The position numbers and the translations under genes were made by a program. A stretch of 64,000 nt of DNA, taken from an uncultured Bryobacteraceae bacterium. GTDB taxonomy: Bacteria > Acidobacteriota > Terriglobia > Bryobacterales > Bryobacteraceae. The notes beneath the pieces are model-generated. The model worked only from the letters and a program-made list of their open reading frames with translations. It did no database searches and was not told the DNA's origin. This document shows positions 1-64,000 of this stretch, piece after piece. Position 1 is the first letter of the stretch. Each line of letters starts with the position of its first letter. The DNA is taken from contig CALJAM010000011.1 in NCBI GenBank assembly GCA_938027685.1, forward strand, positions 62,001 to 126,000, given 5' to 3'.

Positions 1-843
1 GAAGAGTTCGTTGCCGAGGCGAGGCGCGAGGTCGAGCCAGGTGCGAACGCGGCGTTCGGTGACGGGCTGGTGTGCGCCGATCTCGCCGTTTTCCAGGTGC
101 GGCAGCAGCCCTTTTTCCCAGCGGAGGCCGAGGGGGCCGGGAATGATGAGCAGGTCGCCCCGCGGACCGGCGCCGGGTTGGGCCGGGATGCCGGTGTCGT
201 AGGACTTCGGGCGCAAGGGGTCATCGACGGCCCAGTAAATGCGGTTCACCATCCGGGCCTGCGAGAGCGAAGGGGCCGAGGGCATGGTGAAATCGGCGTA
301 GCAGCCGAGTTCGCGGAGGAGCGTGATTTCGTTGTTCAACCCGCAGTGGCGCCCGCCGGGCAGGGAATTGTCCAGCGCCCAATTGCCGTGGACGAAGCCG
401 AAGCGGATGCGTCCATCGCGTCGGCGCAGCAGGCCGTGAGCGCCCGCGAGCGTATGGAGAAAGCGTTGCATACGGTCGAGGAAGCTCCGCTCACCATCGC
501 GATCGTGGTGGATGTGGACCTCAACGTCGGCGATGCCCGCACGCACCAGTTCCGCCAGCAGGTCGAGCAGCTCCGGACGGTATTCTTCCTCGGGGTAAAA
601 GAAGGTCCAGCGCGGAGGCCGGCCTGCGCTATCGCGGTGGCGGGCAGCGACCTGCGGCCAATGCTCGCGCCAACAGCGCACGCGTTCGAGGGCCAAGGCG
701 GGTTCGCGATTCCGCCAGAAAGGTTCGAAGTGGTCGGCTATGGTCACCCAGACGCGGGTGGGTGGAGACCGCCGTGCCCCGGCAAGACGGCTACGCAAGT
801 AACCGGGCAACCAGAGTTGCGCGTTGCGAGGCAGCCGAAGCAT
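1..843 (-). CDS. Polysaccharide deacetylase-like protein (partial, runs off left edge)
   Basis: An open frame of 281 codons starts at an ATG (843-841) and is still open at the window edge, so the C-terminus is missing. The protein starts MLRLPRNAQLWLPGY. It carries WVTIADHFEPFW near residue 35, a HIHHDRDGE stretch near residue 110, FVHGNWALDNS near residue 150 and a CYADFTMPSAP motif. Acidic and histidine-rich motifs of this kind recall the metal-binding barrel of polysaccharide deacetylases, and similar proteins sit in exopolysaccharide loci. The family assignment is my inference, because no canonical NodB motif set is complete. It is the last visible gene of the heptose-type operon, 25 bases after the transaldolase. 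No clear ribosome site precedes the ATG. A substrate cannot be named. Confidence 0.6.
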   Translation of the reverse strand, partial: MLRLPRNAQLWLPGYLRSRLAGARRSPPTRVWVTIADHFEPFWRNREPALALERVRCWREHWPQVAARHRDSAGRPPRWTFFYPEEEYRPELLDLLAELVRAGIADVEVHIHHDRDGERSFLDRMQRFLHTLAGAHGLLRRRDGRIRFGFVHGNWALDNSLPGGRHCGLNNEITLLRELGCYADFTMPSAPSLSQARMVNRIYWAVDDPLRPKSYDTGIPAQPGAGPRGDLLIIPGPLGLRWEKGLLPHLENGEIGAHQPVTERRVRTWLDLAPRLGNELF

Positions 844-868
844 GGCCGGCGAGAGCCCGCCAGGAGGG

Positions 869-1588
869 TCAGATTCGGAAGCCGGATCGTTGCGCGTCGT
901 GGTAGAAGGTCCGGACGGTTTCGAGCGAGTATTCACTTAGATCTTTGTTCCATAAGTCCAGTTTGGCGAGTATGTCGGGGGTCACGGTGATAATGTCGCA
1001 ACCTGCTCGATCAGCCTGGACGATGTTGTAGAGTTCGCGCACGCTGGCCCACAGCAGCTCGGCGCCGGGGACGCTGTGCACGAGTTCAGCGGCCGCGGCC
1101 ATCAGGGGGACGGGATCGCGGCCGGTGTCGGCGATGCGTCCGGCAAAGACGGAGACGACTGCCGGGGCGCCGTTGGCGAGCGCCGAAATCACCTGGCGCA
1201 CCTGGCCCAGTGTGAGGATGGCCGTCACGTTGACGCGGATACCGTCCTGCGCGAGCCGCCGGATGAGGTTGCAGGAGGACTCTCCGCGCGTGTTTGTGAC
1301 AGGGATCTTGACGTAAACGTTGGTCCCCCATGAGGCAATCTTGCGGGCCTGCCGTTCCATCTCATCGAATTCGTCTGCGAAGACTTCGAGCGAGATGGGT
1401 CGGTCGGTTATGGCGGCGAGGATCTCACGGGCGAAACCCTCGTAGTCGGTCACTCCGGCCTTGCGCATGAGGCTGGGATTGGTGGTGAAGCCGCGGATGC
1501 GGGGGTCGCGGGCCAACTCGAGCATTTTGGCGCGGTCGGCGCCGTCCGCGAAGAGCTTCACTTTCAGGTCAGCCAGCGTTCTCAGCAA
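869..1588 (-). CDS. Transaldolase / fructose-6-phosphate aldolase family (TalC-like)
   Basis: 239 residues, about the length of the short TalC/MipB transaldolase class. The barrel hallmarks are visible: KLFADGA at strand 1, FTTNPSLMRK near residue 35, the Schiff-base lysine context VYVKIPVTN near residue 95, NVTAILTLGQ and VSVFAGRIAD. The start is a TTG that directly abuts the TGA of gmhB, with AGGAGG five bases upstream, so translation is coupled. Known members transfer a dihydroxyacetone unit between sugar phosphates (sedoheptulose-7-P + glyceraldehyde-3-P to erythrose-4-P + fructose-6-P) or act as aldolases. Inside a heptose operon it could supply or balance sedoheptulose-7-phosphate, the first substrate of that pathway; this role is inferred from context. 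Confidence 0.88.
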   Translation of the reverse strand: MLRTLADLKVKLFADGADRAKMLELARDPRIRGFTTNPSLMRKAGVTDYEGFAREILAAITDRPISLEVFADEFDEMERQARKIASWGTNVYVKIPVTNTRGESSCNLIRRLAQDGIRVNVTAILTLGQVRQVISALANGAPAVVSVFAGRIADTGRDPVPLMAAAAELVHSVPGAELLWASVRELYNIVQADRAGCDIITVTPDILAKLDLWNKDLSEYSLETVRTFYHDAQRSGFRI

Positions 1589-2131
1589 TCATTCCTCCTG
1601 TGGATGTTGGCTCAGGATCCAGGCGACGGCTTCTTGCAGGGACTGGACGCGGGCGTGCGGGGGTACGGCGGGCGGTCTCTCGCGGTAACCCCGGTCGACC
1701 CATACCGTCCTGCACCCGGCGGCGTGTCCGGCTTCCACGTCCCGCCAGCGATCGCCGACCATGAAGCTTCGCGCCAGATCCAGTCCGAGGTCGCGCGCGG
1801 CCGACAGCAGGAGCCCGGGCTTAGGTTTGCGGCACTCGCAGGCGTCCAGGTCATCGTGCTCGCAGACATAGACGGCGTCGAGCGGGAGCTCCGCGAGCAG
1901 CCGCTGGTGCATGCGGCGCAGATCGGCGGGACGGATGAGGCCCCGAGCGACGTCAGGCTGGTTGGTGACGACGACGAGGCGGAACCCACGCCGGCGAAGA
2001 CGTTCGAGCGCGCTCCGTGCTTCAGGCAGGATTTGCATTTGCTCGGGCGAGGCGGGAGGGAAGGGTTTTCCGTCCACCAGGCGTTCTTTCACCAGGATGC
2101 CATCGCGGTCGAGGAACACCGCCGGCTTCAT
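1589..2131 (-). CDS. gmhB: D,D-heptose bisphosphate phosphatase GmhB-like (HAD-IIIA)
   Basis: 180 residues. HAD motif I is FLDRDGILVKE (D8 nucleophile, D10), motif II is VVTNQPDVARG, and motif III/IV contains KPKPG and FMVGDRWRDVEAG. A zinc-site signature C-E-H-D...C-E-C-R-K-P near residue 100 is typical of GmhB/HisB-N phosphatases. GmhB removes the C7 phosphate of heptose-1,7-bisphosphate in nucleotide-heptose synthesis. The ATG start overlaps the TGA of the upstream SIS gene (ATGA), so I place the start at 2131, although the same frame stays open further upstream inside the SIS gene. The stop abuts the transaldolase TTG. Confidence 0.85.
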   Translation of the reverse strand: MKPAVFLDRDGILVKERLVDGKPFPPASPEQMQILPEARSALERLRRRGFRLVVVTNQPDVARGLIRPADLRRMHQRLLAELPLDAVYVCEHDDLDACECRKPKPGLLLSAARDLGLDLARSFMVGDRWRDVEAGHAAGCRTVWVDRGYRERPPAVPPHARVQSLQEAVAWILSQHPQEE

Positions 2132-2733
2132 CGGATCGACTCCCACTTGGTTTGGGCCTGCTTGAGGGCCGGATGCGACACGAGCAGATGCCAGACTAGG
2201 GCCTGAAAAGCCTCGGTATGAGGCGTGACATGGGCGGGATTGACGACGGGGATGATCACGCATGCGTCGGCCACGCGCGCGGTGAATCCGCCGTCGCGTC
2301 CGACGATGCCCAGGATCCGGGCGCCAGCGGAGCGGGCGTACCGGAGGGCCGCCACCAGATTGGGGCTGACGTTGCGTTCGGCATCGCCGCCTCCGACCGA
2401 GAAGACCAAGACGGCGTCCCTGGGGCCGAGGCGGCTGGTTCGGAGCCAGCTTTCGAAGACGCTCGCCCAGCCTTCGTCGTTGGTGCGGGCGGTGAGCTCG
2501 GAGACGTTGTCGGTGGGCGCGTAGGCCTCGAAACCCGCGATTTTGCGGAAGTCGTTGACGGCATGGGAGGCGTGGGCCGCTCCGCCGCCCACGCCGAGGA
2601 TGAACAGTCTCCCGCCCGCTTGCCGGGTCTGAGCGAGCAGCATAGCCATCTGCTCGACCGCTGTCTGGTCGAGTCGTTCGAGGATCTGACGGGCCTCCGC
2701 CAGGTACTCGCCCACAAAATTCAGAGTGCTCAT
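2128..2733 (-). CDS. SIS-domain sugar isomerase (phosphoheptose isomerase GmhA-like)
   Basis: 201 residues, the length of GmhA/DiaA proteins. One SIS domain is visible, with the phosphate-binding strand-loop FILGVGGGAAHASHAVNDF near residue 45, LVFSVGGGDAERN near residue 110 and ILGIVGRDGG. GmhA converts sedoheptulose-7-phosphate to D-glycero-D-manno-heptose-7-phosphate in the cytoplasm. The usual GNGGSA core is replaced by GVGGGA, so the substrate may differ. Both ends overlap neighbours by four bases (ATGA), with the nucleotidyltransferase upstream and gmhB downstream, which gives a classic translationally coupled set. The GmhA role is inferred mainly from operon context. Confidence 0.82.
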   Translation of the reverse strand: MSTLNFVGEYLAEARQILERLDQTAVEQMAMLLAQTRQAGGRLFILGVGGGAAHASHAVNDFRKIAGFEAYAPTDNVSELTARTNDEGWASVFESWLRTSRLGPRDAVLVFSVGGGDAERNVSPNLVAALRYARSAGARILGIVGRDGGFTARVADACVIIPVVNPAHVTPHTEAFQALVWHLLVSHPALKQAQTKWESIR

Positions 2734-3446
2734 GGTCCACCCTGCCTTCTCAGGTATTCACCGAGTTCCTGTAAAGCCTGCCAATCCCCGATGTGGTAGA
2801 AGCGCTGGTCGACCTCGAAGGCGGCCAGTCGCCCCCTTGCGAGCAGGTCGCGATAGACGTCGGCCAGATCCACGAACACTCCGGCAGGCAAAGCCTCGAA
2901 GACGGCCCGTTGGAAGACGCCCAATCCGTAGTCGATGTGGCGCATGCGCGGCGTCGGGTGGCGTTTGTCGTAAGCCAGGATGCGGCCGGCCTCGTACTCT
3001 ACGTTGCTCGTGTCCCAGCGGTCTTCATTGCGGTAGACGGTCATGAGTGCGGGCATGCCGGAGGCGAAGAAGGCCTGCTGCACGCTTCGGTAGTCGCAGG
3101 GCAGGTAGGAATCGCCGTAGAGCACGAAGAAGTGGGGACCCAGCAGCGGGAGGGCCTTGCGCACCGCGCCTGCGGTGCCGAGGGGAGCGTCGCCGTCATG
3201 GGAGTAGGCGACTTTCAGGCCGAAGTTACGCCCGTCCCGCAGGTAGTCTCGGATGAGGTCGCCCATGTGCCCGGTGCACAGCACCACGCGTTCGATGCCG
3301 GAGCGGGCCAGGAGTCTGAGCTGGTGTGCGAGGAACGGCTCGCCTGCGACGGGCGCGAGGGATTTGGGGAGTTTGTCGGTGAGCGGCCGGAGCCGCGTGC
3401 CCAAGCCGCCAGCCAGGATTGCCACGGGTAGCATGGGCTCGGTCAT
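2730..3446 (-). CDS. Sugar-phosphate nucleotidyltransferase (HddC-like)
   Basis: 238 residues. The N-terminus has the nucleotidyltransferase signature AGGLGTRLRPLTDKLPK followed by SLAPVAGEPFLAHQL. VLYGDSYL, with the metal-binding aspartate, lies near residue 105, and KRHPTPRMRHIDYGLGVF lies in the sugar-binding half. The family joins a nucleotide to a sugar-1-phosphate. Next to a GHMP kinase, a SIS isomerase and GmhB, the best match is the heptose-1-phosphate guanylyltransferase HddC. A glucose- or mannose-1-phosphate enzyme is the alternative. The start ATG overlaps the GHMP kinase stop and the stop overlaps the SIS start, each by four bases. Confidence 0.85.
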   Translation of the reverse strand: MTEPMLPVAILAGGLGTRLRPLTDKLPKSLAPVAGEPFLAHQLRLLARSGIERVVLCTGHMGDLIRDYLRDGRNFGLKVAYSHDGDAPLGTAGAVRKALPLLGPHFFVLYGDSYLPCDYRSVQQAFFASGMPALMTVYRNEDRWDTSNVEYEAGRILAYDKRHPTPRMRHIDYGLGVFQRAVFEALPAGVFVDLADVYRDLLARGRLAAFEVDQRFYHIGDWQALQELGEYLRRQGGP

Positions 3447-4426
3447 GCGGGGGCCAGCAGACGCGTTCCTTCGAAATCGAAGCGCACGCGCACCTCGCGG
3501 AGTCCCGCACGGGTCATGGTCCGCCGAAGTCGCGTCTTGTCTTCGGCGTAGAACATGAGGAAGCCGCCGCCGCCTGCTCCGATGAGCTTTCCGCCCAGGG
3601 CGCCGTTACGCAGGCCGAGCTCGTAGTACTCGTCGATCCGGGGATTGGTCATGCCGCCGGAACGCGCCTTTTTATGCTGCCAGTGCACGTTCATCAGCTC
3701 AGCGAAGCGGCCCAGGTCGCCGCGCTCGAGCGCCTGTTTGCTTTCGTAGCCCAGCTGTTTGACCAAGTGCAGGTGCTCGATCATGTCGCGGTCTCCCGAG
3801 CGACTGCGCGCGTCTTGGTCGCGGAGGATGGATGAGGCCTCGCGCGTGTACCCGGTGAAAAACAGGGCGAGGTTGTCTTCGAGGTTGTGCAACGTCTCCG
3901 GCTGGAGCCGTAGCGGCTCGACGTCGACCTCCCCGTCGGGTCGGAAGGTGAAGCAGGTGATACCGCCGAAGGCGGCGATGTACTGATCCTGCTTGCCCAC
4001 CGGCTCGCGCAGGCGGTCGATCTCGATGTGGCAGGCCTGCTCGGCGAGCTCCCGCGGGGTGAGGAAGTTGCGGTTGAGGGCGTGCAGGGCGCGCAGCAGC
4101 GCGGTGGTAAAGCTGCCGGAGGATCCAAGGCCGGTGCCGGCGGGGATGTCGGCCAGGCTGGTGATTTCGAGATGGTTGGTGCGCGGCTGCACCAGCTTGA
4201 TCGCCTCGCGTATGATCGGGTGCTGGATTTCGTCCGGGATGGAGACTCGTTCCATCCGCGAGTATTTGAGCAGTATGCCTTCGGCGAACATCTCGTGGAT
4301 GGTGACATAGACGTATTTGTCGATCGCGGCCGCGATTACGAAGCCGGTGTGCTGCCGGTAGTAGGAGGGGAGGTCGGTACCGCCGCCGCCCAGAGAAATC
4401 CGCAGCGGGCTGCGCGCAATGATCAA
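3443..4426 (-). CDS. GHMP-family sugar kinase (HddA-like heptose-7-phosphate 1-kinase)
   Basis: 327 residues from a TTG start at 4426. I chose this start because GGGAGGA lies eight bases upstream and the product begins LIIARSPLRISLGGGGTDL, the expected GHMP N-terminus. An upstream in-frame extension has no homologous look. GHMP motif 2 is PAGTGLGSSGSF and motif 3 is GGKLIGAGGGGFLMF near the C-terminus. HddA phosphorylates D-glycero-D-manno-heptose-7-phosphate at C1 (alpha anomer), feeding GDP-heptose synthesis. It heads the operon and is transcribed away from the epimerase at 4515. The 88-base gap between them must hold both promoters. A general fucose/galactose-type GHMP kinase is the alternative. 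Confidence 0.85.
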   Translation of the reverse strand: MIIARSPLRISLGGGGTDLPSYYRQHTGFVIAAAIDKYVYVTIHEMFAEGILLKYSRMERVSIPDEIQHPIIREAIKLVQPRTNHLEITSLADIPAGTGLGSSGSFTTALLRALHALNRNFLTPRELAEQACHIEIDRLREPVGKQDQYIAAFGGITCFTFRPDGEVDVEPLRLQPETLHNLEDNLALFFTGYTREASSILRDQDARSRSGDRDMIEHLHLVKQLGYESKQALERGDLGRFAELMNVHWQHKKARSGGMTNPRIDEYYELGLRNGALGGKLIGAGGGGFLMFYAEDKTRLRRTMTRAGLREVRVRFDFEGTRLLAPA

Positions 4427-4514
4427 TCCGCTTCCTCCCGGGTGAGTTCGGTCAATTACTAAGATGATACTAAAAGGCTGAGGGCGGGTCCGCCGCGCGG
4501 GAAGGAGCACGAGC

Positions 4515-5468
4515 TTGCATTACTTGGTCACCGGGGCTGCAGGATTCATCGGGAGCCATCTGGTGGACCGGCTGCTGGCGCTCGGGCACGAGGTTACGGG
4601 TTACGACAATTTCTCCACGGGCCAGGAGGAGTTCCTGCGAGAGGCGCTGGCTTCGCCGCGCTTTCGGCTGATTCGCGCGGACGTGCTGGATCAGGCGGCG
4701 CTGGAGGAAGCGATGGAGGGGGTGGAGTTCGTGTTCCATTTGGCGGCCAACGCGGATGTGCGTTTCGGGACCCGGCATCCCTGGAAGGATCTGGAACAGA
4801 ACACGGTCGGGACGTGGCGGGTGCTGGAGGCCATGCGCAAGCGCGGGGTGCGGCGCATTGCGTTCGCCTCCACCGGTTCGATCTACGGCGAACCGAGCGT
4901 GTTTCCCACGCCCGAGGACTGTCCGTTTCCGGTGCAGACCTCTCTATACGGGGCTTCCAAGCTGGCGGCCGAGGGATTCATCGAAGCCTATGCGGAGGGC
5001 TTCGGGTTCCAGAGCTGGATCTTCCGCTTCGTTTCCATCCTGGGCGAGCGGTATTCGCACGGCCACGTCTTTGATTTTTTCAAGCAATTGCGCGAGCACC
5101 CGGACGAGCTTTACGTACTGGGCAACGGGCGGCAGCGCAAGTCCTATCTGTACGTGGGCGATTGCATCGAGGCCATGTTGCTTGCGGTGGAGAAGGCCGC
5201 AGGGAAGGTGAACATCTTCAATCTTGGCACGGACGAGTACTGCGAGGTCAACGACTCGATCCGCTGGATCACCGAGCGGTTGGGTTTGAAGCCGAGGCTG
5301 ATCTACTCGGGCGGGGATCGGGGGTGGGTGGGCGACAATCCGTTCATATTTCTTGATTGTTCGCGGATCAAAGCTCTAGGGTGGCGGGCCCGCCTGACGA
5401 TCCGAGAGGCCGTCGTTCGGACGGTAGAGTACCTCGCAGCGAATCCTTTTTTGCTCGAGCGGCGCTAG
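4515..5468 (+). CDS. NAD-dependent sugar epimerase/dehydratase (extended SDR)
   Basis: 317 residues. A Rossmann glycine motif TGAAGFIGSHL lies at residues 6-16. The acidic NAD-ribose residue is in GYDNFSTG, HLAANADV is in strand 4, and the catalytic SYK-type triad appears as STGSIYGEPS plus SLYGASKLAAEGF (Y-x3-K). The family interconverts or dehydrates nucleotide sugars such as UDP-glucose/galactose or GDP-sugars. The start is a TTG with GAAGGAG eight bases upstream. It diverges from the heptose operon and could modify the same nucleotide sugar. The last four bases overlap the convergent glycosyltransferase gene. The substrate cannot be read from the sequence. Confidence 0.9.
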   Translation: MHYLVTGAAGFIGSHLVDRLLALGHEVTGYDNFSTGQEEFLREALASPRFRLIRADVLDQAALEEAMEGVEFVFHLAANADVRFGTRHPWKDLEQNTVGTWRVLEAMRKRGVRRIAFASTGSIYGEPSVFPTPEDCPFPVQTSLYGASKLAAEGFIEAYAEGFGFQSWIFRFVSILGERYSHGHVFDFFKQLREHPDELYVLGNGRQRKSYLYVGDCIEAMLLAVEKAAGKVNIFNLGTDEYCEVNDSIRWITERLGLKPRLIYSGGDRGWVGDNPFIFLDCSRIKALGWRARLTIREAVVRTVEYLAANPFLLERR

Positions 5469-6298
5469 CGGCGGCCCGCGAAGAGGGCCTTTTTGAGGCG
5501 CGAAAGCGGCTGGTAAGCGAGGCGGCGGACGCGGAGGGGCAGGCGGGCAAAGGCGTAATAGAGCAGCGCCATGGCGAGGGCGGGCGCGAAGCCCGGGTAG
5601 GCGTCTCGGTGGCGACGGACAATGCGCAGCGCCGACTCGGTGTTGGCGCGCTGGGCGAAGAAGGAGCCGCCGCCTTCCCAGAGCTGGTAGCACACGAGGT
5701 AGTCGGGGAGGTTGTAGAGCCGGGCGGTTCGGCCCAGCCTCAGCCAGAAGTCCCAGTCCTGGAAACCGGCCAGAGTTTCGTCGTAGCCGCCGATGGCGAG
5801 TGCCGCGCGGCGGCGGTAGAGGGCGCTGGAGTGGACGATGGGGTTGGCGTAGAGGGCGCGGCGGCGGATCTGCAAGTCGGTCTCGGGCTTCAGGTAGCGG
5901 AGGCGCTCGCGGCCCTCGGGGTCGACGACGATGGCGCCGCCGCCGCAGGCTGCGTAATCGGGGTGTTGCTCCAGGAATGCCACCTGGCGATCGAGCTTAT
6001 CGGGGGCAGGCCAGTAATCGTCGTCGTCGAGGATGGCGATGTAATCGCCGCGCGCGTGGTGCAGACCGAAATTCGTTGCCTCGGCGATGTTGCCCGGCTT
6101 TTCGCGGCGGAGATGGCGAACGCGCGGGTCGCGTCGCTGCCATTCGGCCAGTAGGGCCGCCGTCTGCTCATGATCTCCGTCCTGGACCACGATGAGTTCC
6201 CAGTCCTGCCGCTGTTGCGCCAGGACGCTTGCGATGGCGCGGCCGATGAACTGGGGCCGGCGGAAGGTGAGCATGATGACGCTGATGCGCGGTTGCAT
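5465..6298 (-). CDS. Family 2 glycosyltransferase
   Basis: 277 residues from the ATG at 6298, where the product begins MQPRISVIMLTFRRP. An in-frame TTG at 6346 would add 16 residues and cannot be excluded. GT-A features are visible: IVVQDGDHEQT, the metal-binding ILDDDDYW, and QDWDFWLRL as the acceptor/base region. The enzyme probably transfers a sugar from a nucleotide donor in the cytoplasm during surface-glycan assembly. It has no membrane segment. It converges on the epimerase with overlapping stop codons. Specificity is unknown. Confidence 0.88.
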   Translation of the reverse strand: MQPRISVIMLTFRRPQFIGRAIASVLAQQRQDWELIVVQDGDHEQTAALLAEWQRRDPRVRHLRREKPGNIAEATNFGLHHARGDYIAILDDDDYWPAPDKLDRQVAFLEQHPDYAACGGGAIVVDPEGRERLRYLKPETDLQIRRRALYANPIVHSSALYRRRAALAIGGYDETLAGFQDWDFWLRLGRTARLYNLPDYLVCYQLWEGGGSFFAQRANTESALRIVRRHRDAYPGFAPALAMALLYYAFARLPLRVRRLAYQPLSRLKKALFAGRR

Positions 6299-6385
6299 GG
6301 GCGGAGACGGCGCCGGATTAGGGCATACCGTTTTATGTTCGCTCAAGCGGGGCCCACTTTGCCGCCATCGCAGGCGGCGCTCGGC

Positions 6386-6391
6386 TATAAT
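6386..6391 (+). promoter_or_regulatory. Candidate -10 box upstream of the aminotransferase gene
   Basis: A perfect TATAAT lies 26 bases before the GTG start of the DegT aminotransferase, in the gap divergent from the GT2 gene. No good -35 hexamer sits 16-18 bases upstream, so this rests on the -10 match alone. Confidence 0.35.
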
Positions 6392-6417
6392 CGAGCGTTC
6401 GTGGATCGCTGCCGGTC

Positions 6418-7554
6418 GTGAACGGACCTCCGGTCATTCGCATCCCGCTGGTGGATCTCCAGGCGCAACACCGCAAGATCCGGGAGGAGGTATTGGCGGC
6501 GCTGCTGCGCGTGGTGGACTCGCAGACCTTCATTTTGGGCGAGGAAGTCGAAGCGCTGGAGAGGGAACTAGCGGCGTACTGCGGCACGCGCTTCGCCGTG
6601 GGGTGCGCCTCGGGGACCGATGCGCTGTTTTTAGCCCTGCTGGCGCTGGGGATAGGTCCCGGGGACGAGGTGGTGACCTCGCCGTACACCTTTTTCGCGA
6701 CGGCGGGAGCGATCGTGCGTGCGGGGGCGCGGCCGGTTTTCGCCGACGTGGAGGCGGGCAGCTTCAACCTGGACGCTGAGCGCGCGGCCCGGGTGGCCTG
6801 CTCGCGGCCGGCTGTTCGGGCGGTGATTGTGGTGCACTTGTTCGGGGCGTGCGCGGACATGGATCCGCTGTGCGAGGCGGCGTCCCGGCGGGGCATCGCG
6901 GTGATCGAGGATGCGGCGCAGGCGATCGGCGCGGAGTACAAGGGGCGGCGGGCCGGGAGTCTAGGCACGATGGGCTGCTTCAGCTTTTACCCCAGCAAGA
7001 ACCTGGGTGGTTACGGCGACGGGGGTCTGCTCACGACGAACGACGAGGAGCTGGCTGCGCGGCTACGGGCGTTGAGAGTGCACGGCAGCCGGGAGCGCTA
7101 CCGGCACGAGTGGGTGGGCATCAACTCGCGCCTGGACGCGCTTCAAGCCGCCGTATTACGCGTCAAGTTGCGACACCTGGATCGCTGGACGGAGGCGCGA
7201 GTCCGGAACGCGGAGTATTATCGGCGGCGGTTCGCCGAGCTCGGGCTGCCCGTGGCGGCACCCGCAGCGCCGCCGTATGCGAGCCGCCATGTCTGGAATC
7301 AGTTCGTGATCCGGGCGCCGGAGCGCGATCGGCTGCGCGAGCACCTGACCTCGTGGGGGATCGGGACCGAGGTTTATTACCCGATTCCTTTGCATCTGCA
7401 GCCTTGTTTCCGCGATCTGGGTTATCGGCCGGGCGACTTTCCGGTGAGCGAGCAGTTGGCCCGGGAGGCTCTGGCCTTGCCGGTGTATCCGGAGCTGAGC
7501 GAGGAAAGCCTGGAGGCAGTGGTTCAGGCGATCGCGGCATTTTACCGCCGTTGA
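6418..7554 (+). CDS. DegT/DnrJ/EryC1/StrS sugar aminotransferase
   Basis: 378 residues with a GTG start. IPLVDLQAQHRKI is the typical family N-terminus. GCASGTDALFLALLALGIGPGDEVVTSPYTFFAT binds the cofactor phosphate, VIEDAAQAIGAEYKG carries the PLP-ring aspartate, and FSFYPSKNLGGYGDGG carries the PLP Schiff-base lysine. These enzymes aminate keto-sugars bound to nucleotide carriers using glutamate, giving amino-deoxy sugars for surface glycans. No separate keto-sugar-forming dehydratase is obvious except the epimerase/dehydratase at 4515. The next gene is 69 bases downstream with its own candidate promoter. The family call is firm; the substrate is unknown. Confidence 0.93.
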   Translation: MNGPPVIRIPLVDLQAQHRKIREEVLAALLRVVDSQTFILGEEVEALERELAAYCGTRFAVGCASGTDALFLALLALGIGPGDEVVTSPYTFFATAGAIVRAGARPVFADVEAGSFNLDAERAARVACSRPAVRAVIVVHLFGACADMDPLCEAASRRGIAVIEDAAQAIGAEYKGRRAGSLGTMGCFSFYPSKNLGGYGDGGLLTTNDEELAARLRALRVHGSRERYRHEWVGINSRLDALQAAVLRVKLRHLDRWTEARVRNAEYYRRRFAELGLPVAAPAAPPYASRHVWNQFVIRAPERDRLREHLTSWGIGTEVYYPIPLHLQPCFRDLGYRPGDFPVSEQLAREALALPVYPELSEESLEAVVQAIAAFYRR

Positions 7555-7580
7555 GGGGAGCAACCGGGATCAAGCGGGGG

Positions 7581-7589
7581 TGGTATAAT
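7581..7589 (+). promoter_or_regulatory. Candidate extended -10 promoter
   Basis: TGGTATAAT (TGn followed by a perfect TATAAT) lies 34 bases before the TTG start at 7624 and after the aminotransferase stop. The extended -10 form can work without a good -35, and none is seen at the right distance. Confidence 0.5.
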
Positions 7590-7623
7590 TGCGTGCTTTC
7601 TTTCAGAGAGGGGGTATAGAGGT

Positions 7624-8721
7624 TTGTCGTTAGAAGCGGCCTGTTTACGGGCGCGGGATGCCGCCGCGCGATGGTTTCTGACATCGGGCATTCAGGAGCC
7701 GTCCGGCGGCGTGGCGCGCTATTACCGCACGGATGTGGCGGCCAATAGCCGCGTATCGACCGAGATCACGGGTTACGCGGCGAGCACTTTGGCATGGCTG
7801 TTCCGCGCCTGCGGTGACGAGCGCTTGCGAGAGGCGGCGGTCCGCGCCGGCAGATTCCTGCTCGAGCGGGCCTGGGACCGGGCGTCGGGGTTGTTCCCTT
7901 TCGAATACGCGGCCGACGGGGACTTTGCCGAGCCGCTGGCCTACTTTTTCGACAATGCCATCGTGGTGCGCGGCCTGCTGGCGCTTTGGCGCCTTACAGG
8001 CGGGGCCGAACTGCTCGAGGTTGCTCATCGTTGCGGTCTTGCGCTGACGCTGGAATTTCCCACCGAGGATGGCTTTCGCGCGGCGCTGGTGCTGCCCGGC
8101 CGAGAGCCCGCTCCCGTGGATGAACGCTGGTCGCGCAATCCCGGTTGCTACCATTTGAAAGCTGCGTTGGCATGGCGGGAGCTGGAGCTGGCGGGATTCG
8201 CGGGCGAATTCGATTCATGGTGGCGGCGGGCTCTGGATCATGCGCTAGCCACGCACCAGGATTTTCTGCCGCCGGGCGGGGATCCCTCCGTGATGGATCG
8301 GCTTCATGCGTACCTTTACTTTCTCGAGGGGCTGCTCGCCTGTACGGAGCGCGGGGAGTGTCGGCGCGCGCTGCGTGCGGGGATCGAGCGGGTCTCCGAG
8401 CTGCTGGAGCGGATCGCGCCGGCCTTCGAGCGGGCTGACGTGCGGGCGCAATTGTTACGGGTGAAGCTTTACGCCGACGCTTTGGGCATTTGGAAGCTGG
8501 ACGAAGAGGAAGCCGAAGGGGAGGTGGCGCGCATTCTGGAGTTTCAGGTGGAGGACGACGAGGACCCGCGCACGCAGGGCGGTTTCCGCTTCGGGCGGAA
8601 GGCAGGTTTATGGATGCCTTTCGTGAATCCTTACACGACCGCATTCGCCGTGCAGGCGCTCGAGATGTGGCGGCTGAGGCGTGGGGGACGTTTCCAGCCT
8701 GACTGGCGCGAACTGATTTGA
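7624..8721 (+). CDS. Uncharacterised helical (alpha/alpha toroid-like) protein of the glycan cluster
   Basis: 365 residues, TTG start preceded by a purine-rich GAGGGGG/AGAGG stretch. The sequence is a series of amphipathic helices with repeated patterns such as EITGYAASTLAWLFRACG, DNAIVVRGLLALWRLTGG and HLKAALAWRELELAG, about 50 residues apart, as in six-hairpin glycosidases and terpenoid-cyclase toroids. The C-terminus reads GGFRFGRKAGLWMPFVNPYTTAFAVQAL. It has no signal peptide or membrane segment. The stop overlaps the TTG start of the next glycosyltransferase (TTGA), so the two are translated together. I recognise a fold type only; a cytosolic glycan- or lipid-sugar-modifying role is inferred from context. 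Confidence 0.7.
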   Translation: MSLEAACLRARDAAARWFLTSGIQEPSGGVARYYRTDVAANSRVSTEITGYAASTLAWLFRACGDERLREAAVRAGRFLLERAWDRASGLFPFEYAADGDFAEPLAYFFDNAIVVRGLLALWRLTGGAELLEVAHRCGLALTLEFPTEDGFRAALVLPGREPAPVDERWSRNPGCYHLKAALAWRELELAGFAGEFDSWWRRALDHALATHQDFLPPGGDPSVMDRLHAYLYFLEGLLACTERGECRRALRAGIERVSELLERIAPAFERADVRAQLLRVKLYADALGIWKLDEEEAEGEVARILEFQVEDDEDPRTQGGFRFGRKAGLWMPFVNPYTTAFAVQALEMWRLRRGGRFQPDWRELI

Positions 8722-11414
8722 AGCTGCCCGTTAAGGTTGTCTTCGCCACCGGGACGGACGAGCTCAACCGCGAGCTGATCCGTCGCATGACGGCGCTCGA
8801 AAGCGGGCTGCCGCTGTACGTGGTGTCGGAATTCCCTCCCCCGGAGGGCCGCTGGGTTCCTTACCATCCGCTGCAGGGCTTTTGGTTGAACTGGCGGCGG
8901 TGCCGGGCGGCACTCCGTGGGCGCCGCGTCCGCTTCGCGGCAGTGATGCTGGCGCCGAACCTGCCCTATCGTAGGTTGCGCCTGATCGCTTTTCTGACGG
9001 CGCCGCTGCGCCTGCTGGTTTACAACGAGAACCTGGACCATTGGATGTTGCGGCCGCGGTGTCTGCCGCTGGTGGTGCGGCATGCGGGGTGGCGTCTGCG
9101 GAATTTCGCGGTTTTTCAGATTCGCCCGGGCGGGCAACTGTACACGTTTCTGTGGCGGCTGGTTCGGCCGCGCGAGTGGCGCCGTCCGATGTTGTTTCTG
9201 GCCGCCCGGCTGGCGGGGTGGGCGGCGGCGGTCCTGAAATTCCTGTTGCCGAGCAGATCCGTCCGGACCGCCGCCGGCGCGGTGCTTGAGGGCGTGTCGG
9301 TCATCGTACCGTCCCGAAACGGTAAAGAGCTGTTGGCTGCCGTGTTGCCGGGAGTGCTGGAGGAGCTGCGCGGCACGCCGTCGGAAGTTATCGTCGTGGA
9401 CAACGGCTCGAACGACGGGACGGCGGCATACTTGCGCGATCGTTTCCCGCAGGTAATCGTGGAAGTACATCAGGCGCCGCTGGGTTTTGCCCGCGCGATC
9501 AATTGCGGCTTGCGGCGCGCCCGCTATTCGCACGTATGCCTGCTCAACAACGACATGCAGATCGAGCGCGGGTTTTTCCGGGCTCTGCGCGCCGCCTTCG
9601 AGCGTGTTCCCGAGCTGTTCTGCGCCACAGCGCAGATCCTGTTCCCGGAGGGCGAGCGGCGGGAGGAGACCGGCAAGGCGGTGATGCCCCCGCCGCTGCG
9701 CCGGGCGCCGGAAGATTTTCCCCTGCGCTGCGATTTGCCGCTGGCGGGGGAAGACACGAGCTATGTACTTTACGGCAGCGGCGGCTGCTCGATGTATGCG
9801 GCGGAGAAACTTCGCAAGCTGGGCGGGTTTGACGAGACCTTTTCTCCGGCTTACGTGGAGGACCTCGATGTGGGTTACCGGGCGTGGTTGCGCGGCTGGC
9901 CGACGGTTTACGTGGCGGCGGCGCGTGTTCTGCACAGGCATCGCGCCACCACGTCGCGCTACTACAGCGAGGAAGAATTGGCGCGGATGGTGGAGACGAA
10001 CTACCTGCGGTTCCTGGCGCGATCGGTGGCTTCGGCACGGGTGTTCCTCGGGTTGTGGCGCGAAGCCGTCGCTCGGCTGAACCGGCGTGCGGCCTACGGT
10101 TCGGCGCCGGCGCTGGCTGCGCTCCATGCTGCGTGGCGTGCGGCTTTGCGCGTGCGGCGTCCGGCGGTCGCGGCCGGCTGGAGCGACGAACTGGCGTTGG
10201 GCGCGGGAAGCGGGGAAATCGCAGTCTTTCCGTGCCGGCCGAGCGCGGGGCGTCCGGTCGTGGTGGTGGCGAGCCCGTATCCGCCTTTTCCCCTCTCGCA
10301 CGGCGGCGCGGTCCGCATGTACAACCTGATGCGGCGAGCGGCCAGGGACTACGAACTCGTGCTGGTGACCTTCGTGGAGGAGGCGGCGGCACCGCCGCAG
10401 GAGCTGGCCGCCATTTGCGCGGAAATCGTCGAGGTACGGCGTGCCGGCACGCACCTGCGACCGCGGAGCAGGCTGCCAGACATGGTCGTCGAGCACGCTG
10501 CGGCTTCCTTCCGCGCCGCCCTGCGGCAGACCATGCGGAAGTGGCGGCCCGCCATTCTGCAACTGGAGTTCACGCATATGGCCCAGTACGCCGACGAGGG
10601 GGCGACGGCCCGCACCATCTTGGTGGAGCACGATGTGACGCTGGATCTGCACCGGCAGCTTAGCGAGTTGACCGGCGACTGGGAGACCCGGCGGCAGTAC
10701 GAGTTGTGGCGCAGGTTCGAGACGGCTGCGTGGAAGCAGGTGGATTGCGTCGTGGTGATGTCGGAGCGCGATCGGCGCCTGGTCACGGGGGCGCGGCGGG
10801 TGGCGTGCGTGCCCAACGGCGTAGACCTCGAACGATTTCGTCCGGAGGCGGCCGAGCCGGAGCCGCGACGGTTGCTGTTCATTGGTTCGTTCGCGCACCT
10901 GCCCAATCTGCTGGCCGTCGACTTCTTCCTGCGTGAGGTGTGGCCTCTGCTGGCGGATCTTGCGCCCCGACTGCACGTGATCGCGGGGCACAACCACCGT
11001 CTGTATCTAGAGCGATACCGCGAGCACGCCACGGTGGATCTTTCACAGCCGCGGATCGAAGTGGAGGATTTCGTGGCCGACCCTCGGCCGGCTTACTCGC
11101 GCGCGGCGGTCGTACTGGCGCCGCTGGTGGCTTCGGCGGGTACGAACATCAAGATCCTGGAGGCGATGGCGATGGGCAAGGCGATCGTCTCGACGCCCGC
11201 AGGCGTTCACGGATTGGATCTGGAGGCCGGCCGTGATTTCGTGCTTGCGGCCACGGCGGAGGAGTTCGCCGCTGCCGTGCGGCGGCTGCTGCGGGATCCC
11301 GGGCGCCGCCGCGAGCTGGAGCGGCAGGCGCGGCTTACCGTCGAGCGGCAGTACGACTGGGACGCGATCGCGCGCCGACAGGCGCAGCTATACCGTGAGC
11401 TCGTGGGCGAATAA
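8718..11414 (+). CDS. Bifunctional glycosyltransferase, N-domain + GT2 + GT4 fusion
   Basis: 898 residues, about three times a normal glycosyltransferase. Residues 1-190 form an unassigned, arginine- and aromatic-rich N-domain. Residues 191-430 are a GT2 module: VSVIVPSRNG, VVDNGSNDGT, LLNNDM at the metal site, and EDLDVGYRAW. Residues about 512-895 are a GT4 GT-B module: VVVASPYPPFPLSHGGAVR, CVPNGVDLERF, LLFIGSFAHLPN, and the nucleotide-sugar acid motif in NIKILEAMAMGKAIVST. Two catalytic modules in one chain suggest sequential addition of two sugars to one acceptor. It starts at a TTG overlapping the previous stop. Membrane anchoring is unclear; LFLAARLAGWAAAVLKFLL (about 159-177) could be a membrane-associating helix. 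Confidence 0.9.
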   Translation: MKLPVKVVFATGTDELNRELIRRMTALESGLPLYVVSEFPPPEGRWVPYHPLQGFWLNWRRCRAALRGRRVRFAAVMLAPNLPYRRLRLIAFLTAPLRLLVYNENLDHWMLRPRCLPLVVRHAGWRLRNFAVFQIRPGGQLYTFLWRLVRPREWRRPMLFLAARLAGWAAAVLKFLLPSRSVRTAAGAVLEGVSVIVPSRNGKELLAAVLPGVLEELRGTPSEVIVVDNGSNDGTAAYLRDRFPQVIVEVHQAPLGFARAINCGLRRARYSHVCLLNNDMQIERGFFRALRAAFERVPELFCATAQILFPEGERREETGKAVMPPPLRRAPEDFPLRCDLPLAGEDTSYVLYGSGGCSMYAAEKLRKLGGFDETFSPAYVEDLDVGYRAWLRGWPTVYVAAARVLHRHRATTSRYYSEEELARMVETNYLRFLARSVASARVFLGLWREAVARLNRRAAYGSAPALAALHAAWRAALRVRRPAVAAGWSDELALGAGSGEIAVFPCRPSAGRPVVVVASPYPPFPLSHGGAVRMYNLMRRAARDYELVLVTFVEEAAAPPQELAAICAEIVEVRRAGTHLRPRSRLPDMVVEHAAASFRAALRQTMRKWRPAILQLEFTHMAQYADEGATARTILVEHDVTLDLHRQLSELTGDWETRRQYELWRRFETAAWKQVDCVVVMSERDRRLVTGARRVACVPNGVDLERFRPEAAEPEPRRLLFIGSFAHLPNLLAVDFFLREVWPLLADLAPRLHVIAGHNHRLYLERYREHATVDLSQPRIEVEDFVADPRPAYSRAAVVLAPLVASAGTNIKILEAMAMGKAIVSTPAGVHGLDLEAGRDFVLAATAEEFAAAVRRLLRDPGRRRELERQARLTVERQYDWDAIARRQAQLYRELVGE

Positions 11415-11424
11415 GATAGTTCGC

Positions 11425-12651
11425 ATGAGACGCTTCGTTGTGATGCTGCTCGTGTGCCCTTTCGTGCGAGCCCAGTGGGTGGCTGCGCCGCAGCCGGTGG
11501 ATCCGCGCACTTTCGCCATCATGGCTTGGGGCGGCTCGCCCTCCGATGCGGAGCAGTTGCGCTTGATGAAGGAGGCCGGGCTGAACATTTCCGGTTTCTG
11601 CCGGGTGCCCGATCTGGAGAAGGTGCGCGCCGCGGGTCTGTGGTGCTTTGTTTCGGACAAACGCGCCAACGGTTACGATTGGGAAAAGCTGCCGCCGGAA
11701 GCCGAGATTCGGCGGAACATCGAGGAGCTTGCGCGGGAGATCGGGGACAACCCCGCGGTGCTGGGTTTCTACCTGCGCGACGAACCGCACGCTTCGCTGA
11801 TGGCGGGCTTAGGCAAAGTGGCCGCTATCCTAAGCGAGGTGATGCCCGGCAAGTGGCCCTATGTGAATTTATTCCCGTATCGCGTAAGCCCCGAACGATT
11901 AGGCGTACCCACTTACGACACATATGTCCGGATGTTGACGGACGTGATCCGGCAGCCTTTCATCAGTTACGACAATTACTCGCTGGTCGGCGGCGAGATG
12001 CTGGATTATTTCTACACGAATCTTGAAATTATCCGCCGCCATTCGCTGGAAACGGGAAAGCCGTTCTGGAATTGCGTGCTCGCGAACGCCCACTTCAATT
12101 ACATGGAGCCCTCGGACGCGACCTTCAACCTGCAAGCGTACGCCACGCTGGCTTACGGGGGCCGCGGGATACAGTACTTCACGTATTTCACGCCTCACAT
12201 AGGCAACTATCGGTCGGGCGCGGTGGACCAGTTCGGCAATCGCACCCCGACCTGGGAGATGCTGCGGCGCATCAACCTTCAACTGCACGCCCTGGCGCCC
12301 ACGATCACGCGTCTGCGGAGCACAGGCGTCTATCACTATCCGGACGTGCCGGATCAGGGCCGCTACCTTGCCGAAAGCCGCCATGTGGCGGCGGTGGAAA
12401 TGACGCAGCGGTACGTGCGTCCGCCTGTGACGGGTCGTTTTCTGGTCGGTGAGTTCGAGGACCCCGAGGGCCGACCATACATTCTGTTGGTCAACAAGGA
12501 CCTGAACAACTCCTTTCAGTTCCGGATCCGGACGAAGCCGGAGGGGCGCAAGCTCTTTCGTATCTCGCCCTACTCGGGTCGGGAGGAACCTTTCGGGCGG
12601 GAGATGGACTGGCTGGCGCCGGGCGCGGGCGTCCTGCTGAGGCTGGAGTGA
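11425..12651 (+). CDS. Secreted glycoside hydrolase-like (beta/alpha)8 protein
   Basis: 408 residues. The ATG at 11425 gives a clear signal peptide (MRRFVVMLLVCPFVRAQ). The frame is open further upstream, but only inside the previous gene. The body resembles barrel glycosidases of the GH42/GH5 type: FAIMAWGGSPSDAEQLRLMKEAGL at the first strand, GFYLRDEPHAS (possible acid/base), SYDNYSL, FWNCVLANAHFNY and RGIQYFTYFTPH. A C-terminal beta-rich part (GRPYILLVNKDLNNSFQF) looks like the small domain of clan-A hydrolases. The substrate is unknown. It lies 10 bases after the fusion glycosyltransferase and converges on mutL. TAAGAT seven bases before the ATG could be a -10 for a leaderless transcript, but that is weak. 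Confidence 0.72.
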   Translation: MRRFVVMLLVCPFVRAQWVAAPQPVDPRTFAIMAWGGSPSDAEQLRLMKEAGLNISGFCRVPDLEKVRAAGLWCFVSDKRANGYDWEKLPPEAEIRRNIEELAREIGDNPAVLGFYLRDEPHASLMAGLGKVAAILSEVMPGKWPYVNLFPYRVSPERLGVPTYDTYVRMLTDVIRQPFISYDNYSLVGGEMLDYFYTNLEIIRRHSLETGKPFWNCVLANAHFNYMEPSDATFNLQAYATLAYGGRGIQYFTYFTPHIGNYRSGAVDQFGNRTPTWEMLRRINLQLHALAPTITRLRSTGVYHYPDVPDQGRYLAESRHVAAVEMTQRYVRPPVTGRFLVGEFEDPEGRPYILLVNKDLNNSFQFRIRTKPEGRKLFRISPYSGREEPFGREMDWLAPGAGVLLRLE

Positions 12652-12661
12652 ATCGCGGTCC

Positions 12662-14563
12662 TCAGATCCGTCGGAAGGCCTTGAGGATTTCCCGCATGGG
12701 GTAGCGCAGCACGGTGGGACGACCGTGCGGGCAGCTCATGGGGTATTGCGTGGCGGCGAGCGCGCGGAGAAGCCACTCCATGCGACTGGGTTCGAGCGGC
12801 GTGTTGATCTTGACGGCGGCGCGGCAGGCGAGGGTGGCTGCGATGCGGCGCCGAACCTCATCGAGCGGGGCTTTTTGCCATTGCTCGTCGCCGGGCTCCA
12901 GCACCTCGATGAGGGCTTTCTCGAGGTCGGCGGGTTCGATGCCAGCGGGCGCAGCCTTGACCGCGAGGGTGCGGCGGCCGAAGGGTTCGATCTCGAAGCC
13001 CGCGGCGCGGAGTTCGCCGGCGATGCGTTCGTAGTCGGCCTGCTGGGCCGGGGTCAGGGTGAGAATCAAAGGAACCAACAAGGCCTGAGTTTCGATTTGG
13101 CCCTGCTGGAGGCGTCGCAGAAACTTCTCGAACAAGATGCGTTCGTGAGCCACGTGCTGATCGATCAGCCAGAGGCCGTCCCTGCCTACGGCGACGATGA
13201 AGCTGTCGTGAATCTGGCCGAGGGGGCGCAGGTCGGAGAGCCCGGAGGTGGGGACCGCGGCATCTTCCAACCACTCGGTGGGAAAGTTCCAGTGGGTGTC
13301 CGGCAAGGGGAGCTTGAAGCCTTCCGACTCCCCGAGGCCCACGGTGAGCCCGGCGCTGCCGAAATCCAGCCGCGGCTCGGGCGCCGCCGGCGCCTGCAAG
13401 ACGGTCGGGCTGCCGGAGCGCCAGGATTGTTCGAGGACCTGTTGGGAAAACTCCGAGTAAGGCAGAGAGGCGGCGGGCTGCGGCGCGGCCGGAAGCGGGA
13501 CGGCGGAGATCGGTCGCGCCTCCATGAGCGCCTCGCGCACGGCGTCTCGGACGAAGTCATGCACGGACTGAGAGTGGCGGAAGCGGACTTCGGTCTTGGC
13601 CGGATGAACGTTGACATCCACCTCCGAGGCGTCACATTCCAGGAACAGCAGGGCGAAGGGGAAGACGTCCGGCGGGGCGAGATTGCGGTAAGCCGAAAGC
13701 AGAGCGTGCAGCAGGAGCCGGTCGCGGACGAGGCGGCGGTTGACGAAGAGGTAGATCGAATTGCGGTTCGGCCTGTGGTAGTGAGGGTGAGAGACGAAGC
13801 CGCGGAGGCGGAACGCGGGGCGGGGGTGAGCGGGGGACGACGGCCGGTGCTCGGCGTAGGCGGCTGGTTCGAGAAAGCGTTCTCGCACTCCGAGATCGAC
13901 GAGCTCCTCGAGGATCGCGCTGCCGAAGACCTGGTAGACGCGGTCGCGCAGGCGTTCCACCGGGGTCACCTCGAGCAAGGTTCGCGACTCGTGGCGCAGG
14001 CTGAAGCTTTTTTCGGGGTAGGCGAGGCTGTACTGGGTGACCAGCGAAGCGATGTGGGCGAGCTCGGTTTGCTCGGAGCGGAGGAACTTGCGCCGGGCGG
14101 GCATGTTGTAGAAGAGATCCCGCACGATGACGGCGGTGCCGGGCGGCAGAGCGAGCTCGCTCACGTGGAGGATCTTGCCGCCGGCGATCTCGACGCGAGT
14201 GCCGGTGAGTTCCTCGGCGGTGCGTGTTTCCAGCGTCAGGCGTGAGACCGCGGCGATGGAAGGAAGCGCCTCGCCGCGGAAGCCCAAAGTGGAGATGGAG
14301 AGCAGGTCTCGGGCGTCACGGAGCTTGCTGGTGGCATGGCGTTCGAAAGCCAGCAGGGCGTCGTCACGGCCCATGCCGCAGCCGTCGTCGGCCACGCGAA
14401 CGAGCCTGCGGCCGCCCGCCGCGACCTCTACGCGTATTTCGTTGGCGCCCGCATCCAGTGCGTTTTCGAGCAGTTCCTTGACCACGGAGGCAGGGCGCTC
14501 GATGACCTCTCCGGCGGCGATTTTGTTGGCGACCTCGTCGGACAGGATGCGGATGCGGCCCAT
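12662..14563 (-). CDS. mutL: DNA mismatch repair protein MutL
   Basis: 633 residues. The N-terminal GHKL ATPase reads IAAGEVIERPASVVKELLENALDAGA, DDGCGMG and ATSKL...LGFRGEAL. The transducer domain includes NVHPAKTEVRF. The C-terminal domain has DQHVAHERILFE, fitting the endonuclease pattern DQHA-x2-E-x4-E with V for A, plus ACRAAVKINTPL and SCPHGRPT near the end. It should therefore be the nicking-competent MutL found in bacteria that lack MutH. MutL couples mismatch recognition by MutS to strand removal. The gene converges on the hydrolase gene with a 10-base gap and stands alone, with no mutS visible. Confidence 0.97.
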   Translation of the reverse strand: MGRIRILSDEVANKIAAGEVIERPASVVKELLENALDAGANEIRVEVAAGGRRLVRVADDGCGMGRDDALLAFERHATSKLRDARDLLSISTLGFRGEALPSIAAVSRLTLETRTAEELTGTRVEIAGGKILHVSELALPPGTAVIVRDLFYNMPARRKFLRSEQTELAHIASLVTQYSLAYPEKSFSLRHESRTLLEVTPVERLRDRVYQVFGSAILEELVDLGVRERFLEPAAYAEHRPSSPAHPRPAFRLRGFVSHPHYHRPNRNSIYLFVNRRLVRDRLLLHALLSAYRNLAPPDVFPFALLFLECDASEVDVNVHPAKTEVRFRHSQSVHDFVRDAVREALMEARPISAVPLPAAPQPAASLPYSEFSQQVLEQSWRSGSPTVLQAPAAPEPRLDFGSAGLTVGLGESEGFKLPLPDTHWNFPTEWLEDAAVPTSGLSDLRPLGQIHDSFIVAVGRDGLWLIDQHVAHERILFEKFLRRLQQGQIETQALLVPLILTLTPAQQADYERIAGELRAAGFEIEPFGRRTLAVKAAPAGIEPADLEKALIEVLEPGDEQWQKAPLDEVRRRIAATLACRAAVKINTPLEPSRMEWLLRALAATQYPMSCPHGRPTVLRYPMREILKAFRRI

Positions 14564-14610
14564 GGTCTTATTGGACCACGATCCGCCGACGGGCCCCGAG
14601 TTGCGGGGGT

Positions 14611-16263
14611 TTATGAGCCGTTAACGATGATGCCGCGCTCGTCCAGCAGCTCGCCGGTCACGCGCAGAAGGTTGAGCAAGGCGCGTCGGTAGGCGATGGT
14701 CTGCGTGACCAGGGTAGCCTGGGCATTGGTGAGGCGCGTCTGAGCTTCGAGCACGAAGTAGAGGATGCTGACTCCGAGGTCGTAGCGCTTCTGCTCGGCT
14801 TCGAAGTCTTTCTGGGCGAATTCGAGCGCCACGCGGGCCTGTTGGACGCCTGCCTTGGCGGATTCGACCTGGTTGACGGCGTTGAGGACCTCCAGGCGGA
14901 TCTGCTGCTCGAGGGCGCGTGCGCGCAAGGCATCCAACTTCTTACGCACGAGGGCGTCGGCCAGGTCGGCCTGGGCGGCGCGATCCCGGAGAGGCAGCGT
15001 GAGGGTCAGACCGAAGCGGTAAGTGGGCAGACCGAAGGTGAACAGTTGATTGAGGGCGTCACCGAAGCCGCCCGGCACCGTGCGCACGATCTGCGATTGT
15101 CCGAAGACGTTGGCTCGCTCGTAGAACCAACCGCCGCGACCGCGGGCGCTGTACTCGCCGGTGAGGCGCAAGTCGGGTTTGAGGCGGTTGGAGGCCGAGC
15201 GGATGCTGAGATCGTCGATATCGAGGCTTTGGAGTTGGGCTTTCAGGTCGGGCCGTTTGGCCAGTGCGCGTTCGACCAGCGCCTCGCGATCGAGCGGGTG
15301 CGAGTCGAGCAGGGGGGAAACGGTCTCGGTGAGAACGATGGGCAGTCGCCGGATTTGCGGATCCAGGTCGGCGCCCATCTGTCGTCGCAGGGCGTCCTCG
15401 CGCTGTGCGAGCTGGTAGCGGAACTGGGTGACCTGGATCTCGGCCGTGGCGTACTCCTGCTGCGGCCGGTAGATTTCAAGCGGTGAGAGAGCGCCGAGCT
15501 CCAGCTCACGCTGGGATCGCTTCAAGGCCGCCTCGCGCAGCTTGAGGAACTCCTCCTGGACGCGGAGGCGCTCGCGCGATTCGATCACGGCCCAGTAGGC
15601 CAACTCGGCCTGCTCGATGAGGCGCATGAGTTGGTCGCGGAGTTCGTATTCGCTGCGGCGCAACTGGCTGCGGGCGAGCATCAGGGGCAGTCGCACCAGG
15701 GAAGGGCTTCGATCCCTGAGCAAGGGTTGGGAGAAGCCGAAAGAAAGGGTCGCGTTCAGCGCGGGGTTGAAGGTGGAGAACTGGTCGTTGGAGGCGGTCT
15801 TGTTGCCGCTGAAGCCGACGTTGAAGATCGTGCCCGTCTCCAGGCGCTGGGTATAGCGGAAGTCGGCCACCTGATTGAGCTGGCTGAGCAGGTTGGCGCC
15901 CTGCAGCACGCTGGTCGTGGCGCTGCGCGTGCGCGTGCTGTTGAAGCTGGCGCTGAGCGAGGGGTCGAAGCTGCCCAGGGCGCGCAAGATGGCGTTGCGC
16001 GGGGTCTCGAGCGTCAAGCGCTGGATCTGGATTTCGGTGTTGTTGGCCAGCACCAGTTCGAGGTAGTTCCGCAGGGACAGCTCGAGGGCGCCGTTCACGA
16101 TGAAATCCTCGAAGCGGACCGGCGGCTGCAACTCCACGCGCGCCTTGGGGGCGGCGAAGTGTTCGCGGAAGTAGGAGGGCGTGGGGAAGACCGGCGCGAC
16201 GAAGTTCTGCGCCGGGAGCGTCGAGACGAAGCACAAAGCGGTTACAACTCTCCTGAGTCTCAT
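14611..16263 (-). CDS. TolC-like outer-membrane efflux protein
   Basis: 550 residues from the ATG at 16263, which opens with a signal peptide (MRLRRVVTALCFVSTLPAQ) and has GGAG seven bases upstream. An in-frame ATG at 16305 overlapping the permease stop would add 14 residues. The TolC pattern is clear: two halves of long helices (for example LNLRNYLELVLANNTEIQIQ near the start, LRDQLMRLIEQAELAYWAVIE, LVRKKLDALRARALEQQIRLEVLNAVNQVE) and LRVTGELL at the C-terminus. It forms a trimeric outer-membrane channel for the adaptor-permease system encoded upstream. It is the last gene of the five-gene operon running from 22715. Confidence 0.88.
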   Translation of the reverse strand: MRLRRVVTALCFVSTLPAQNFVAPVFPTPSYFREHFAAPKARVELQPPVRFEDFIVNGALELSLRNYLELVLANNTEIQIQRLTLETPRNAILRALGSFDPSLSASFNSTRTRSATTSVLQGANLLSQLNQVADFRYTQRLETGTIFNVGFSGNKTASNDQFSTFNPALNATLSFGFSQPLLRDRSPSLVRLPLMLARSQLRRSEYELRDQLMRLIEQAELAYWAVIESRERLRVQEEFLKLREAALKRSQRELELGALSPLEIYRPQQEYATAEIQVTQFRYQLAQREDALRRQMGADLDPQIRRLPIVLTETVSPLLDSHPLDREALVERALAKRPDLKAQLQSLDIDDLSIRSASNRLKPDLRLTGEYSARGRGGWFYERANVFGQSQIVRTVPGGFGDALNQLFTFGLPTYRFGLTLTLPLRDRAAQADLADALVRKKLDALRARALEQQIRLEVLNAVNQVESAKAGVQQARVALEFAQKDFEAEQKRYDLGVSILYFVLEAQTRLTNAQATLVTQTIAYRRALLNLLRVTGELLDERGIIVNGS

Positions 16264-16297
16264 GGAACTGCTCCGCAGCCGGGCCTGGCCCGGGTTG

Positions 16298-17554
16298 TCA
16301 TTCATACCGGATCGCCTCGATGGGATCCAGTTTGGCGGCCTGCACCGCGGGATAGATGCCGAATAGAAGCCCGATGGCGACGGAGACGCCGAAAGCCACG
16401 GCGATGGAGATGAAGGTCACCACGGTGGACCAGCCCGCAGCGGCCGCGATCACCCTGGAGAGGGTGAATCCGAAGCCGATTCCGATCAGACCCCCCACGA
16501 TGGAAATCAGGACGGCCTCGGTGAGGAACTGGCGGATGATATCGGCCTGGCGGGCGCCGATGGCGCGCCGGATGCCGATTTCCCGCGTGCGCTCGAGCAC
16601 GGTGGCCAGCATGATGTTCATGATGCCGATGCCGCCGACCAGCAGGGAAATGCCGGCGATGCAAATCATGACCACATTGAAGATGAACTGGGTGCGCCGG
16701 CGCTGCTCGAGCAGGTGAGCGGGCACGACGACGGTGAAGTCGCCGGCGTCCTTGTGGGTGGCGGTCAGGATGGCGCGCACGACGTTGGCGGTTTCGATCG
16801 AATCGACGCCTGGGGCCACCTTGATATAGATGCCGTCGATCTCGTCCTTCAGGTAACTGTTGCTGTCCTCGAAGCGCCGCATCACGGTGTTCAGGGGCGC
16901 GATCACCAGGTTGTTGCGGTTGACGACCTCCAGCCCCTCCACGTCGGTGTCGGCCACAGCCTGTTGGGAAAGCACGCCGATCACCTGCAGCCACACATCG
17001 TTAATCTTGATGTATTTGCCCACGGCGTCGTCGTAGCCCAGCAGGTTGACCTTGGCGGATTCGCCCAGCACGCAAACCGGAGCCGAACGAAGGTTTTCCT
17101 CTTCGGTGAAGAAACGTCCGGAGACGATCTTGAGGTTTCCGATCTGCTCGTAGTTGGGGAGCACGCCGATCAGCAGAGGCATCTCCTGGTTGGTTTTGGG
17201 GAGCACGCGCGTGGGCTTGAAGCGCTTGCGGGGGGTGGCCGCCTCCAGGCCCTGCACGTTTTCCAGAATGGCGCGGTAGTCGCGGAAGGTCAGGCCGGGG
17301 GAGACTGCGCGTCGGGCCTGGAGCTCGTTGCGGTCGACGGCTTCCTTGGCCTCGATGATGATGTTGTTGACGCCGAGCAGGTCGATGTAGCTCATCATTT
17401 CCTGCTGCGCGCCCGCGGTGATCGAGAGCATAGCGACCACCGCACCCACTCCGAAGATCATGCCGAGCATGGTGAGCAGGGTGCGCAGCTTGTGCACCAG
17501 GAGGCTGGAGAGCCCCATGTAAAGGTCGGGCAGGTATGCGGTGAGCACTGACAT
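16298..17554 (-). CDS. MacB-type ABC transporter permease (no ATPase domain)
   Basis: 418 residues. The N-terminal membrane helix is LRTLLTMLGMIFGVGAVVAMLSITAGAQQEM, followed by a large periplasmic domain and three C-terminal membrane segments in the FtsX arrangement, with GIMNIMLATVLERTREIGIRRAIGA as the coupling loop. Full-length MacB carries an N-terminal ATPase; here it is absent, and no ABC ATPase is encoded in the operon or the window. The protein should power or gate export from the periplasm through adaptors and TolC, using an ATPase from elsewhere. AGGAGG lies 11 bases before the ATG, and the gap to the upstream adaptor is three bases. Confidence 0.9.
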   Translation of the reverse strand: MSVLTAYLPDLYMGLSSLLVHKLRTLLTMLGMIFGVGAVVAMLSITAGAQQEMMSYIDLLGVNNIIIEAKEAVDRNELQARRAVSPGLTFRDYRAILENVQGLEAATPRKRFKPTRVLPKTNQEMPLLIGVLPNYEQIGNLKIVSGRFFTEEENLRSAPVCVLGESAKVNLLGYDDAVGKYIKINDVWLQVIGVLSQQAVADTDVEGLEVVNRNNLVIAPLNTVMRRFEDSNSYLKDEIDGIYIKVAPGVDSIETANVVRAILTATHKDAGDFTVVVPAHLLEQRRRTQFIFNVVMICIAGISLLVGGIGIMNIMLATVLERTREIGIRRAIGARQADIIRQFLTEAVLISIVGGLIGIGFGFTLSRVIAAAAGWSTVVTFISIAVAFGVSVAIGLLFGIYPAVQAAKLDPIEAIRYE

Positions 17555-17557
17555 GGT

Positions 17558-19615
17558 TTACAACCCTCCTCCGGCGCCGCCGCCGATCGGCAAGGCGCCT
17601 GACTTGGCGCCTTTCTTTTCCTGCTTGTCCTGTCCGGCGCGCGCGGTTGGATCCGACAATGCCACCAGTTCACCCGGTCGGAGGCCCTCGGCGATGACCA
17701 TGACGGACTCGCTGCGCTTGAGCGGCTTGATGAAGCGCGGTTCGAATGTGGTGTCGCGCTTTACGTAGACGACCGGCTTGCCGTCCTTCTCGAAGACGGC
17801 CTGGGCCGGCACGTAGATGGCGTTGGGGATCTTCTCGACGATGATTTCTACGTCGGCCAGCAAGCCGGGGCGCAGGAGGACTTCGAGCTGGCTGTTCTGC
17901 TCGGGTGGAGGCGGCAGCTTGGCGTTCTCAAGATCTTTTTCGCTGAACTGTTGCGAAGAGCCCATGCCGAAGCCGGGCTGGAGGTCAGGGAATCCAGGCA
18001 AGGCCCCAGGGCCACCCGCGGGCTCGCCGCCTCGCCGGCTGCCTTGCGGCGACTGGCGCTCGCCCACCGGCACCCCCATGGCCCGGCGGACCTTTTCCAT
18101 GATCTGGCGGCGCTCCTCGGGGCTGAGTTCCTCGAGCTTGCGACCGCCCAACTCCTTGTCGAGCAGCGCGCGGAACTTCTTTTGGTCTTCCGGCGACATC
18201 GCGGCGCCGGGGCCGGCCAGGGCGCCGCCCATGGCCGATCGGATTTTTTCGAAGATCTTTTGCCGCTCCTCAGGGCTGAGATCGCGCATGGAGCGGCCGC
18301 CGAGTTCCTTCTCCAACAACGCCTTCATCTTTTGGGCGTCTTCGGGCGAGAATTGTCCGCCGCCCATCATCGGGAAGGCGCCGCGGCGCTGGCGCTGCTC
18401 GCCCTCGCCGGCCTGCGGGCCGCCGCTGCCGGGGAGGCCGCCCGGGGGCCCGCCGAACAGGACCGGCATGCCGGCCGGGGCGCCGCCCGGTACGGGGCTT
18501 TCCATCATGGCCAAGGCGGGCGAGGGTTGCGCGACGGTGACCGGCTTGGAGCGATTCCGCTCGGCGGTTTCCAGGATCATGCGGATCTGCTCGGGCTTGG
18601 CGCCCAGGCCGCTCAGCAGCTCCTTCATGTCCACGGAGAAGATCACGTCGAAGCGTTTGGTGGGGTCGCCGGCCCACACGTTGGCGCTGGCAGTGCCGCT
18701 CATGGATTTGATCCTGCCGTGGAAGACCTTGTCGGGGATGGCGTCCAGGCGGATGAGCGCCTCCTGCCCCTCATGGAGGTTGGCGCGATCGATCTCGTTG
18801 ACCTTCGCCACCAATTCCATTTCGGAGAGGTCGAGCACGTCGGCGACAGGCGTGCCGGGGAAGACCTGATCGCCCTCGCGGTAGTCGGGAAGCTGCATGC
18901 CGGGGAAGTACATGCCCATGGGACGACTCTGGCGGATGGCCACCAGGCCGCTCATGGGCGCCAGCAGTTTCACCTGCATGAGGCGCTGACGCTCGCGCCT
19001 CACCTCGAGCAAGGCGCGATTGCGCCGCTCGCGCAGCACGGCGATTTCGGCTTCCGCCTGTTCCAGCCGGGACTTGATATCGCTTTCCAGTTGCTTCAAG
19101 CGTCGGCGGGCCTCCTCGAGGGTGAGCAGGTCCTTTTTGGCGTCGATGGCGGATTTCAGCTCGGCGCGCCGTACTTCCAGTTCGGCCAGGCGCACTGAGT
19201 AACGCGCCTTGAGCAGGTCCACTTGATCCTGGTTGTTGCGGATGGCCAGATCGGCCTGGGCTTTCTTGATCTGCTCTTCGATCTGTTGCAGTTCGAGTTC
19301 GCGTTCTTCGAGGCGCGAGCGGACCTCGGAATCGTCGAATTCGACGATGAGGTCCTTTTCCTTGGCGAAGGCGCCCAAGGGGGCCAGGCGGGTGATCTGG
19401 ACGGTGCCGAAGAGATTGGGGGCCACCAGCGTGGCTTGCCGGACCGCGCGCAATTCGCCGCGCGCGAAGGTGCGGATGACGACATCCCCCTTTCGGACGG
19501 GGGTTGTGGGCACTTGCACCTGGCGCTCGGGCATTTGGCGGAACAACCGCCAGACGCCATAGGCGGAGCCGGCGACGATGCCGACCAGGACGAGTCGAAA
19601 GAGAATCTTTCTCAT
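17558..19615 (-). CDS. Membrane-fusion adaptor (HlyD/MFP) with repeat-bearing insertion
   Basis: 685 residues, far longer than ordinary adaptors of about 400. Residues 1-25 are a membrane anchor. Residues 40-95 and 215-262 form the barrel-sandwich (PVRKGDVVIRTFARGEL, LLAPMSGLVAIRQSRP), with a long coiled-coil hairpin (about 95-215) between them. The beta-barrel starts at about 264 (MELVAKVNEIDRANLHEGQEA) and reaches FDVIFSVDM at 322-330. It then breaks into a Pro/Gly-rich insertion of about 245 residues with two helical repeats, and resumes at LEVLLRPGLLADVEIIV (about 578). The membrane-proximal end is AIYVPAQAVFEKDGKPVVYV. It is the third adaptor gene in a row and presumably docks the permease to the TolC-like channel. 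Confidence 0.9.
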   Translation of the reverse strand: MRKILFRLVLVGIVAGSAYGVWRLFRQMPERQVQVPTTPVRKGDVVIRTFARGELRAVRQATLVAPNLFGTVQITRLAPLGAFAKEKDLIVEFDDSEVRSRLEERELELQQIEEQIKKAQADLAIRNNQDQVDLLKARYSVRLAELEVRRAELKSAIDAKKDLLTLEEARRRLKQLESDIKSRLEQAEAEIAVLRERRNRALLEVRRERQRLMQVKLLAPMSGLVAIRQSRPMGMYFPGMQLPDYREGDQVFPGTPVADVLDLSEMELVAKVNEIDRANLHEGQEALIRLDAIPDKVFHGRIKSMSGTASANVWAGDPTKRFDVIFSVDMKELLSGLGAKPEQIRMILETAERNRSKPVTVAQPSPALAMMESPVPGGAPAGMPVLFGGPPGGLPGSGGPQAGEGEQRQRRGAFPMMGGGQFSPEDAQKMKALLEKELGGRSMRDLSPEERQKIFEKIRSAMGGALAGPGAAMSPEDQKKFRALLDKELGGRKLEELSPEERRQIMEKVRRAMGVPVGERQSPQGSRRGGEPAGGPGALPGFPDLQPGFGMGSSQQFSEKDLENAKLPPPPEQNSQLEVLLRPGLLADVEIIVEKIPNAIYVPAQAVFEKDGKPVVYVKRDTTFEPRFIKPLKRSESVMVIAEGLRPGELVALSDPTARAGQDKQEKKGAKSGALPIGGGAGGGL
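18074..18352 (-). repeat. Two tandem 42-residue protein repeats inside the adaptor
   Basis: Residues 422-463 and 473-514 of the 685-residue adaptor are near copies, 51 residues apart (DNA 18227-18352 and 18074-18199). Shared positions include FSPED/MSPED, KALLEKELGGR/RALLDKELGGR, DLSPEER/ELSPEER and FEKIRSAMGG/MEKVRRAMGV. The LSPEER plus helix pattern recalls the LTxxQ helices of periplasmic Spy/CpxP proteins; that similarity is by eye only. Confidence 0.85.
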
Positions 19616-19667
19616 GGGCGAACCTGTTCAAGCGTCAGTTTGGCGTGAACCTGGATAGTCGCTCGCC

Positions 19668-20978
19668 TCACAGCTTCTTTTTGGCGCGGCGGGCCGCCTC
19701 GATGGGGTTCTCGAGCGCGACCACCTCGCCCTCCCGCAAGCCCTTCACCACCACGATGTCGTTTTCGTTGCGCAGGCCGACCTCGATGACGCGGATCTGA
19801 AACTGCTGTCCACGCTGCACCCAGACCGCCGGTTTGCCCTGGTGCAGGAAACTGGCGCGGGCGGGGATGAGCAGCACGTTGGGATGGCTTTCGATGATGA
19901 TTTCAGCCGTGGCGCTCATGCCGGGTCGCAGGCGGGCATCGACATTCTTCAGGGTGGCGTAGGCGGGGAAATTTTTCTCCGACAGCCCGAAACCGCGGAA
20001 AGTCAGCGCGGCGATGGGGCTGATCCAGTCCAGCTCGGCCTGGAATTCCTTGTCGGCCACCGCGTCGACGCGAACGCGGACCGGCTGGCCGAGCTTGATG
20101 CGGCCCCGGTCCACTTCTTCGAGCTTCATTTCGACGCGCATGCTGGACAGATCGGGTATTTCGGCGATGGGTGCACCGGTCCAGGCGCGGTCGCCTTCCT
20201 TGAAAGGCGGCGGCATGGAGCCGAAGGAGCCGCCCGCGCGGAAGTTGGGCAGGATGTTGACGATGCCGTCGATGGGCGCGCGGATCACCATCATGCTGAG
20301 ATAGCTCTTGGCGCGCTCCATGTCGCGGACGGCCTTGTTTTTGCTTTGCTGGAGCCGCTCGAGATCAGCCTGCTGGGTGACCTTATGGGATTTGATGATG
20401 GTCTTGACCTGGCTGAGGTTGCCCTCGGAGATGCCGACGTTGATCCAGTTCTTGGCTCCCTCGATCTCGGAGAGGATTTCAGCCTTGCTGGCCTCGAGTT
20501 TGGCACGCTCGAGGTCGTATTCGGCCTGCATCAAGCTCATCGCATCCTGCTCGTCAATGATGCGGTGCGAGGCTTGGGTCTGCACGATCTGGCTGTCGGC
20601 GGTGCGCACGCTGGTGGCGCGCTCCAGGTAGTATTGCTCCTGCTGGGCGGTATCGAACTCGATCACCACGTCACCCTTTTTGACGGGTTTGCCGGACTCG
20701 GCCAGGCGCACGATGCGGGGATCGGGAACCTGGGGGGCGGTGAGCACCACGGAGCGTGTGCTGCGCACTTCGCCGCGGGCACGCACGCTGATGACGAAAT
20801 CGCCGCGGCGCACACGGGCGGTGGGGATCTCGACTTCGGTCACGCCCGCGTAATAGTAGGCGGCGTAGCCGCCGCCTCCCAACAACACCAGCGCGAGGCT
20901 CCAGCCGATGATCTTGTTGCGGCGGGAAGCGGAGGACTTCCCCAACCTGCTCTTGGGCTTCAGATCCTTCGAGGCCAC
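19668..20978 (-). CDS. Membrane-fusion adaptor (HlyD/MFP), standard architecture
   Basis: 436 residues. A cytoplasmic basic N-terminus (KSRLGKSSASRRNK) precedes one membrane helix (IIGWSLALVLLGGGGYAAYY). It is followed by the first barrel-sandwich half (RGDFVISVRARGEVRSTRSVVL), a helical hairpin (about 120-240), the second half (VIRAPIDGIVNILPNFRAGG), a beta-barrel (MRVEMKLEEVDRGRIKLGQPV) and a membrane-proximal domain (VLLIPARASFLHQGKPAVWV). It belongs to the RND/MacA-type adaptors that bridge inner-membrane transporter and TolC. It follows the 577-residue adaptor by three bases and precedes the 685-residue one by 52 bases. All three differ in sequence, so they are not recent duplicates. Confidence 0.9.
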   Translation of the reverse strand: MASKDLKPKSRLGKSSASRRNKIIGWSLALVLLGGGGYAAYYYAGVTEVEIPTARVRRGDFVISVRARGEVRSTRSVVLTAPQVPDPRIVRLAESGKPVKKGDVVIEFDTAQQEQYYLERATSVRTADSQIVQTQASHRIIDEQDAMSLMQAEYDLERAKLEASKAEILSEIEGAKNWINVGISEGNLSQVKTIIKSHKVTQQADLERLQQSKNKAVRDMERAKSYLSMMVIRAPIDGIVNILPNFRAGGSFGSMPPPFKEGDRAWTGAPIAEIPDLSSMRVEMKLEEVDRGRIKLGQPVRVRVDAVADKEFQAELDWISPIAALTFRGFGLSEKNFPAYATLKNVDARLRPGMSATAEIIIESHPNVLLIPARASFLHQGKPAVWVQRGQQFQIRVIEVGLRNENDIVVVKGLREGEVVALENPIEAARRAKKKL

Positions 20979-20981
20979 GGC

Positions 20982-22715
20982 TCATTTTCTCCCTGCGGGC
21001 GGCCGTTCCAGTGCGACGATTTCGCCCGGGCGCAGGCCCGAGCGCACGGCCGCCACCAAATGATTCCTCAAGCCTAGTTCCACGGGGCGGCGTTCCCAGC
21101 CGCCGGGTTTCTGGACGAAGACGTAGGGCTGCCCGTCCGGCGAATCGCGGAAGACGCCGGCCAGCGGGACCAGAACCGCCTCATCCTCGCTGTCCAGCAC
21201 CACGTCGGCGCTGACGGAAAGATCGGGAACCACGCGGGGATCGAGCTTCTCGAGCTTCAGAACGACGGGGACTTCCTTGACGTAGGCGGCTCGGAATCCG
21301 CCGGAGACGGGCATGGGCGCGATCGCGTGTACGCGGGCGGGCAGTTCCAGATCGGGGAAGGCATCGAAGCGGACGCGTGCGTGCGCTCCGATGCGGATGC
21401 GTTCGACATCGACCTGGTTGGCCCGAGCCTGCACCAGCATGGAAGTCAAATCCACGATGCGCATGAAGAGCATCCCGGGGGCGAGCTGATCTCCGGCCTG
21501 GATCCGCGCCATTTCGCCGCTGCGGAAAATGCTTTCCATGACCACGATCCCATCGATGGGGGCACGGATGAGAAGACGCTCCGCGTTGGCTTCCGCGCGC
21601 TTGAGCTCGTTGCGCGCCTGCTCGCGCTCCAGTTCTGCGATGCGGCGGTCGGCGGCGTAAGTGATCTCCTTGAGGCTGACCTCCTTGAGCAATTGCTTGT
21701 AGCGGGCCTCGGCGTGCTCGGCGATCAGCTTGAGCCGTTCGGTCATGATGGCGGACTGTACGGGGACGGTCTTGAGATCGATCTGAGCCTTCTCAAGGTC
21801 GGCCTTGGCGGATTCGATGGATTGCTGGTGCGCCTTGCGTTCGACCTCGAGATCGGCCTCGAGGATGCGCATGCCCGCCTCGACCTGATCCATAGTGGCG
21901 CGGTAGTCATCCAGGCGCGTCAACATGTACTGGCGGTCGAACTCGGCCACGATGTCGCCCTTTTTGACGAAGGTGCCCGGCGGGACGACCTTCTGGAGGG
22001 TGAGTGTGAAATCACTGCCGCCGCGCGAGAGGCCCAATGCGAAGCCGCCTCCGCCCGTGCCGCCGCCACCGCCCCGACCTCCTGCGCCGCTGGCGGAGCC
22101 GCCGCCTCCTCCGCCGCCGATTCGCGCCATCGTCACCGAACCCACTGAACGCGCGAGGGAGCCGGTTTGGCGCCCGCCGCCACCGCCCAAGTCGGCTGAT
22201 GCGCCGCCACCCTCGCCTGCGCCCGAGGCGGCGGTGGACGCTGTACTGGTGCCGCTGGTGGCGGCCCGGGAGGCTGTGGTTGCGCCGCTTGAACCGGTCG
22301 AGCCGGCGGAGCCTGTGGTGCCGGCGAACGTGCCCGAGATGGAATAGGTGCGCGACGTGCGTGAAGCGATGCTAACGTTCAAGCCTCCGCCGCCGCGGCT
22401 GCCGTGCAACTGGGGCGCCAGCAGGCCGGCGTACCGTTCCGGGGCGGTAACGCCGGTCAACCGAATCGTTTCTTCGACCCGCCCACGTTGGGCCGTAGCG
22501 GTGCGGAGGGGCGTAGGCCTCTGTCCGACGGCTTGGGGACCTCGCGAGGATTTCCAGCTCCACCAGACTGCGACCCCGGCCGCCCCTAGGATGCCGATGG
22601 CCAACAGGAGCAGCCATTTACGCCTGCCAGCGCTGCTTTGAGTCTGCCTGTGTTGACTGGTCATGGTGCTTGGCCCGCCCGCAAGATGGAGCCCGGCCGG
22701 GTGTCGGGACTCCAT
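20982..22715 (-). CDS. Membrane-fusion adaptor with Gly/Ser/Thr low-complexity insertion
   Basis: 577 residues from the first ATG. An ATG at 22664 (product starting MTSQHRQ) is an equally possible start, and neither has a good ribosome site. One membrane helix (KWLLLLAIGILGAAGVAVWW) precedes GRVEETIRLTGVTAPERYAG. A run of about 128 residues rich in Gly, Ser and Thr (105-232) follows, after which the barrel-sandwich continues at FTLTLQKVVPPGTFVKKGDIVAEFD. Coiled-coil hairpin, IRAPIDGIVVMESIFRSGE, beta-barrel and VLVPLAGVFRDSPDGQPYVFV follow as usual. It is the first gene of the adaptor-permease-channel operon. A periplasmic docking role is inferred. Confidence 0.88.
   Translation of the reverse strand: MESRHPAGLHLAGGPSTMTSQHRQTQSSAGRRKWLLLLAIGILGAAGVAVWWSWKSSRGPQAVGQRPTPLRTATAQRGRVEETIRLTGVTAPERYAGLLAPQLHGSRGGGGLNVSIASRTSRTYSISGTFAGTTGSAGSTGSSGATTASRAATSGTSTASTAASGAGEGGGASADLGGGGGRQTGSLARSVGSVTMARIGGGGGGGSASGAGGRGGGGGTGGGGFALGLSRGGSDFTLTLQKVVPPGTFVKKGDIVAEFDRQYMLTRLDDYRATMDQVEAGMRILEADLEVERKAHQQSIESAKADLEKAQIDLKTVPVQSAIMTERLKLIAEHAEARYKQLLKEVSLKEITYAADRRIAELEREQARNELKRAEANAERLLIRAPIDGIVVMESIFRSGEMARIQAGDQLAPGMLFMRIVDLTSMLVQARANQVDVERIRIGAHARVRFDAFPDLELPARVHAIAPMPVSGGFRAAYVKEVPVVLKLEKLDPRVVPDLSVSADVVLDSEDEAVLVPLAGVFRDSPDGQPYVFVQKPGGWERRPVELGLRNHLVAAVRSGLRPGEIVALERPPAGRK
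22020..22403 (-). repeat. Low-complexity Gly/Ser/Thr-coding stretch within the adaptor gene
   Basis: This encodes residues 105-232 of the 577-residue adaptor. It includes Ser/Thr/Ala/Gly runs and then glycine runs of five to seven. It interrupts the first barrel-sandwich strand pair, where ordinary adaptors have a short loop. Confidence 0.85.
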
Positions 22716-22801
22716 CCGCCCGAAACTAAATGACGATCGTACCGCGGCGGAGGTTATTCCTGCGCCGCCTCAAGACCTTAGATGCGCCCGCGCCCGGCGG
22801 G

Positions 22802-24328
22802 TCACTCGCGGGTGCGGTCCCTGAGCGGGCGCCTGCTGAGTGCGATGGCCCGGCCGGCCAGGTACCTGAGCCGGTTAAGCAGCTCGAAGGTTCGGGTGTC
22901 GGGGTTACGACCCGGGCCGACGCGCTCGCCGTAGAGGCAGCCGACGAGCACGTCGTCCACTACGATGGGGAATAAGCCGAGGCAGGAGACATCCTGCCGC
23001 CGTAGAGTTTGCGCCTCCTCTTGCGTCAGTGCGACGTCGGTGGAAAGCAGCAGGCTGCGCCGGTTCAGCAAAGCTGCGGCGAGCGGACCGGCGCCGGCGG
23101 CGGCTGTCAGGCGGAACCTTGCTCGCAGCGCTTCGGCGCCGTCCCCGAGGCTTAAGCGACCGTGCAGGGTTTCGGTTTGGGGATCCAGCAGACAGAACAG
23201 CACGCGGTCAAAGACTTCGCTGCGGTACATCGCCTCGAGGATCATCAGCAGAAGCTTGTTCAGATCCACCCCGTTGCCCGCGGAGAGCACCCACTCGATC
23301 TCACGACTGAGATCCTCCAGTGCCGAGTCCCCGCAGGCGGGCGATCCGAAGAGCATGCCTTCGCGGTCGAGCGGCGCGCTCAGGTTCTCGAGCACGGCTT
23401 CGGTTTGTTTCTGCAGCCTGAGCTCATCTAGGGGGACGCGCAGGATCGAGAAGGTCTCACGGGTCTCGACCAGCCCTGCCTGGACGAGGCTGCGGACGGA
23501 CTCCAAGTCCAGCCCCAGCCTCACGCCAAACTCTGCGGTCAGCCGCTTCAGGCGTGCGCGTCCGGCGGCGGGATTCGAGCGGTGGACCGCCTGGGTCAAG
23601 GCATGGCTGAACGCGACGAGCGTGGGCAGCAGGTGGAGGCGGCCTTGCGGCGGCGGGTGCAGGGGCGGAAGCATGGTTTCTGTGACCCGCTCAGGCAGGT
23701 TCCACTCGCGCGAGACGGCTAACGCCAGATCGGTGTAGGTGAATCCGAGCGTCCGCGAGGCGGCTTCGGTTTCATTCAGGCGGCGTTCGGTCATGAGCAG
23801 CAGGATGGAGGCGTATTGGGCGGGCAGATAGCAAGCCGTCAGGACCTCGCCGAGGTTGTGGAACATGCCGCAGATATACGCTTCCTCGCGGCGCGGATAA
23901 CCGGTTCTTGCCGCCAGTTCGCGGGCATGGGCCGCAGTCAGCAGCGACAGCAGCATCAACTGTTTGAGGCCCGGAGATCGCTTGTGGTAGTGCTCGAACA
24001 GGAGCAGGCCGGCGGCCAAGTTGCGGATGGCCTCCGTGCCGAGCAGCGCGATCGCGTGCGAAACGCTGAGGATGGGCTTTCCCGAGCGGTTGTAGTGAGC
24101 GGAGTTGGCGGTGCGCAGGATTTTGAGCGTGAGGCTGTAGTTCTTGAGGATCAGGGAGGTAAGGCGTCGCAGCGAAGTTTCCTCTTCCGCGAGGGCCTGC
24201 ATGAGGTGCGAAATCTGATGGGCGAAGGCCGGGAAGTCCGGCCGCCGGCGTATATCGGCGAGGCAGGCGGCAATCCGCTGCTGCTTGAGGGTGTGCTGCC
24301 CGGCGGTCAGAGGGATGGGACCCGACAC
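22802..24328 (-). CDS. HDOD-domain signalling protein with C-terminal GAF-like domain
   Basis: 508 residues with a GTG start and GGGAGGT six bases upstream. The N-terminal HDOD domain (about 25-230) reads LTSLILKNYSLTLKILRTANSAHYN, ILSVSHAIALLGTEAIRNLA and AYICGMFHNLGEVL. The C-terminal part from about residue 325 (LEDLSREIEWVLSAGNGVDLNKLLLMILEAMYR) looks like a GAF domain (FDRVLFCLLDPQTETLHGRLSLG, GLFPIVVDDVLVGCLYGER). HDOD proteins are non-catalytic HD relatives acting in signalling. No membrane segment is present, so it should act in the cytoplasm. It has no operon partner. The signal sensed is unknown. Confidence 0.9.
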   Translation of the reverse strand: MSGPIPLTAGQHTLKQQRIAACLADIRRRPDFPAFAHQISHLMQALAEEETSLRRLTSLILKNYSLTLKILRTANSAHYNRSGKPILSVSHAIALLGTEAIRNLAAGLLLFEHYHKRSPGLKQLMLLSLLTAAHARELAARTGYPRREEAYICGMFHNLGEVLTACYLPAQYASILLLMTERRLNETEAASRTLGFTYTDLALAVSREWNLPERVTETMLPPLHPPPQGRLHLLPTLVAFSHALTQAVHRSNPAAGRARLKRLTAEFGVRLGLDLESVRSLVQAGLVETRETFSILRVPLDELRLQKQTEAVLENLSAPLDREGMLFGSPACGDSALEDLSREIEWVLSAGNGVDLNKLLLMILEAMYRSEVFDRVLFCLLDPQTETLHGRLSLGDGAEALRARFRLTAAAGAGPLAAALLNRRSLLLSTDVALTQEEAQTLRRQDVSCLGLFPIVVDDVLVGCLYGERVGPGRNPDTRTFELLNRLRYLAGRAIALSRRPLRDRTRE

Positions 24329-24476
24329 GGGGAGACCTCCCTGTTTTCCTCATCGCCCTGGCCGCGCGAGGGTTTAAGGGCAGGGCGGGTGGAGGGTAGC
24401 ATGGGGCTACGTTCTTGGCCGCTGGGGCGAAGCATCTGGACTGCCCGCCGGCACGTCACGCGCGGGGAAAGGAGGA

Positions 24477-24507
24477 GGGCGCCCCGCCCCGCGGGCAAGG
24501 GGCGCCC
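24477..24507 (-). terminator. Candidate terminator after the TonB receptor
   Basis: A perfect 9-base inverted repeat (GGGCGCCCC / GGGGCGCCC, 13-base loop) lies 14 bases past the receptor stop. On the minus strand it is followed by a pyrimidine-rich CTCCTCCTTTCC rather than a pure T run, so termination strength is uncertain. Confidence 0.5.
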
Positions 24508-24520
24508 GGCTGCTGAAGCG

Positions 24521-27500
24521 TCAGAAAGTGATGCGGGCCGAGAGCTCGATGTTGCGCGGGCCCACCTGCGGTCCGGTGATCTGTCCGAAGAACGGGCTGG
24601 AGAGGTCGGTCACGGGGTTGCCGCGCCCGTGACGGTTGAAGGGGTTCAGGAAGACGCCGCGCAGCTCGAAGCTCTTGGCTTCGTCGATCTTCCAGGTTTT
24701 CTCGATGCCGATGTCTTCGCCCACATAGTGCGGCCCGCGGATGTTGGGGAGCACCGGGCCGAGCGTGCCGAGTCGCTGGATGACGTTGCGGCCGCCCGGG
24801 TGGACGGGAGGAAGGGCGAAGGCATTGCGGTTGAGGTAGGCTACGCCGCCGGGCACGCCGCGGAAGTTGATGGGTGCATCGGGGTTGATGATGATTTTTT
24901 CGCCCGGCACCAGATCGGGTCGCGCCGCGCCGAACGGGTTCGACACGAGGCCGCCGGTGGAGATGGAAAGTGGCGTTCCGGAGCGGGCCTGGTGGTTGGC
25001 CGTCAGGTTCCAGCCGCCCAGGATCTGGTTGGCGATGGGGCCCAGATCCCAGCGGCGGCCCTTGCCCACCGGGATTTCATAGATCCAGGTGAGCTTGAAG
25101 ACGTGCGGGTAGCCGTAACTGTTGATGCTGCGCTCGAGCTTGCGGTTGAAGATGTCGGCGGCCCAGATTCCGTCCAGCGCACTGGGAGACAGCGATATCC
25201 ACTTGGCCCAGGTATAGGCGGCAAGCACGCCCAGGCCCTGACGGAAGTGCCGCGTCAACTGCATCTGGAGCGAGTTGTACAGGGAGGTGCCGAAGTTGGC
25301 GAACTGCTGGCCGATGCCGGTGTACTGCGGGAACGGACGCAGGGCCTGCAGCACGGTACCGGTGAAGCCCGGGAAGGGCTGCGGAATGCCGGAGGCTGGC
25401 GTCCACGGGTCGGTCAGCTTCTGACCCATGGAAAGAAGCGTGGTCGGCAACGCGTTCAATTCGTCCAAACCCTCGGCTTCCAGGCGCGTCCCCTTGTTGC
25501 CGATGTAGTTCAGTTCGAGCACGAAATAGTGCGGCAACTGGTACTGCAGACCGAAGCTCCAGTTCTGGACGTAGCCCAGCCGGTTGGAGTCGCGGGCGAA
25601 ATAATTGACACCCGTTCCATTGGCGATGGAGGGGTCCTTATTCGGGAGCGTGCCGCGGAAATCGGGATAGCGGTCGTGCAGCCACATGACTGGTTCCTCG
25701 GCGAAGCGCAGGGGGACGGTTGCAGAGCTGACGGAAATGGTTCCGTTGAACCCGTAGCCGCCCGCGAAGCCCCAGTCGTAGCTGAGCGGGGCCATGGAGT
25801 TGATGCCGTAGCCGCTCCGAATTACCAGTTTGGGGCTTAACGCATAAGCAAAGCCGAACTTAGGCGCCATCTGCCACCAATAGCGATCCTGGAAACTCTT
25901 GCGGTTCAGTTCGTCCGCCCAGACCAGCGCGCCGGGCCGATTGCCTGCGCGCGGGTTTTGCCGATCGAAGCTGAAATTGGCTTGCCGACGCGCCACTTCG
26001 AACAGGCCTCCGATCGTCTCCCAGCGCAGTCCGAGGTTCAGCGTGAGTTTGCGGGTGAGCTTCCAGTCGTCCATGAAGTACCAGCCGGTCGAGCGCCAGC
26101 GATGGCCGAAGTAGGTGGTCACCACCGCCCGGCTGGAGCTGGAAACGGCGCCGAGCAGGAAGCTGGCAAAGGAATGGCCAGTCTGCGTGCCAAAGCCCGG
26201 CAGACCGGTCTGCGCGGGTGAGAACCAGAACTGTCCGGATTCGCCCCCGCGCGGGCGCGTGTTGTAGAAGTAACGACGCTGTTCGATGCCCAGCTTAAAG
26301 TTGTGCGCACCGCGGATGATGGTGAGGTCGTTCTGGTAGATGGTGGATCCGTTGTAACTGCCGCCGGCCAGGTGCGAGCCGAGGCGGCCGCCCGCCCCGA
26401 TTCCGCGGCCTTGATAAGTGGCGCCTGTCGTGAACCAAAGGGCGGGAAAGTGGGTGCCGGGAACGTTCTGCAATCCGATCTTTTGCGGCCAACCCTGGTC
26501 CACGAACACGCTCTGATTCTTGTTGCCGAAGCGGTTGTAGCCGGCAGCGAAGTGATTCAGCACGGTCGGCGAGATCGTCCAGTCGTAAGCCACGCGGCCG
26601 AGCGTGCCGGGGGTCTCCTGCCACTGGTAGACGCCGGTGGGGGTTCCCGGGGGCTTGCCCCAGCGCCCGCCGGGCGAGTTGTTCCGCGCGCGGAAATTCC
26701 GGTTGAAGGTCACGGCGAGCCGGTGAGCGGCCGAGAAGTTGTGATCTCCACGCAGGGTGAGCATCTTCTCGCGGAAGACCGGCGAGGCAGTGGCCAGCAC
26801 CGGAATGTTGTTCAGCATGGTGTCGAAGACCGGATCGGTGATGGGTGCCAGCTCGAGGATCTTCTGCGAGACCGGGCTCCAACGATTTTTGGGCACGATG
26901 TTGCCTGGGAAAGGATCGCGCACCCAGGTGTTGCCCACCTGCCGCGACGTGGTCGGGTCGTAGATGGAGCCGAAAACCACCGGTCGGCCGAGAGCGTCGG
27001 TACCGATCACGCGGCCCGAGTTCGCGTTGCCGGTGAAATTGGGATCGAACAGGCGCGCGAAGTTGCCTTCCTTGAAGTCTCTGGTGGGCAGAGTGCCGAA
27101 AGCCGTGGAGGTGAAATTACGGACCCGGGTGTATTCGAAGTTGTGGAAGAAGAAGGTCCGGTTGCGTCCGTCGTAGAGGCGGCCCAGCCAGATGGGTCCG
27201 CCTACCGAGTAGCCGAAGTTGTGCTGTTTGTAAGGGGTGCGCTTGATGCCGGCGGCGTTGTTGGACCAACTGTTGGCGCGCAGAGCGTCATTCTGCACGT
27301 AGTAGTAGGCGCTGCCGTGCAGTTCGTTGGTTCCGCTCTTGGTGGCGAAATTGGCCACGGCGGTTTGGCCGCCGGTGTACTGCGCCGAAACCATGCCGGT
27401 CTGGAGCTTGAACTCGCTGACGGCCTCGGCGCTGGGGGAAAACTCGTTGTTGGAGCCTCCCGTGATATCCATGCGGCCTAGGGAGATGCCGTCGATGAGG

Positions 27501-28045
27501 ATCTCGTGCGAGAAGAGCTGGCCGCCGGAGATCGAGCCTTCCCAGGTGCTGCCGACGGTACCAGGTAGGGCGGTGAAGATGAACTGCTGGATCTGGCGGC
27601 GACCGTCGCCCACCGTGATGGGCCAGGTGTCGAACTCGTTTTTGGTGACGTAGTAGCCGATTTCGGCCGTGCCGGTCTCAAGCAGAGGCGGGTCGGCCGA
27701 CACCGTGATTTGGTCGGTAACGGCCCCGACCTCGAGGGAGAAGTCGACGGTGAGCGTCTGCGCGACGCCGAGACTGACGTTCTCCCGGACGGCGGTCTTG
27801 AAACCCGCTGCCGTGACGGTGAGCTTGTAGGTTCCCGGCGGCAGATAGGGGATGCGGTAGACGCCGGCCGCTGTAGTTTGCACCGTGGTTTCGACGCCGG
27901 TGGCCACGTTGAGCGCCTTCACGGTGGCGCCCGGGATGACCGCGCCGGTGGGATCGGTTACGGTGCCGTTCAAGGTGCCGCGCTCGCCTTGCGCCCACAG
28001 GAAGGCGCAGCAGACAAGCAGCGTGAGGATCATTCGTGTTCTCAT
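24521..28045 (-). CDS. Oar-type TonB-dependent receptor with carboxypeptidase-like N-domain
   Basis: 1174 residues from the ATG at 28045, which has AGGGGG six bases upstream and opens a signal peptide (MRTRMILTLLVCCAFLWAQ). Residues about 20-105 are a carboxypeptidase-regulatory-like domain (GTLNGTVTDPTGAVIPGATV, GVYRIPYLPPGTYKLTV). A plug domain follows (ILIDGISLGRMDITGG), then the beta-barrel (LTLNLGLRWETIGG, VLELNYIGNKGTRL, AYTWAKWISL), ending in a C-terminal aromatic RITF. These receptors import or process large ligands through the outer membrane using TonB. The divergent neighbour is a histidine kinase that might control it. The ligand is unknown. Confidence 0.93.
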   Translation of the reverse strand: MRTRMILTLLVCCAFLWAQGERGTLNGTVTDPTGAVIPGATVKALNVATGVETTVQTTAAGVYRIPYLPPGTYKLTVTAAGFKTAVRENVSLGVAQTLTVDFSLEVGAVTDQITVSADPPLLETGTAEIGYYVTKNEFDTWPITVGDGRRQIQQFIFTALPGTVGSTWEGSISGGQLFSHEILIDGISLGRMDITGGSNNEFSPSAEAVSEFKLQTGMVSAQYTGGQTAVANFATKSGTNELHGSAYYYVQNDALRANSWSNNAAGIKRTPYKQHNFGYSVGGPIWLGRLYDGRNRTFFFHNFEYTRVRNFTSTAFGTLPTRDFKEGNFARLFDPNFTGNANSGRVIGTDALGRPVVFGSIYDPTTSRQVGNTWVRDPFPGNIVPKNRWSPVSQKILELAPITDPVFDTMLNNIPVLATASPVFREKMLTLRGDHNFSAAHRLAVTFNRNFRARNNSPGGRWGKPPGTPTGVYQWQETPGTLGRVAYDWTISPTVLNHFAAGYNRFGNKNQSVFVDQGWPQKIGLQNVPGTHFPALWFTTGATYQGRGIGAGGRLGSHLAGGSYNGSTIYQNDLTIIRGAHNFKLGIEQRRYFYNTRPRGGESGQFWFSPAQTGLPGFGTQTGHSFASFLLGAVSSSSRAVVTTYFGHRWRSTGWYFMDDWKLTRKLTLNLGLRWETIGGLFEVARRQANFSFDRQNPRAGNRPGALVWADELNRKSFQDRYWWQMAPKFGFAYALSPKLVIRSGYGINSMAPLSYDWGFAGGYGFNGTISVSSATVPLRFAEEPVMWLHDRYPDFRGTLPNKDPSIANGTGVNYFARDSNRLGYVQNWSFGLQYQLPHYFVLELNYIGNKGTRLEAEGLDELNALPTTLLSMGQKLTDPWTPASGIPQPFPGFTGTVLQALRPFPQYTGIGQQFANFGTSLYNSLQMQLTRHFRQGLGVLAAYTWAKWISLSPSALDGIWAADIFNRKLERSINSYGYPHVFKLTWIYEIPVGKGRRWDLGPIANQILGGWNLTANHQARSGTPLSISTGGLVSNPFGAARPDLVPGEKIIINPDAPINFRGVPGGVAYLNRNAFALPPVHPGGRNVIQRLGTLGPVLPNIRGPHYVGEDIGIEKTWKIDEAKSFELRGVFLNPFNRHGRGNPVTDLSSPFFGQITGPQVGPRNIELSARITF

Positions 28046-28087
28046 GTTCAACCCCCTGCCTGATCTTTCCACCCGAAGCCGGCCGAG

Positions 28088-28108
28088 CCGTTCTGCTGAG
28101 CAGAACGG
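28088..28108. promoter_or_regulatory. 21-base palindrome in the receptor/kinase divergent gap
   Basis: CCGTTCTGCT-G-AGCAGAACGG is a perfect 10-base inverted repeat around one central base, 43 bases upstream of the receptor ATG. TTGACA follows immediately on the plus strand (28109-28114). It has the form of an operator for a dimeric regulator, but a short RNA hairpin cannot be excluded. Confidence 0.5.
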
Positions 28109-28229
28109 TTGACAGCCTGCCTTCACGCTGGGCACGATATCGCAGCGGACGGGCGCGCGTCAAGCCCTCGGAGAGGCTCCTAAAAGACAGCCGGGTATCG
28201 GCCGATAGAGGGGGGAGCGGGTAGCGGCC

Positions 28230-30146
28230 ATGCGGGAACGGAGCGCGCTTGCGGGGCAGCGGGCGGGCGAAGCCGCTGCGGCGCATCGTCATTCCGACCG
28301 GCTTCTAGCCCTGCTGGCACGGCACGTTCCCGGGGTGATCTGGACCGCCGACCGGGAATTGTGTTTCACCGCGAGCCTGGGGCGGGCGCTGACCGAGCTG
28401 GGCCTGGGGGCCGGGGAGGTGGTGGGCCGGAGCCTTTATGATTACTTCGGCACTACGGACCCCGATTTTCCGCCCATCGCCGCCCACCGCCGCGCCCTGG
28501 CGGGCGACAGCCAGACTTTCGAATGGATTTGGAAGGAGCGTCAATTCGAAGTCTATCTGGAGCCCCTGCGCGAGACCTCCGGGGAGGTCAGCGGCGTTCT
28601 CGGCTTGGCGGTGGACGTCACCGAACGCGTTCGTGCGGAAAGCGAGCGCCTGGCCAGCGAGCAGCGTTACCGCAGCCTGTTCGAGAACGCGCACGACGTG
28701 GTCTTCATGCTGGACCTGGCGGGCAACTTCCTCGCGGTGAATCGGGCTGCGGAGCGGGTCAGCGGGTATCGGCGTCAGGAATTGTTGGGGATGAACATCA
28801 CCCAACTGTTGGATTCGGGGGCGGCGCGCTACGTCAGCGAGCGCATCCAGCGGGCCCTCGGGGGCGAGACCCACGCGGAATTCGAACTACCCATCCGGGC
28901 GCGCGACGGCAGGCAGGTATACCTCGAGGTCAGCGCCCGGCTGGAATTCACGGAGGGGCTGCCCTCGGCCATCCAGGGCATTGCCCGCGACGTCACCGAG
29001 CGCAAACGCCTGGAGGAGCAGCTGAGGGAGGCGCAGAAGACGGAGGCGATCGGCGCGTTGGCGGCAGGCGTGGCGCACGAGCTAAACAACGTGCTGACTG
29101 CAATCTTGGGCTACACAGACTTGCTGCGAAAGGGTGCAGGCAAGGGGGATTTGGTCGGGGAGGCCGCGGAAGTCATTCACAAGGCAGCCGAGCGAGCCCG
29201 CCAGATAGCCCTGGGGTTGCTCGGGTTGGCGCGGCGGGGCAAGGCCCGGGATACTGCGGTGGACCTGCACGCGCTGCTGCGCGAGATCACTGCCCTGCTG
29301 GGACCCTCGCTGAGTCGAAACATCACCCTGCTGGAACATTACGATGCCCCGGCCGCCGTCACGCGTGGCGATTGCACCCAACTCCATCAGGCGTTGTTGA
29401 ACTTGGCCCTGAACGCTTTGGAAGCCATGCCGCAGGGCGGCACGCTCATGCTGCGGACCGAGTTGGTAACGGTGACGGCGGAGACCTATCGAGATCTGGG
29501 GGTAGCGGCGCCGGGACCCTATGTGAAAGTCTCGATTACGGACACCGGTAGGGGGATTGCGCCCGAGCACCTGCCTCACCTTTTCGAACCTTTTTTCACC
29601 ACCAAGGCTCAGTCCAGCGGCTTGGGGTTGGCCGTGGTCCACGGTGTCGTCAAAAACCACGGCGGTGCGGTGCGAGTTCTCAGCCGGCCCGGCCAAGGCA
29701 GCACGTTCGAGGTCTACCTGCCGCTGGTGGAAAACGCGGCGCCTTCTCGCAGCCGCTTGGCGGAACCGGGGCCCGCGGGCGCCGGCGCTGTCCTCGTCGT
29801 CGACGACGACGCTGCGGTCGCCCTGGCCGCCGTCCGCCTGCTAGAGAGGCTCGGCTACGAGGCGGTTTTCCTGACGGACGGCGCGCAGGCCCTGGAGGTG
29901 CTGCGGCAGGAGCCGGAGGCTTTCCGGTTGGTTGTCGCCGACATGGTGATGCCCGGCATGAGCGGCGAGGAGTTTTTGCGAGGGCTGAAAGCCTTCGCTC
30001 CCGATCTGCCCGTCATCATGGCCACGGGCTACGCCGGCGAAGGCGCGGGCGAGCGGGTGCGAGAGGCGGGCGCGGCGGGGTATCTGGCAAAGCCGTACAC
30101 CCTCGATCAATTGCGCGAGGCGGTGCGGCAGGCGCTGGGGGAGTGA
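28230..30146 (+). CDS. Soluble hybrid histidine kinase (PAS-PAS-HisKA-HATPase-REC)
   Basis: 638 residues with no membrane segment. PAS1 spans about 22-133 (PGVIWTADRELCF to LGLAVDVTERVR) and PAS2 about 145-262 (YRSLFENAHDVVFMLDLAGN to IARDVTERKR). HisKA has the phospho-acceptor H283 in VAHELNNVLTAILGYTDLL. The HATPase has an N box around N395, DTGRGIAP (438-445) and SGLGLAVVHGVVKNHGG. The receiver from about 519 has acidic D525-D527, the phospho-acceptor D571 in VVADMVMPGMSG, and K621 in YLAKPY. It autophosphorylates and relays to its own receiver, presumably sensing a cytoplasmic cue through PAS. No DNA-binding output is attached. It is transcribed away from the TonB receptor. Confidence 0.94.
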   Translation: MRERSALAGQRAGEAAAAHRHSDRLLALLARHVPGVIWTADRELCFTASLGRALTELGLGAGEVVGRSLYDYFGTTDPDFPPIAAHRRALAGDSQTFEWIWKERQFEVYLEPLRETSGEVSGVLGLAVDVTERVRAESERLASEQRYRSLFENAHDVVFMLDLAGNFLAVNRAAERVSGYRRQELLGMNITQLLDSGAARYVSERIQRALGGETHAEFELPIRARDGRQVYLEVSARLEFTEGLPSAIQGIARDVTERKRLEEQLREAQKTEAIGALAAGVAHELNNVLTAILGYTDLLRKGAGKGDLVGEAAEVIHKAAERARQIALGLLGLARRGKARDTAVDLHALLREITALLGPSLSRNITLLEHYDAPAAVTRGDCTQLHQALLNLALNALEAMPQGGTLMLRTELVTVTAETYRDLGVAAPGPYVKVSITDTGRGIAPEHLPHLFEPFFTTKAQSSGLGLAVVHGVVKNHGGAVRVLSRPGQGSTFEVYLPLVENAAPSRSRLAEPGPAGAGAVLVVDDDAAVALAAVRLLERLGYEAVFLTDGAQALEVLRQEPEAFRLVVADMVMPGMSGEEFLRGLKAFAPDLPVIMATGYAGEGAGERVREAGAAGYLAKPYTLDQLREAVRQALGE

Positions 30147-30294
30147 GGCGGCCGGCGGGCCTCACTGCGGCTGTTGCGCCCGGCCTGCGGTGGTAAAATC
30201 CTGGCGGAGGTTAGTCGGCCCACGTGCAAGGGTGTGCCTGCAGCCTTCCCGGTCACGGTGCCGGCGGAGATCCGCATGTGGTCCTTACAGCCTC

Positions 30295-30323
30295 TTGACG
30301 CGCGGAGGGCCGACCGGTATGAT
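30295..30323 (+). promoter_or_regulatory. Near-consensus sigma-70 promoter of the TonB receptor gene
   Basis: TTGACG (30295-30300), a 17-base spacer, and TATGAT (30318-30323) match 5/6 positions in each hexamer. Expected initiation near 30330 gives a leader of about 22 bases containing AGGAGG (30337-30342) before the ATG at 30353. A second possible extended -10 (TGGTAAAAT, 30191-30199) lies further upstream. Confidence 0.8.
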
Positions 30324-30352
30324 GACCTCATGTCGTAGGAGGTTAGGCGACG

Positions 30353-33300
30353 ATGCATAGGCGTGTTCTTTTAACCGTTTTTCTCACGGCCCTGACGGCC
30401 GCGACCGCTTACCCGCAGGTGATCAGCGCTACGTTGAGCGGAACGGTGCGCGATCCGGCGGGTTCGGTGATTCCCAACGCTCAGGTCACGCTGACGAACC
30501 AGGCAACCGGGGTGACCCTGAGATCCGCCACGAATGATGCCGGCCTGTTCGTTTTTTCCAGCGTGCTGCCTGGGACCTATACGGTGGAAGTTTCCGCCAG
30601 CGGTTTTCGGACCTACCAGGTTCGGGACGTTACGCTGACGGCCAACGAGCGTCGTTCACTGGGCGACATCATTCTACAAGTCGGACAGCTGACCGAGCGC
30701 ATCGAGGTGACGGCGGAGGTGACGCCCATCCAGACGGCCTCCAGCGAGCGTGCAGGCTTGATCAGCTCCGATCAGATTCTCAACCTGACGGTCAAGGGCC
30801 GCGACTTTCTAGCGCTGCTCTCGACGCTGCCGGGCGTCATTGACACCAATCTGGCCTCGCGGGAGGTGGTGATGACCGGCAACGTGCTGAGCGGTCTGCA
30901 CATCAACGGCGGTCGCTCGACCTCGATCATGTACGCGCTGGACGGCATCTCGGCCGTCGACACCGGCTCGAACTCGAGCGTTCAGAACGCGCCCAACATG
31001 GACGCCATCAGCGAGGTGAAGGTCCTGACCACGAACTACCAGGCCGAGTACGGGCGCAACAGCGCGGGCACGATCAACGTGATCATCAAGAGCGGGACGC
31101 GCGACTTTCACGGGAGCGCATACTGGTACTACCGGCACGAGTCGCTGAACGCGAACGGGTTCTTCCAGAATCGCACGGGAACGCCGAAGCCGATCTATCG
31201 CTTCAACAGCGGCGGTTACTCGATCGGCGGGCCGTTTTACATTCCGGGTAAGTTCAACACCAACCGGGACAGACTGTTTTTCTTCTTCTCACAGGAGTAC
31301 GTGCGGCGACGGCTATATCCCGGCGTGCGGTTCGTGACGACGCCGACTGCGTTGCAGCGCGAAGGTAATTTTTCGGAGACGCGCGATCTGAACGGAGCGT
31401 TGATCCCCGTCCGCGATCCCCTCACGGGGCAGCCTTTCCCGGGCAACATCGTTCCCAGGAACCGGATCAACGCGCTCGGACAGGCGATTCTGAACTTTTA
31501 CCCGCTGCCGAATTACACCGAGACGGATCCCGCGCTGCGGTACGCGCGGAACTACCGTTCCAACGTAAGCGGGCGGAATCCGCGTCGCCAGGATGTCTAT
31601 CGTGCGGACTACGTGATCACGCCGACGCTCACCATGTACGTGCGGGGCATCACGGACCACGATCATGAGTACTGGCCTTACGGCTCGTGGGTGGCCGGCA
31701 GCGTCAACTACGATCTGGTGGAGATCTTCCGGCCGCAACGCGGGCGCGGCGGCGTGCTCAATCTCACCAAGGTATTCGGCCCCACTACGGTGAACGAGTT
31801 CACCATGGGCGCCACCACGCGGGGCCAGACTTTCAACCCTGTGGACAAGAGCAAGGTGGCGCGCAGCCGCATGGGGAACATCCCGCAGTGGTTTCCGGCG
31901 TCGAATGAGTCGGGCGCGATCCCCAACGTGACCTTCGGCGGCGTGCCCAACTACATCAACTGCTCTTTGGGGAACATTCCCTACACGAACGAGAACCCGG
32001 TTTTCACGTTCGCGGACAATTTCAGCCGGGTGGTGGGCCGCCACAACCTGAAGTTCGGCGTGTACATCGAGCGCATGCGCAAGGACGAAGTGGGCAATCC
32101 GAACACCCGGGGCGCCTTCAGCTTCGGCCGTAACGTCAACAATCCCTACGACGCCAACTACGCCTTCGCGAATGCTCTGCTGGGCAACTTCGAGAGCTAC
32201 TCGGAGGGCACGTTCCGGCCGTATTCGCACTACCGTTACACCCAGGTGGAGTGGTACGCCCAGACCTCGTGGAAAGCGACGCGGCGGCTGACCTTCGAAA
32301 TCGGAGCCCGATTCTACAACATGCCCTCGGCGCACGACGAGCGGTTTGCCATCACCACATTCGATCCCTCGCGTTACGATCGCAAGAGCGTAGCGGCGCT
32401 GTTCTGGCCGGCGCGTGACGGGACGGGCCGTCGCGTGGCGATGGATCTACGGACGGGTCGAACCTATCCGGTACCTTACATCGGCCTGTTCGTACCGGGT
32501 TCGGGCGACACGGCGCCGGGCATGGTGGTAGGGGGGAAGGGATACAATCCCAAACTCTTCGACGTACCGCACGTGCTGGTCGGGCCGCGCTTCGGCTTCG
32601 CCTGGGATCCGCGCGGCGACGGTAAGATGGCGGTGCGGGGCGGATTCGGCATCTTTTACGATCGACCGCAGGGCAACCTTTACTCCGGGACCAACGGGCA
32701 ACCACCCGTGGCGTACACGCCGACGCTGTACTTCGGCAACCTGGACACCTTTCTCCAGTCGCAGGGCACGGTGGGGCCGAGCAGCGTGAACGCCCCGCAA
32801 GTGGGCCGTCAGCCGCTTCCGCGGGTGATGAACTTCAGCTTCGGCTTCCAGCGCGATGTGGGATTCAACACGGTGATCGACGCGGCTTACGTAGGCAGTC
32901 TCGGCCGGCACCTGCTTTACGTGCGCAACATCAACGCGATTCCCATGTATTCGCGCTTCGATCCGGCGAATTTGGATCGGACGACCAACAGCCCGCTGCC
33001 GGACAATTTCTTCCGGCCTTACCTGGGCATGAGCACGATCAACGTGCGCGGCTTCGGCGCCACGTTGAACTACAACTCATTGCAAGTGACGGCCAACCGA
33101 CGCATGTCGCGGGGCATCCAGTTCGGCGCGGCCTATACCTTCTCGAAAACGTTGGGCGTGGGCGCGGGCGATTTCGACGGCGTCAGCCCGTACTTTTCGA
33201 TGCGTCGATGGAATTACGGGCTTCTCAGCTATGACGCCACGCACGTGCTCACGATCAATTACACGTGGACGTTGCCCAATCCCACGCCGGCGATCAAGCC

Positions 33301-33793
33301 GCTGAGCTGGGTTCTAGGCAACTGGGTGATCTCCGGCATCACGCAGTTCCAGTCCGGCTACCCGTTCACGCCCGGCTTCTCGACGACTGACGCCGTGGAT
33401 CTGACGGGCTCGAACGAAGGCGCGCGCATCACGGTGCTGGGCGACCCGCGCCTGCCGAAGAGCGAGCGCAGCTTCTACCGGAACTTCAAGACCGAAGTGT
33501 TCGCGCGCACGCCGGTGCGCGATTTCGGCAACGCCGGGATCGGCCTGCTGCGCGGCCCGGGGATCAACAACTGGGACATCGCCGTTTCCAAGCGCGTGCC
33601 GGTAGCGGGCGAGCAGCGGTACTTCCAGTTCCGCACGGAATTCTACAACGCTTGGAATCACACCCAGTTTTCCGGCATCGACTCAGGCGCCCGCTTCAAT
33701 CCGCAGGGCCAGCAGATCAATGCGAACTTCGGCGCTTATAATAGCGCGCGCGATCCGCGCCGCATTCAGCTTTCGCTGCGGTTCATGTTCTAA
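30353..33793 (+). CDS. Oar-type TonB-dependent receptor with carboxypeptidase-like N-domain
   Basis: 1146 residues. The signal peptide is MHRRVLLTVFLTALTAATAYPQ. The regulatory-like domain is SATLSGTVRDPAGSVIPNAQVTL to VLPGTYTVEVSASGFRTY, followed by a linker strand typical of the family (QLTERIEVTAEVTPIQT). The plug contains RDFLALLSTLPGV and TSIMYALDGISAVDTGSNS. The barrel includes RAGGFGIFYDRPQG-like strands and VIDAAYVGSLGRHLLYV, and ends in SLRFMF with terminal aromatic residues. The function is TonB-driven outer-membrane uptake; the ligand is unknown. The gene has its own promoter at 30295-30323 and is followed by a GC-rich hairpin. It shares layout and promoter style with the receptor at 34121 but only moderate sequence. 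Confidence 0.93.
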   Translation: MHRRVLLTVFLTALTAATAYPQVISATLSGTVRDPAGSVIPNAQVTLTNQATGVTLRSATNDAGLFVFSSVLPGTYTVEVSASGFRTYQVRDVTLTANERRSLGDIILQVGQLTERIEVTAEVTPIQTASSERAGLISSDQILNLTVKGRDFLALLSTLPGVIDTNLASREVVMTGNVLSGLHINGGRSTSIMYALDGISAVDTGSNSSVQNAPNMDAISEVKVLTTNYQAEYGRNSAGTINVIIKSGTRDFHGSAYWYYRHESLNANGFFQNRTGTPKPIYRFNSGGYSIGGPFYIPGKFNTNRDRLFFFFSQEYVRRRLYPGVRFVTTPTALQREGNFSETRDLNGALIPVRDPLTGQPFPGNIVPRNRINALGQAILNFYPLPNYTETDPALRYARNYRSNVSGRNPRRQDVYRADYVITPTLTMYVRGITDHDHEYWPYGSWVAGSVNYDLVEIFRPQRGRGGVLNLTKVFGPTTVNEFTMGATTRGQTFNPVDKSKVARSRMGNIPQWFPASNESGAIPNVTFGGVPNYINCSLGNIPYTNENPVFTFADNFSRVVGRHNLKFGVYIERMRKDEVGNPNTRGAFSFGRNVNNPYDANYAFANALLGNFESYSEGTFRPYSHYRYTQVEWYAQTSWKATRRLTFEIGARFYNMPSAHDERFAITTFDPSRYDRKSVAALFWPARDGTGRRVAMDLRTGRTYPVPYIGLFVPGSGDTAPGMVVGGKGYNPKLFDVPHVLVGPRFGFAWDPRGDGKMAVRGGFGIFYDRPQGNLYSGTNGQPPVAYTPTLYFGNLDTFLQSQGTVGPSSVNAPQVGRQPLPRVMNFSFGFQRDVGFNTVIDAAYVGSLGRHLLYVRNINAIPMYSRFDPANLDRTTNSPLPDNFFRPYLGMSTINVRGFGATLNYNSLQVTANRRMSRGIQFGAAYTFSKTLGVGAGDFDGVSPYFSMRRWNYGLLSYDATHVLTINYTWTLPNPTPAIKPLSWVLGNWVISGITQFQSGYPFTPGFSTTDAVDLTGSNEGARITVLGDPRLPKSERSFYRNFKTEVFARTPVRDFGNAGIGLLRGPGINNWDIAVSKRVPVAGEQRYFQFRTEFYNAWNHTQFSGIDSGARFNPQGQQINANFGAYNSARDPRRIQLSLRFMF

Positions 33794-33808
33794 AGGCCTC
33801 TGACGATC

Positions 33809-33829
33809 GGGGGCGCAGGATGCGCCCCC
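33809..33829 (+). terminator. GC-rich hairpin after the receptor gene
   Basis: GGGGGCGCA-gga-TGCGCCCCC is a perfect 9-base stem with a 3-base loop, 15 bases after the stop codon. No T run follows, so it may slow or protect transcripts rather than terminate alone. Confidence 0.45.
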
Positions 33830-34057
33830 CGGCCGGGGGTGAGCAGCAGGCGACGAATCCGCGGGGTCGCCTCGCTTCAGGTCTCAGTACAGAGCGGCGC
33901 TGCCGCTCATGGGCCGAAATGCGGCGGCTGACCGGGAGACCTCGGTGAGGCCGCGCAGCACAGGCTCTGCGCGCCGATTCAGGGAGCCGGCTTTCCGGGC
34001 CAAGAACGTGAGGAGCTTCGGCCTGCGGTTCGTAGGCATTCGGAAGCAAACTTCTGC

Positions 34058-34100
34058 AGGGAAAACCCCCGAAGCCCCCGAGGGCCGGGGAGCTTTCCCT
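34058..34100 (-). terminator. Candidate terminator after the minus-strand TonB receptor
   Basis: The outer stem AGGGAAA/TTTCCCT pairs around a CCCC/GGGG inner stem. On the minus strand the 3' arm contains a TTTTCCC run. It lies 21 bases past the stop at 34121. The inner pairing is imperfect. Confidence 0.4.
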
Positions 34101-34120
34101 TCAGGCGGTAGCCGTCCGCT

Positions 34121-37100
34121 TCAGAAGCTCATGCGCAAGCCGAGGCGGAATTCGCGCGAACGCCCCATCACGTCGGCGGTCTGCGTGGCGAAAATGCGAC
34201 CGAAATTCGCGCTGTCGACGCTGGCGGTCGGCGTGCCGAAGTGCGGCGTGTTGCTGACGTTGAAGGATTCGGCGCGGAACTCGAGTTTCCAGTTCTCCCT
34301 CAGGCGGAAAGACCGGAACAGGCTAAGGTCCATGTTGACCACGCCGGGGGCGCGCATGGTGTTGCGGCCGACGGTGCCGAAGCGAACCTCGGTGACACGG
34401 GCGAAGGCAGTGGTGTCGAACCACGTGCCGTCATCACCCACCTTGCCGAGCTTGGCCACTTTGGGTTTGATCTGGTCGGGCGTCTGGCTGTTGCCCGGCA
34501 TGTTGAGCGAGGCTCCCGAGGCGCTGAGCGTGAACGGCCGGCCTTGATAGGCGGCGAAGAGGCCATTGATCTGCCAGCCTCCCAGCAACCTGCGGGACAG
34601 GCCGGTGGTTGCCCATTTGCCTTCTGCGCCGAAGGGAAGGTCGTAGACGAAGCCGATCTGGAAGATGTGCGGGATGTCATGCGCTGCGCGGGCGCGGTTG
34701 CGGTAGAAGACGCCGGCCGCGTTCCACATGAACGTGGTCCAGTCGCCGTAGTTGGCCATGTCAATCGCAGCCGAGAAGGTGTAGGCCCCTTTCAAGAAGA
34801 GGCCGCGTGCGACCCGACGGTCGAGGGAAACCTGAAGCGAGTGATAGATGCTATGGGTGCGCCCGTCGAACTCGCGCGTGGGCGCGGTGCGCCGGAAGCG
34901 GGCGAAAAGCGGCCGTCCGTTGTTACCCGAGCCGGGGATCTGGGAGGCGTTGATATCCAGGAAGGCGAAGCCGTTCACCAGCGCGGTGCCCACGTAGCCG
35001 ATTGAAGTAACGATCTGGCCGGGCAGTTCGCGCTGGATGATGAAGTTCCAGGACTGGATGTAGCCGCGCGTGAGCGTCTTGTTGGCCACGGGATAGCCCA
35101 TGTCGGCTGCGGGCGGTAGCGGGATGCGGCCTTTGCTGATATCAGGCCCGGGGAGGGCCAGGATGCCGACGTCAGGCCCCAGGGGCTTGTGCGGGATGCC
35201 CGCCGCCACGTAACTCGGGTCGGTCGTCACCGGCTGGTAGGCATTGATGCCGGAGAAGGTGCCCACGATGGTGAGCGGGTACCAGCCGCGCAAGGCTTGT
35301 GCGCCCCAGGGTTTCGGGTCGTATGTGATTCCGTAGCCGCTGCGGATCACGGTCGACTTGGTGAGAAGGTAGGCGAAGCCGACGCGCGGGGCGAACAGTT
35401 TTTTGCTGTAGCCGACGCCCACGTCGCGCGGGATACCGCCCCGGCCTCCGATCAGGACTTCGTTGGTTTCCGGATCGTAGGATTCGATGCCCATGCCGGC
35501 GCTGCGGGTGCGTGTGGGGTAGAGCTCCCAGCGCAGGCCGAGGTTCAGCGTCAGCTTGGGGGAGACGCGCCAGCGATCCCGGATGTAGAGTGCGTACTGG
35601 TTCTCGAAGCTGTTCATTTTGATGTACTGCGGGCTCTTGGCGGCCGAGGAGGGCACGCCGAGCAGGAAGGCGGCGACGGCATTCCACTCGCGTTCAAAGG
35701 AGGGCGTGGGACCCTGGAAGCCGACGGTGCTGCGCAGCGCGGCCGTGTTCAGTGCGGTGATGGCGGAGCCGAACGAGAACTGGCCGCGCGGGCCGCCGCC
35801 GAGCTCAGGCTGCCAGTGGTTCATAAGGTGGTGCAAGTAATCGACGCCGAAGCGGATCTCGTGGGCGCCCTTCATCCAATTGGCGTTACCGTTAAAGGTG
35901 ACCGACTGGTCGTTGCGGAACAGCGGGTTCCAGGTCTCGGTGTAGCCGAGCGTGGTATAGCCGGAGACGGCAAAGCTGGGCATTCCGCCCTCGCGCCAGT
36001 CGGGCCCGTTGGTGCCCGGGATGCCCATCACGTCCAGACCGAATTTGGTCTGCAGGTCCGGCTGTTGCACGTCCTGGCCGAAACGGGTCCAACCCAGCAC
36101 GCCGTCGACGAGGAAGGTGGGCGAGACCGTGTAGGTTTGCCCGATGCCGGCGACCTGCACCAGCGTGTGGCCCCTGCCCAGGCCGCCGTCGGAAAGGGGC
36201 GGGCCGCCCGCCTTGCCCAAGCTGGCGTCGGCTTGGACCAGCGCGTTCATGATGCTGTACTTGTACCAGAGCTGGTGCTTATCGCGGCGGTTCCAGTTGA
36301 TTTTGACGTCGGCATTGTTGCGGTTCAGCCGCTGGGTGCCGGAGTTGAAAAAGTTGTTCAGATCGCCCGGCTGGTTGGGCGGCGGGACCAGATCGAGCAG
36401 TTTCTTGATGGAGGCGTTCAGGCGGTTCGGCGGGATGACGTTGATCCGCCCGTTATGGGAAAAAACTGCCCGCCCGGTGCCGTCGGGATTGCCGGTGTAA
36501 GGATCGAAGATCATTCCGTGCCGCAACTGCGTGCTTCCGCCCTCGGTGGTGCGGACCATGATGGGCCGCCCGGCGGCGTCGAAGATCGGATCCCCGAGCT
36601 TGCGCGTGAAGTCTCCCTGCCGGTAATCGTTGGGAAATACGGAAAGCAGCAAGGAGCGGCCCACGCGCTCGAAGACGCCTTCCCAGTCGCCGAAGAAAAA
36701 CCACTGGTTCTTCTTGATGGGACCGCCGAGGCTGCCGCCCAGGATGTTGCGAATGTTCTTGGGCTTAGCCTTCAGACCCACGCGGTTCTCGTCCCAGAGG
36801 AAAGCGCGCATGGCGTTGTCCTGGTGCATGCCGAAGAGGCTGCCGTGAAACTCGTTGGTGCCGGACTTAGTGACCACGGTGACGGCCGCGCCGCCCGTCA
36901 TGCCCTGCTCGGCGTCAAAGCTGTTGGTCGAGATGTTGACCTCCTGAATGCTTTCCACCGGGGGCACGTAGACGACGTGATGCGGCATCGTGACCAGAAT
37001 GTTGGCCGCTCCGTCCAGGCGCGTGTTATTGGCGCCTCTTTCCTGTCCGTTGATGTTGGTGGTCAGCGCGCGTCCGGGCGTGTCGATCACCGCGTTTTGG

Positions 37101-37618
37101 AATCGAGCCGGCGTCGCGCCCGGGACCAGGTTGATCAGCATCTGGTAGTTGCGGTAAGCGGCCAGCGGCAAGTTGACCAAGGCCCGCGGCTCGAGGTTGA
37201 CGTTGACATCGGTCTTAGTGGTCTGAAGCAGAGCGGCGGTGGCTTCCACGGTGATGGATTCGGTGATGGCCCCCACCTCGAGCGCGACGTCGACGCGGGT
37301 CACTGTGTTGGTGAGCACGTTCACTCCCCGGCGAGTGAAGGGCTTGAAGCCCGCCGCGCTCACCGAGACGTCGTAGTTGCCCTGCAGCAGATTGGGAACC
37401 GAAAAGTAACCAGTTTCGTCGGTCGAGGCCTGTCGTGAGAGGCCGGTGGCCGTGTTCTGGACCGTGATCGTGGCCTTGGGCACGGCGGCGCCGGTAGGGT
37501 CGGTAACGGTCCCGACTACCGTGCCGTAGAGGACCTGGGCTGCGACCGGAAGGGGCGCGGCTGCGACGAGGTAAAGGCAGGCCGCGACGAAGGGTACCGC
37601 CCTGCTGACGGAGTTCAT
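34121..37618 (-). CDS. Oar-type TonB-dependent receptor with carboxypeptidase-like N-domain
   Basis: 1165 residues from the ATG at 37618, with AGGAGG six bases upstream. An upstream open extension lies beyond the promoter and is rejected. The signal peptide reaches about residue 28 (FVAACLYLVAAAPLPVAAQ). The regulatory-like domain is GTVVGTVTDPTGAAVPKATI, with GYFSVPNLLQGNYDVSVSAAG. The plug contains TRLDGAANILVTMPHHVVYV, VESIQEVNISTNSFDAEQG and AAVTVVTKSGTNEFHG. The barrel ends in FRLGLRMSF. It lies downstream of the hydrolase and isomerase genes on the same strand but has its own promoter (37637-37665), so it may form a sugar-scavenging locus with them. The ligand is unknown. Confidence 0.93.
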   Translation of the reverse strand: MNSVSRAVPFVAACLYLVAAAPLPVAAQVLYGTVVGTVTDPTGAAVPKATITVQNTATGLSRQASTDETGYFSVPNLLQGNYDVSVSAAGFKPFTRRGVNVLTNTVTRVDVALEVGAITESITVEATAALLQTTKTDVNVNLEPRALVNLPLAAYRNYQMLINLVPGATPARFQNAVIDTPGRALTTNINGQERGANNTRLDGAANILVTMPHHVVYVPPVESIQEVNISTNSFDAEQGMTGGAAVTVVTKSGTNEFHGSLFGMHQDNAMRAFLWDENRVGLKAKPKNIRNILGGSLGGPIKKNQWFFFGDWEGVFERVGRSLLLSVFPNDYRQGDFTRKLGDPIFDAAGRPIMVRTTEGGSTQLRHGMIFDPYTGNPDGTGRAVFSHNGRINVIPPNRLNASIKKLLDLVPPPNQPGDLNNFFNSGTQRLNRNNADVKINWNRRDKHQLWYKYSIMNALVQADASLGKAGGPPLSDGGLGRGHTLVQVAGIGQTYTVSPTFLVDGVLGWTRFGQDVQQPDLQTKFGLDVMGIPGTNGPDWREGGMPSFAVSGYTTLGYTETWNPLFRNDQSVTFNGNANWMKGAHEIRFGVDYLHHLMNHWQPELGGGPRGQFSFGSAITALNTAALRSTVGFQGPTPSFEREWNAVAAFLLGVPSSAAKSPQYIKMNSFENQYALYIRDRWRVSPKLTLNLGLRWELYPTRTRSAGMGIESYDPETNEVLIGGRGGIPRDVGVGYSKKLFAPRVGFAYLLTKSTVIRSGYGITYDPKPWGAQALRGWYPLTIVGTFSGINAYQPVTTDPSYVAAGIPHKPLGPDVGILALPGPDISKGRIPLPPAADMGYPVANKTLTRGYIQSWNFIIQRELPGQIVTSIGYVGTALVNGFAFLDINASQIPGSGNNGRPLFARFRRTAPTREFDGRTHSIYHSLQVSLDRRVARGLFLKGAYTFSAAIDMANYGDWTTFMWNAAGVFYRNRARAAHDIPHIFQIGFVYDLPFGAEGKWATTGLSRRLLGGWQINGLFAAYQGRPFTLSASGASLNMPGNSQTPDQIKPKVAKLGKVGDDGTWFDTTAFARVTEVRFGTVGRNTMRAPGVVNMDLSLFRSFRLRENWKLEFRAESFNVSNTPHFGTPTASVDSANFGRIFATQTADVMGRSREFRLGLRMSF

Positions 37619-37636
37619 GGCTAACCTCCTGCGATA

Positions 37637-37665
37637 AGGATACGCCGCCTGCCGAAGGAGGTCAA
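37637..37665 (-). promoter_or_regulatory. Near-consensus sigma-70 promoter of the TonB receptor gene
   Basis: Read on the minus strand: TTGACC (37665-37660), 17 bases, TATCCT (37642-37637), then AGGAGGTTAG and the ATG at 37618. The short leader carrying AGGAGGTTAG is the same arrangement as at 30295-30352. Confidence 0.72.
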
Positions 37666-37689
37666 CGAGTTTTCGAGGCGATTCCGGGA

Positions 37690-40032
37690 CTACTTTTTCA
37701 GGAGCCAGACCTCCGAAACCTGGCAGCCGCGTCCGTTGCCGCCCAGGCCGGGTTCCTGCTGCCAGCTCAGCCAAAGCTCGCCGTCGGCCGTAGCTTCCGG
37801 AGGGATCTCGAACTCGAGCGGTCGGAAGGGGAAGGGCTTTTCGATGAGCGGATGAATTTCGTACTGATCGTCCGCCACCAACCGAATCCGGCGCTTGACG
37901 GCGTCGCCGCCGTAAACGACGCGCAGGCGGTAGCGCGCCGAGGGGTCGAGGCCGCTGTAATGCATGCGGAGGGTATTATCGAAGAGCGCTTCAGCGTGAT
38001 CGCGCCAGGAGGTGCGCAAGGAGGCGCGCGGAGCGAAACCGACCAGGGCCGAGCGGCGGAAGTCCGGGTCTTGCTCGAAGCCGGGGCCTCGCACCAGCCG
38101 CGGCTGGGCCGTCAGGTTGCCGAGATCGTCATAAAATCCGCCGGGTCCGGGATTAGTCCAGTTCACGATTTCTTCGATGGCGCGCAGCCGTTCGGCCTCG
38201 CTTGCGAGCTTGCGAATCTCAGCGAAACGCTCTTTAAGCCAGGGGCGGTTGTTGAGCGGGACGTCGATGGAGTCCAGGTTGGCGCCGCGCTCGAGGGCGA
38301 TCGCCTGATAGCGGGGCACGCTGAGTTGCATGCGGATGCTCTGAAAGAGCGCTTCGGCCAGCTCGAAAACGCGGGCGCGCCAGGCGGAGTGAGGCCCGGG
38401 CTGGTCGGCGCGGTCGAGGATCTCTTCGGCCTGCCTCATGGCCTCCAGGGTGCCGCGGCGTGCAGCATCACGCAGGACGGCCATCGCTTCCTCCTCGAGC
38501 GCGGTCTCGCGGATCAGGCGGCTACGCAGGCAGGCGTCGTAATAGGCGCGGTAAAGGGCCATTTGGAGCCGCCAGTTGGCGAGCTCCTGCGGCGTGGCTG
38601 CCTGTTCGATGGCGCGAAACTGCTCGAGCGTCGTGTAGACGCCGGAGTTGGTTGCCAGGGGACCTTGCCAGTTGCGCTCCAGCGCCAGCAGTCCCTGGGC
38701 GAAGGCGTCCTCCCAGCGCTCGCCGATGAAGTAGCGCGCGTACTCGCGGAGTACCGAGACGATGTCGGCATCGGGATCCCAGCCCAGCGCGCTCCAGAGG
38801 ATCTTGTTGACGTCGTCGTTGCAGCCTTCCGAGTAGGTTACGAATCCGTCGGTGTGCGGCCGCGCCAGACGGAAGATGCGCGCGTGCCCGAGCGGCCGCG
38901 GGTTGATCACCTCGCGTCCCTCGGTCAGCGCGAAGGCGGCGTCCCAGTCGGGGACCGGATACTGGCAGTGGCGGCTGTGCGTGATGTCGGGGTAGTCGCG
39001 GATGGGATAGCGCTTGGGCACGCGGGCGCGCAGCTCGGCGAGGCTGATCCGGATCTGTGGACCGGCCGCGATTCCGGTCAGCCACGCCGGTTCGGTCTTC
39101 AGGATGGCGAAGAATTCCTCCAGCCAGGATTGGGAGAAGCTCTGCGGGGAGACCCACATGCCAGCACGCGGATGATAGCGGCGGAGGTTGGCGGCCTGTT
39201 TTTCAAGGAGCGCCATCAGGTACTTCGGCGGGGTATGACCGGGGTCTCCGCCTGGTACGAAGACGTGGTCAATGCGCGGAAGCTGGCGGAAGACTTCGCC
39301 CCATTCCTTCAGAGCGGACTGGACGGTCGCCGGGTCGGAGTAGTCCTTGTCGAGCGCGGGGTACCAGATCCAGACGTCGAGGCCGTATGCATCGGCGAGC
39401 CGCGACATCTCGACCATCATCTGCATCGGAGGCAGCGGGAAATGGGGGCTGTCGGCGGCGTCGTCGGATCGCGGCGGGATGAGTTCGATGGCGTTGGTGC
39501 CAAAAACGGCCAGGTCGCGGATGTACTGCTCCCACATGGCGACGGTCCAGCCGTCGTAAGAGTTGGTTTTAGGTCGGTAGCCGAGTTGATGGCCGCGGAG
39601 CTTGACGGCCGGGGCGGTCGAGATCCGCACGGGCGCATCGAGTCGGACCGAGCCCTTGCGCATGCGAAGCAGGCGCAGGAGCCGGCCCACGCCGAAGAGC
39701 ACGCCGCGGGCATCGTTGCCTGCGATGAAGACGAGGTGAGCGCCGGCCGAATCCTGGGTCCAGATGCGGTAGCCCTCGGGTGCCGCGGGGGGCGGCGGTT
39801 CTGCGCTGTAGCGGCTGCGAAACTCCGAGAGCCGTGCGGCCGGGGTGACGACCACAACCGCTTTGGCTTCCGAGGGCCAGTGGTTGCTGACGGGCCAGCG
39901 GATCGCGGTGCGCTTTTCGACCTCTTCGACGAGCATGGCCACGGCTTTTTGTTCGGGCCCTGAGAGCTTGGCGGGCGTGACTACAGTCGCTTGATCGAGA
40001 GTCCAAACAGCCAACAGCAAGGCCAGCATCAT
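37690..40032 (-). CDS. Secreted glycoside hydrolase-like protein (alpha-glucuronidase/GH20-like)
   Basis: 780 residues. The short signal peptide is [15 protein letters not shown]. The N-terminal part (about 20-110) looks like the small alpha/beta domain that precedes GH67/GH20 barrels ([39 protein letters not shown]). The barrel begins with [19 protein letters not shown] and shows [35 protein letters not shown] and [15 protein letters not shown] helical region and a C-terminal beta domain ([19 protein letters not shown]) follow. Catalytic residues cannot be assigned with confidence. It starts five bases after the isomerase stop and is probably co-transcribed with it. A role in breaking down uronic-acid or hexosamine polymers is inferred. 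Confidence 0.72.
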
Positions 40033-40037
40033 GCACC

Positions 40038-40907
40038 TCAGGCGGAGTATTTCGCCGCCAGCTCGCGCAAGCGTTTGAGCAAGCGGGGAACAGCTGTTTC
40101 GGGGGGCTCCTTGGCTTCGTACTCCAGCGCGAAGTAGCCGCGGTAGCCCGAGCGTGCGACCATCGCGAAGATCCGATCCCAGTCGGACTCCACCACGCGG
40201 CCGGATTCATCGCGCATGTTGCATTTGACCTGGATGTTGACAGCGTAGGGCAGGCACAGCTCGATCTGCCGCCAGACGTCGGCGGAGAAATTGCCGGTAT
40301 CGAGGTTGATGCCGACCCAGGGGGAGTTCGCCTGTCGGACAATCTTGACGATGGTTTCGGCGCGCTCGGTGACGCCGCCGTGGTTTTCGAGGCCGAGGAT
40401 GACGCCTTTGCGTGCAGCGTACTGAGCTGCCTCCGCGAGAACCTCGGCGGCCCAGCCGGCCGCCTGGTCTTCCGTGGCTCCCTGCGGAACACGGCCGCCG
40501 AAGACGCGGATGTGGCCGGCGCCGAGCAGGGAAGCCACATCCACCCAGCGCTTGATCTCTTCGATTTCCTTGCGCCGCTGCTCTGCGGTGGGTCGGGTCA
40601 TCTCGGTGCGCACCGAGATGCTGTAGATTTCCACCGCGTTGCGATACGCGAGGCGCTTCAGGTCCGTCAGCCAAGTTTCGGTGAGCGGCGTGGGGAACCA
40701 GTAAACCGTAAGATCGAGTCCGTCGAGGCCGTGTTCGACGGCGTAAAGGACCAGATCCTGGTAGGTCATGGTTGCCGCCTGCAAAGCCTGGCGGAACGTG
40801 TAGGCGCAGAGGGCGGGCCGCAGGCGTGCTTTGCGGGGGGCGGGCTGGGCGAGGGTCAGGCGGGCTGTGGCAGCCGGCAAGAGACCGAGCCAATCGCGTC
40901 GTGTCAT
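40038..40907 (-). CDS. Tat-exported sugar phosphate isomerase/epimerase-like TIM barrel
   Basis: 289 residues from the ATG at 40907, three bases after AGGAGG. An upstream open extension is not supported. The N-terminus [20 protein letters not shown] is a twin-arginine signal. The rest is an AP-endonuclease-2/xylose-isomerase barrel: [56 protein letters not shown] and [11 protein letters not shown], with the glutamate, histidine and aspartate residues that bind metal in this family. It likely acts on free sugars in the periplasm together with the co-transcribed glycoside hydrolase-like protein. The exact reaction is unknown. The gene diverges from rpsO. Confidence 0.85.
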
Positions 40908-40929
40908 GAGCCTCCTGTTCGAACCCCCG

Positions 40930-40935
40930 ATTATA
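40930..40935 (-). promoter_or_regulatory. Candidate -10 box for the Tat isomerase gene
   Basis: On the minus strand a perfect TATAAT lies 22 bases before the ATG at 40907, leaving a leader of about 15 bases with AGGAGG. The -35 region is poor. Confidence 0.4.
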
Positions 40936-41033
40936 GTGAAGCGGGGGTTAGGACGGTGGTGGGGCTTGTGTGGTATCCTATTGAGCGGAAAGACGGACAG
41001 AGAGGACGAGAGGCAAGGAGTACTCATCCGAGG

Positions 41034-41303
41034 ATGGCCCTGGCGACAGAAACGAAGAAGGAAATTATGGCGCGATACCAGCGCCATCGTAGCGATACGG
41101 GTTCACCCGAGGTGCAGGTGGCGATCCTGAGCCGACGCATAGCGGATCTGACCGAGCATCTGAAGACGCACCGCAAGGATCACCACTCACGCCGGGGTTT
41201 GTTGATGCTGGTCGCCCAGCGGCGGCGGCTTCTGAACTACCTGAGGCGATGCAGTCCGGAACGCTATCAGAAGCTGATCCAGCAGTTGGGCCTGCGCCGC
41301 TAG
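41034..41303 (+). CDS. rpsO: 30S ribosomal protein S15
   Basis: 89 residues, the normal length. The signature is complete: [57 protein letters not shown] and [11 protein letters not shown]15 binds 16S rRNA early in assembly of the small-subunit platform. I chose the ATG at 41034 because the conserved [10 protein letters not shown]-terminus begins there; a long open frame upstream is spurious. It precedes pnp by 174 bases, the common rpsO-pnp pairing. A promoter may lie around 40949-40979 (TATCCT at 40974) but is weak. Confidence 0.97.
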
Positions 41304-41443
41304 AGCCGTACTCGCCGACATCGCGAACGACCCGGAGGCGCGCTTGCCGGGCGAAACCGGCGGGCGGCGGGGTTGCTCGCTCTCGCAGCTCCACCGACTC
41401 CAATCTCTGCTCCGGGCATACGAGCATGTGCCTGGATAACGAG

Positions 41444-41459
41444 CCGGTCGCAGGACCGG
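41444..41459 (+). promoter_or_regulatory. Short hairpin immediately upstream of the pnp ribosome site
   Basis: CCGGTC-gcag-GACCGG is a perfect 6-base stem ending five bases before the GGAGGT ribosome site (41464-41469). In enteric bacteria the rpsO-pnp leader is a site of RNase III and PNPase autocontrol. Whether this small stem plays such a part is speculation. Confidence 0.3.
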
Positions 41460-41477
41460 GATTGGAGGTATCCCCCC

Positions 41478-43585
<2,108 letters not shown>

Positions 43586-43589
<4 letters not shown>

Positions 43590-43602
43590 GGGGCGCCCTC
43601 AG
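43586..43602. terminator. Hairpin across the pnp stop codon, between convergent genes
   Basis: CTGAGGG-gcg-CCCTCAG is a perfect 7-base stem that includes the pnp stop and reaches the stop of the convergent isomerase-like gene (43599). It could serve both strands. There is no clear T run on either side. Confidence 0.4.
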
Positions 43603-44414
43603 GCACCCAGGGCGGCCAGAACACCGCGCATGTAAGCGAAGGACTTGGCCATCCCCAGGAACGGGTCGTCCGGATCGATCTCGTACTCGAGGTTGACGCT
43701 GCCCCGATAATTGATTTTCCGCAGGGCGCGGAAGATGCCGACGATGGGCAGCACGCCCTCGCCGACCGGGCAGTCCGATCCGCGCTTTTTGGTATCGCGC
43801 AGGTCCTTGATGTGGACGTCGAGCACGCGGGGGCCGGCGCGCAAGATGGATTCGACCGGATCGGTTCCGGTGCGCGCCGTGTGACCGACATCCACGCACA
43901 GGCCGACGCGGGGATCCATATCGCGGATGACCTCGAGCGCCGACTCGGGGGTGGGGAAGTGCTTATCTTCGGGGCCGTGATTGTGCACGGCGACCTTGAT
44001 GTTGTACTGCTTCACGAACCGCTCGATGCGGGGCAGCGTCTGCCGCGTGGGCGCGATCACCATGAGCGGCATGCCGCAGTCGCGCGCGTAGTCGAAGTAG
44101 AAGCGGATGTCGGCGTCGTCGTCCTTTTGTAGGGAGATGGTGCCGCCGCCGACGATGGTGAGGCCTGCATCCTCGAACTCCTTGCGGCCGGCTGCACGGG
44201 CTTCGGGCGAGTCCGCGTAGCGCAGGTGGAACTCTTTGATGCAGACATACCGCACGCCGAGTTTCCTGATGATCTCGATAGCCTGGGCGCGCGTGAACTT
44301 GCGCAACGAGTAACTGGCCACGCCGAGAGTGAAATCGCCCGCCGGTGCGGCGACGCCTCGCGCGGCCGGAAGCGCGACAGCGGGTGCGGAAACAAAAGCA
44401 CGTCGAGTGATCAT
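43599..44414 (-). CDS. Exported sugar phosphate isomerase/epimerase-like TIM barrel
   Basis: 271 residues. MITRRAFVSAPAVALPAARGV is a Tat-like signal with a paired arginine. The barrel reads LGVASYSLRKFTRAQAIEIIRKLG, YVCIKEFHL, PLMVIAPTRQTLPRIERFV, VAVHNHGPEDKHFP, GLCVDVGHTARTGTDP, VLDVHIKDL and VNLEYEIDPDDPF, with the usual metal-binding His/Asp/Glu set. It belongs to the same superfamily as the protein at 40038 but is clearly different in sequence. Substrate unknown. It converges on pnp (gap 9 bases) and follows the ygfZ block on the same strand. Confidence 0.87.
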   Translation of the reverse strand: MITRRAFVSAPAVALPAARGVAAPAGDFTLGVASYSLRKFTRAQAIEIIRKLGVRYVCIKEFHLRYADSPEARAAGRKEFEDAGLTIVGGGTISLQKDDDADIRFYFDYARDCGMPLMVIAPTRQTLPRIERFVKQYNIKVAVHNHGPEDKHFPTPESALEVIRDMDPRVGLCVDVGHTARTGTDPVESILRAGPRVLDVHIKDLRDTKKRGSDCPVGEGVLPIVGIFRALRKINYRGSVNLEYEIDPDDPFLGMAKSFAYMRGVLAALGA

Positions 44415-44462
44415 GGGCTTGACTCCGAACTAGTAGTGTACGCGCAACCGCAGGGGCGCGAC

Positions 44463-45407
44463 TCAGGCCGGGGGCTCCGGCAGCAGCCGGGCAGCTTGTC
44501 CTCCGACCGTGAGCGTCAGACCCTGCGCTTCCGCCACGCGGAGGTAACCAAGCGCCATGACCTGGGCGCGGGCGGGCGACCAGGCCGCCGAGGTGATCGC
44601 GCCCACGCGCTTGCCTTCCGCCAGGATCGCCGAGCCGGCAGCCGGCGCCTCGGTCCCATCGATCACCAGACGGACCAGTAGTCGGCGGACCTGACCGCGC
44701 GCGCGGATGCGCTCCACGATCTCTTGCCCGATGTAACATCCCTTGTCGAAGTGGACGGCGTGGAGAAGCTGCGTCTCCTGCGGCAGGTGGTCTTCGGTGA
44801 TATCGTCTCCGTAGCGCGGTCGGCCCCGCTCGAGGCGCACGGTGCGCAGCTCGGAAGGCGAGGCCTGCGGTATGCCTGCCGCCCGGAGCCGAGCGACCGT
44901 CGCCTGGCGGGCATCGCGAGGCAGATAGAGCCGATAGCCTTCGAGTCCCGTGGCGCTCACGCGCGCGATGCGAGCATGACCCCATTCGGTGTGAGCAAAG
45001 GGCGGCAAGGGGACGGGTGCGCCAAGCTCCTGCAACGCCGCCGCACTACGGGGACCTTCCAAGGCGATGACCGTCGTCTGCTCGCTTGCGTCCGCCAGCG
45101 CCACGTCGTCCGCGATGATGTGCTTGTCCAGGTGCGCGTAGATCGCCTCGCGTGTCTCCGGCTCCAGATCGAGCAGGAAACTGCCGGCCAGGCAGAGGAT
45201 GTTGACGTCGGCGAGGATGCGCCCCTGCGGGTCGAGCAGGAACGCGTAGCAACCCTGACCGGGCGCAAGCCGGGCTACGTGGTTGGTGACCATGGCGTGG
45301 AGCCAGCGGACCCGATCGGGGCCGGTGACGTGAAAGACGGTCCGGCCGCCGAGCTCCGCCCACGCCGCCGCTGCACGGAGAGCCTCGTAGCCGATCATCG
45401 CTTTCAA
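44463..45407 (-). CDS. ygfZ: YgfZ/GcvT-type folate-binding protein
   Basis: 314 residues. The YgfZ signature K-G-C-Y-I-G-Q-E lies in HFDKGCYIGQEIVERI near residue 222. The N-terminal tetrahydrofolate-binding fold shows VFHVTGPDRVRWLHAMVTN and GQGCYAFLLDPQGRILADV. Family members bind folate and support iron-sulfur cluster assembly or repair. The start is a TTG whose bases overlap the stop of the membrane protein upstream (TTGA); an ATG three codons in is the alternative. Confidence 0.9.
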   Translation of the reverse strand: MKAMIGYEALRAAAAWAELGGRTVFHVTGPDRVRWLHAMVTNHVARLAPGQGCYAFLLDPQGRILADVNILCLAGSFLLDLEPETREAIYAHLDKHIIADDVALADASEQTTVIALEGPRSAAALQELGAPVPLPPFAHTEWGHARIARVSATGLEGYRLYLPRDARQATVARLRAAGIPQASPSELRTVRLERGRPRYGDDITEDHLPQETQLLHAVHFDKGCYIGQEIVERIRARGQVRRLLVRLVIDGTEAPAAGSAILAEGKRVGAITSAAWSPARAQVMALGYLRVAEAQGLTLTVGGQAARLLPEPPA

Positions 45408-45796
45408 TAGATGCGCCGCAGGTAAGCGGCGACGGCGATGACCAGGAGTCCCGAGATCGCTGCGCTAGCCGTACGTCTTTGCCGCTCCGCCTCGGTGCGC
45501 GCGGCGACGGCGAGCGCGGCCGAGACAAAGACGTGGACGGCGAGCAGCAGTTTGATGACGAGCCAGATCCAGTAATACCGGCTGTGGCCATGGTCTGCGA
45601 GGAGGTTGTAAAGGCCGGAGACGACCAGGCCGACGATCGTGCTCCAGAGCCAGGGACGCAGGCGGTTGCGAGGCGCTTGGAGCGAATCCTCGGCGACGAA
45701 ACGGGCGTAGAAGAAGCCACCGACCAGGAGGGCCGCGCAGGCCACATGCACCCAGCGCACCAGGATGCGAAGTAGTTCCCCCGCGCCGTGGTCCAT
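45404..45796 (-). CDS. Small integral membrane protein (CopD-like look)
   Basis: About 130 residues with four hydrophobic segments: LVRWVHVACAALLVGGFFYARF, LWSTIVGLVVSGLYNLLA, YWIWLVIKLLLAVHVFVSAALAV and AISGLLVIAVAAYL. The HVACAALLVGG start and conserved histidines (WVHV, HGHS, VHVF) resemble CopD/DUF-type four-helix membrane proteins. Function unknown. Translation is coupled to ygfZ. I place the start at the ATG 45796 because the alternative ATG at 45814 would overlap the start codon of the divergent gene. Confidence 0.72.
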   Translation of the reverse strand: MDHGAGELLRILVRWVHVACAALLVGGFFYARFVAEDSLQAPRNRLRPWLWSTIVGLVVSGLYNLLADHGHSRYYWIWLVIKLLLAVHVFVSAALAVAARTEAERQRRTASAAISGLLVIAVAAYLRRIY

Positions 45797-45812
45797 AATG
45801 AGAGCATAGCGC

Positions 45813-46445
45813 ATGATTCACGAAATCCTGGCCGTGGGGCCGCTGGCCTGCAACTGCTCGATCTTCGGCGACGAGGACAGGGGAGAGGCCATCGTGGTGG
45901 ATCCGGGCGATGACGTGGAGGAGATCGAACGGATCCTGCGTCGGTACGACTTGCGGGCCAAGGCGATCGTCGTCACGCACGCTCACATCGATCACGTCGG
46001 CGGTGCGGCTCGCCTGCGCGCCTCTACGAACGCTCCCGTGTTCCTGCACCCGGACGATTTGCAGCTGTTGGGGCAGCTGGAAATGCAGGCGGCGTGGTTG
46101 GGTATGACGCCGCCGCCGGCAGTGCCCGTCGACGGGGAGCTGTCGGAGGGGCGCCGCTTGGAGTTGGGGGCGGCGAGCTTCGAGGTGTTGCACACGCCCG
46201 GACATACTCCGGGGAGCGTCTGCCTGTGGCTGCCGGCCGAGAAGAAGCTGGTGGCAGGCGACACGCTGTTTCGGGATTCAATCGGGCGGACGGATTTGCC
46301 CGGCGGCGACGGCCGCCGGATCCTGCACTCGATCCGGGAGAAACTCCTATGCCTGCCGGAGGAGACGTTCGTGATTCCGGGTCACGGGCCGTGCACCACG
46401 CTCGAGCGCGAGCGACGTTTCAACTATTTTCTGCAACATCTCTGA
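45813..46445 (+). CDS. Metallo-beta-lactamase-fold hydrolase (glyoxalase II-like)
   Basis: 210 residues. The dinuclear zinc motif HxHxDH is in VVTHAHIDHVGGAARL near residue 56. The second histidine site is LHTPGHTPGSVCLW, the bridging aspartate is in LVAGDTLF, and the last histidine is in FVIPGHGP. Residues before the motif (VVDPGDDVEEIERIL) match the hydroxyacylglutathione hydrolase-like class often annotated as YcbL/GloB-like. It probably hydrolyses a thioester such as an S-acylthiol; the substrate is not known. The start ATG lies within the CATG shared with the opposite strand. Confidence 0.9.
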   Translation: MIHEILAVGPLACNCSIFGDEDRGEAIVVDPGDDVEEIERILRRYDLRAKAIVVTHAHIDHVGGAARLRASTNAPVFLHPDDLQLLGQLEMQAAWLGMTPPPAVPVDGELSEGRRLELGAASFEVLHTPGHTPGSVCLWLPAEKKLVAGDTLFRDSIGRTDLPGGDGRRILHSIREKLLCLPEETFVIPGHGPCTTLERERRFNYFLQHL

Positions 46446-46451
46446 CGTGGA

Positions 46452-47006
46452 TTACGGCTCGTCCATGAAGCGGTAGGCGATCATATGGCAGACAACGAGG
46501 TGTGCGTCTTCGATCCGTCCCATGTGCGGCTCCGGGACGTGAATCACCAACTGTGCCAGCCGCGCCAGTTGTCCGCCATCCCGCCCGGTGAGCCCGATCG
46601 TCCGACAGCCGACGGCATTGGCGTACTCGATGGCGCGCAACACGTTGGGCGAATTGCCCGATCCGCTGATGCCCATCACCAGATCGCCCGGGCGCGCGAA
46701 GTTCCGAAGCTGTTCGACGAAGACGGCCTCGTAGCTGACGTCGTTGGCGTAGGCGGTGACGGTGGGCAGCGAATCCGTGAGGGCCAGGATGCGGAAGCGC
46801 TGGGGGCGGCCGTAGCTGGCGCCTTTGACCATGTCGGTGGTGAAATGCGAAGCGGTCGCTGCGCTGCCGCCGTTGCCGCAGACGAAGATCTGCCGATCTT
46901 CCTGCCGGGCCTGGCGGAACCACTCAACGGCCTCCTCGACCTTTGTTACGTCAATAGCGGAAAGGGCCGCCAGCAGGGCCTGGCGGTACCGTTCTGCGTA
47001 GCTCAT
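46452..47006 (-). CDS. SIS-domain sugar isomerase (GmhA-like), last gene of five-gene operon
   Basis: 184 residues. The SIS core is FVCGNGGSAATASHFTTDM near residue 45, with GDLVMGISGSGNSPNVLRAI near 110 and TIGLTGRDGGQL. Unlike the SIS protein at 2128, it keeps the canonical GNGGSA phosphate-binding loop of phosphoheptose isomerase. GAGGAGG lies just two bases before the ATG, and the ATG overlaps the ROK kinase stop by four bases. Its probable job is ketose/aldose-phosphate isomerisation in the pathway encoded by this operon. Whether the substrate is a heptose or another sugar is unknown. Confidence 0.88.
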   Translation of the reverse strand: MSYAERYRQALLAALSAIDVTKVEEAVEWFRQARQEDRQIFVCGNGGSAATASHFTTDMVKGASYGRPQRFRILALTDSLPTVTAYANDVSYEAVFVEQLRNFARPGDLVMGISGSGNSPNVLRAIEYANAVGCRTIGLTGRDGGQLARLAQLVIHVPEPHMGRIEDAHLVVCHMIAYRFMDEP

Positions 47007-47851
47007 ATCCTCCTCGCCAGCGCCAGTGCGCCGTAGAGCACGCTATCGTCGCCCAAGGCGGCGGGAACCACGTCGATGCGCGCCCGCGACCAGGGTGTGA
47101 TCTGGAGGCGGAGTTCGGCGCGCAGCGGCTCGAACAGTGCGTCGCCGGCTTTGCTGATGCCTCCGCCGATGACGATGCGCGCCGGGTTCAGCAGCATGAT
47201 GCAAGCCTTCAGCCCGAGGGCCAGGTCCACGACGTACCGTCGTACGAACTCCGGGTCGCGGAGCAGTTCGTGCGCCGGTCGGCCGTGATCCGGCTCCATC
47301 CAGATGCCTGCGCACATGCGCTCCAGGCAACCGTGGGCGCCGCAGAGGCAGCGGGGCCCGTCGGGTCGTACGGTGAGGTGACCGATTTCGCCTGCGTAAG
47401 AGTCGGCGCCGCGATACACCTGGCCGCCGATGACGATGCCGCCGCCGATGCCCGTGGAAAGCGTCATGTAGAAGAGCGGATCGAAGCCAACGCCGGCGCC
47501 GTAGGTCGCTTCGCCCAAGGCGCCCGCGTTGGCATCGTTGTCCATGACGGCCGGCAAGGCGAGCTCTTGGCGCACCCAGTCGACGAGCGGGAAGTCCTGC
47601 CAGCCGCCCACGTGGGTGGAGAGGGCCACGCGCTGGGCCGCGAAATTCACGGGCCCTCCGAAACCGATGCCGCAGCGATGCAAGCGCCAGCGCCGGCGCC
47701 ACTCGCCGACGATGGCCCGGATCTGCGCCAGCATCCACTCGCGGCCGCCCTCGCGGTCGGTGGCGCGCGATGCGCGCTCCGCCATGCGCTCGTCTTCGAA
47801 GACGGCGATGGAGAACTTGGTGCCGCCGATATCGATGGCCAGCGTGTTCAT
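47003..47851 (-). CDS. ROK-family sugar kinase
   Basis: 282 residues. The ATP-binding N-terminus is LAIDIGGTKFSIAVF and the catalytic aspartate is in VMDNDANAGALGEA. STGIGGGIVIGGQVYRGADSYAGEIGHLTV follows, then the ROK zinc motif CLCGAHGCLERMCAG. No helix-turn-helix domain precedes the kinase, so it is an enzyme rather than a repressor. ROK kinases phosphorylate hexoses or N-acetyl-amino sugars. Both ends overlap neighbours by four bases (ATGA) in the operon. The acceptor sugar is unknown; the partner PfkB kinase suggests two successive phosphorylations or two alternative sugars. Confidence 0.93.
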   Translation of the reverse strand: MNTLAIDIGGTKFSIAVFEDERMAERASRATDREGGREWMLAQIRAIVGEWRRRWRLHRCGIGFGGPVNFAAQRVALSTHVGGWQDFPLVDWVRQELALPAVMDNDANAGALGEATYGAGVGFDPLFYMTLSTGIGGGIVIGGQVYRGADSYAGEIGHLTVRPDGPRCLCGAHGCLERMCAGIWMEPDHGRPAHELLRDPEFVRRYVVDLALGLKACIMLLNPARIVIGGGISKAGDALFEPLRAELRLQITPWSRARIDVVPAALGDDSVLYGALALARRI

Positions 47852-48837
47852 GAACGCGCTGCCGCCTCCGCAGCCAGCACTTCCTCCGGGGACGCCGTGC
47901 CCGTTCCCTTTTTCATGATGGTGACCGAGGCCACCAGGTTGCCGAAGCGGGCGGCGGCCACGGGATCGCGCGTTACCGCCAGCGCGAGCGCGGCGCCCGC
48001 TGAAAAGGAGTCGCCCGCCCCGCAGATATCCACAGGCTTTTCGATGCGGCGGGTGGGCACGGGCGTCTGGCCGGCTTCGTCGACGACCACGACGCCGTCG
48101 CCGCCGCGCGTGACGATGACAAGCGGGCTTTCGACGTGCGCGCGCAACCGCTGGTAGTTCACTTCGCCGAACAGGCGCAGGCAGGCCGCGTCGGCTTCCT
48201 GCTGGTTGGGCTTCAGGATGAGTTTGCGGAATTCATGGATGCGGAGCCGCGAATCGGCCCATACGATCTTTTCCGGATGGCGGGCAGTCAGCTCGGCCAG
48301 CAGGGCGCGCATGGCGGGCGTGACGACAGCGGCCTGGCCGGTTTCCGCCTGATCGGCGACCAGGATGACGTCGAACTGCGGGAAGGCTTCCTCGAGCGCG
48401 GCGAGCAGGCGTCGCTCGACGGCTTCGGAGAGCGGGCGCTGATTGATGAAGTCGACGCGCGGCCGGTCCTCGATTCCGGTCTCGCGGTTGATGAGCTTGG
48501 TGTAGGTGAACGTGGGCAGGCCGGGTTCGCACAGCATGCGCTCGACGCCCACGCCGCGCTCGCGCAGCGCGCGCAGCAGCTCGTAGCCGAAGCCGTCGTC
48601 GCCCACCACGCCGAGGGTTTCGATGCGGCCGCAGCCCAGGGCGGCGAGATTGTTGCTCACTGTGCCTCCGGCGCCCGGCGTCACCTCCGTGGCTACGACC
48701 GCGATGCGGGGGATACCGGTTTCACGCGAGGGCTCGGAGGCAGCCGGGTCATAGGTGCACCAGCGATCGAGGCAGATGTCGCCGACCACCAGCGCGGAAA
48801 GGTGCGGGAAGCGTGCGAGGATCTGTGCCGTGGTCAC
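47848..48837 (-). CDS. PfkB-family kinase resembling heptose-7-phosphate 1-kinase (HldE N-domain type)
   Basis: 329 residues with a GTG start that overlaps the upstream stop (GTGA). ALVVGDICLDRWCTYDP is the family N-terminus, GAGGTVSNNLAALG lies near residue 55, and KLILKPNQQEA and LVIVTRGGDGVVVV are in the second half. The anion-hole/catalytic motif is DICGAGDSFSAGAAL, with cysteine where HldE usually has threonine. The overall pattern resembles the beta-heptose-7-phosphate kinase half of HldE more than ribokinase. No nucleotidyltransferase half is attached or nearby. In this operon it probably phosphorylates the intermediate shared with the SIS and HAD enzymes. Confidence 0.85.
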   Translation of the reverse strand: MTTAQILARFPHLSALVVGDICLDRWCTYDPAASEPSRETGIPRIAVVATEVTPGAGGTVSNNLAALGCGRIETLGVVGDDGFGYELLRALRERGVGVERMLCEPGLPTFTYTKLINRETGIEDRPRVDFINQRPLSEAVERRLLAALEEAFPQFDVILVADQAETGQAAVVTPAMRALLAELTARHPEKIVWADSRLRIHEFRKLILKPNQQEADAACLRLFGEVNYQRLRAHVESPLVIVTRGGDGVVVVDEAGQTPVPTRRIEKPVDICGAGDSFSAGAALALAVTRDPVAAARFGNLVASVTIMKKGTGTASPEEVLAAEAAARS

Positions 48838-49808
48838 CGGTCCTCCTCCCGCAGCAGGCGCCAGAGGGCGGGAATCGTGGCGCGGTGGTCGCCGCAGAAA
48901 TAGAAGCTCTCGCCGCCGTCAGCCACGGTGCGGACGAGGATGGTCTTGTGGGGGCGGAAGTAGTAGCCGGGATCGGTTTTGGGCAGCTCGCGACGGTAGT
49001 CGCCGCGAATGGGCACGATGTCGAAGACGGCGGTGGCGAAATGGCGGATCACGCGGCCTTCCTGGTGCGCCACGTTACGCGCCATGGCCAGCGCTTTAAG
49101 GTACACTTCAGGGGCCATCACCGCAGAGCCGAAAGCCATCATGACGCCTCCTTCCAGCCGTTCCACGGAGCGCGCGAAGATGAGGAAGTCGCGGTAGGCG
49201 GCCTCGCCGAGCGCGGCGCCGTCGCAATTGGGATGTTCGTGGATGATGTCGTAGCCGATGCCCACGTGCACGGTGGCGGGAAGCGCCAGGCGGTACGCCG
49301 CCGCCAGCAGACTGAGCTCGCGGTGCGGGTAGTTGCCGGCCAGAATGCGCCGACCGACGTTCTCTCCGAGGCCCAGCCCCAGCGCGGCGGCTTCCCGAAT
49401 CCATTCGTTCAGCTCGCCCGTCTCCACCCATAGACCGAATTGGCCCTCCGCGATGTAGCGGGCCACGCTTTCGGTGGTAGCGCCGATGCGGGCGAGTTCG
49501 TAGTCGTGGATCAGGCAGGCCCCGTTCATGGCCAGGTGCGTAAGCCAGCCGAGCTCCATGAGGTCGATGAGGTGACGGCTGACGCCCGCGCGGATCACGT
49601 GGGCGCCCATCATGAGGATGCGGGCGGCGCCCCGCTCGCGGGCGGCACGCAGGCGAGAGGCCAAGGCGGGAAGCTCCGGGTGCTGGAAAGGCGGGGCAGG
49701 TTCGTCCAGGCGCAGCCAGTGCTCGAGGGTGAGATCATGGCGGCGTTCGGCGAGCGGCTTCAGTCGCAGCCGCCGACGGTCGAAGAGCTCGTAGCGCGAG
49801 GCGCTCAT
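48834..49808 (-). CDS. Deoxyhypusine-synthase-like protein in a sugar-kinase operon
   Basis: 324 residues. The order of conserved blocks follows deoxyhypusine synthase: ILMMGAHVIRAGVSRHLIDLM (residues 64-84), WLTHLAMNGACLIHDYELA (88-106), FGLWVETGELN (124-134), ATVHVGIGYDIIHEHPNCDG (178-197), GGVMMAFGSAVMAPE (220-234) and the C-terminal FRPHKTILVRTV...IPALWRLL. K288 in RPHK falls where the catalytic lysine of the human enzyme (SWGK) would align by eye. Known relatives move an aminobutyl group from spermidine to eIF5A or to a polyamine, using NAD. Its place among sugar kinases is odd. The ATG overlaps the HAD gene stop by four bases. Confidence 0.75.
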   Translation of the reverse strand: MSASRYELFDRRRLRLKPLAERRHDLTLEHWLRLDEPAPPFQHPELPALASRLRAARERGAARILMMGAHVIRAGVSRHLIDLMELGWLTHLAMNGACLIHDYELARIGATTESVARYIAEGQFGLWVETGELNEWIREAAALGLGLGENVGRRILAGNYPHRELSLLAAAYRLALPATVHVGIGYDIIHEHPNCDGAALGEAAYRDFLIFARSVERLEGGVMMAFGSAVMAPEVYLKALAMARNVAHQEGRVIRHFATAVFDIVPIRGDYRRELPKTDPGYYFRPHKTILVRTVADGGESFYFCGDHRATIPALWRLLREEDR

Positions 49809-50611
49809 GATCCGAACAGTATCGCGAGCAGTTGATCGAGGCAGAGGTAATTGGGGATGATCAGATCCGCGCCCACCCCGATCAGGCGCTTGCGCTTCCA
49901 CTCGTCCACTTTCTGGCAGGCGGGTTCGTCGGTGGCCACGCCGACCGCCACGCCGCCCACCGCCTTGACGTTTTCGATTTCGACGTAGCCGTCGCCGAAG
50001 CCCAGCAGGTCGTCGCCCCGGCATTCGGCGGCCTGAATCATGCGCTGAATCAGGATGGCCTTGGAGAAGCTCTTGTAATCGTCCAGCGCGCCCCAGACGC
50101 CGCCGTCGAAATAGCGGTCGATATCGAGCAGGCGCGCCTCTTCCCGGGCGTACTCCTGATCGGTTCCGCTGGCAAGATACATTTTCAGGCCGCGTTGTTT
50201 CAATGCCTCGAGCAGGGCCCTGGCCCCGGGGACCAGGTACCGGTCGGGAGGCGCCTGGCCGGTGCGCAGGGCCTCGCGCCGGTCCTTGATCTTCTCGTGC
50301 AGCCGTTCCAAGTACATTTTCTTGTAAACCAGCGGGTCCAGAGGCCTGCCGCCGCGCAGCTCCACCTGTCGCGCCAGCTCGATCATCTGATAAATGGTCT
50401 GCTTGCCGGTGAGGCGAGCCACGTAGTCCTCCACGATGGATCTGAGTTCCTGCTCAGTTTCGCCGGTTTTGAGCTCGAGCAGGATCTCCACCATCATGGG
50501 CACCATGACATTGACCCACCCGGAACGGATCAGCGAGAGCGTGCCGTCGAAATCGAACAGGACCACGCGGGCATGCCGGGCGGAGACGCCCGTTCGCACG
50601 ATTTCGATCAT
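49805..50611 (-). CDS. HAD-superfamily phosphatase, first gene of five-gene operon
   Basis: 268 residues. Motif I is VVLFDFDGTLSLIRSGW (nucleophile and general acid aspartates), the helical cap spans about 35-115, motif II is LASGTDQEYAREEA, and motif IV contains LLGFGDGYVEIENVKAVGG. It resembles beta-phosphoglucomutase/phosphoglycolate phosphatase-type HAD proteins and has no zinc motif, so it is not a GmhB homologue. It probably removes a phosphate from a sugar phosphate made by the operon kinases; this is inferred. It heads the operon, divergent from the CYTH gene across a 60-base gap. No strong promoter is visible there. Confidence 0.87.
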   Translation of the reverse strand: MIEIVRTGVSARHARVVLFDFDGTLSLIRSGWVNVMVPMMVEILLELKTGETEQELRSIVEDYVARLTGKQTIYQMIELARQVELRGGRPLDPLVYKKMYLERLHEKIKDRREALRTGQAPPDRYLVPGARALLEALKQRGLKMYLASGTDQEYAREEARLLDIDRYFDGGVWGALDDYKSFSKAILIQRMIQAAECRGDDLLGFGDGYVEIENVKAVGGVAVGVATDEPACQKVDEWKRKRLIGVGADLIIPNYLCLDQLLAILFGS

Positions 50612-50671
50612 GAGTCTTCTATTGTGCCACGTGCGCGTCGGTCGGCCCCTGTTATGCTCGGTAGGCTAGCG

Positions 50672-51253
50672 ATGAAAGAGGCTGTGGGCTCGCGGGAGGT
50701 CGAGATCAAGCTTGCCGTGGCGAGCGTGGGAGAGGGGCGTCGTCTGCTGCGCGCGCACGGTTTCCGCCGTGTGCACCGGCGGATGTTTCAGGACGACACG
50801 GTGCTCGACGACGCCCGACGGAGCCTGAAGCGGACCGGCTGCCTGCTTCGCCTGCGGCGCAGCGGCGCAAGGGCCTGGCTCACCTACAAAGGGCCCGCAG
50901 AGCCCGGTCGTCACAAGGAGCGGGAGGAGATCGAGATCCTGCTGACGGCACGCGGGTTGACTGCGGCCGCGCAGATCCTCGCGCGGCTAGGGTTCCATCC
51001 GGTTTTCCGTTACCAGAAATTTCGTACCGAATACCGACGGGACGGCGAAGCGGGTCTGGTCGCGCTGGATGAGACGCCCATTGGGGTTTTCCTCGAACTG
51101 GAGGGCTCGCCGGCGTGGATCGATCGGACCGCACAGCGGCTCGGTTTCTCTCCCTCCGACTACATCACGGCCACCTACGCCGACCTTTACCTCGAGCATT
51201 GCAAGCGCATCGGGGGCAAGCCGGATGAGATGGTTTTCGAGGGGCGCAGCTGA
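50672..51253 (+). CDS. CYTH-domain protein (class IV adenylate cyclase-like / triphosphate tunnel)
   Basis: 193 residues from the ATG at 50672 (GGTAGG upstream); an in-frame ATG six codons earlier overlaps a candidate -10 (TATGCT, 50653-50658). The tunnel motif ExExK appears as REVEIKLAV. Further basic and acidic tunnel residues are in LLRLRRSG, AWLTYKGP, HKEREEIEI and FRYQKFRTEYRR, and the C-terminal strand is GVFLELEG. CYTH proteins bind triphosphates and act as adenylate cyclase CyaB, thiamine triphosphatase or tripolyphosphatase. Which activity applies is not decidable by eye. It sits just upstream of a TonB receptor gene on the same strand, 26 bases apart. Confidence 0.88.
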   Translation: MKEAVGSREVEIKLAVASVGEGRRLLRAHGFRRVHRRMFQDDTVLDDARRSLKRTGCLLRLRRSGARAWLTYKGPAEPGRHKEREEIEILLTARGLTAAAQILARLGFHPVFRYQKFRTEYRRDGEAGLVALDETPIGVFLELEGSPAWIDRTAQRLGFSPSDYITATYADLYLEHCKRIGGKPDEMVFEGRS

Positions 51254-51279
51254 GATAATGCTTGTGGGGGAGGCCATTT

Positions 51280-54200
51280 ATGCAGCGAGCCCTACTGACG
51301 CTGTTCGTTTGGCCGGCTCTGTTATGCGCCCAGGAGTTCCGGGGCACCATCCGGGGCCGCGTCCTCGATCCCAGCGGCGCGGCCGTAGTGGGCGCGACGG
51401 TGGAGGTGATCAACGCCGAGACGGGCGTCAGAACCACGGCCGCTTCGAACGAGGCCGGCAACTATCAGGTGCCTTTCTTGCTGCCGGGCAACTACACGGT
51501 CCGGGTGGAGCATCCGGGGTTTAAGACGCTCGAGCGGCAGGGGATTCGCGTTTCCCTGAACGAGTGGGTGACGCTGGACCTCACGCTCGAGTTGGGTCAG
51601 ACGACGGAGTCGGTCACGGTCACGGCGGCGGCGCCGCTGCTCAACACCGCTTCGGCTGATCTCGGGCAGGTGATCGAGCGGAATCTGGTCGAGACGATGG
51701 TGGTGTCGCTCAGCCGCAACGTCATCAACCTGCGCAATCTCGCGCCGGGTGTTACGGGAGGGACCGGGAGTTACACGAGCAGTGCGCAGGGCGATTTCTC
51801 CATCGCGGGCGGGGGTGGTACGCGCGGCGACAACGAGATCGTGGTGGATGGCATTCCGAACACTTCGGTCAGCGGCACGATCGGTTTTGTGCCTTCGCTG
51901 GATGCGGTCGAAGAGGTAAAAGTCCACACGACCATGTTCGACGCCGCCTACGGGCACTCCAACGGGGGCGCGGTGACCATCACTACGAGGGGCGGGACCA
52001 ACGATCCTCACGGGGCCGTCTACCTGTACAAGCGGTGGAAAGCGCTCAATGCGAACAGTTGGACGAACAACCGGTTGGGGCTGCCCAAGCCGCCGGTCAC
52101 CTATCATCAGTGGGGTTACGCCTTCAGCGGTCCGGTCTACGTACCGCGCCTTTACGACGGACGGAACCGTACTTTCTTTTCGACGACGCTCGAGCGCGAT
52201 CACGACGCGCGCGCACTGACCCGGCAGGCTCGCGTACCCACGGAAGCTGAGCGGAAGGGCGATTTCTCGAAAACGCTGAATCGCCTGGGAGGGCCGTTCG
52301 CCGTTTACGATCCCGCCACCACCGTGGTGGAAGGCACCCGTGCTACGCGCCAGCCTTTCCCCGGCGCCGTGGTTCCTGCCTCGCGCATCAGCCCCATCGG
52401 CGCAGCGGTGCTGAGCAAATACCCGTTGCCCAACCAGCCGAGGCCCGTGCAGATCGCGGCTTACAACTGGGCGCTGAGCAAGACGTACGCCGTGGACCAG
52501 CACCAATACAGCGGCCGTGTGGATCATGCCCTTAGCAACCGTCAGCGCCTGTTCGTTCGCGTGGGCGTGCTGGATCGGATCCAAATGGCTGACGAGCTGA
52601 TCTTCGGGGCTACCTGGTTTCCCGTCTCCGGCAGTGCAGACCTAGAGAGGCCGCTGGTGCGTCGGCGCTTCAGCCTTGCGATAGACGATACCCTGGTGGT
52701 TTCACCCAGCCTGGTAGGCTCCATCCGGGTAGGTGCGCTCAGTTACAGCAGCCGCAGCGTCAACGGGGCCACGGGGGCTGATCCCAAAGAGCTTCAGATT
52801 CCCGACATCATCGTCCGCAACCAGGCATTCCGTGGCTGGCCCAATTTTTCGCTGGGCGAGAACATTCCGAACCTGGGCAGCGGGATGTCGTTCTCGCGGG
52901 ATCAGGTGACGTCGTTGGTTTCGACCTGGAACAAGCTGACCGGGAACCACGCGGTCAAGTTCGGGGTGGATTACCGTCTGGGCAGGATCAACAGCGTGTC
53001 GCCCGGCTCGAACGCGGTGGGCACCTTCAATTTCAGCCCTGTTTTCACGCAGGCCAACCCATTCGACCCTCGCTCGGCGGACACGTCGGGTTCGGGCATG
53101 GCCTCGCTTCTGCTCGGATTGGCCGCGTCCGGTAACTTCGGGTATAACACGGCGACTTCGATCCAGAATCATTACGCGGCCTGGTTCGTCCAGGATGACT
53201 GGAAGCTCACGCGCCGGCTTACGCTGAACCTGGGCGTGCGCTACGAGCTGGAGACGCCGTTCACCGAGCGTTACGACCGCATGGGCTTGCGCTTCGATGA
53301 ACAGGCGCCGCTGCCCGTGCGCGTCCCAGGGCTCGAGCTGCGCGGCGGCATCCGGTTCGCGGGCGTGGAGGGCAACCCGCGGCGACAACCTGCGGACAAG
53401 AACAACTTCGGTCCGCGCTTCGGCTTTGCGTGGCAGGTGACGCCGGCCACCGTCATCCGCGGCGGCTACGGGATTTTCTACAGCATCGTCTCAATGAACA
53501 CCACTTTCTTCGGCGGCCTGGGCGTCTGGAACGCGGTGACTCCCTACGTGGGCACCGTGGATAACGGGGCGACCGCTTATACGACGCTGGCCAACCCGTT
53601 CCCGCAGGGTTTGCGCCAGCCGTTGGGCAGTTCCGTCGGGTTGATGGCGCAGGTGGGCGACAGCATCGGCTTTTTGGGCGAACCTCGCGTAAACCCCTAC
53701 AACGGGCAGTGGCAGTTCAGCATCCAGCGCGAACTGCCTGCACGCACCCTTGTCGAGATCGCGTACATGGGCATGCACAGCGTGAAGCAGCCCGAGAGCT
53801 TCAACCTCAACGAGAAGCCCGATGTCTATCTTGCCCTTGGGGCTGACGAGAACCGCCGTGTGCCGAACCCGTTCTACGGTCTGTTCCCGCCCACCTCGAC
53901 CTTGGGCCAGAGCAGCACCATTACACAGAACCGCCTGTGGGTGCGATTCCCGCAGTTCACCAGCGTGACGCTGAACGCCGCGCCGACCGGACGCGCGCTC
54001 TATCACGCGCTGCACGCCAAAGCGGACAAACGGCTCACCCATGGCCTGACGGTGCTGTGGACCTACAGTTTCTCCCGCCTGATGGACAACAACACGACGA
54101 GCGTGGTGAATCCGCGCTTCTATCGCGCCGTCTCCGGAATCGACCAGAAACATGTGACGCGGCTGGCCTTCGTCTACGAGTTGCCCGTGCGTTTCACGGG

Positions 54201-54699
54201 GCCGGGCGTGTGGAAGCTTTGGGACCGGATCCTGGGTGGGTGGTCGGTGAGCGGCCTGGCCCAGTTTGCCACGGGTATGCCGCTTTCGGTGACCCATGCC
54301 TACGGGCGCCCGTTGCGAGTTCGCAATCCGAGGTTGAGCGGGCCCGTGCACGAGAGGCTGGGCGACAGGCGTGACCCTGTCACGGGTCGCGTCCTCAATC
54401 CGTATTTCGACATCAATGCCTTCGTGCCGTTGCCCAACCAGTACACGATTACGCCCGAGCCCCCCATGCTCGATGAGCTCCGTGCCCCCGGCACGCGGAG
54501 CTTGAACGCAGCTTTTTTCAAGACCGTTCCGCTGCGGGAGCGCCTGCGTTTGGAAATCCGGCTGGAGGCGACGGGTCTTACCAACACCCCGAACTTTTCT
54601 GCGCCCGGCACCGACATGTCCCAGGCGGCGACCTTCGGAGTGATCACGTCCGCAGGCGGGAGCCGGTCGATGCAGGGATCGGCGCGCATCGCATTCTGA
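51280..54699 (+). CDS. Oar-type TonB-dependent receptor with carboxypeptidase-like N-domain
   Basis: 1139 residues from the ATG at 51280 (GGGAGG seven bases upstream). A TTG six codons earlier is not supported. The signal peptide is MQRALLTLFVWPALLCAQ. The regulatory-like domain is GTIRGRVLDPSGAAVVGATV to LLPGNYTVRVEHPGFKTL. The plug contains RNVINLRNLAPGVTGG and EIVVDGIPNTSVSG. Barrel strands include LTLNLGVRYELETPF and VIRGGYGIFYSIVSM, and the protein ends with GSARIAF. The terminal phenylalanine is the outer-membrane insertion signal. A GATAAT at 51253-51258 may be its -10. A perfect hairpin follows the stop. The ligand is unknown. Confidence 0.93.
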   Translation: MQRALLTLFVWPALLCAQEFRGTIRGRVLDPSGAAVVGATVEVINAETGVRTTAASNEAGNYQVPFLLPGNYTVRVEHPGFKTLERQGIRVSLNEWVTLDLTLELGQTTESVTVTAAAPLLNTASADLGQVIERNLVETMVVSLSRNVINLRNLAPGVTGGTGSYTSSAQGDFSIAGGGGTRGDNEIVVDGIPNTSVSGTIGFVPSLDAVEEVKVHTTMFDAAYGHSNGGAVTITTRGGTNDPHGAVYLYKRWKALNANSWTNNRLGLPKPPVTYHQWGYAFSGPVYVPRLYDGRNRTFFSTTLERDHDARALTRQARVPTEAERKGDFSKTLNRLGGPFAVYDPATTVVEGTRATRQPFPGAVVPASRISPIGAAVLSKYPLPNQPRPVQIAAYNWALSKTYAVDQHQYSGRVDHALSNRQRLFVRVGVLDRIQMADELIFGATWFPVSGSADLERPLVRRRFSLAIDDTLVVSPSLVGSIRVGALSYSSRSVNGATGADPKELQIPDIIVRNQAFRGWPNFSLGENIPNLGSGMSFSRDQVTSLVSTWNKLTGNHAVKFGVDYRLGRINSVSPGSNAVGTFNFSPVFTQANPFDPRSADTSGSGMASLLLGLAASGNFGYNTATSIQNHYAAWFVQDDWKLTRRLTLNLGVRYELETPFTERYDRMGLRFDEQAPLPVRVPGLELRGGIRFAGVEGNPRRQPADKNNFGPRFGFAWQVTPATVIRGGYGIFYSIVSMNTTFFGGLGVWNAVTPYVGTVDNGATAYTTLANPFPQGLRQPLGSSVGLMAQVGDSIGFLGEPRVNPYNGQWQFSIQRELPARTLVEIAYMGMHSVKQPESFNLNEKPDVYLALGADENRRVPNPFYGLFPPTSTLGQSSTITQNRLWVRFPQFTSVTLNAAPTGRALYHALHAKADKRLTHGLTVLWTYSFSRLMDNNTTSVVNPRFYRAVSGIDQKHVTRLAFVYELPVRFTGPGVWKLWDRILGGWSVSGLAQFATGMPLSVTHAYGRPLRVRNPRLSGPVHERLGDRRDPVTGRVLNPYFDINAFVPLPNQYTITPEPPMLDELRAPGTRSLNAAFFKTVPLRERLRLEIRLEATGLTNTPNFSAPGTDMSQAATFGVITSAGGSRSMQGSARIAF

Positions 54700-54708
54700 G
54701 GTCATGCC

Positions 54709-54731
54709 GTGCGGCCTTACACAGGCCGCAC
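54709..54731 (+). terminator. Hairpin after the fourth TonB receptor gene
   Basis: GTGCGGCCT-tacac-AGGCCGCAC is a perfect 9-base stem ten bases after the stop, extendable by ATGCC/GGCAT outside it. There is no T run, so it is a weak or protective terminator. Confidence 0.5.
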
Positions 54732-54809
54732 GTATGGCATCGAGGCGGGCGATCATCGGTTGTGCGCTTGGGCTCGCAGCAGCCGCCACGTGCGAAGAGG
54801 CGGCCTGCT

Positions 54810-55571
54810 ATGCGCTCAAGGCAGCCTGTCAGGCTGAAGGTCGCCGCGGGGCAGTTTCGCTCCAGCTTCAGGGTGGCGGAGAACCGGGACCGCATGCCGG
54901 CAGTGCCAGAACGGCTGGCGCGGGACCGCGTCGCCGTGGCGGTTTTCCCCGAGTGCGCGCTCACCGGCTACGACAAGGATTCGCTTCGGGCCCCGACATC
55001 GATCTGGTTCCGGCTGCTGAGGAAACCATAAGGCAAGCGTGTGGGCGGCTGCGTATTGGCGCCGTCGTGGCGAGCATTGACCGGGTGGGGGGTCGGCCTT
55101 ATACTACGGAAGTAGTATTCAACTCGCAGGGCGAGCTCGGGGAGCGTTACGGCAAACTCATGCCGGCGGGCGAGAGGTGGGCTACGCCCGGCAACCACAT
55201 CGCCTTGTTCGATCTGGCAGGCGTACCCTCCACGGTTATAATCTGCCACGACGAACGATACCCGGAGCTTGTGCGGATGCCGGCCTTGGCGGGGGCGGGT
55301 ATTCTACCACATCAGTAGTGAATCATGGCTTCGGGAGGAGCGGAGAGTGGCTCCGTACCGAGCTCAACTGATGGCGAGGGCGGTGGAAAACCAGGTTTTC
55401 GTGGTGGCAGCCAGTGCACCGGCCAATGCGGACCTGACGGGTTCGCACGGGCCGAGCCGCACAATCAACGAGGATGGCAATGTGCTTCGGGAGGCCGGCT
55501 TTCTCGAGGAGGAGATCACGGTGCGCTCTCTGGCGTTGGGTCGGCCGCTACGGGGACTGATTGGGGCGTGA
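54810..55571 (+). pseudogene. Carbon-nitrogen hydrolase (nitrilase family), disrupted by two frameshifts
   Basis: Three consecutive pieces of one nitrilase-superfamily protein lie in different frames. Piece 1 (from ATG 54810) has VAAGQFRSSFRVAENRDRM and the catalytic glutamate in VFPECALTGYD. Piece 2, shifted near 54990-55000, has GRLRIGAVVASIDRVGG, the catalytic lysine in ERYGKLMPAGERW and the catalytic cysteine in IICHDERYPELV. Piece 3, shifted near 55296-55305 in a G-rich tract, has YHISSESWL, AQLMARAVENQVFVVAAS and REAGFLEEE. Joined, they make about 250 residues, a normal family length with a complete Glu-Lys-Cys triad. Either a recent pseudogene or two indel errors in the sequence. Confidence 0.85.
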
Positions 55572-55620
55572 TGGCAGGAGGGGTTGAGGCGTGTGCTGGA
55601 GACTCGGGTCCGAAGGCTTG

Positions 55621-55800
55621 AGTGAGAAGGCTGTAACCTTCTTGAGCGTAGCTGCATCCATCAGGGCGGAAGGGCTCCGAAGAGGGGCCCGAAGCCGGTG
55701 AGTCCACCGGCCAAAGAAGCATGGACGCCAGCTGCCGGCTGGGTGAGGCTGCCCAGCTGAACCGCAGCGCCGGCGCCCGGAAATTTCCAGGAAAGGAGGT
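55621..55800 (+). other. Structured leader candidate upstream of hsp20
   Basis: The region contains three stems: AGAAGG-ctgtaa-CCTTCT (55625-55642), GCCGGTG-agtc-CACCGGC (55694-55711) and GCTGGG-tgaggctg-CCCAGC (55738-55757). These are followed by a GGAAATTTCC palindrome just before the AAAGGAGG ribosome site. It may be a 5' untranslated regulatory element. No known riboswitch or thermometer consensus is matched. Confidence 0.35.
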
Positions 55801-55808
55801 GGGACGAT

Positions 55809-56282
55809 ATGCTGTTGACCCCGATCGCTGCTGACATCCGCCAAACCCTGGAGAATTTCCGTCGTTCCTTCGATCAGATTTTTGACAGCTTCTTCTACGG
55901 GACCGCTCGGAAGGGCACGACCGACGAGTGGGTGTTCAGCCCGGCCGTGGAGACCGGCTGGACGGATGACTACCTGAACCTGCGGGTGGTCCTGCCGGGT
56001 GTCTCCGAGAAAGACCTCAAGGTCAGTGTGCAGGGCAACACCCTGGTGGTCGAGGGCGAGCGGAAGCCCCCCAAGGATTTCGGCAAGGAGGGCTACGTTT
56101 ACACCGCCATGCCCTACGGGCGGTTCGAGCGGGTCATTGACCTGCCCAACGGTCTGGATCTGGACAAACTGAGTGCGGTGCTGCATGACGGTGTGCTCGA
56201 CATCCAGATCCCGCTGACCACCGCCATGAAGCCGCGCCAGATCCCGATCCGGACCGAGGAGCGCAAAGCCCTGGCTGCGTGA
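55809..56282 (+). CDS. Small heat-shock protein, Hsp20 family
   Basis: 157 residues with GGAGGT upstream. The alpha-crystallin domain runs from about residue 45 to 140 (VETGWTDDYLNLRVVLPGVSEKDLKVSVQGNTLVVEGER) and ends with the conserved A/G-x-L-x-x-G-V-L motif as AVLHDGVLDIQIP. A C-terminal IPI-type anchor is in RQIPIRTEE. It is an ATP-independent holdase that binds unfolding proteins in the cytoplasm. It stands opposite the AAA protease gene ftsH, with which it converges, which fits a protein-quality-control neighbourhood. A strong intrinsic terminator lies 14 bases downstream. Confidence 0.95.
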   Translation: MLLTPIAADIRQTLENFRRSFDQIFDSFFYGTARKGTTDEWVFSPAVETGWTDDYLNLRVVLPGVSEKDLKVSVQGNTLVVEGERKPPKDFGKEGYVYTAMPYGRFERVIDLPNGLDLDKLSAVLHDGVLDIQIPLTTAMKPRQIPIRTEERKALAA

Positions 56283-56296
56283 GAATTCCACCTGGT

Positions 56297-56331
56297 GCGG
56301 GATCTCGCCTGGGGGCGAGGTCCCGCTTTTT
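56297..56331 (+). terminator. Strong rho-independent terminator of hsp20
   Basis: A 13-base stem (GCGGGATCTCGCC / GGCGAGGTCCCGC, one G-T wobble) with a TGGG loop is followed by TTTTTG and more T. This is the clearest intrinsic terminator in the window. It sits between convergent hsp20 and ftsH. Confidence 0.9.
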
Positions 56332-56334
56332 GTT

Positions 56335-58179
56335 TCAGTTCGGTCGTGCAGCGGGGACGAGCAGCGCCTCGAGTTCGGAACGGTCGAGGGTTTCCTTGCG
56401 TATCAGTTCCTCGACGACCCGTTCCATTTCCTCGCGCCGCTCGCGCAGGATGGTTTTGGCGCGCTCGTAGTTGGAATCCATGACGCGGCGCACCTCCTCG
56501 TCGATCTGTTCGGCGGTGCGCTCGCTGTAGTTCCGCTCCTCTGCCATCACGGCTCCCAAGAAGCGGGCGGCCTGTGTTCGTCCGTAGGTCAACAGGCCAA
56601 GTTCCTGGCTCATGCCGAAGCGGGTTACCATCTGGCGGACCAGTTCGGAGGCGCGCTCCAGATCGTCCGCCGCGCCGGTCGAAACCACGCCGTCGTAGAC
56701 GATGTCTTCGGCGGCCCGCCCGCCCAACAGGACGGTCACGCGATCCTCGAGCTCGGGTCTGGTCAGCAGGCACTTTTCCTGCGTAGGCAGTTGCAGGGTG
56801 TGGCCCAGCGCGCCGATCGAGCGGGGGATGATCGAGATGCGGTGAACGGGGTCGGCGAAGGGCACCGAGAGCGCCACCAGCGCGTGTCCCACCTCGTGGT
56901 AGGCTACGCGCCGCTTCTCCTCGCAGCTCATGCAGCGGCTTTTTTTCTCGAGGCCGAGGAGCACGCGATCGATCGCCTCTTCCAGGTCGCGCATCTCGAC
57001 CTGTTCGGCGCCGCGGCGCGCCGCCAGTAGGGCGGCCTCGTTGACGATGTTGGCCAGGTCCGCGCCCACCATGCCGGGAGTGCGGGCGGCCACCGTCTCC
57101 AAGTTGACGTCGGGGGCGAGCTTGACCTTGCGCGCGTGGACCTTGAGGATTTCCAGCCGCCCCTTCAGATCCGGCCGATCCACCACGACGTGACGGTCGA
57201 AGCGCCCGGCGCGCAGGAGGGCGGGGTCGAGGATTTCGGGCCGGTTGGTGGCGGCCATGATGATGACGCCTTTGGAGGAATCAAAGCCGTCCATTTCCAC
57301 CAGGAGCTGGTTCAGAGTCTGTTCCTGTTCGCTGTGACTGAAGAATCCGCCTCCGGCGGCGCGTGAGCGTCCCAGTGCGTCGAGTTCGTCGATGAAGACG
57401 ATGCAGGGTGCCTTCTGCTTGGCCTGCTCGAACAGATCGCGCACGCGCGCGGCGCCCAGGCCGACGAACATCTCAACGAACTCGGAGCCCGAGATGGAGA
57501 AGAAGGGGACGCCCGCCTCGCCCGCTACCGCGCGGGCCAGCAGGGTTTTACCGGTTCCCGGCGGGCCAACCAGCAGCACGCCCTTAGGAATGCGGCCGCC
57601 CAGCTTCTGGTATTTGCCCGGGTTCTTGAGGAAATCCACGATCTCCATGAGCTCATTGCGAGCCTCGTCGACGCCTGCCACGTCCGCGAAGGTCACGCCG
57701 ATACGGCTGGATTCGTCGTAGATCTTGGCCCGGTTGCGACCGAGGCTGAGCGGGCCGCTGGTCTGGCCCACGCGCCACATCCCGTAGGCGTAGATCAGGA
57801 AGAGCACGGCGAGCGGGAGAATCCAGGAGAGCAGAAATTCCAGCCACCAGGGGCGGACCTGGATGCGCCCGGAGAGCTTGACGTTTTGCGCTTCCATTTC
57901 TCGCACGAGCGGCGTCTCGTCGATGCCCGGCAGGCGCGTGGCCACCAGCAGGACCGGTTTGCCTTTAGCCGCCTCCTGCTTTGGCAAGCCGATGAACTGC
58001 CGCTCGGTAATATTGACTTCCGCCAGGCGCCCCGCCTTCAATTCGGCCACGAACTCGCTGTAGGAGACCATTTTGGGTTGCGGGGCCACCAACAGGGTTT
58101 GGAACGAGTACATGGCGAGCGCCGCAATCACCAGGTAGATGAGTGAGAAGCGCCATTTTTGCTTCTGGTGCCTGTCCAT
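56335..58179 (-). CDS. ftsH: ATP-dependent zinc metalloprotease FtsH
   Basis: 614 residues. Two membrane helices (about 12-30 and 115-133) flank a periplasmic domain. The AAA domain has Walker A GPPGTGKT (205-212), Walker [12 protein letters not shown], the second region of homology in [19 protein letters not shown], and the pore motif EFVEMFVG. The zinc site is HEVGH at 428-432, where most FtsH have HEAGH; the third ligand is in the following [11 protein letters not shown]-like stretch ([15 protein letters not shown]). It degrades membrane and short-lived cytosolic proteins as a hexamer. SD and ATG at 58179 are good (GGGAGGAAG upstream). It diverges from rlmN. Confidence 0.97.
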
Positions 58180-58297
58180 GGGGCTTCCTCCCGGCCGGGC
58201 ATCCTCGAGCCCGACATTCTCAGAATAAACCCAAGGGGCAACTTGATTAAAGCCGACCGGCTTGCCCTTTCTACGGTGTTAGGCTGGAGGCGTGGGG

Positions 58298-59389
58298 GTG
58301 TTGCTGGGCTTAGATGCGGCGGAACTGGCCGACCTGCTCGGTCCTGAGCATCCCCGGTTTCGCGCGCAGCAGGTTTACGAAGCGCTCTACCGGCATCGGG
58401 TGGCGGACCTGGCCGCGGTGACCACCCTACCCACCGCACTGCGCCGCCGACTCGCCGCGGACCACCGTGTCGGGTTACCCGAGGTGGAGCGCCGGTACGA
58501 TTCGGCGGACGGTACGCGGCGCTACCTGTTGCGCCTGGAGGACGGTCGCACGGTGGAGACGGTATTCATGCCCGAGCCATCCCGCGCGACCTTTTGCATT
58601 TCCACGCAGGTCGGCTGTCCGGTGGGTTGCCGCTTTTGCATGACGGCCGCCCTGGGGTTGGAGCGGAATCTGTCGGCGGGCGAAATCGTGGGCCAAGTCC
58701 TCTTGCTGCTCCGCGAACACGGGCTGGAGCCGGGTCGGGATCGCATCAACGTGGTCATGATGGGCCAGGGGGAGCCTTTGCTGAATCTGGAGGCGGTTCT
58801 GAAGGCGACGCGGCTGCTGGTGGATCCGCGCGGCGTCGGGATCTCGCCGCGTCGGCTGACGCTTTCCACCGTAGGCATCGTGCCCAAGATTCACGAGCTG
58901 GCCCAGGCGCCCGTGCGGCCCAAGCTGGCCGTATCGCTCCATGCGACGACGGACGAGGTCCGCTGCCGTCTGATTCCGATCGCGCGCAAATATCCGCTGG
59001 CCGATCTGTTGGCAGCCTGCCGCGCCTATCCGTTGCGGAGCTGGGAACGGCTGACGTTCGAATATCTGCTGATTCGGGATGTGAACGACACGGACCGTGA
59101 TGCACGCCGTCTGGCGAGCCTGCTGGGCCAGTTGCGGGCGAAAGTGAACCTGATCCCGCTGAATCCGGGTCCGGACATCCCGTTCGAGCCTCCGGATCCG
59201 GAGCGCGTGCTGGCGTTTCAGGCCCGGGTGCGGAGGGTGTTGCCGTGCTTCGTCCGCAAGCCGCGCGGCCAGGACGTATACGCCGCCTGCGGGCAGCTCC
59301 GTCGGATGGCGCTGGATGGGAATCGTCAGGCCTGCGGTGCGATTTCGACCTTAGCCAGCCGCTCGGTGAAGCGCACGATGCCCGAGTGA
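58298..59389 (+). CDS. rlmN: Radical SAM 23S rRNA (adenine-C2) methyltransferase RlmN
   Basis: 363 residues from the GTG at 58298, seven bases after GGAGG; the GTG at 58292 is too close to that site. The radical-SAM cluster motif CPVGCRFC (C-x3-C-x2-C) is near residue 107, GQGEPLLN is in the SAM-binding part, [25 protein letters not shown] is a family hallmark, and the methyl-carrying cysteine is in YAACGQLRR. The family methylates A2503 of 23S rRNA and A37 of some tRNAs. After CGQLRR the frame runs about 27 residues further and overlaps the convergent reductase gene by 64 bases, an unusual tail. Confidence 0.95.
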
Positions 59390-60219
59390 TCGAGATCTCC
59401 CTCGCCCTCGTTGAGCAGCGCGGTGAGCATCTGCTGGACGAGGCTGGTGACGGGCAGCGGCACGTTGAGGGACTCGGCGGCTTTGAGCGCATTGCGCAGG
59501 TCCTTGTGGTGTAGCCGGATCCGGAAGCCCGGCTTGAAGTTCCGGCTGACGATCATGGGCGCCTTGGCATTCAGGACGGCGCTGCCGGCCAGTCCGCCCT
59601 TGATCGCGTTGAAGACCACTTCCGGGTTGACGCCCGCCTTGGTGGCCAGCACCAGGGCTTCGCCGACCGCTGCGATGTTGACGGCCACGATGATCTGGTT
59701 GGCGAGTTTGGTCACGTTGCCGGCTCCGACGGGACCTGTGAGAGTTATGGTTTTGCCCATCGCCTGAAAGATGGGCAAAACTTTTTCGAATGTCGCCTGT
59801 TCGCCGCCCACCATGATGGCCAGCGTCGCGTTGACGGCGCCCGGCTCGCCGCCCGAGACCGGCGCGTCGAGGAACTCCACGCCTCGCTTTTTGCATTCTT
59901 CACCCACTTTTTGCGCCACCACGGGGCTGACGGAGCTCATGTCCACGACGATGAGGCCGGGCCGCGCTGCTTCCAATACGCCGTCCGGCCCTAGGATGAC
60001 CTGTTCGACCTCGGGTCCGTCGGGAAGCATGGTGATGACGATGTCGGTGCGCGCGGCTACGTCGCGTGGGGAAAGCCCGCGGGCAGCGCCCTCGGACACC
60101 AGTTCCTGGACCGGCTCCGGGCGGATGTCGTAGACCACCAGCTCGTGTCCCGCCTTCATAAGGTTGCGGGACATGGGCTTACCCATGATCCCCAGACCAA
60201 TGAATCCGATCTTGGCCAC
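59326..60219 (-). CDS. Tartronate-semialdehyde reductase / 3-hydroxyisobutyrate dehydrogenase family
   Basis: 297 residues from the GTG at 60219, chosen because AAAGGAG lies eight bases upstream. An ATG 12 codons earlier would read through that site. The Rossmann fold starts [38 protein letters not shown] is the substrate loop, and the catalytic lysine is in [23 protein letters not shown]. The C-terminal half includes [14 protein letters not shown]. The pattern matches GarR (2-hydroxy-3-oxopropionate reductase), which makes D-glycerate in glyoxylate and glucarate use. HIBADH or a generic beta-hydroxyacid dehydrogenase is the alternative. The 3' end is antisense to the rlmN tail. Confidence 0.9.
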
Positions 60220-60302
60220 TCGCGTTTCTCCTTTGGGTGTATTCAAGCTTTCCATTATCGGTTACCGCAGGCGGGCTTCGCGGTTCGGTGAATCTTTCGG
60301 CA

Positions 60303-60308
60303 TATAAT
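60303..60308 (+). promoter_or_regulatory. Perfect -10 box placing initiation at the start codon
   Basis: TATAAT is followed by seven bases and then the ATG at 60316, so transcription would begin at or next to the A of that ATG. The -35 region is weak. Confidence 0.5.
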
Positions 60309-60315
60309 GACGCCG

Positions 60316-61281
60316 ATGGTCTGGATCGTATTCACACTGCTTATCGCGGTCGGGGAGGCAATGAGCGCCGTGAAGATCGAAAGAATCGGCTACCAGGGTT
60401 GGTCGAACTGTTATTTGATCAGCAACGGACGTATCGAGCTGGTAGTCACGGCCGATGTGGGTCCGCGCATCATTCGCTGCGCGTTTTCAGGCGGGCGCAA
60501 TCTGTTCAAAGAATACCCCGACCAATTGGGCAAAGCGGGTGAAAAGGAGTTTCGGCTGCGCGGGGGCCACCGGCTGTGGGTCGCGCCCGAACGCTTGGAG
60601 ACGACCTGGGCGCCGGACAACGCGCCGGTGCAGATCCGCGTGGAAGAGGGCGTAGTGGAGGCCACGGCGCCGGTAGAGCCGGGCACGGGGCTGCAAAAAC
60701 AAATCATTGTGAAAATGTCGGATTCAGAGGACTCCGTCGAAGTCCTGCACCGGGTTCGCAACATGAATCCGTGGCGCATCGAGTTCGCGCCGTGGGCGCT
60801 GACCATGATGGCGCCGGGCGGAAGGGCGGTCACCGGCTTCCCGCCGCGCGGCAGGCATCCGGAGTCTCTGCTGCCGACCAACCCGCTGGTCATGTGGGCC
60901 TACACGGATCTATCCGATCCGCGCTGGCAGTTCTTCCCCAAGTACCTGGTGTTGAGGCAGGATCCGCAACGGGCTGCGCCACAGAAGATCGGGCTCTTTA
61001 ACCCGCACACCTGGGGCGCCTATCTGCTGGGCTCGGAGCTGTTTTACAAGGAGACCCTAGCGGATCCGGCCGCGGCGTATCCCGACTTCGGCTGCTCGTT
61101 CGAGACCTTCACCAACGACGAGTTTCTGGAGCTGGAGACGCTGGGTCCGCTGCGGCCGGTCGAACCGAACGGGGTCGTCGAGCACCGGGAGCATTGGCGC
61201 CTCATGCGGGACGTGCGCCTGACGGCGTGGACCCAGGAGGAGCTGGACCGGGTGCTCGCGCCCTTATTGCGAGGCCGCTGA
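60316..61281 (+). CDS. Uncharacterised secreted protein with mutarotase-like (DUF4380-like) fold
   Basis: About 321 residues from the ATG at 60316; starts at 60307 and 60361 are alternatives. MVWIVFTLLIAVGEAMSA looks like a signal peptide. The body reads ERIGYQGWSNCYLISNGRIELVVTADVGPRIIRCAF, then GHRLWVAPE, VEVLHRVRNMNPWRIEFAPWALTMM and CSFETFTNDEFLELETLGPL. This is the order of strands seen in galactose-mutarotase-like beta-sandwich proteins, and DUF4380 proteins begin very much like this. It may bind or modify a sugar outside the cytoplasm; the function is unknown. It converges on gltS with a three-base gap. Confidence 0.75.
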   Translation: MVWIVFTLLIAVGEAMSAVKIERIGYQGWSNCYLISNGRIELVVTADVGPRIIRCAFSGGRNLFKEYPDQLGKAGEKEFRLRGGHRLWVAPERLETTWAPDNAPVQIRVEEGVVEATAPVEPGTGLQKQIIVKMSDSEDSVEVLHRVRNMNPWRIEFAPWALTMMAPGGRAVTGFPPRGRHPESLLPTNPLVMWAYTDLSDPRWQFFPKYLVLRQDPQRAAPQKIGLFNPHTWGAYLLGSELFYKETLADPAAAYPDFGCSFETFTNDEFLELETLGPLRPVEPNGVVEHREHWRLMRDVRLTAWTQEELDRVLAPLLRGR

Positions 61282-61284
61282 GGC

Positions 61285-62517
61285 TCAGCGGAGAAGGTTC
61301 GCCGCCGTAGTGATGATGCTAGCGTTGGTGAAGTCGATGAGGAAGGCGCCGACCAGGGAAACGACGAGGATGGCACGCGGCGCCGGTCCGTACTTGGAGA
61401 CCAGCACCTCCATGCCGGCCAGCGCGTTGGCCGTCGTGCCCAGCATGAAGCCGCAGTAGCCGCCGGTCATCACGGCCGCGTCGTAGTCGCGCCTCATCCA
61501 GCGGAAGACCATCGCGACTCCCAGCACCCACACCAGGGCGACCTGTGCGAGCAGGATCAGCAACACGGGCAAGGCCAGGTGCGCCAGCTCCCAGAGGCGC
61601 AATCCCAACAGGGCCATGACGATGAAGAGGTTCAGCGCGATGCTGCCGAGGTCGTCGATGTAATGCTGCGCCAGACCGGCAAAACGGAAACGGTCATTGA
61701 GGTTTCGGATGACCGCCGCCGCGATCATGGCTCCGATGTAAGCGGGCAAGATCACGCCCATGCGCTGGATGGCGAGACTGATGAGGCTGCCGAGGCCCAT
61801 GGCGACGGCGACCGCGGCTACGTTATCCATGAGCGAGGCGTGTTCGGAGGCGTGCGCGGCCTCGACGGCCGGCGCGTGCCTCTCCGGCGGGTCGCCGCCG
61901 TAGACGAGGGCCTCAAGCGAGGCAGGTTCGGGCGCCCGATTGGGCTTGAGGCCATGCTTCTCGATGAGGCGACCGCCCGCGAATCCGGCCAGCAGCCCGC
62001 CGGCCACGATTCCGAACATGGCCGCCGCGATGCCGAGATCGGTGGCTCCCGCCAGCCCCAGTTGTTCGAAGGTCTGGCCGAACGCCAGCGCCGTGCCGGG
62101 TCCGCCTGCCATGGTCACCGACCCGCAAATCAGTCCAGCCAGCGGGTGGATGCCGAGGGCTGCCGCCAGCCCCACGCCCAGCACGTTTTCCAGCGCCACG
62201 CCCAGCGTGGCAGCCATCCAGAAGGCCAGGACCTGCCTGCCGCCCTCGCGCACCAGACGCAGACTGGCGCGGAGTCCGACCGTGGTGAAGAAGGCGATCA
62301 TGAGGATGTCGCGCAGGACCAGATCGAACTCGAGATTGAGAAAACGGTCCCGCAGGAACAGCGCGATTGCGGCGTATAGAAATCCGCCGAGGACGCTGGC
62401 CGGAATGTTGAGCCAGTCCAGCAGCCGGATTCGGCGTTTCAGCCACGCGCCGGCGATGACGCCCAGGCAGGCCAGGGCGAGCACCTGGATGGCGGAGATC
62501 TTCAGGGTCGGAACCAT
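61285..62517 (-). CDS. gltS: Sodium/glutamate symporter GltS
   Basis: 410 residues, the usual length, from the ATG at 62517 (GAGGG eight bases upstream). There are about ten membrane segments in two inverted halves. Family hallmarks are VLGGFLYAAIALFLRDR, FFTTVGLRASL, CGSVTMAGGPGTALAFGQTFE (the first re-entrant loop), GAMIAAAVIRNLN and GGYCGFMLGTTANALAGMEVL (the second). It imports glutamate with sodium across the inner membrane. A hydrophilic linker (about 205-240) joins the halves. The open frame continues upstream beyond the ATG without homologous features. Confidence 0.93.
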   Translation of the reverse strand: MVPTLKISAIQVLALACLGVIAGAWLKRRIRLLDWLNIPASVLGGFLYAAIALFLRDRFLNLEFDLVLRDILMIAFFTTVGLRASLRLVREGGRQVLAFWMAATLGVALENVLGVGLAAALGIHPLAGLICGSVTMAGGPGTALAFGQTFEQLGLAGATDLGIAAAMFGIVAGGLLAGFAGGRLIEKHGLKPNRAPEPASLEALVYGGDPPERHAPAVEAAHASEHASLMDNVAAVAVAMGLGSLISLAIQRMGVILPAYIGAMIAAAVIRNLNDRFRFAGLAQHYIDDLGSIALNLFIVMALLGLRLWELAHLALPVLLILLAQVALVWVLGVAMVFRWMRRDYDAAVMTGGYCGFMLGTTANALAGMEVLVSKYGPAPRAILVVSLVGAFLIDFTNASIITTAANLLR

Positions 62518-62607
62518 CGAATGCGCCCTCATTCTCGCAGCAGGAGTCCCGTCGGCGCAACTATAAGGCAGGTGCAACTGGCTGCGCGGGTCTGCATCTA
62601 AAAGGAT

Positions 62608-63171
62608 ATGAAGCGGGCGGTCGGCATCTTGTGGGCTTGCCTGGCTGCGCCGGCCGCGGCAGCGCCGCCCGGCTATCGCGCTGTGGCCGGCGGTTCGCCG
62701 CCGGAGGAGCTGGCGGCCGAAATTCGCGAGGCGCTCGCGCCCTTGGGGGTGCGCGTGGTCGATTCCCGCGGTTTCCGTTTCTGCGAAGTGTGGCTCCGCC
62801 AGGCTGACCTCGAGACGGGCAGTTTTGAAGAAGCGGTGCAACAAGAGGCGATACCCGAAGGCTCGTTACTCGGTGCGATCGAGTACCAGGCGCCCAGCGC
62901 CGATCGCCGCGGCCGGGGCTTCGCTCGAGGGGTTTACGTACTGCGGTATCTAGGCGGCGATACGGTGGGCCTGATCCCGGCCTCTGTTGATCGTTCATTG
63001 GCGCCGCCGGAAGATGTCGGTGGGCTGACCCGGGGTCTGCTGCGTTGGACGAGGTCGTCGGCTGGGGTGACGCCGCGATTCGAAATGAACTCGCGCGGCG
63101 AGTGGATCCTGCATCTTCGTGCGGGAGAGTCGATCATAGCCCTGCTCGTGGCCGGCGTAGCCGGCCGCTGA
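62608..63171 (+). CDS. Small secreted protein, paralogue A of a tandem pair
   Basis: 187 residues. The signal peptide is MKRAVGILWACLAAPAAAA. Downstream blocks shared with the next gene are SPPEELAAEIREALAPLGVRVVD, EVWLR, IPEGSLLGAIEYQAPSADRRG, ARGVYVLRY and a C-terminal GEWILHLRAGESIIALLVAGVAG. I do not recognise the family. The shape (beta-rich, secreted, no catalytic motif) suggests a small binding protein. The next gene begins 58 bases later on the same strand. Confidence 0.8.
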   Translation: MKRAVGILWACLAAPAAAAPPGYRAVAGGSPPEELAAEIREALAPLGVRVVDSRGFRFCEVWLRQADLETGSFEEAVQQEAIPEGSLLGAIEYQAPSADRRGRGFARGVYVLRYLGGDTVGLIPASVDRSLAPPEDVGGLTRGLLRWTRSSAGVTPRFEMNSRGEWILHLRAGESIIALLVAGVAGR

Positions 63172-63229
63172 GAGAGCCGGCGCGCGTCGTTTTTATTCCG
63201 TTAACCTGAAAAGGGGAGGACGAAAGCTC

Positions 63230-63853
63230 ATGAGAAGGATGCTCGTGGCTTTGCCGCTGGCGAGCTTGCTCAGCTTTGCGCAATACAAGTACGAACCCGC
63301 CGGTCCTCCGCCCGAGGATCTGGCGCCCGCGATTCGCGAGTCGTTGCAGAAAACGGGCCACCGCATCATCGCGCCCGACGGAAACGTCTTCGCCGAGCTT
63401 TGGTTCCGTGCGCAGGCGCCCAGCGGTCCGGCGACGACGGAGGAGAACGTCTCCCTCACGACGATTCCGCACGGGAGCCTGGTCGGCGCCATCCGCTTCC
63501 CGGGCAGAGGCGCTGACCGCCGCGGCCAGAGCATCAAGCCCGGGGTATACACGTTGCGGCTGGCCTACTACCCGGTGGACGGGGCGCATCAGGGGGTCTC
63601 GCCGCAACGCGACTTTTTGAAAATCATTCCCGCCGCCGAGGATAAGGATCTGAACGCGACTCCCAGTTACGACGAGCTGGTGGCCATGAGCAACAAGGCC
63701 TCCGGCTCGTCGCATCCGGCCATTCTGAGCATCTGGAAATTGGACAAGCAGGAGCCGGCCGGCCTGGTGCAACACGAAGGCGACTGGGTGCTGCACGCCT
63801 CCATCGGCGATATTCCCATTGCCGTAATCGTCGTAGGAACCTTCCAAGGGTGA
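63230..63853 (+). CDS. Small secreted protein, paralogue B of a tandem pair
   Basis: 207 residues. The signal peptide is MRRMLVALPLASLLSFAQ. Blocks match paralogue A: GPPPEDLAPAIRESLQKTGHRIIA, AELWFRA, IPHGSLVGAIRFPGRGADRRGQ, KPGVYTLRLAYY and GDWVLHASIGDIPIAVIVVGTFQG. The middle is longer (GVSPQRDFLKIIPAAEDKDLN and DELVAMSNKASGSSHPAILSI). GGGGAGGA lies upstream of the ATG. Function unknown. The paralogues diverged strongly outside the blocks, so the duplication is old. Confidence 0.82.
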   Translation: MRRMLVALPLASLLSFAQYKYEPAGPPPEDLAPAIRESLQKTGHRIIAPDGNVFAELWFRAQAPSGPATTEENVSLTTIPHGSLVGAIRFPGRGADRRGQSIKPGVYTLRLAYYPVDGAHQGVSPQRDFLKIIPAAEDKDLNATPSYDELVAMSNKASGSSHPAILSIWKLDKQEPAGLVQHEGDWVLHASIGDIPIAVIVVGTFQG

Positions 63854-63875
63854 GTCGTAAGCCCGGTCCGCGATC

Positions 63876-63884
63876 TGATATGCT
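63876..63884 (+). promoter_or_regulatory. Candidate extended -10 upstream of the right-edge gene
   Basis: TGATATGCT (TGn plus TATGCT) lies 21 bases before the ATG at 63905. The -35 region is not convincing. Confidence 0.3.
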
Positions 63885-63904
63885 GGCTGGTTAGCGCCCC
63901 CCGG

Positions 63905-64000
63905 ATGCGCCAGCTCCGTTATAGCACGCCGCACGGAATCGTCGTTACCCGGACTGTTTCGAGACTCCCTTATCGGAAGGGTCTCGCTCACTTACTCGAC
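63905..64000 (+). CDS. 5' end of a gene cut by the window edge, possibly trpE-like
   Basis: 32 codons from the ATG are open to the last base and begin MRQLRYSTPHGIVVTRTVSR, followed by LPYRKGLAHLLD. The pattern of a short charged start, then G-x-x-V-x-R-x-x-x-x-L-P-Y and an L-x-x-L-L-D helix, recalls the N-terminus of fused anthranilate synthases (TrpE-G). Only the first helix is visible, so this is a guess at family and a firm call only for a coding start after the candidate promoter. Confidence 0.4.
   Translation, partial: MRQLRYSTPHGIVVTRTVSRLPYRKGLAHLLD

Follow-up and report, generated by a model that had tools for sequence, protein, structure and literature searches.

A five-gene operon joins a GSU2086-family protein to heptose-type sugar enzymes in an uncultured Bryobacteraceae bacterium

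The window, by which we mean the whole stretch of 64,000 nucleotides of contig CALJAM010000011.1 from an uncultured Bryobacteraceae bacterium, carries an operon of five open reading frames on the minus strand (50611..46452). The first gene encodes a HAD-family phosphatase of 268 amino acids (49805..50611; Pfam Hydrolase, 53 bits). It is followed by the gene for a protein of the GSU2086 family (48834..49808), a PfkB-family sugar kinase nearest to HldA, the heptose 7-phosphate kinase (47848..48837), a ROK-family sugar kinase (47003..47851; Pfam ROK, 190 bits), and a GmhA-like SIS-domain sugar-phosphate isomerase (46452..47006). All four junctions are 4-base overlaps of start and stop: ATGA between HAD and GSU2086 (49805..49808), GTGA between GSU2086 and PfkB (48834..48837), ATGA between PfkB and ROK (47848..47851), and ATGA between ROK and SIS (47003..47006). 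The original prediction had described these five genes and their overlaps, and the open reading frames and the sequence bear it out; its names for the HAD, PfkB, ROK, and SIS families agree with the Pfam and NCBIfam models. The operon is bounded on both sides, upstream by a diverging CYTH-domain gene (frame 50609-51253, plus strand) and downstream by a convergent gene of the metallo-β-lactamase fold (45813-46445, plus strand). A promoter and terminator scan stayed at about chance level.

The second protein had been called DHS-like, that is, similar to deoxyhypusine synthase, a description that stands for the fold (Z 16-20) and fails for the sequence. It matched the NCBIfam model NF052581 (GSU2086 family) with 383.5 bits (cut-off 250), and the same genome encodes a second member of 389.4 bits. 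The Pfam DS model PF01916 (cut-off 27 bits) gave no match to the window protein at E values up to 1, and the sole PF01916 match of the genome search is a genuine DHS encoded elsewhere. Judged by its sequence, the window protein is a member of the uncharacterised GSU2086 family and not a deoxyhypusine synthase. It falls in what we call subfamily 1, whose loops differ from those of subfamily 2. Our literature search found no publication that gives a function for GSU2086, or that joins this family or the DHS fold to sugar chemistry.

An AlphaFold model of the protein, built on a family alignment of the window sequence with 62 of the 80 loci described below, had a pLDDT of 94.2. Its best fold match was the ornithine cyclodeaminase part of AgrE/ArgZ (Z 19-20). 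The comparison with DHS structures proposed originally also matched, with Z 16.2-19.3 over 236-268 residues at an rmsd of 3.4-4.1; Foldseek TM-scores were only about 0.44-0.51 by query length. The AgrE and DHS entries among the fold matches include NAD complexes. According to this confident model, the protein has the DHS/ornithine cyclodeaminase fold despite being missed by the DHS family model. The GSU2086 family matched DHS in a profile-profile comparison (E 9e-8), and hhalign placed the near-invariant E274 and K277 on the Glu/Lys (SWGK) stretch of DHS, in a weakly aligned part; with K288 as a second candidate, the profile alignment left the position of the catalytic lysine ambiguous. The protein resembles DHS and homospermidine synthase (PF01916) in its fold and in an aligned stretch with a common HD motif, but it differs from them in escaping their family model and in its genetic partners. 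With the ArgZ/AgrE domain (TIGR00300, PF21570), it has a weak sequence match at residues 49-110, with HDxE in both; however, it scores far below the cut-offs (15.0 vs. 410.8 bits for TIGR00300 and 18.7 vs. 27 bits for PF21570), and it lacks the arginine dihydrolase part.

The best NCBIfam model for the PfkB kinase was HldA (TIGR02198), at 138 bits against a cut-off of 345, and its closest solved relative was HldA 4E84 (E 6e-16); across 40 alignment rows, the motif G273-A-G-D276 showed a conservation of 95% or more. The SIS isomerase likewise scored below the equivalog cut-offs (TIGR00441, 120.7 vs. 209.45 bits; the phosphoheptose isomerase model PRK13936, 131.2 vs. 276 bits), and its closest solved relative was a phosphoheptose isomerase (E 1.5e-30); its alignment took in 15 neighbours that scored 90 bits or more. 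In the HAD phosphatase, D20, D22, S148-G149-T150, K184, and G206-D207 did not vary between the window protein and 38 same-position relatives (39 of the 42 alignment rows were used). None of its seven NCBIfam matches at E values up to 0.01 was a GmhB (HAD-IIIA) model. The operon has the isomerase, O-1 kinase, and phosphatase types of the ADP-heptose pathway (GmhA, HldE, which combines HldA and HldC, GmhB, and HldD). In contrast to that pathway, its isomerase and kinase lie well below the equivalog cut-offs, its phosphatase has no GmhB match, and neither HldC nor HldD was found in the genome: the assembly, which is 96.7% complete, gave no HldC (TIGR02199) match at E 1e-3 and, with seven of 15 candidates scored, no HldD (TIGR02197) match at E 1e-40.

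Gene order was compared in 80 loci, the best 80 of 580 relatives. A HAD gene stood immediately upstream of the GSU2086-family gene in 41 of the 80 and a PfkB gene immediately downstream in 41, both being present in 38; at least 600 bases of sequence were available on the HAD side in 75 loci and on the PfkB side in 72. Among 406 genes more than four places away, there was no HAD or PfkB relative of at least 60 bits. The HAD-GSU2086-PfkB arrangement is conserved far beyond chance, in loci that span Acidobacteriota, Planctomycetota, Chloroflexota, Armatimonadota, Bacillota, and others, which upholds the proposal that these genes belong together. The GSU2086/PfkB junction was a 4-base overlap in 17 of 41 related loci. 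It is the core that is kept; the exact five-gene order was rarer (four of the best 80 loci). These neighbour counts use approximate gene starts, and they miss some neighbours that would lie beyond the ends of contigs. Plasmid records gave two matches and phage records none. A LarC-like gene lay beside the operon in one locus only among the annotated neighbours. A link to the nickel-pincer cofactor was discarded on this count and because our search found no publication that combines ornithine cyclodeaminase with nickel-pincer.

A second arrangement, with an adenylyltransferase-kinase fusion or an HldC-like gene within three genes, occurred in 20 of the same 80 loci, and the two arrangement labels required three changes on a quick tree. 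In one locus, three overlapping neighbours encode a subfamily 2 protein, a kinase of the HldA type that reaches 313 bits (cut-off 345), and an HldC that passes its cut-off with 198 bits. A SIS gene lay upstream of subfamily 2 members, on the same strand and within 500 bases, in eight of 30 loci. In a larger, partly SIS-selected set, whose first 20 contexts contained each of the eight loci where SIS had been seen before, 14 of 59 loci had it no more than three genes away, as had four of the 39 that were not chosen for SIS. Most subfamily 2 members in this set stood without a heptose-type neighbour, 45 of 59 having no SIS gene within three genes.

In the available excerpts on Geobacter sulfurreducens, GSU2084 is named as a heptose bisphosphate phosphatase (PMC3495685), and the transposon values for growth on electrodes are −3.1 for GSU2085 (hldE), −3.2 for GSU2086, and −3.7 for GSU2087 (gmhA) (PMC5585712). 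The GSU2086 locus tag thus falls between hldE and gmhA, and all three genes have the transposon phenotype in common. Compared by locus tags, GSU2084-GSU2087 and the window operon have the same NF052581 family and the same partner types, a heptose kinase, a phosphatase, and an isomerase. The Geobacter kinase differs in being of the HldE type, fused to an adenylyltransferase, the excerpts name no ROK kinase, and GSU2086 is uncharacterised there too.

HldD is an NAD-dependent C-6'' epimerase (PMC10948575). In 297 Acidobacteriota genomes, GSU2086 and HldD were both over the cut-off in two, against 20.7 expected (Fisher p 3e-10, genome-level p values being inflated by shared ancestry). The rarity of co-occurrence held at the genus level (p 0.001) and was no longer significant when whole taxonomic families were compared (p 0.13); within one family, 11 genomes had HldD only, six had GSU2086 only, and none had both. 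With a looser HldD threshold (E 1e-40), both were present in 12 genomes vs. 26.9 expected (p 2e-5). At most seven HldD candidates were scored per genome, and in ten GSU2086 genomes an HldD-like protein scored 141-157 bits, which is under the HldD cut-off. HldC was present in 90 of the 93 genomes with GSU2086, 65 of the 66 with HldD, and 265 of all 297. As 112 of these 265 HldC-positive genomes had neither HldD nor GSU2086, the step is often dispensable. Subfamily 2 prevails in Acidobacteriota (59 of 60 loci examined), so the exclusion test covers a subfamily 2 phylum, and the function of the window protein, a subfamily 1 member with different loops, may differ. Two relatives encode, in addition to the operon kinase, an HldA that passes its cut-off, which indicates that the operon is not simply their house ADP-heptose route.

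The original prediction noted that no nucleotidyltransferase is present. This is correct for the operon, and the assembly has no HldC; it does not extend to the whole window or to the relatives. About 43 kb from the operon lies a nucleotidyltransferase of the HddC/MurU type (2730-3446), and of the 45 genomes that have the HAD/PfkB arrangement, HldC was matched in 30 at E 1e-3 and exceeded the cut-off in 14. The gene at 2730-3446 belongs to a second heptose-type cluster on the minus strand (869..4510), which had escaped the earlier description. It comprises an HddA-like GHMP kinase (3443-4510), the HddC/MurU-like enzyme, a GmhA-like SIS protein (2128-2733), a GmhB-like HAD-IIIA phosphatase (about 1589-2140), and a transaldolase (869-1588); only the transaldolase exceeds its equivalog cut-off. 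A cluster of this kind corresponds to the GDP-heptose (HddA/HddC) route, which also leads from heptose 7-phosphate to a nucleotide sugar. Unlike the operon, that route uses a GHMP kinase, and the cluster has no GSU2086 protein.

The kinase and isomerase matches and the two conserved arrangements bear out a heptose-like route, as first suggested, and the assignment to a heptose-phosphate pathway is well supported. Most likely the operon makes an activated seven-carbon sugar. Our preferred reading, to which we give a probability of about 0.43, is a pathway parallel to the ADP-heptose route in which the GSU2086 protein performs a transient NAD-dependent oxidation and reduction, probably an epimerisation. 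The SIS enzyme would convert sedoheptulose 7-phosphate to an aldoheptose 7-phosphate, whose stereochemistry would be changed by the GSU2086 protein through brief oxidation and re-reduction with NAD in its DHS-type fold. The PfkB kinase would then phosphorylate O-1, the HAD phosphatase would take off the phosphate at the far end, and a nucleotidyltransferase encoded elsewhere would activate the sugar 1-phosphate, while the ROK kinase may feed in unphosphorylated sugar. We infer the substrate, the reaction, and the order of steps, as well as, from the fold only, the use of NAD. The gene set, its overlaps, the fold, the linkage to a heptose-type kinase, phosphatase, and isomerase in two arrangements, and the rarity with HldD in one phylum were computed directly. 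A new NAD-type step in a DHS fold, one of the options raised originally, is our best reading.

The linkage data are compatible with whatever reaction takes place on this sugar, and in a version of the pathway that we consider rather unlikely, the GSU2086 protein would instead catalyse another NAD-type reaction, for example a deoxygenation, an oxidation that yields a keto sugar or a sugar acid, or the closure of a ring to give a C7 cyclitol. Loci of the second arrangement have radical SAM enzymes, split transketolase subunits, NeuB, and aminotransferases nearby, which suggests that unusual sugars are being built; the literature yielded nothing on function for heptose genes with radical SAM and transketolase. 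ROK kinases are also found in C7-cyclitol pathways. The rare co-occurrence with HldD, however, points to an equivalent step, and an isomerase with an O-1 kinase would suit an aldose more readily than a cyclitol. Less probable still is that the five enzymes break down or salvage an exotic imported sugar into central metabolites. Some HAD/PfkB loci do sit among sugar-catabolism genes: their 83 neighbours include six AP_endonuc_2, five Gfo/Idh, and four SDR proteins, a Chloroflexota plasmid has a sugar ABC importer, Gfo/Idh, and DeoC upstream, and the operon has a ROK kinase. Yet neither a transporter nor an aldolase turned up in the operon on Pfam and NCBIfam annotation, no extra partner was common to more than six of the 83 neighbours, and the second arrangement looks biosynthetic; a kinase with a phosphatase would also suit the moving of phosphate between the ends of a sugar.

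An ordinary sugar-kinase operon may have recruited an amino-acid or other unrelated enzyme, with a linkage that is regulatory only. The closest fold is an ornithine cyclodeaminase, and unlinked family members stand beside genes that read by eye as tRNA-modification, protease, and repair genes. This is improbable, given that the linkage persists across many phyla and with either of two kinase types, and the Geobacter transposon value resembles those of hldE and gmhA, with polar effects possible. Least probable of all is the original suggestion, in which a sugar phosphate would receive an aminobutyl group. The fold match, the profile match with E274 and K277, and six other family members that reach the Pfam DS cut-off (28-31 bits) speak for it. 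However, the lack of a DS match in the window protein, the separate true DHS, and partners that are sugar enzymes led us to reject polyamine chemistry as the main explanation, and no polyamine family was among the 25 commonest neighbour Pfam families of either locus set (25 of 90 and 25 of 102; outside the HAD/PfkB arrangement, 108 of 122 proteins were tallied, L097 being left out as a near copy of L088).

The presence of a DHS-fold enzyme in the genetic company of heptose enzymes suggests that this long-known fold could be carrying out chemistry new to it. A subfamily 2 member may take the place of the epimerase HldD in many Acidobacteriota. More broadly, and more tentatively than our reading of the operon itself, the GSU2086 family could consist of NAD-dependent heptose or heptose phosphate epimerases on a DHS fold that stand in for HldD in many bacteria, the window operon being a variant that makes another heptose stereoisomer. 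If so, a widespread family known by a locus tag alone would gain a function, a fold of polyamine and amino-acid enzymes would gain sugar chemistry, and there would be a candidate for the missing epimerase step in the heptose synthesis of many HldD-less bacteria.

The five minus-strand genes at 50611-46452 encode a HAD phosphatase, a GSU2086-family protein, a PfkB kinase, a ROK kinase and an SIS isomerase. The open reading frames and the sequence bore out the original prediction that four 4-base overlaps join them, and the names HAD, PfkB, ROK and SIS were confirmed with Pfam and NCBIfam. A divergent CYTH gene lies on one side and a convergent metallo-beta-lactamase-fold gene on the other; thus, as far as position can tell, the transcription unit comprises all five genes and nothing more. 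Elsewhere in the window, 43599-44414 (-) encodes a xylose-isomerase-like TIM-barrel protein, whose N terminus looks signal-like by eye, near a YgfZ/GcvT-like gene. A series at 14611-22715 (-) holds an outer-membrane efflux protein, a MacB/FtsX permease and two HlyD-type fusion proteins, and among these genes lies a 685-aa frame with no Pfam match at E 1e-10.

The second operon protein (48834-49808, -), earlier called DHS-like, belongs to the GSU2086 family (NF052581; 383.5 bits, cut-off 250), whose model itself gives no function. The likeness to DHS held for the fold. VIA-align scored the predicted model (mean pLDDT 94.2) at Z 19.3-20.3 against AgrE/ArgZ, at 19.2 against the archaeal LOR/SDH protein 3C2Q and at 16.2-19.3 against deoxyhypusine synthases; the top Foldseek families agreed, with modest TM-scores (about 0.44-0.51 by query length), and the GSU2086 profile matched 15 Acidobacteriota DHS-family sequences (E 9e-8, 253 columns, probability 94). 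The genes, their linkage and this fold have been shown computationally. Membership in the DHS family did not hold: the Pfam DS search gave no match for the window protein, while six other family members reached the cut-off (28-31 bits). The real DHS of this genome sits on a different contig, and a polyamine reading of the DHS-like protein is unlikely. The structure alignment comprised the window protein and 62 of the 80 relatives. Positions that vary in neither of the two family alignments include R22, H70, H101, D102, E104, E113, E129, H181, D187, D207, E234, K238, R244, D263, R285 and R293, which together suit a phosphorylated polyol. The window genome also encodes an archaeal-type LOR/SDH-like ornithine cyclodeaminase relative (L004, 907-2184, G000:C38) that has an HDxE stretch in common with the GSU2086 family.

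By sequence, the operon kinase and SIS protein are relatives of HldA and phosphoheptose isomerase that score under the equivalog cut-offs. The kinase came closest to the NCBIfam model for heptose 7-phosphate kinase, at 138 bits against a cut-off of 345, and its top solved relative was HldA 4E84 (E 6e-16). The SIS protein was closest to phosphoheptose isomerase (131 bits vs 276), and the 15 solved relatives listed were phosphoheptose isomerases or DiaA. It keeps D58, E166, D167 and H174 in an alignment of 16 rows (the window protein plus 15 neighbours scoring 90 bits or more); we take the matching GmhA positions to be Glu65, Gln172, Glu173 and His180, which would suggest an active site related to that of GmhA, not identical. 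GmhB was absent among the NCBIfam matches of the HAD phosphatase, whose catalytic residues are kept among its aligned relatives.

One scan of genome contigs gave 580 relatives, of which we compared the best 80 loci (52-75% identical, many phyla). Among these 80, HAD lay directly upstream of GSU2086 in 41, PfkB directly downstream in 41, and both in 38; the 406 genes lying more than four places off included no HAD or PfkB relative of at least 60 bits, two ROK, one SIS and one GSU2086. Nearby, the 38 doubly flanked loci had SIS and ROK (6), SIS (7), ROK (3) or neither (22). The full order HAD-GSU2086-PfkB-ROK-SIS occurred in four of the best 80 (L035, L041, L043, L065). Another Acidobacteriota locus, L210, reads SIS-ROK-HAD-GSU2086-PfkB with a phosphofructokinase-like gene (4338-5618, by eye) between ROK and HAD. 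In Ornatilinea apprima (L051), a LarC-like nickel-pincer cofactor gene (10057-11241) lies between PfkB and ROK.

A second arrangement, with an adenylyltransferase-kinase fusion or HldC-like gene within three genes of GSU2086, was found in 20 of the best 80 loci; L104 has SIS and GmhB, and other examples have radical SAM enzymes, split transketolases, NeuB or aminotransferases. Neither arrangement occurred in 13 loci, some cut by contig ends. A quick tree of 90 rows, in which support was weak for 32 of the 87 inner branches, implied three changes, in either direction, between arrangements and grouped Lachnospiraceae fusion loci among first-arrangement Bacillota; heptose-type kinases thus accompany the family in separate parts of the tree. 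On Solidesulfovibrio plasmid pDCAR1 (L115), three radical SAM genes come after those for a PfkB-type kinase, a GSU2086-family protein and an SIS protein; all lie in a glycan cluster that also holds transketolase and pseudaminic-acid-type genes.

A paralog in the window genome, next to a gene reading as uvrA, belongs to a second subfamily (subfamily 2), which made up 59 of the 60 Acidobacteriota loci examined with long flanks. In 8/30 subfamily-2 loci SIS was a same-strand gene no more than 500 bases upstream; it lay within three genes in 14/59, a set partly selected for SIS (4/39 among loci not so picked). Several other loci of this subfamily neighbour genes reading as queA, tilS and ftsH (by eye). 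At L174, a subfamily-2 member overlaps an HldA-type kinase (313 bits), itself overlapping an HldC above cut-off.

The transposon values given for electrode-growth genes of Geobacter sulfurreducens are similar for GSU2085 hldE (-3.1), GSU2086 (-3.2) and GSU2087 gmhA (-3.7) (PMC5585712), likeness that polar effects may explain. PMC3495685 gives GSU2084 the name heptose bisphosphate phosphatase; by these annotations, four consecutive tags cover GSU2086 and three enzymes of the ADP-heptose route, namely its phosphatase, kinase/adenylyltransferase and isomerase. Our source for the known pathway and the use of NAD by HldD is PMC10948575.

Co-occurrence was scored in the same 297 Acidobacteriota genomes, with at most seven HldD candidates each. 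GSU2086 (93 genomes) and HldD (66), both above cut-off, occurred together in two, against 20.7 expected (Fisher p 3e-10, inflated, as are all genome-level values, from shared ancestry). Both were found in 2/165 labelled genera (p 0.001; in one, in different genomes) and 3/78 labelled families (p 0.13). One family had 11 genomes with HldD, six with GSU2086, none with both and one with neither, and HldC in 18/18. HldC (E 1e-35) was present in 265 genomes, including 90/93 with GSU2086 and 65/66 with HldD. Simple replacement of HldD by GSU2086 is disfavoured by the 112 HldC genomes with neither and by 20 further genomes, ten with GSU2086, whose HldD-like protein passes E 1e-40 but falls short of the cut-off; the looser count put both in 12 genomes (expected 26.9, p 2e-5).

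The window genome yielded no HldC, and no HldD at E 1e-40. Both sampled genomes of its family have HldC, so the absence is possibly an assembly gap or a loss. Each has one full-length GSU2086-family member, that of G289 in subfamily 2, so the distribution of the operon is uneven even among near relatives. Two relatives (G299, G304) have HldA above cut-off alongside the operon kinase, which is the top HldA-like protein in several others. A GmhA-like protein occurred at E 1e-10 in 16/16 genomes tested, above cut-off in none. HldC matches at E 1e-3 were found in 30/45 HAD/PfkB-arrangement genomes (14 above cut-off) and 32 of the 35 remaining (19). A second heptose-type cluster in the window (869-4510, -) encodes an HddA-like kinase, HddC/MurU-like nucleotidyltransferase, GmhA-like isomerase, GmhB-like phosphatase and transaldolase, and adjoins sugar epimerase-like and glycosyltransferase genes.

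In DHS and the AgrE cyclodeaminase, bound NAD first oxidises the substrate and the hydride is handed back at the end. The cofactor, substrate and reaction of GSU2086, and the order of the pathway steps, are inferred. If this logic is transferred to a heptose phosphate, the simplest outcome would be epimerisation. The operon finding is real and interesting, its heptose setting is well supported, and an epimerase is the best single guess for GSU2086.
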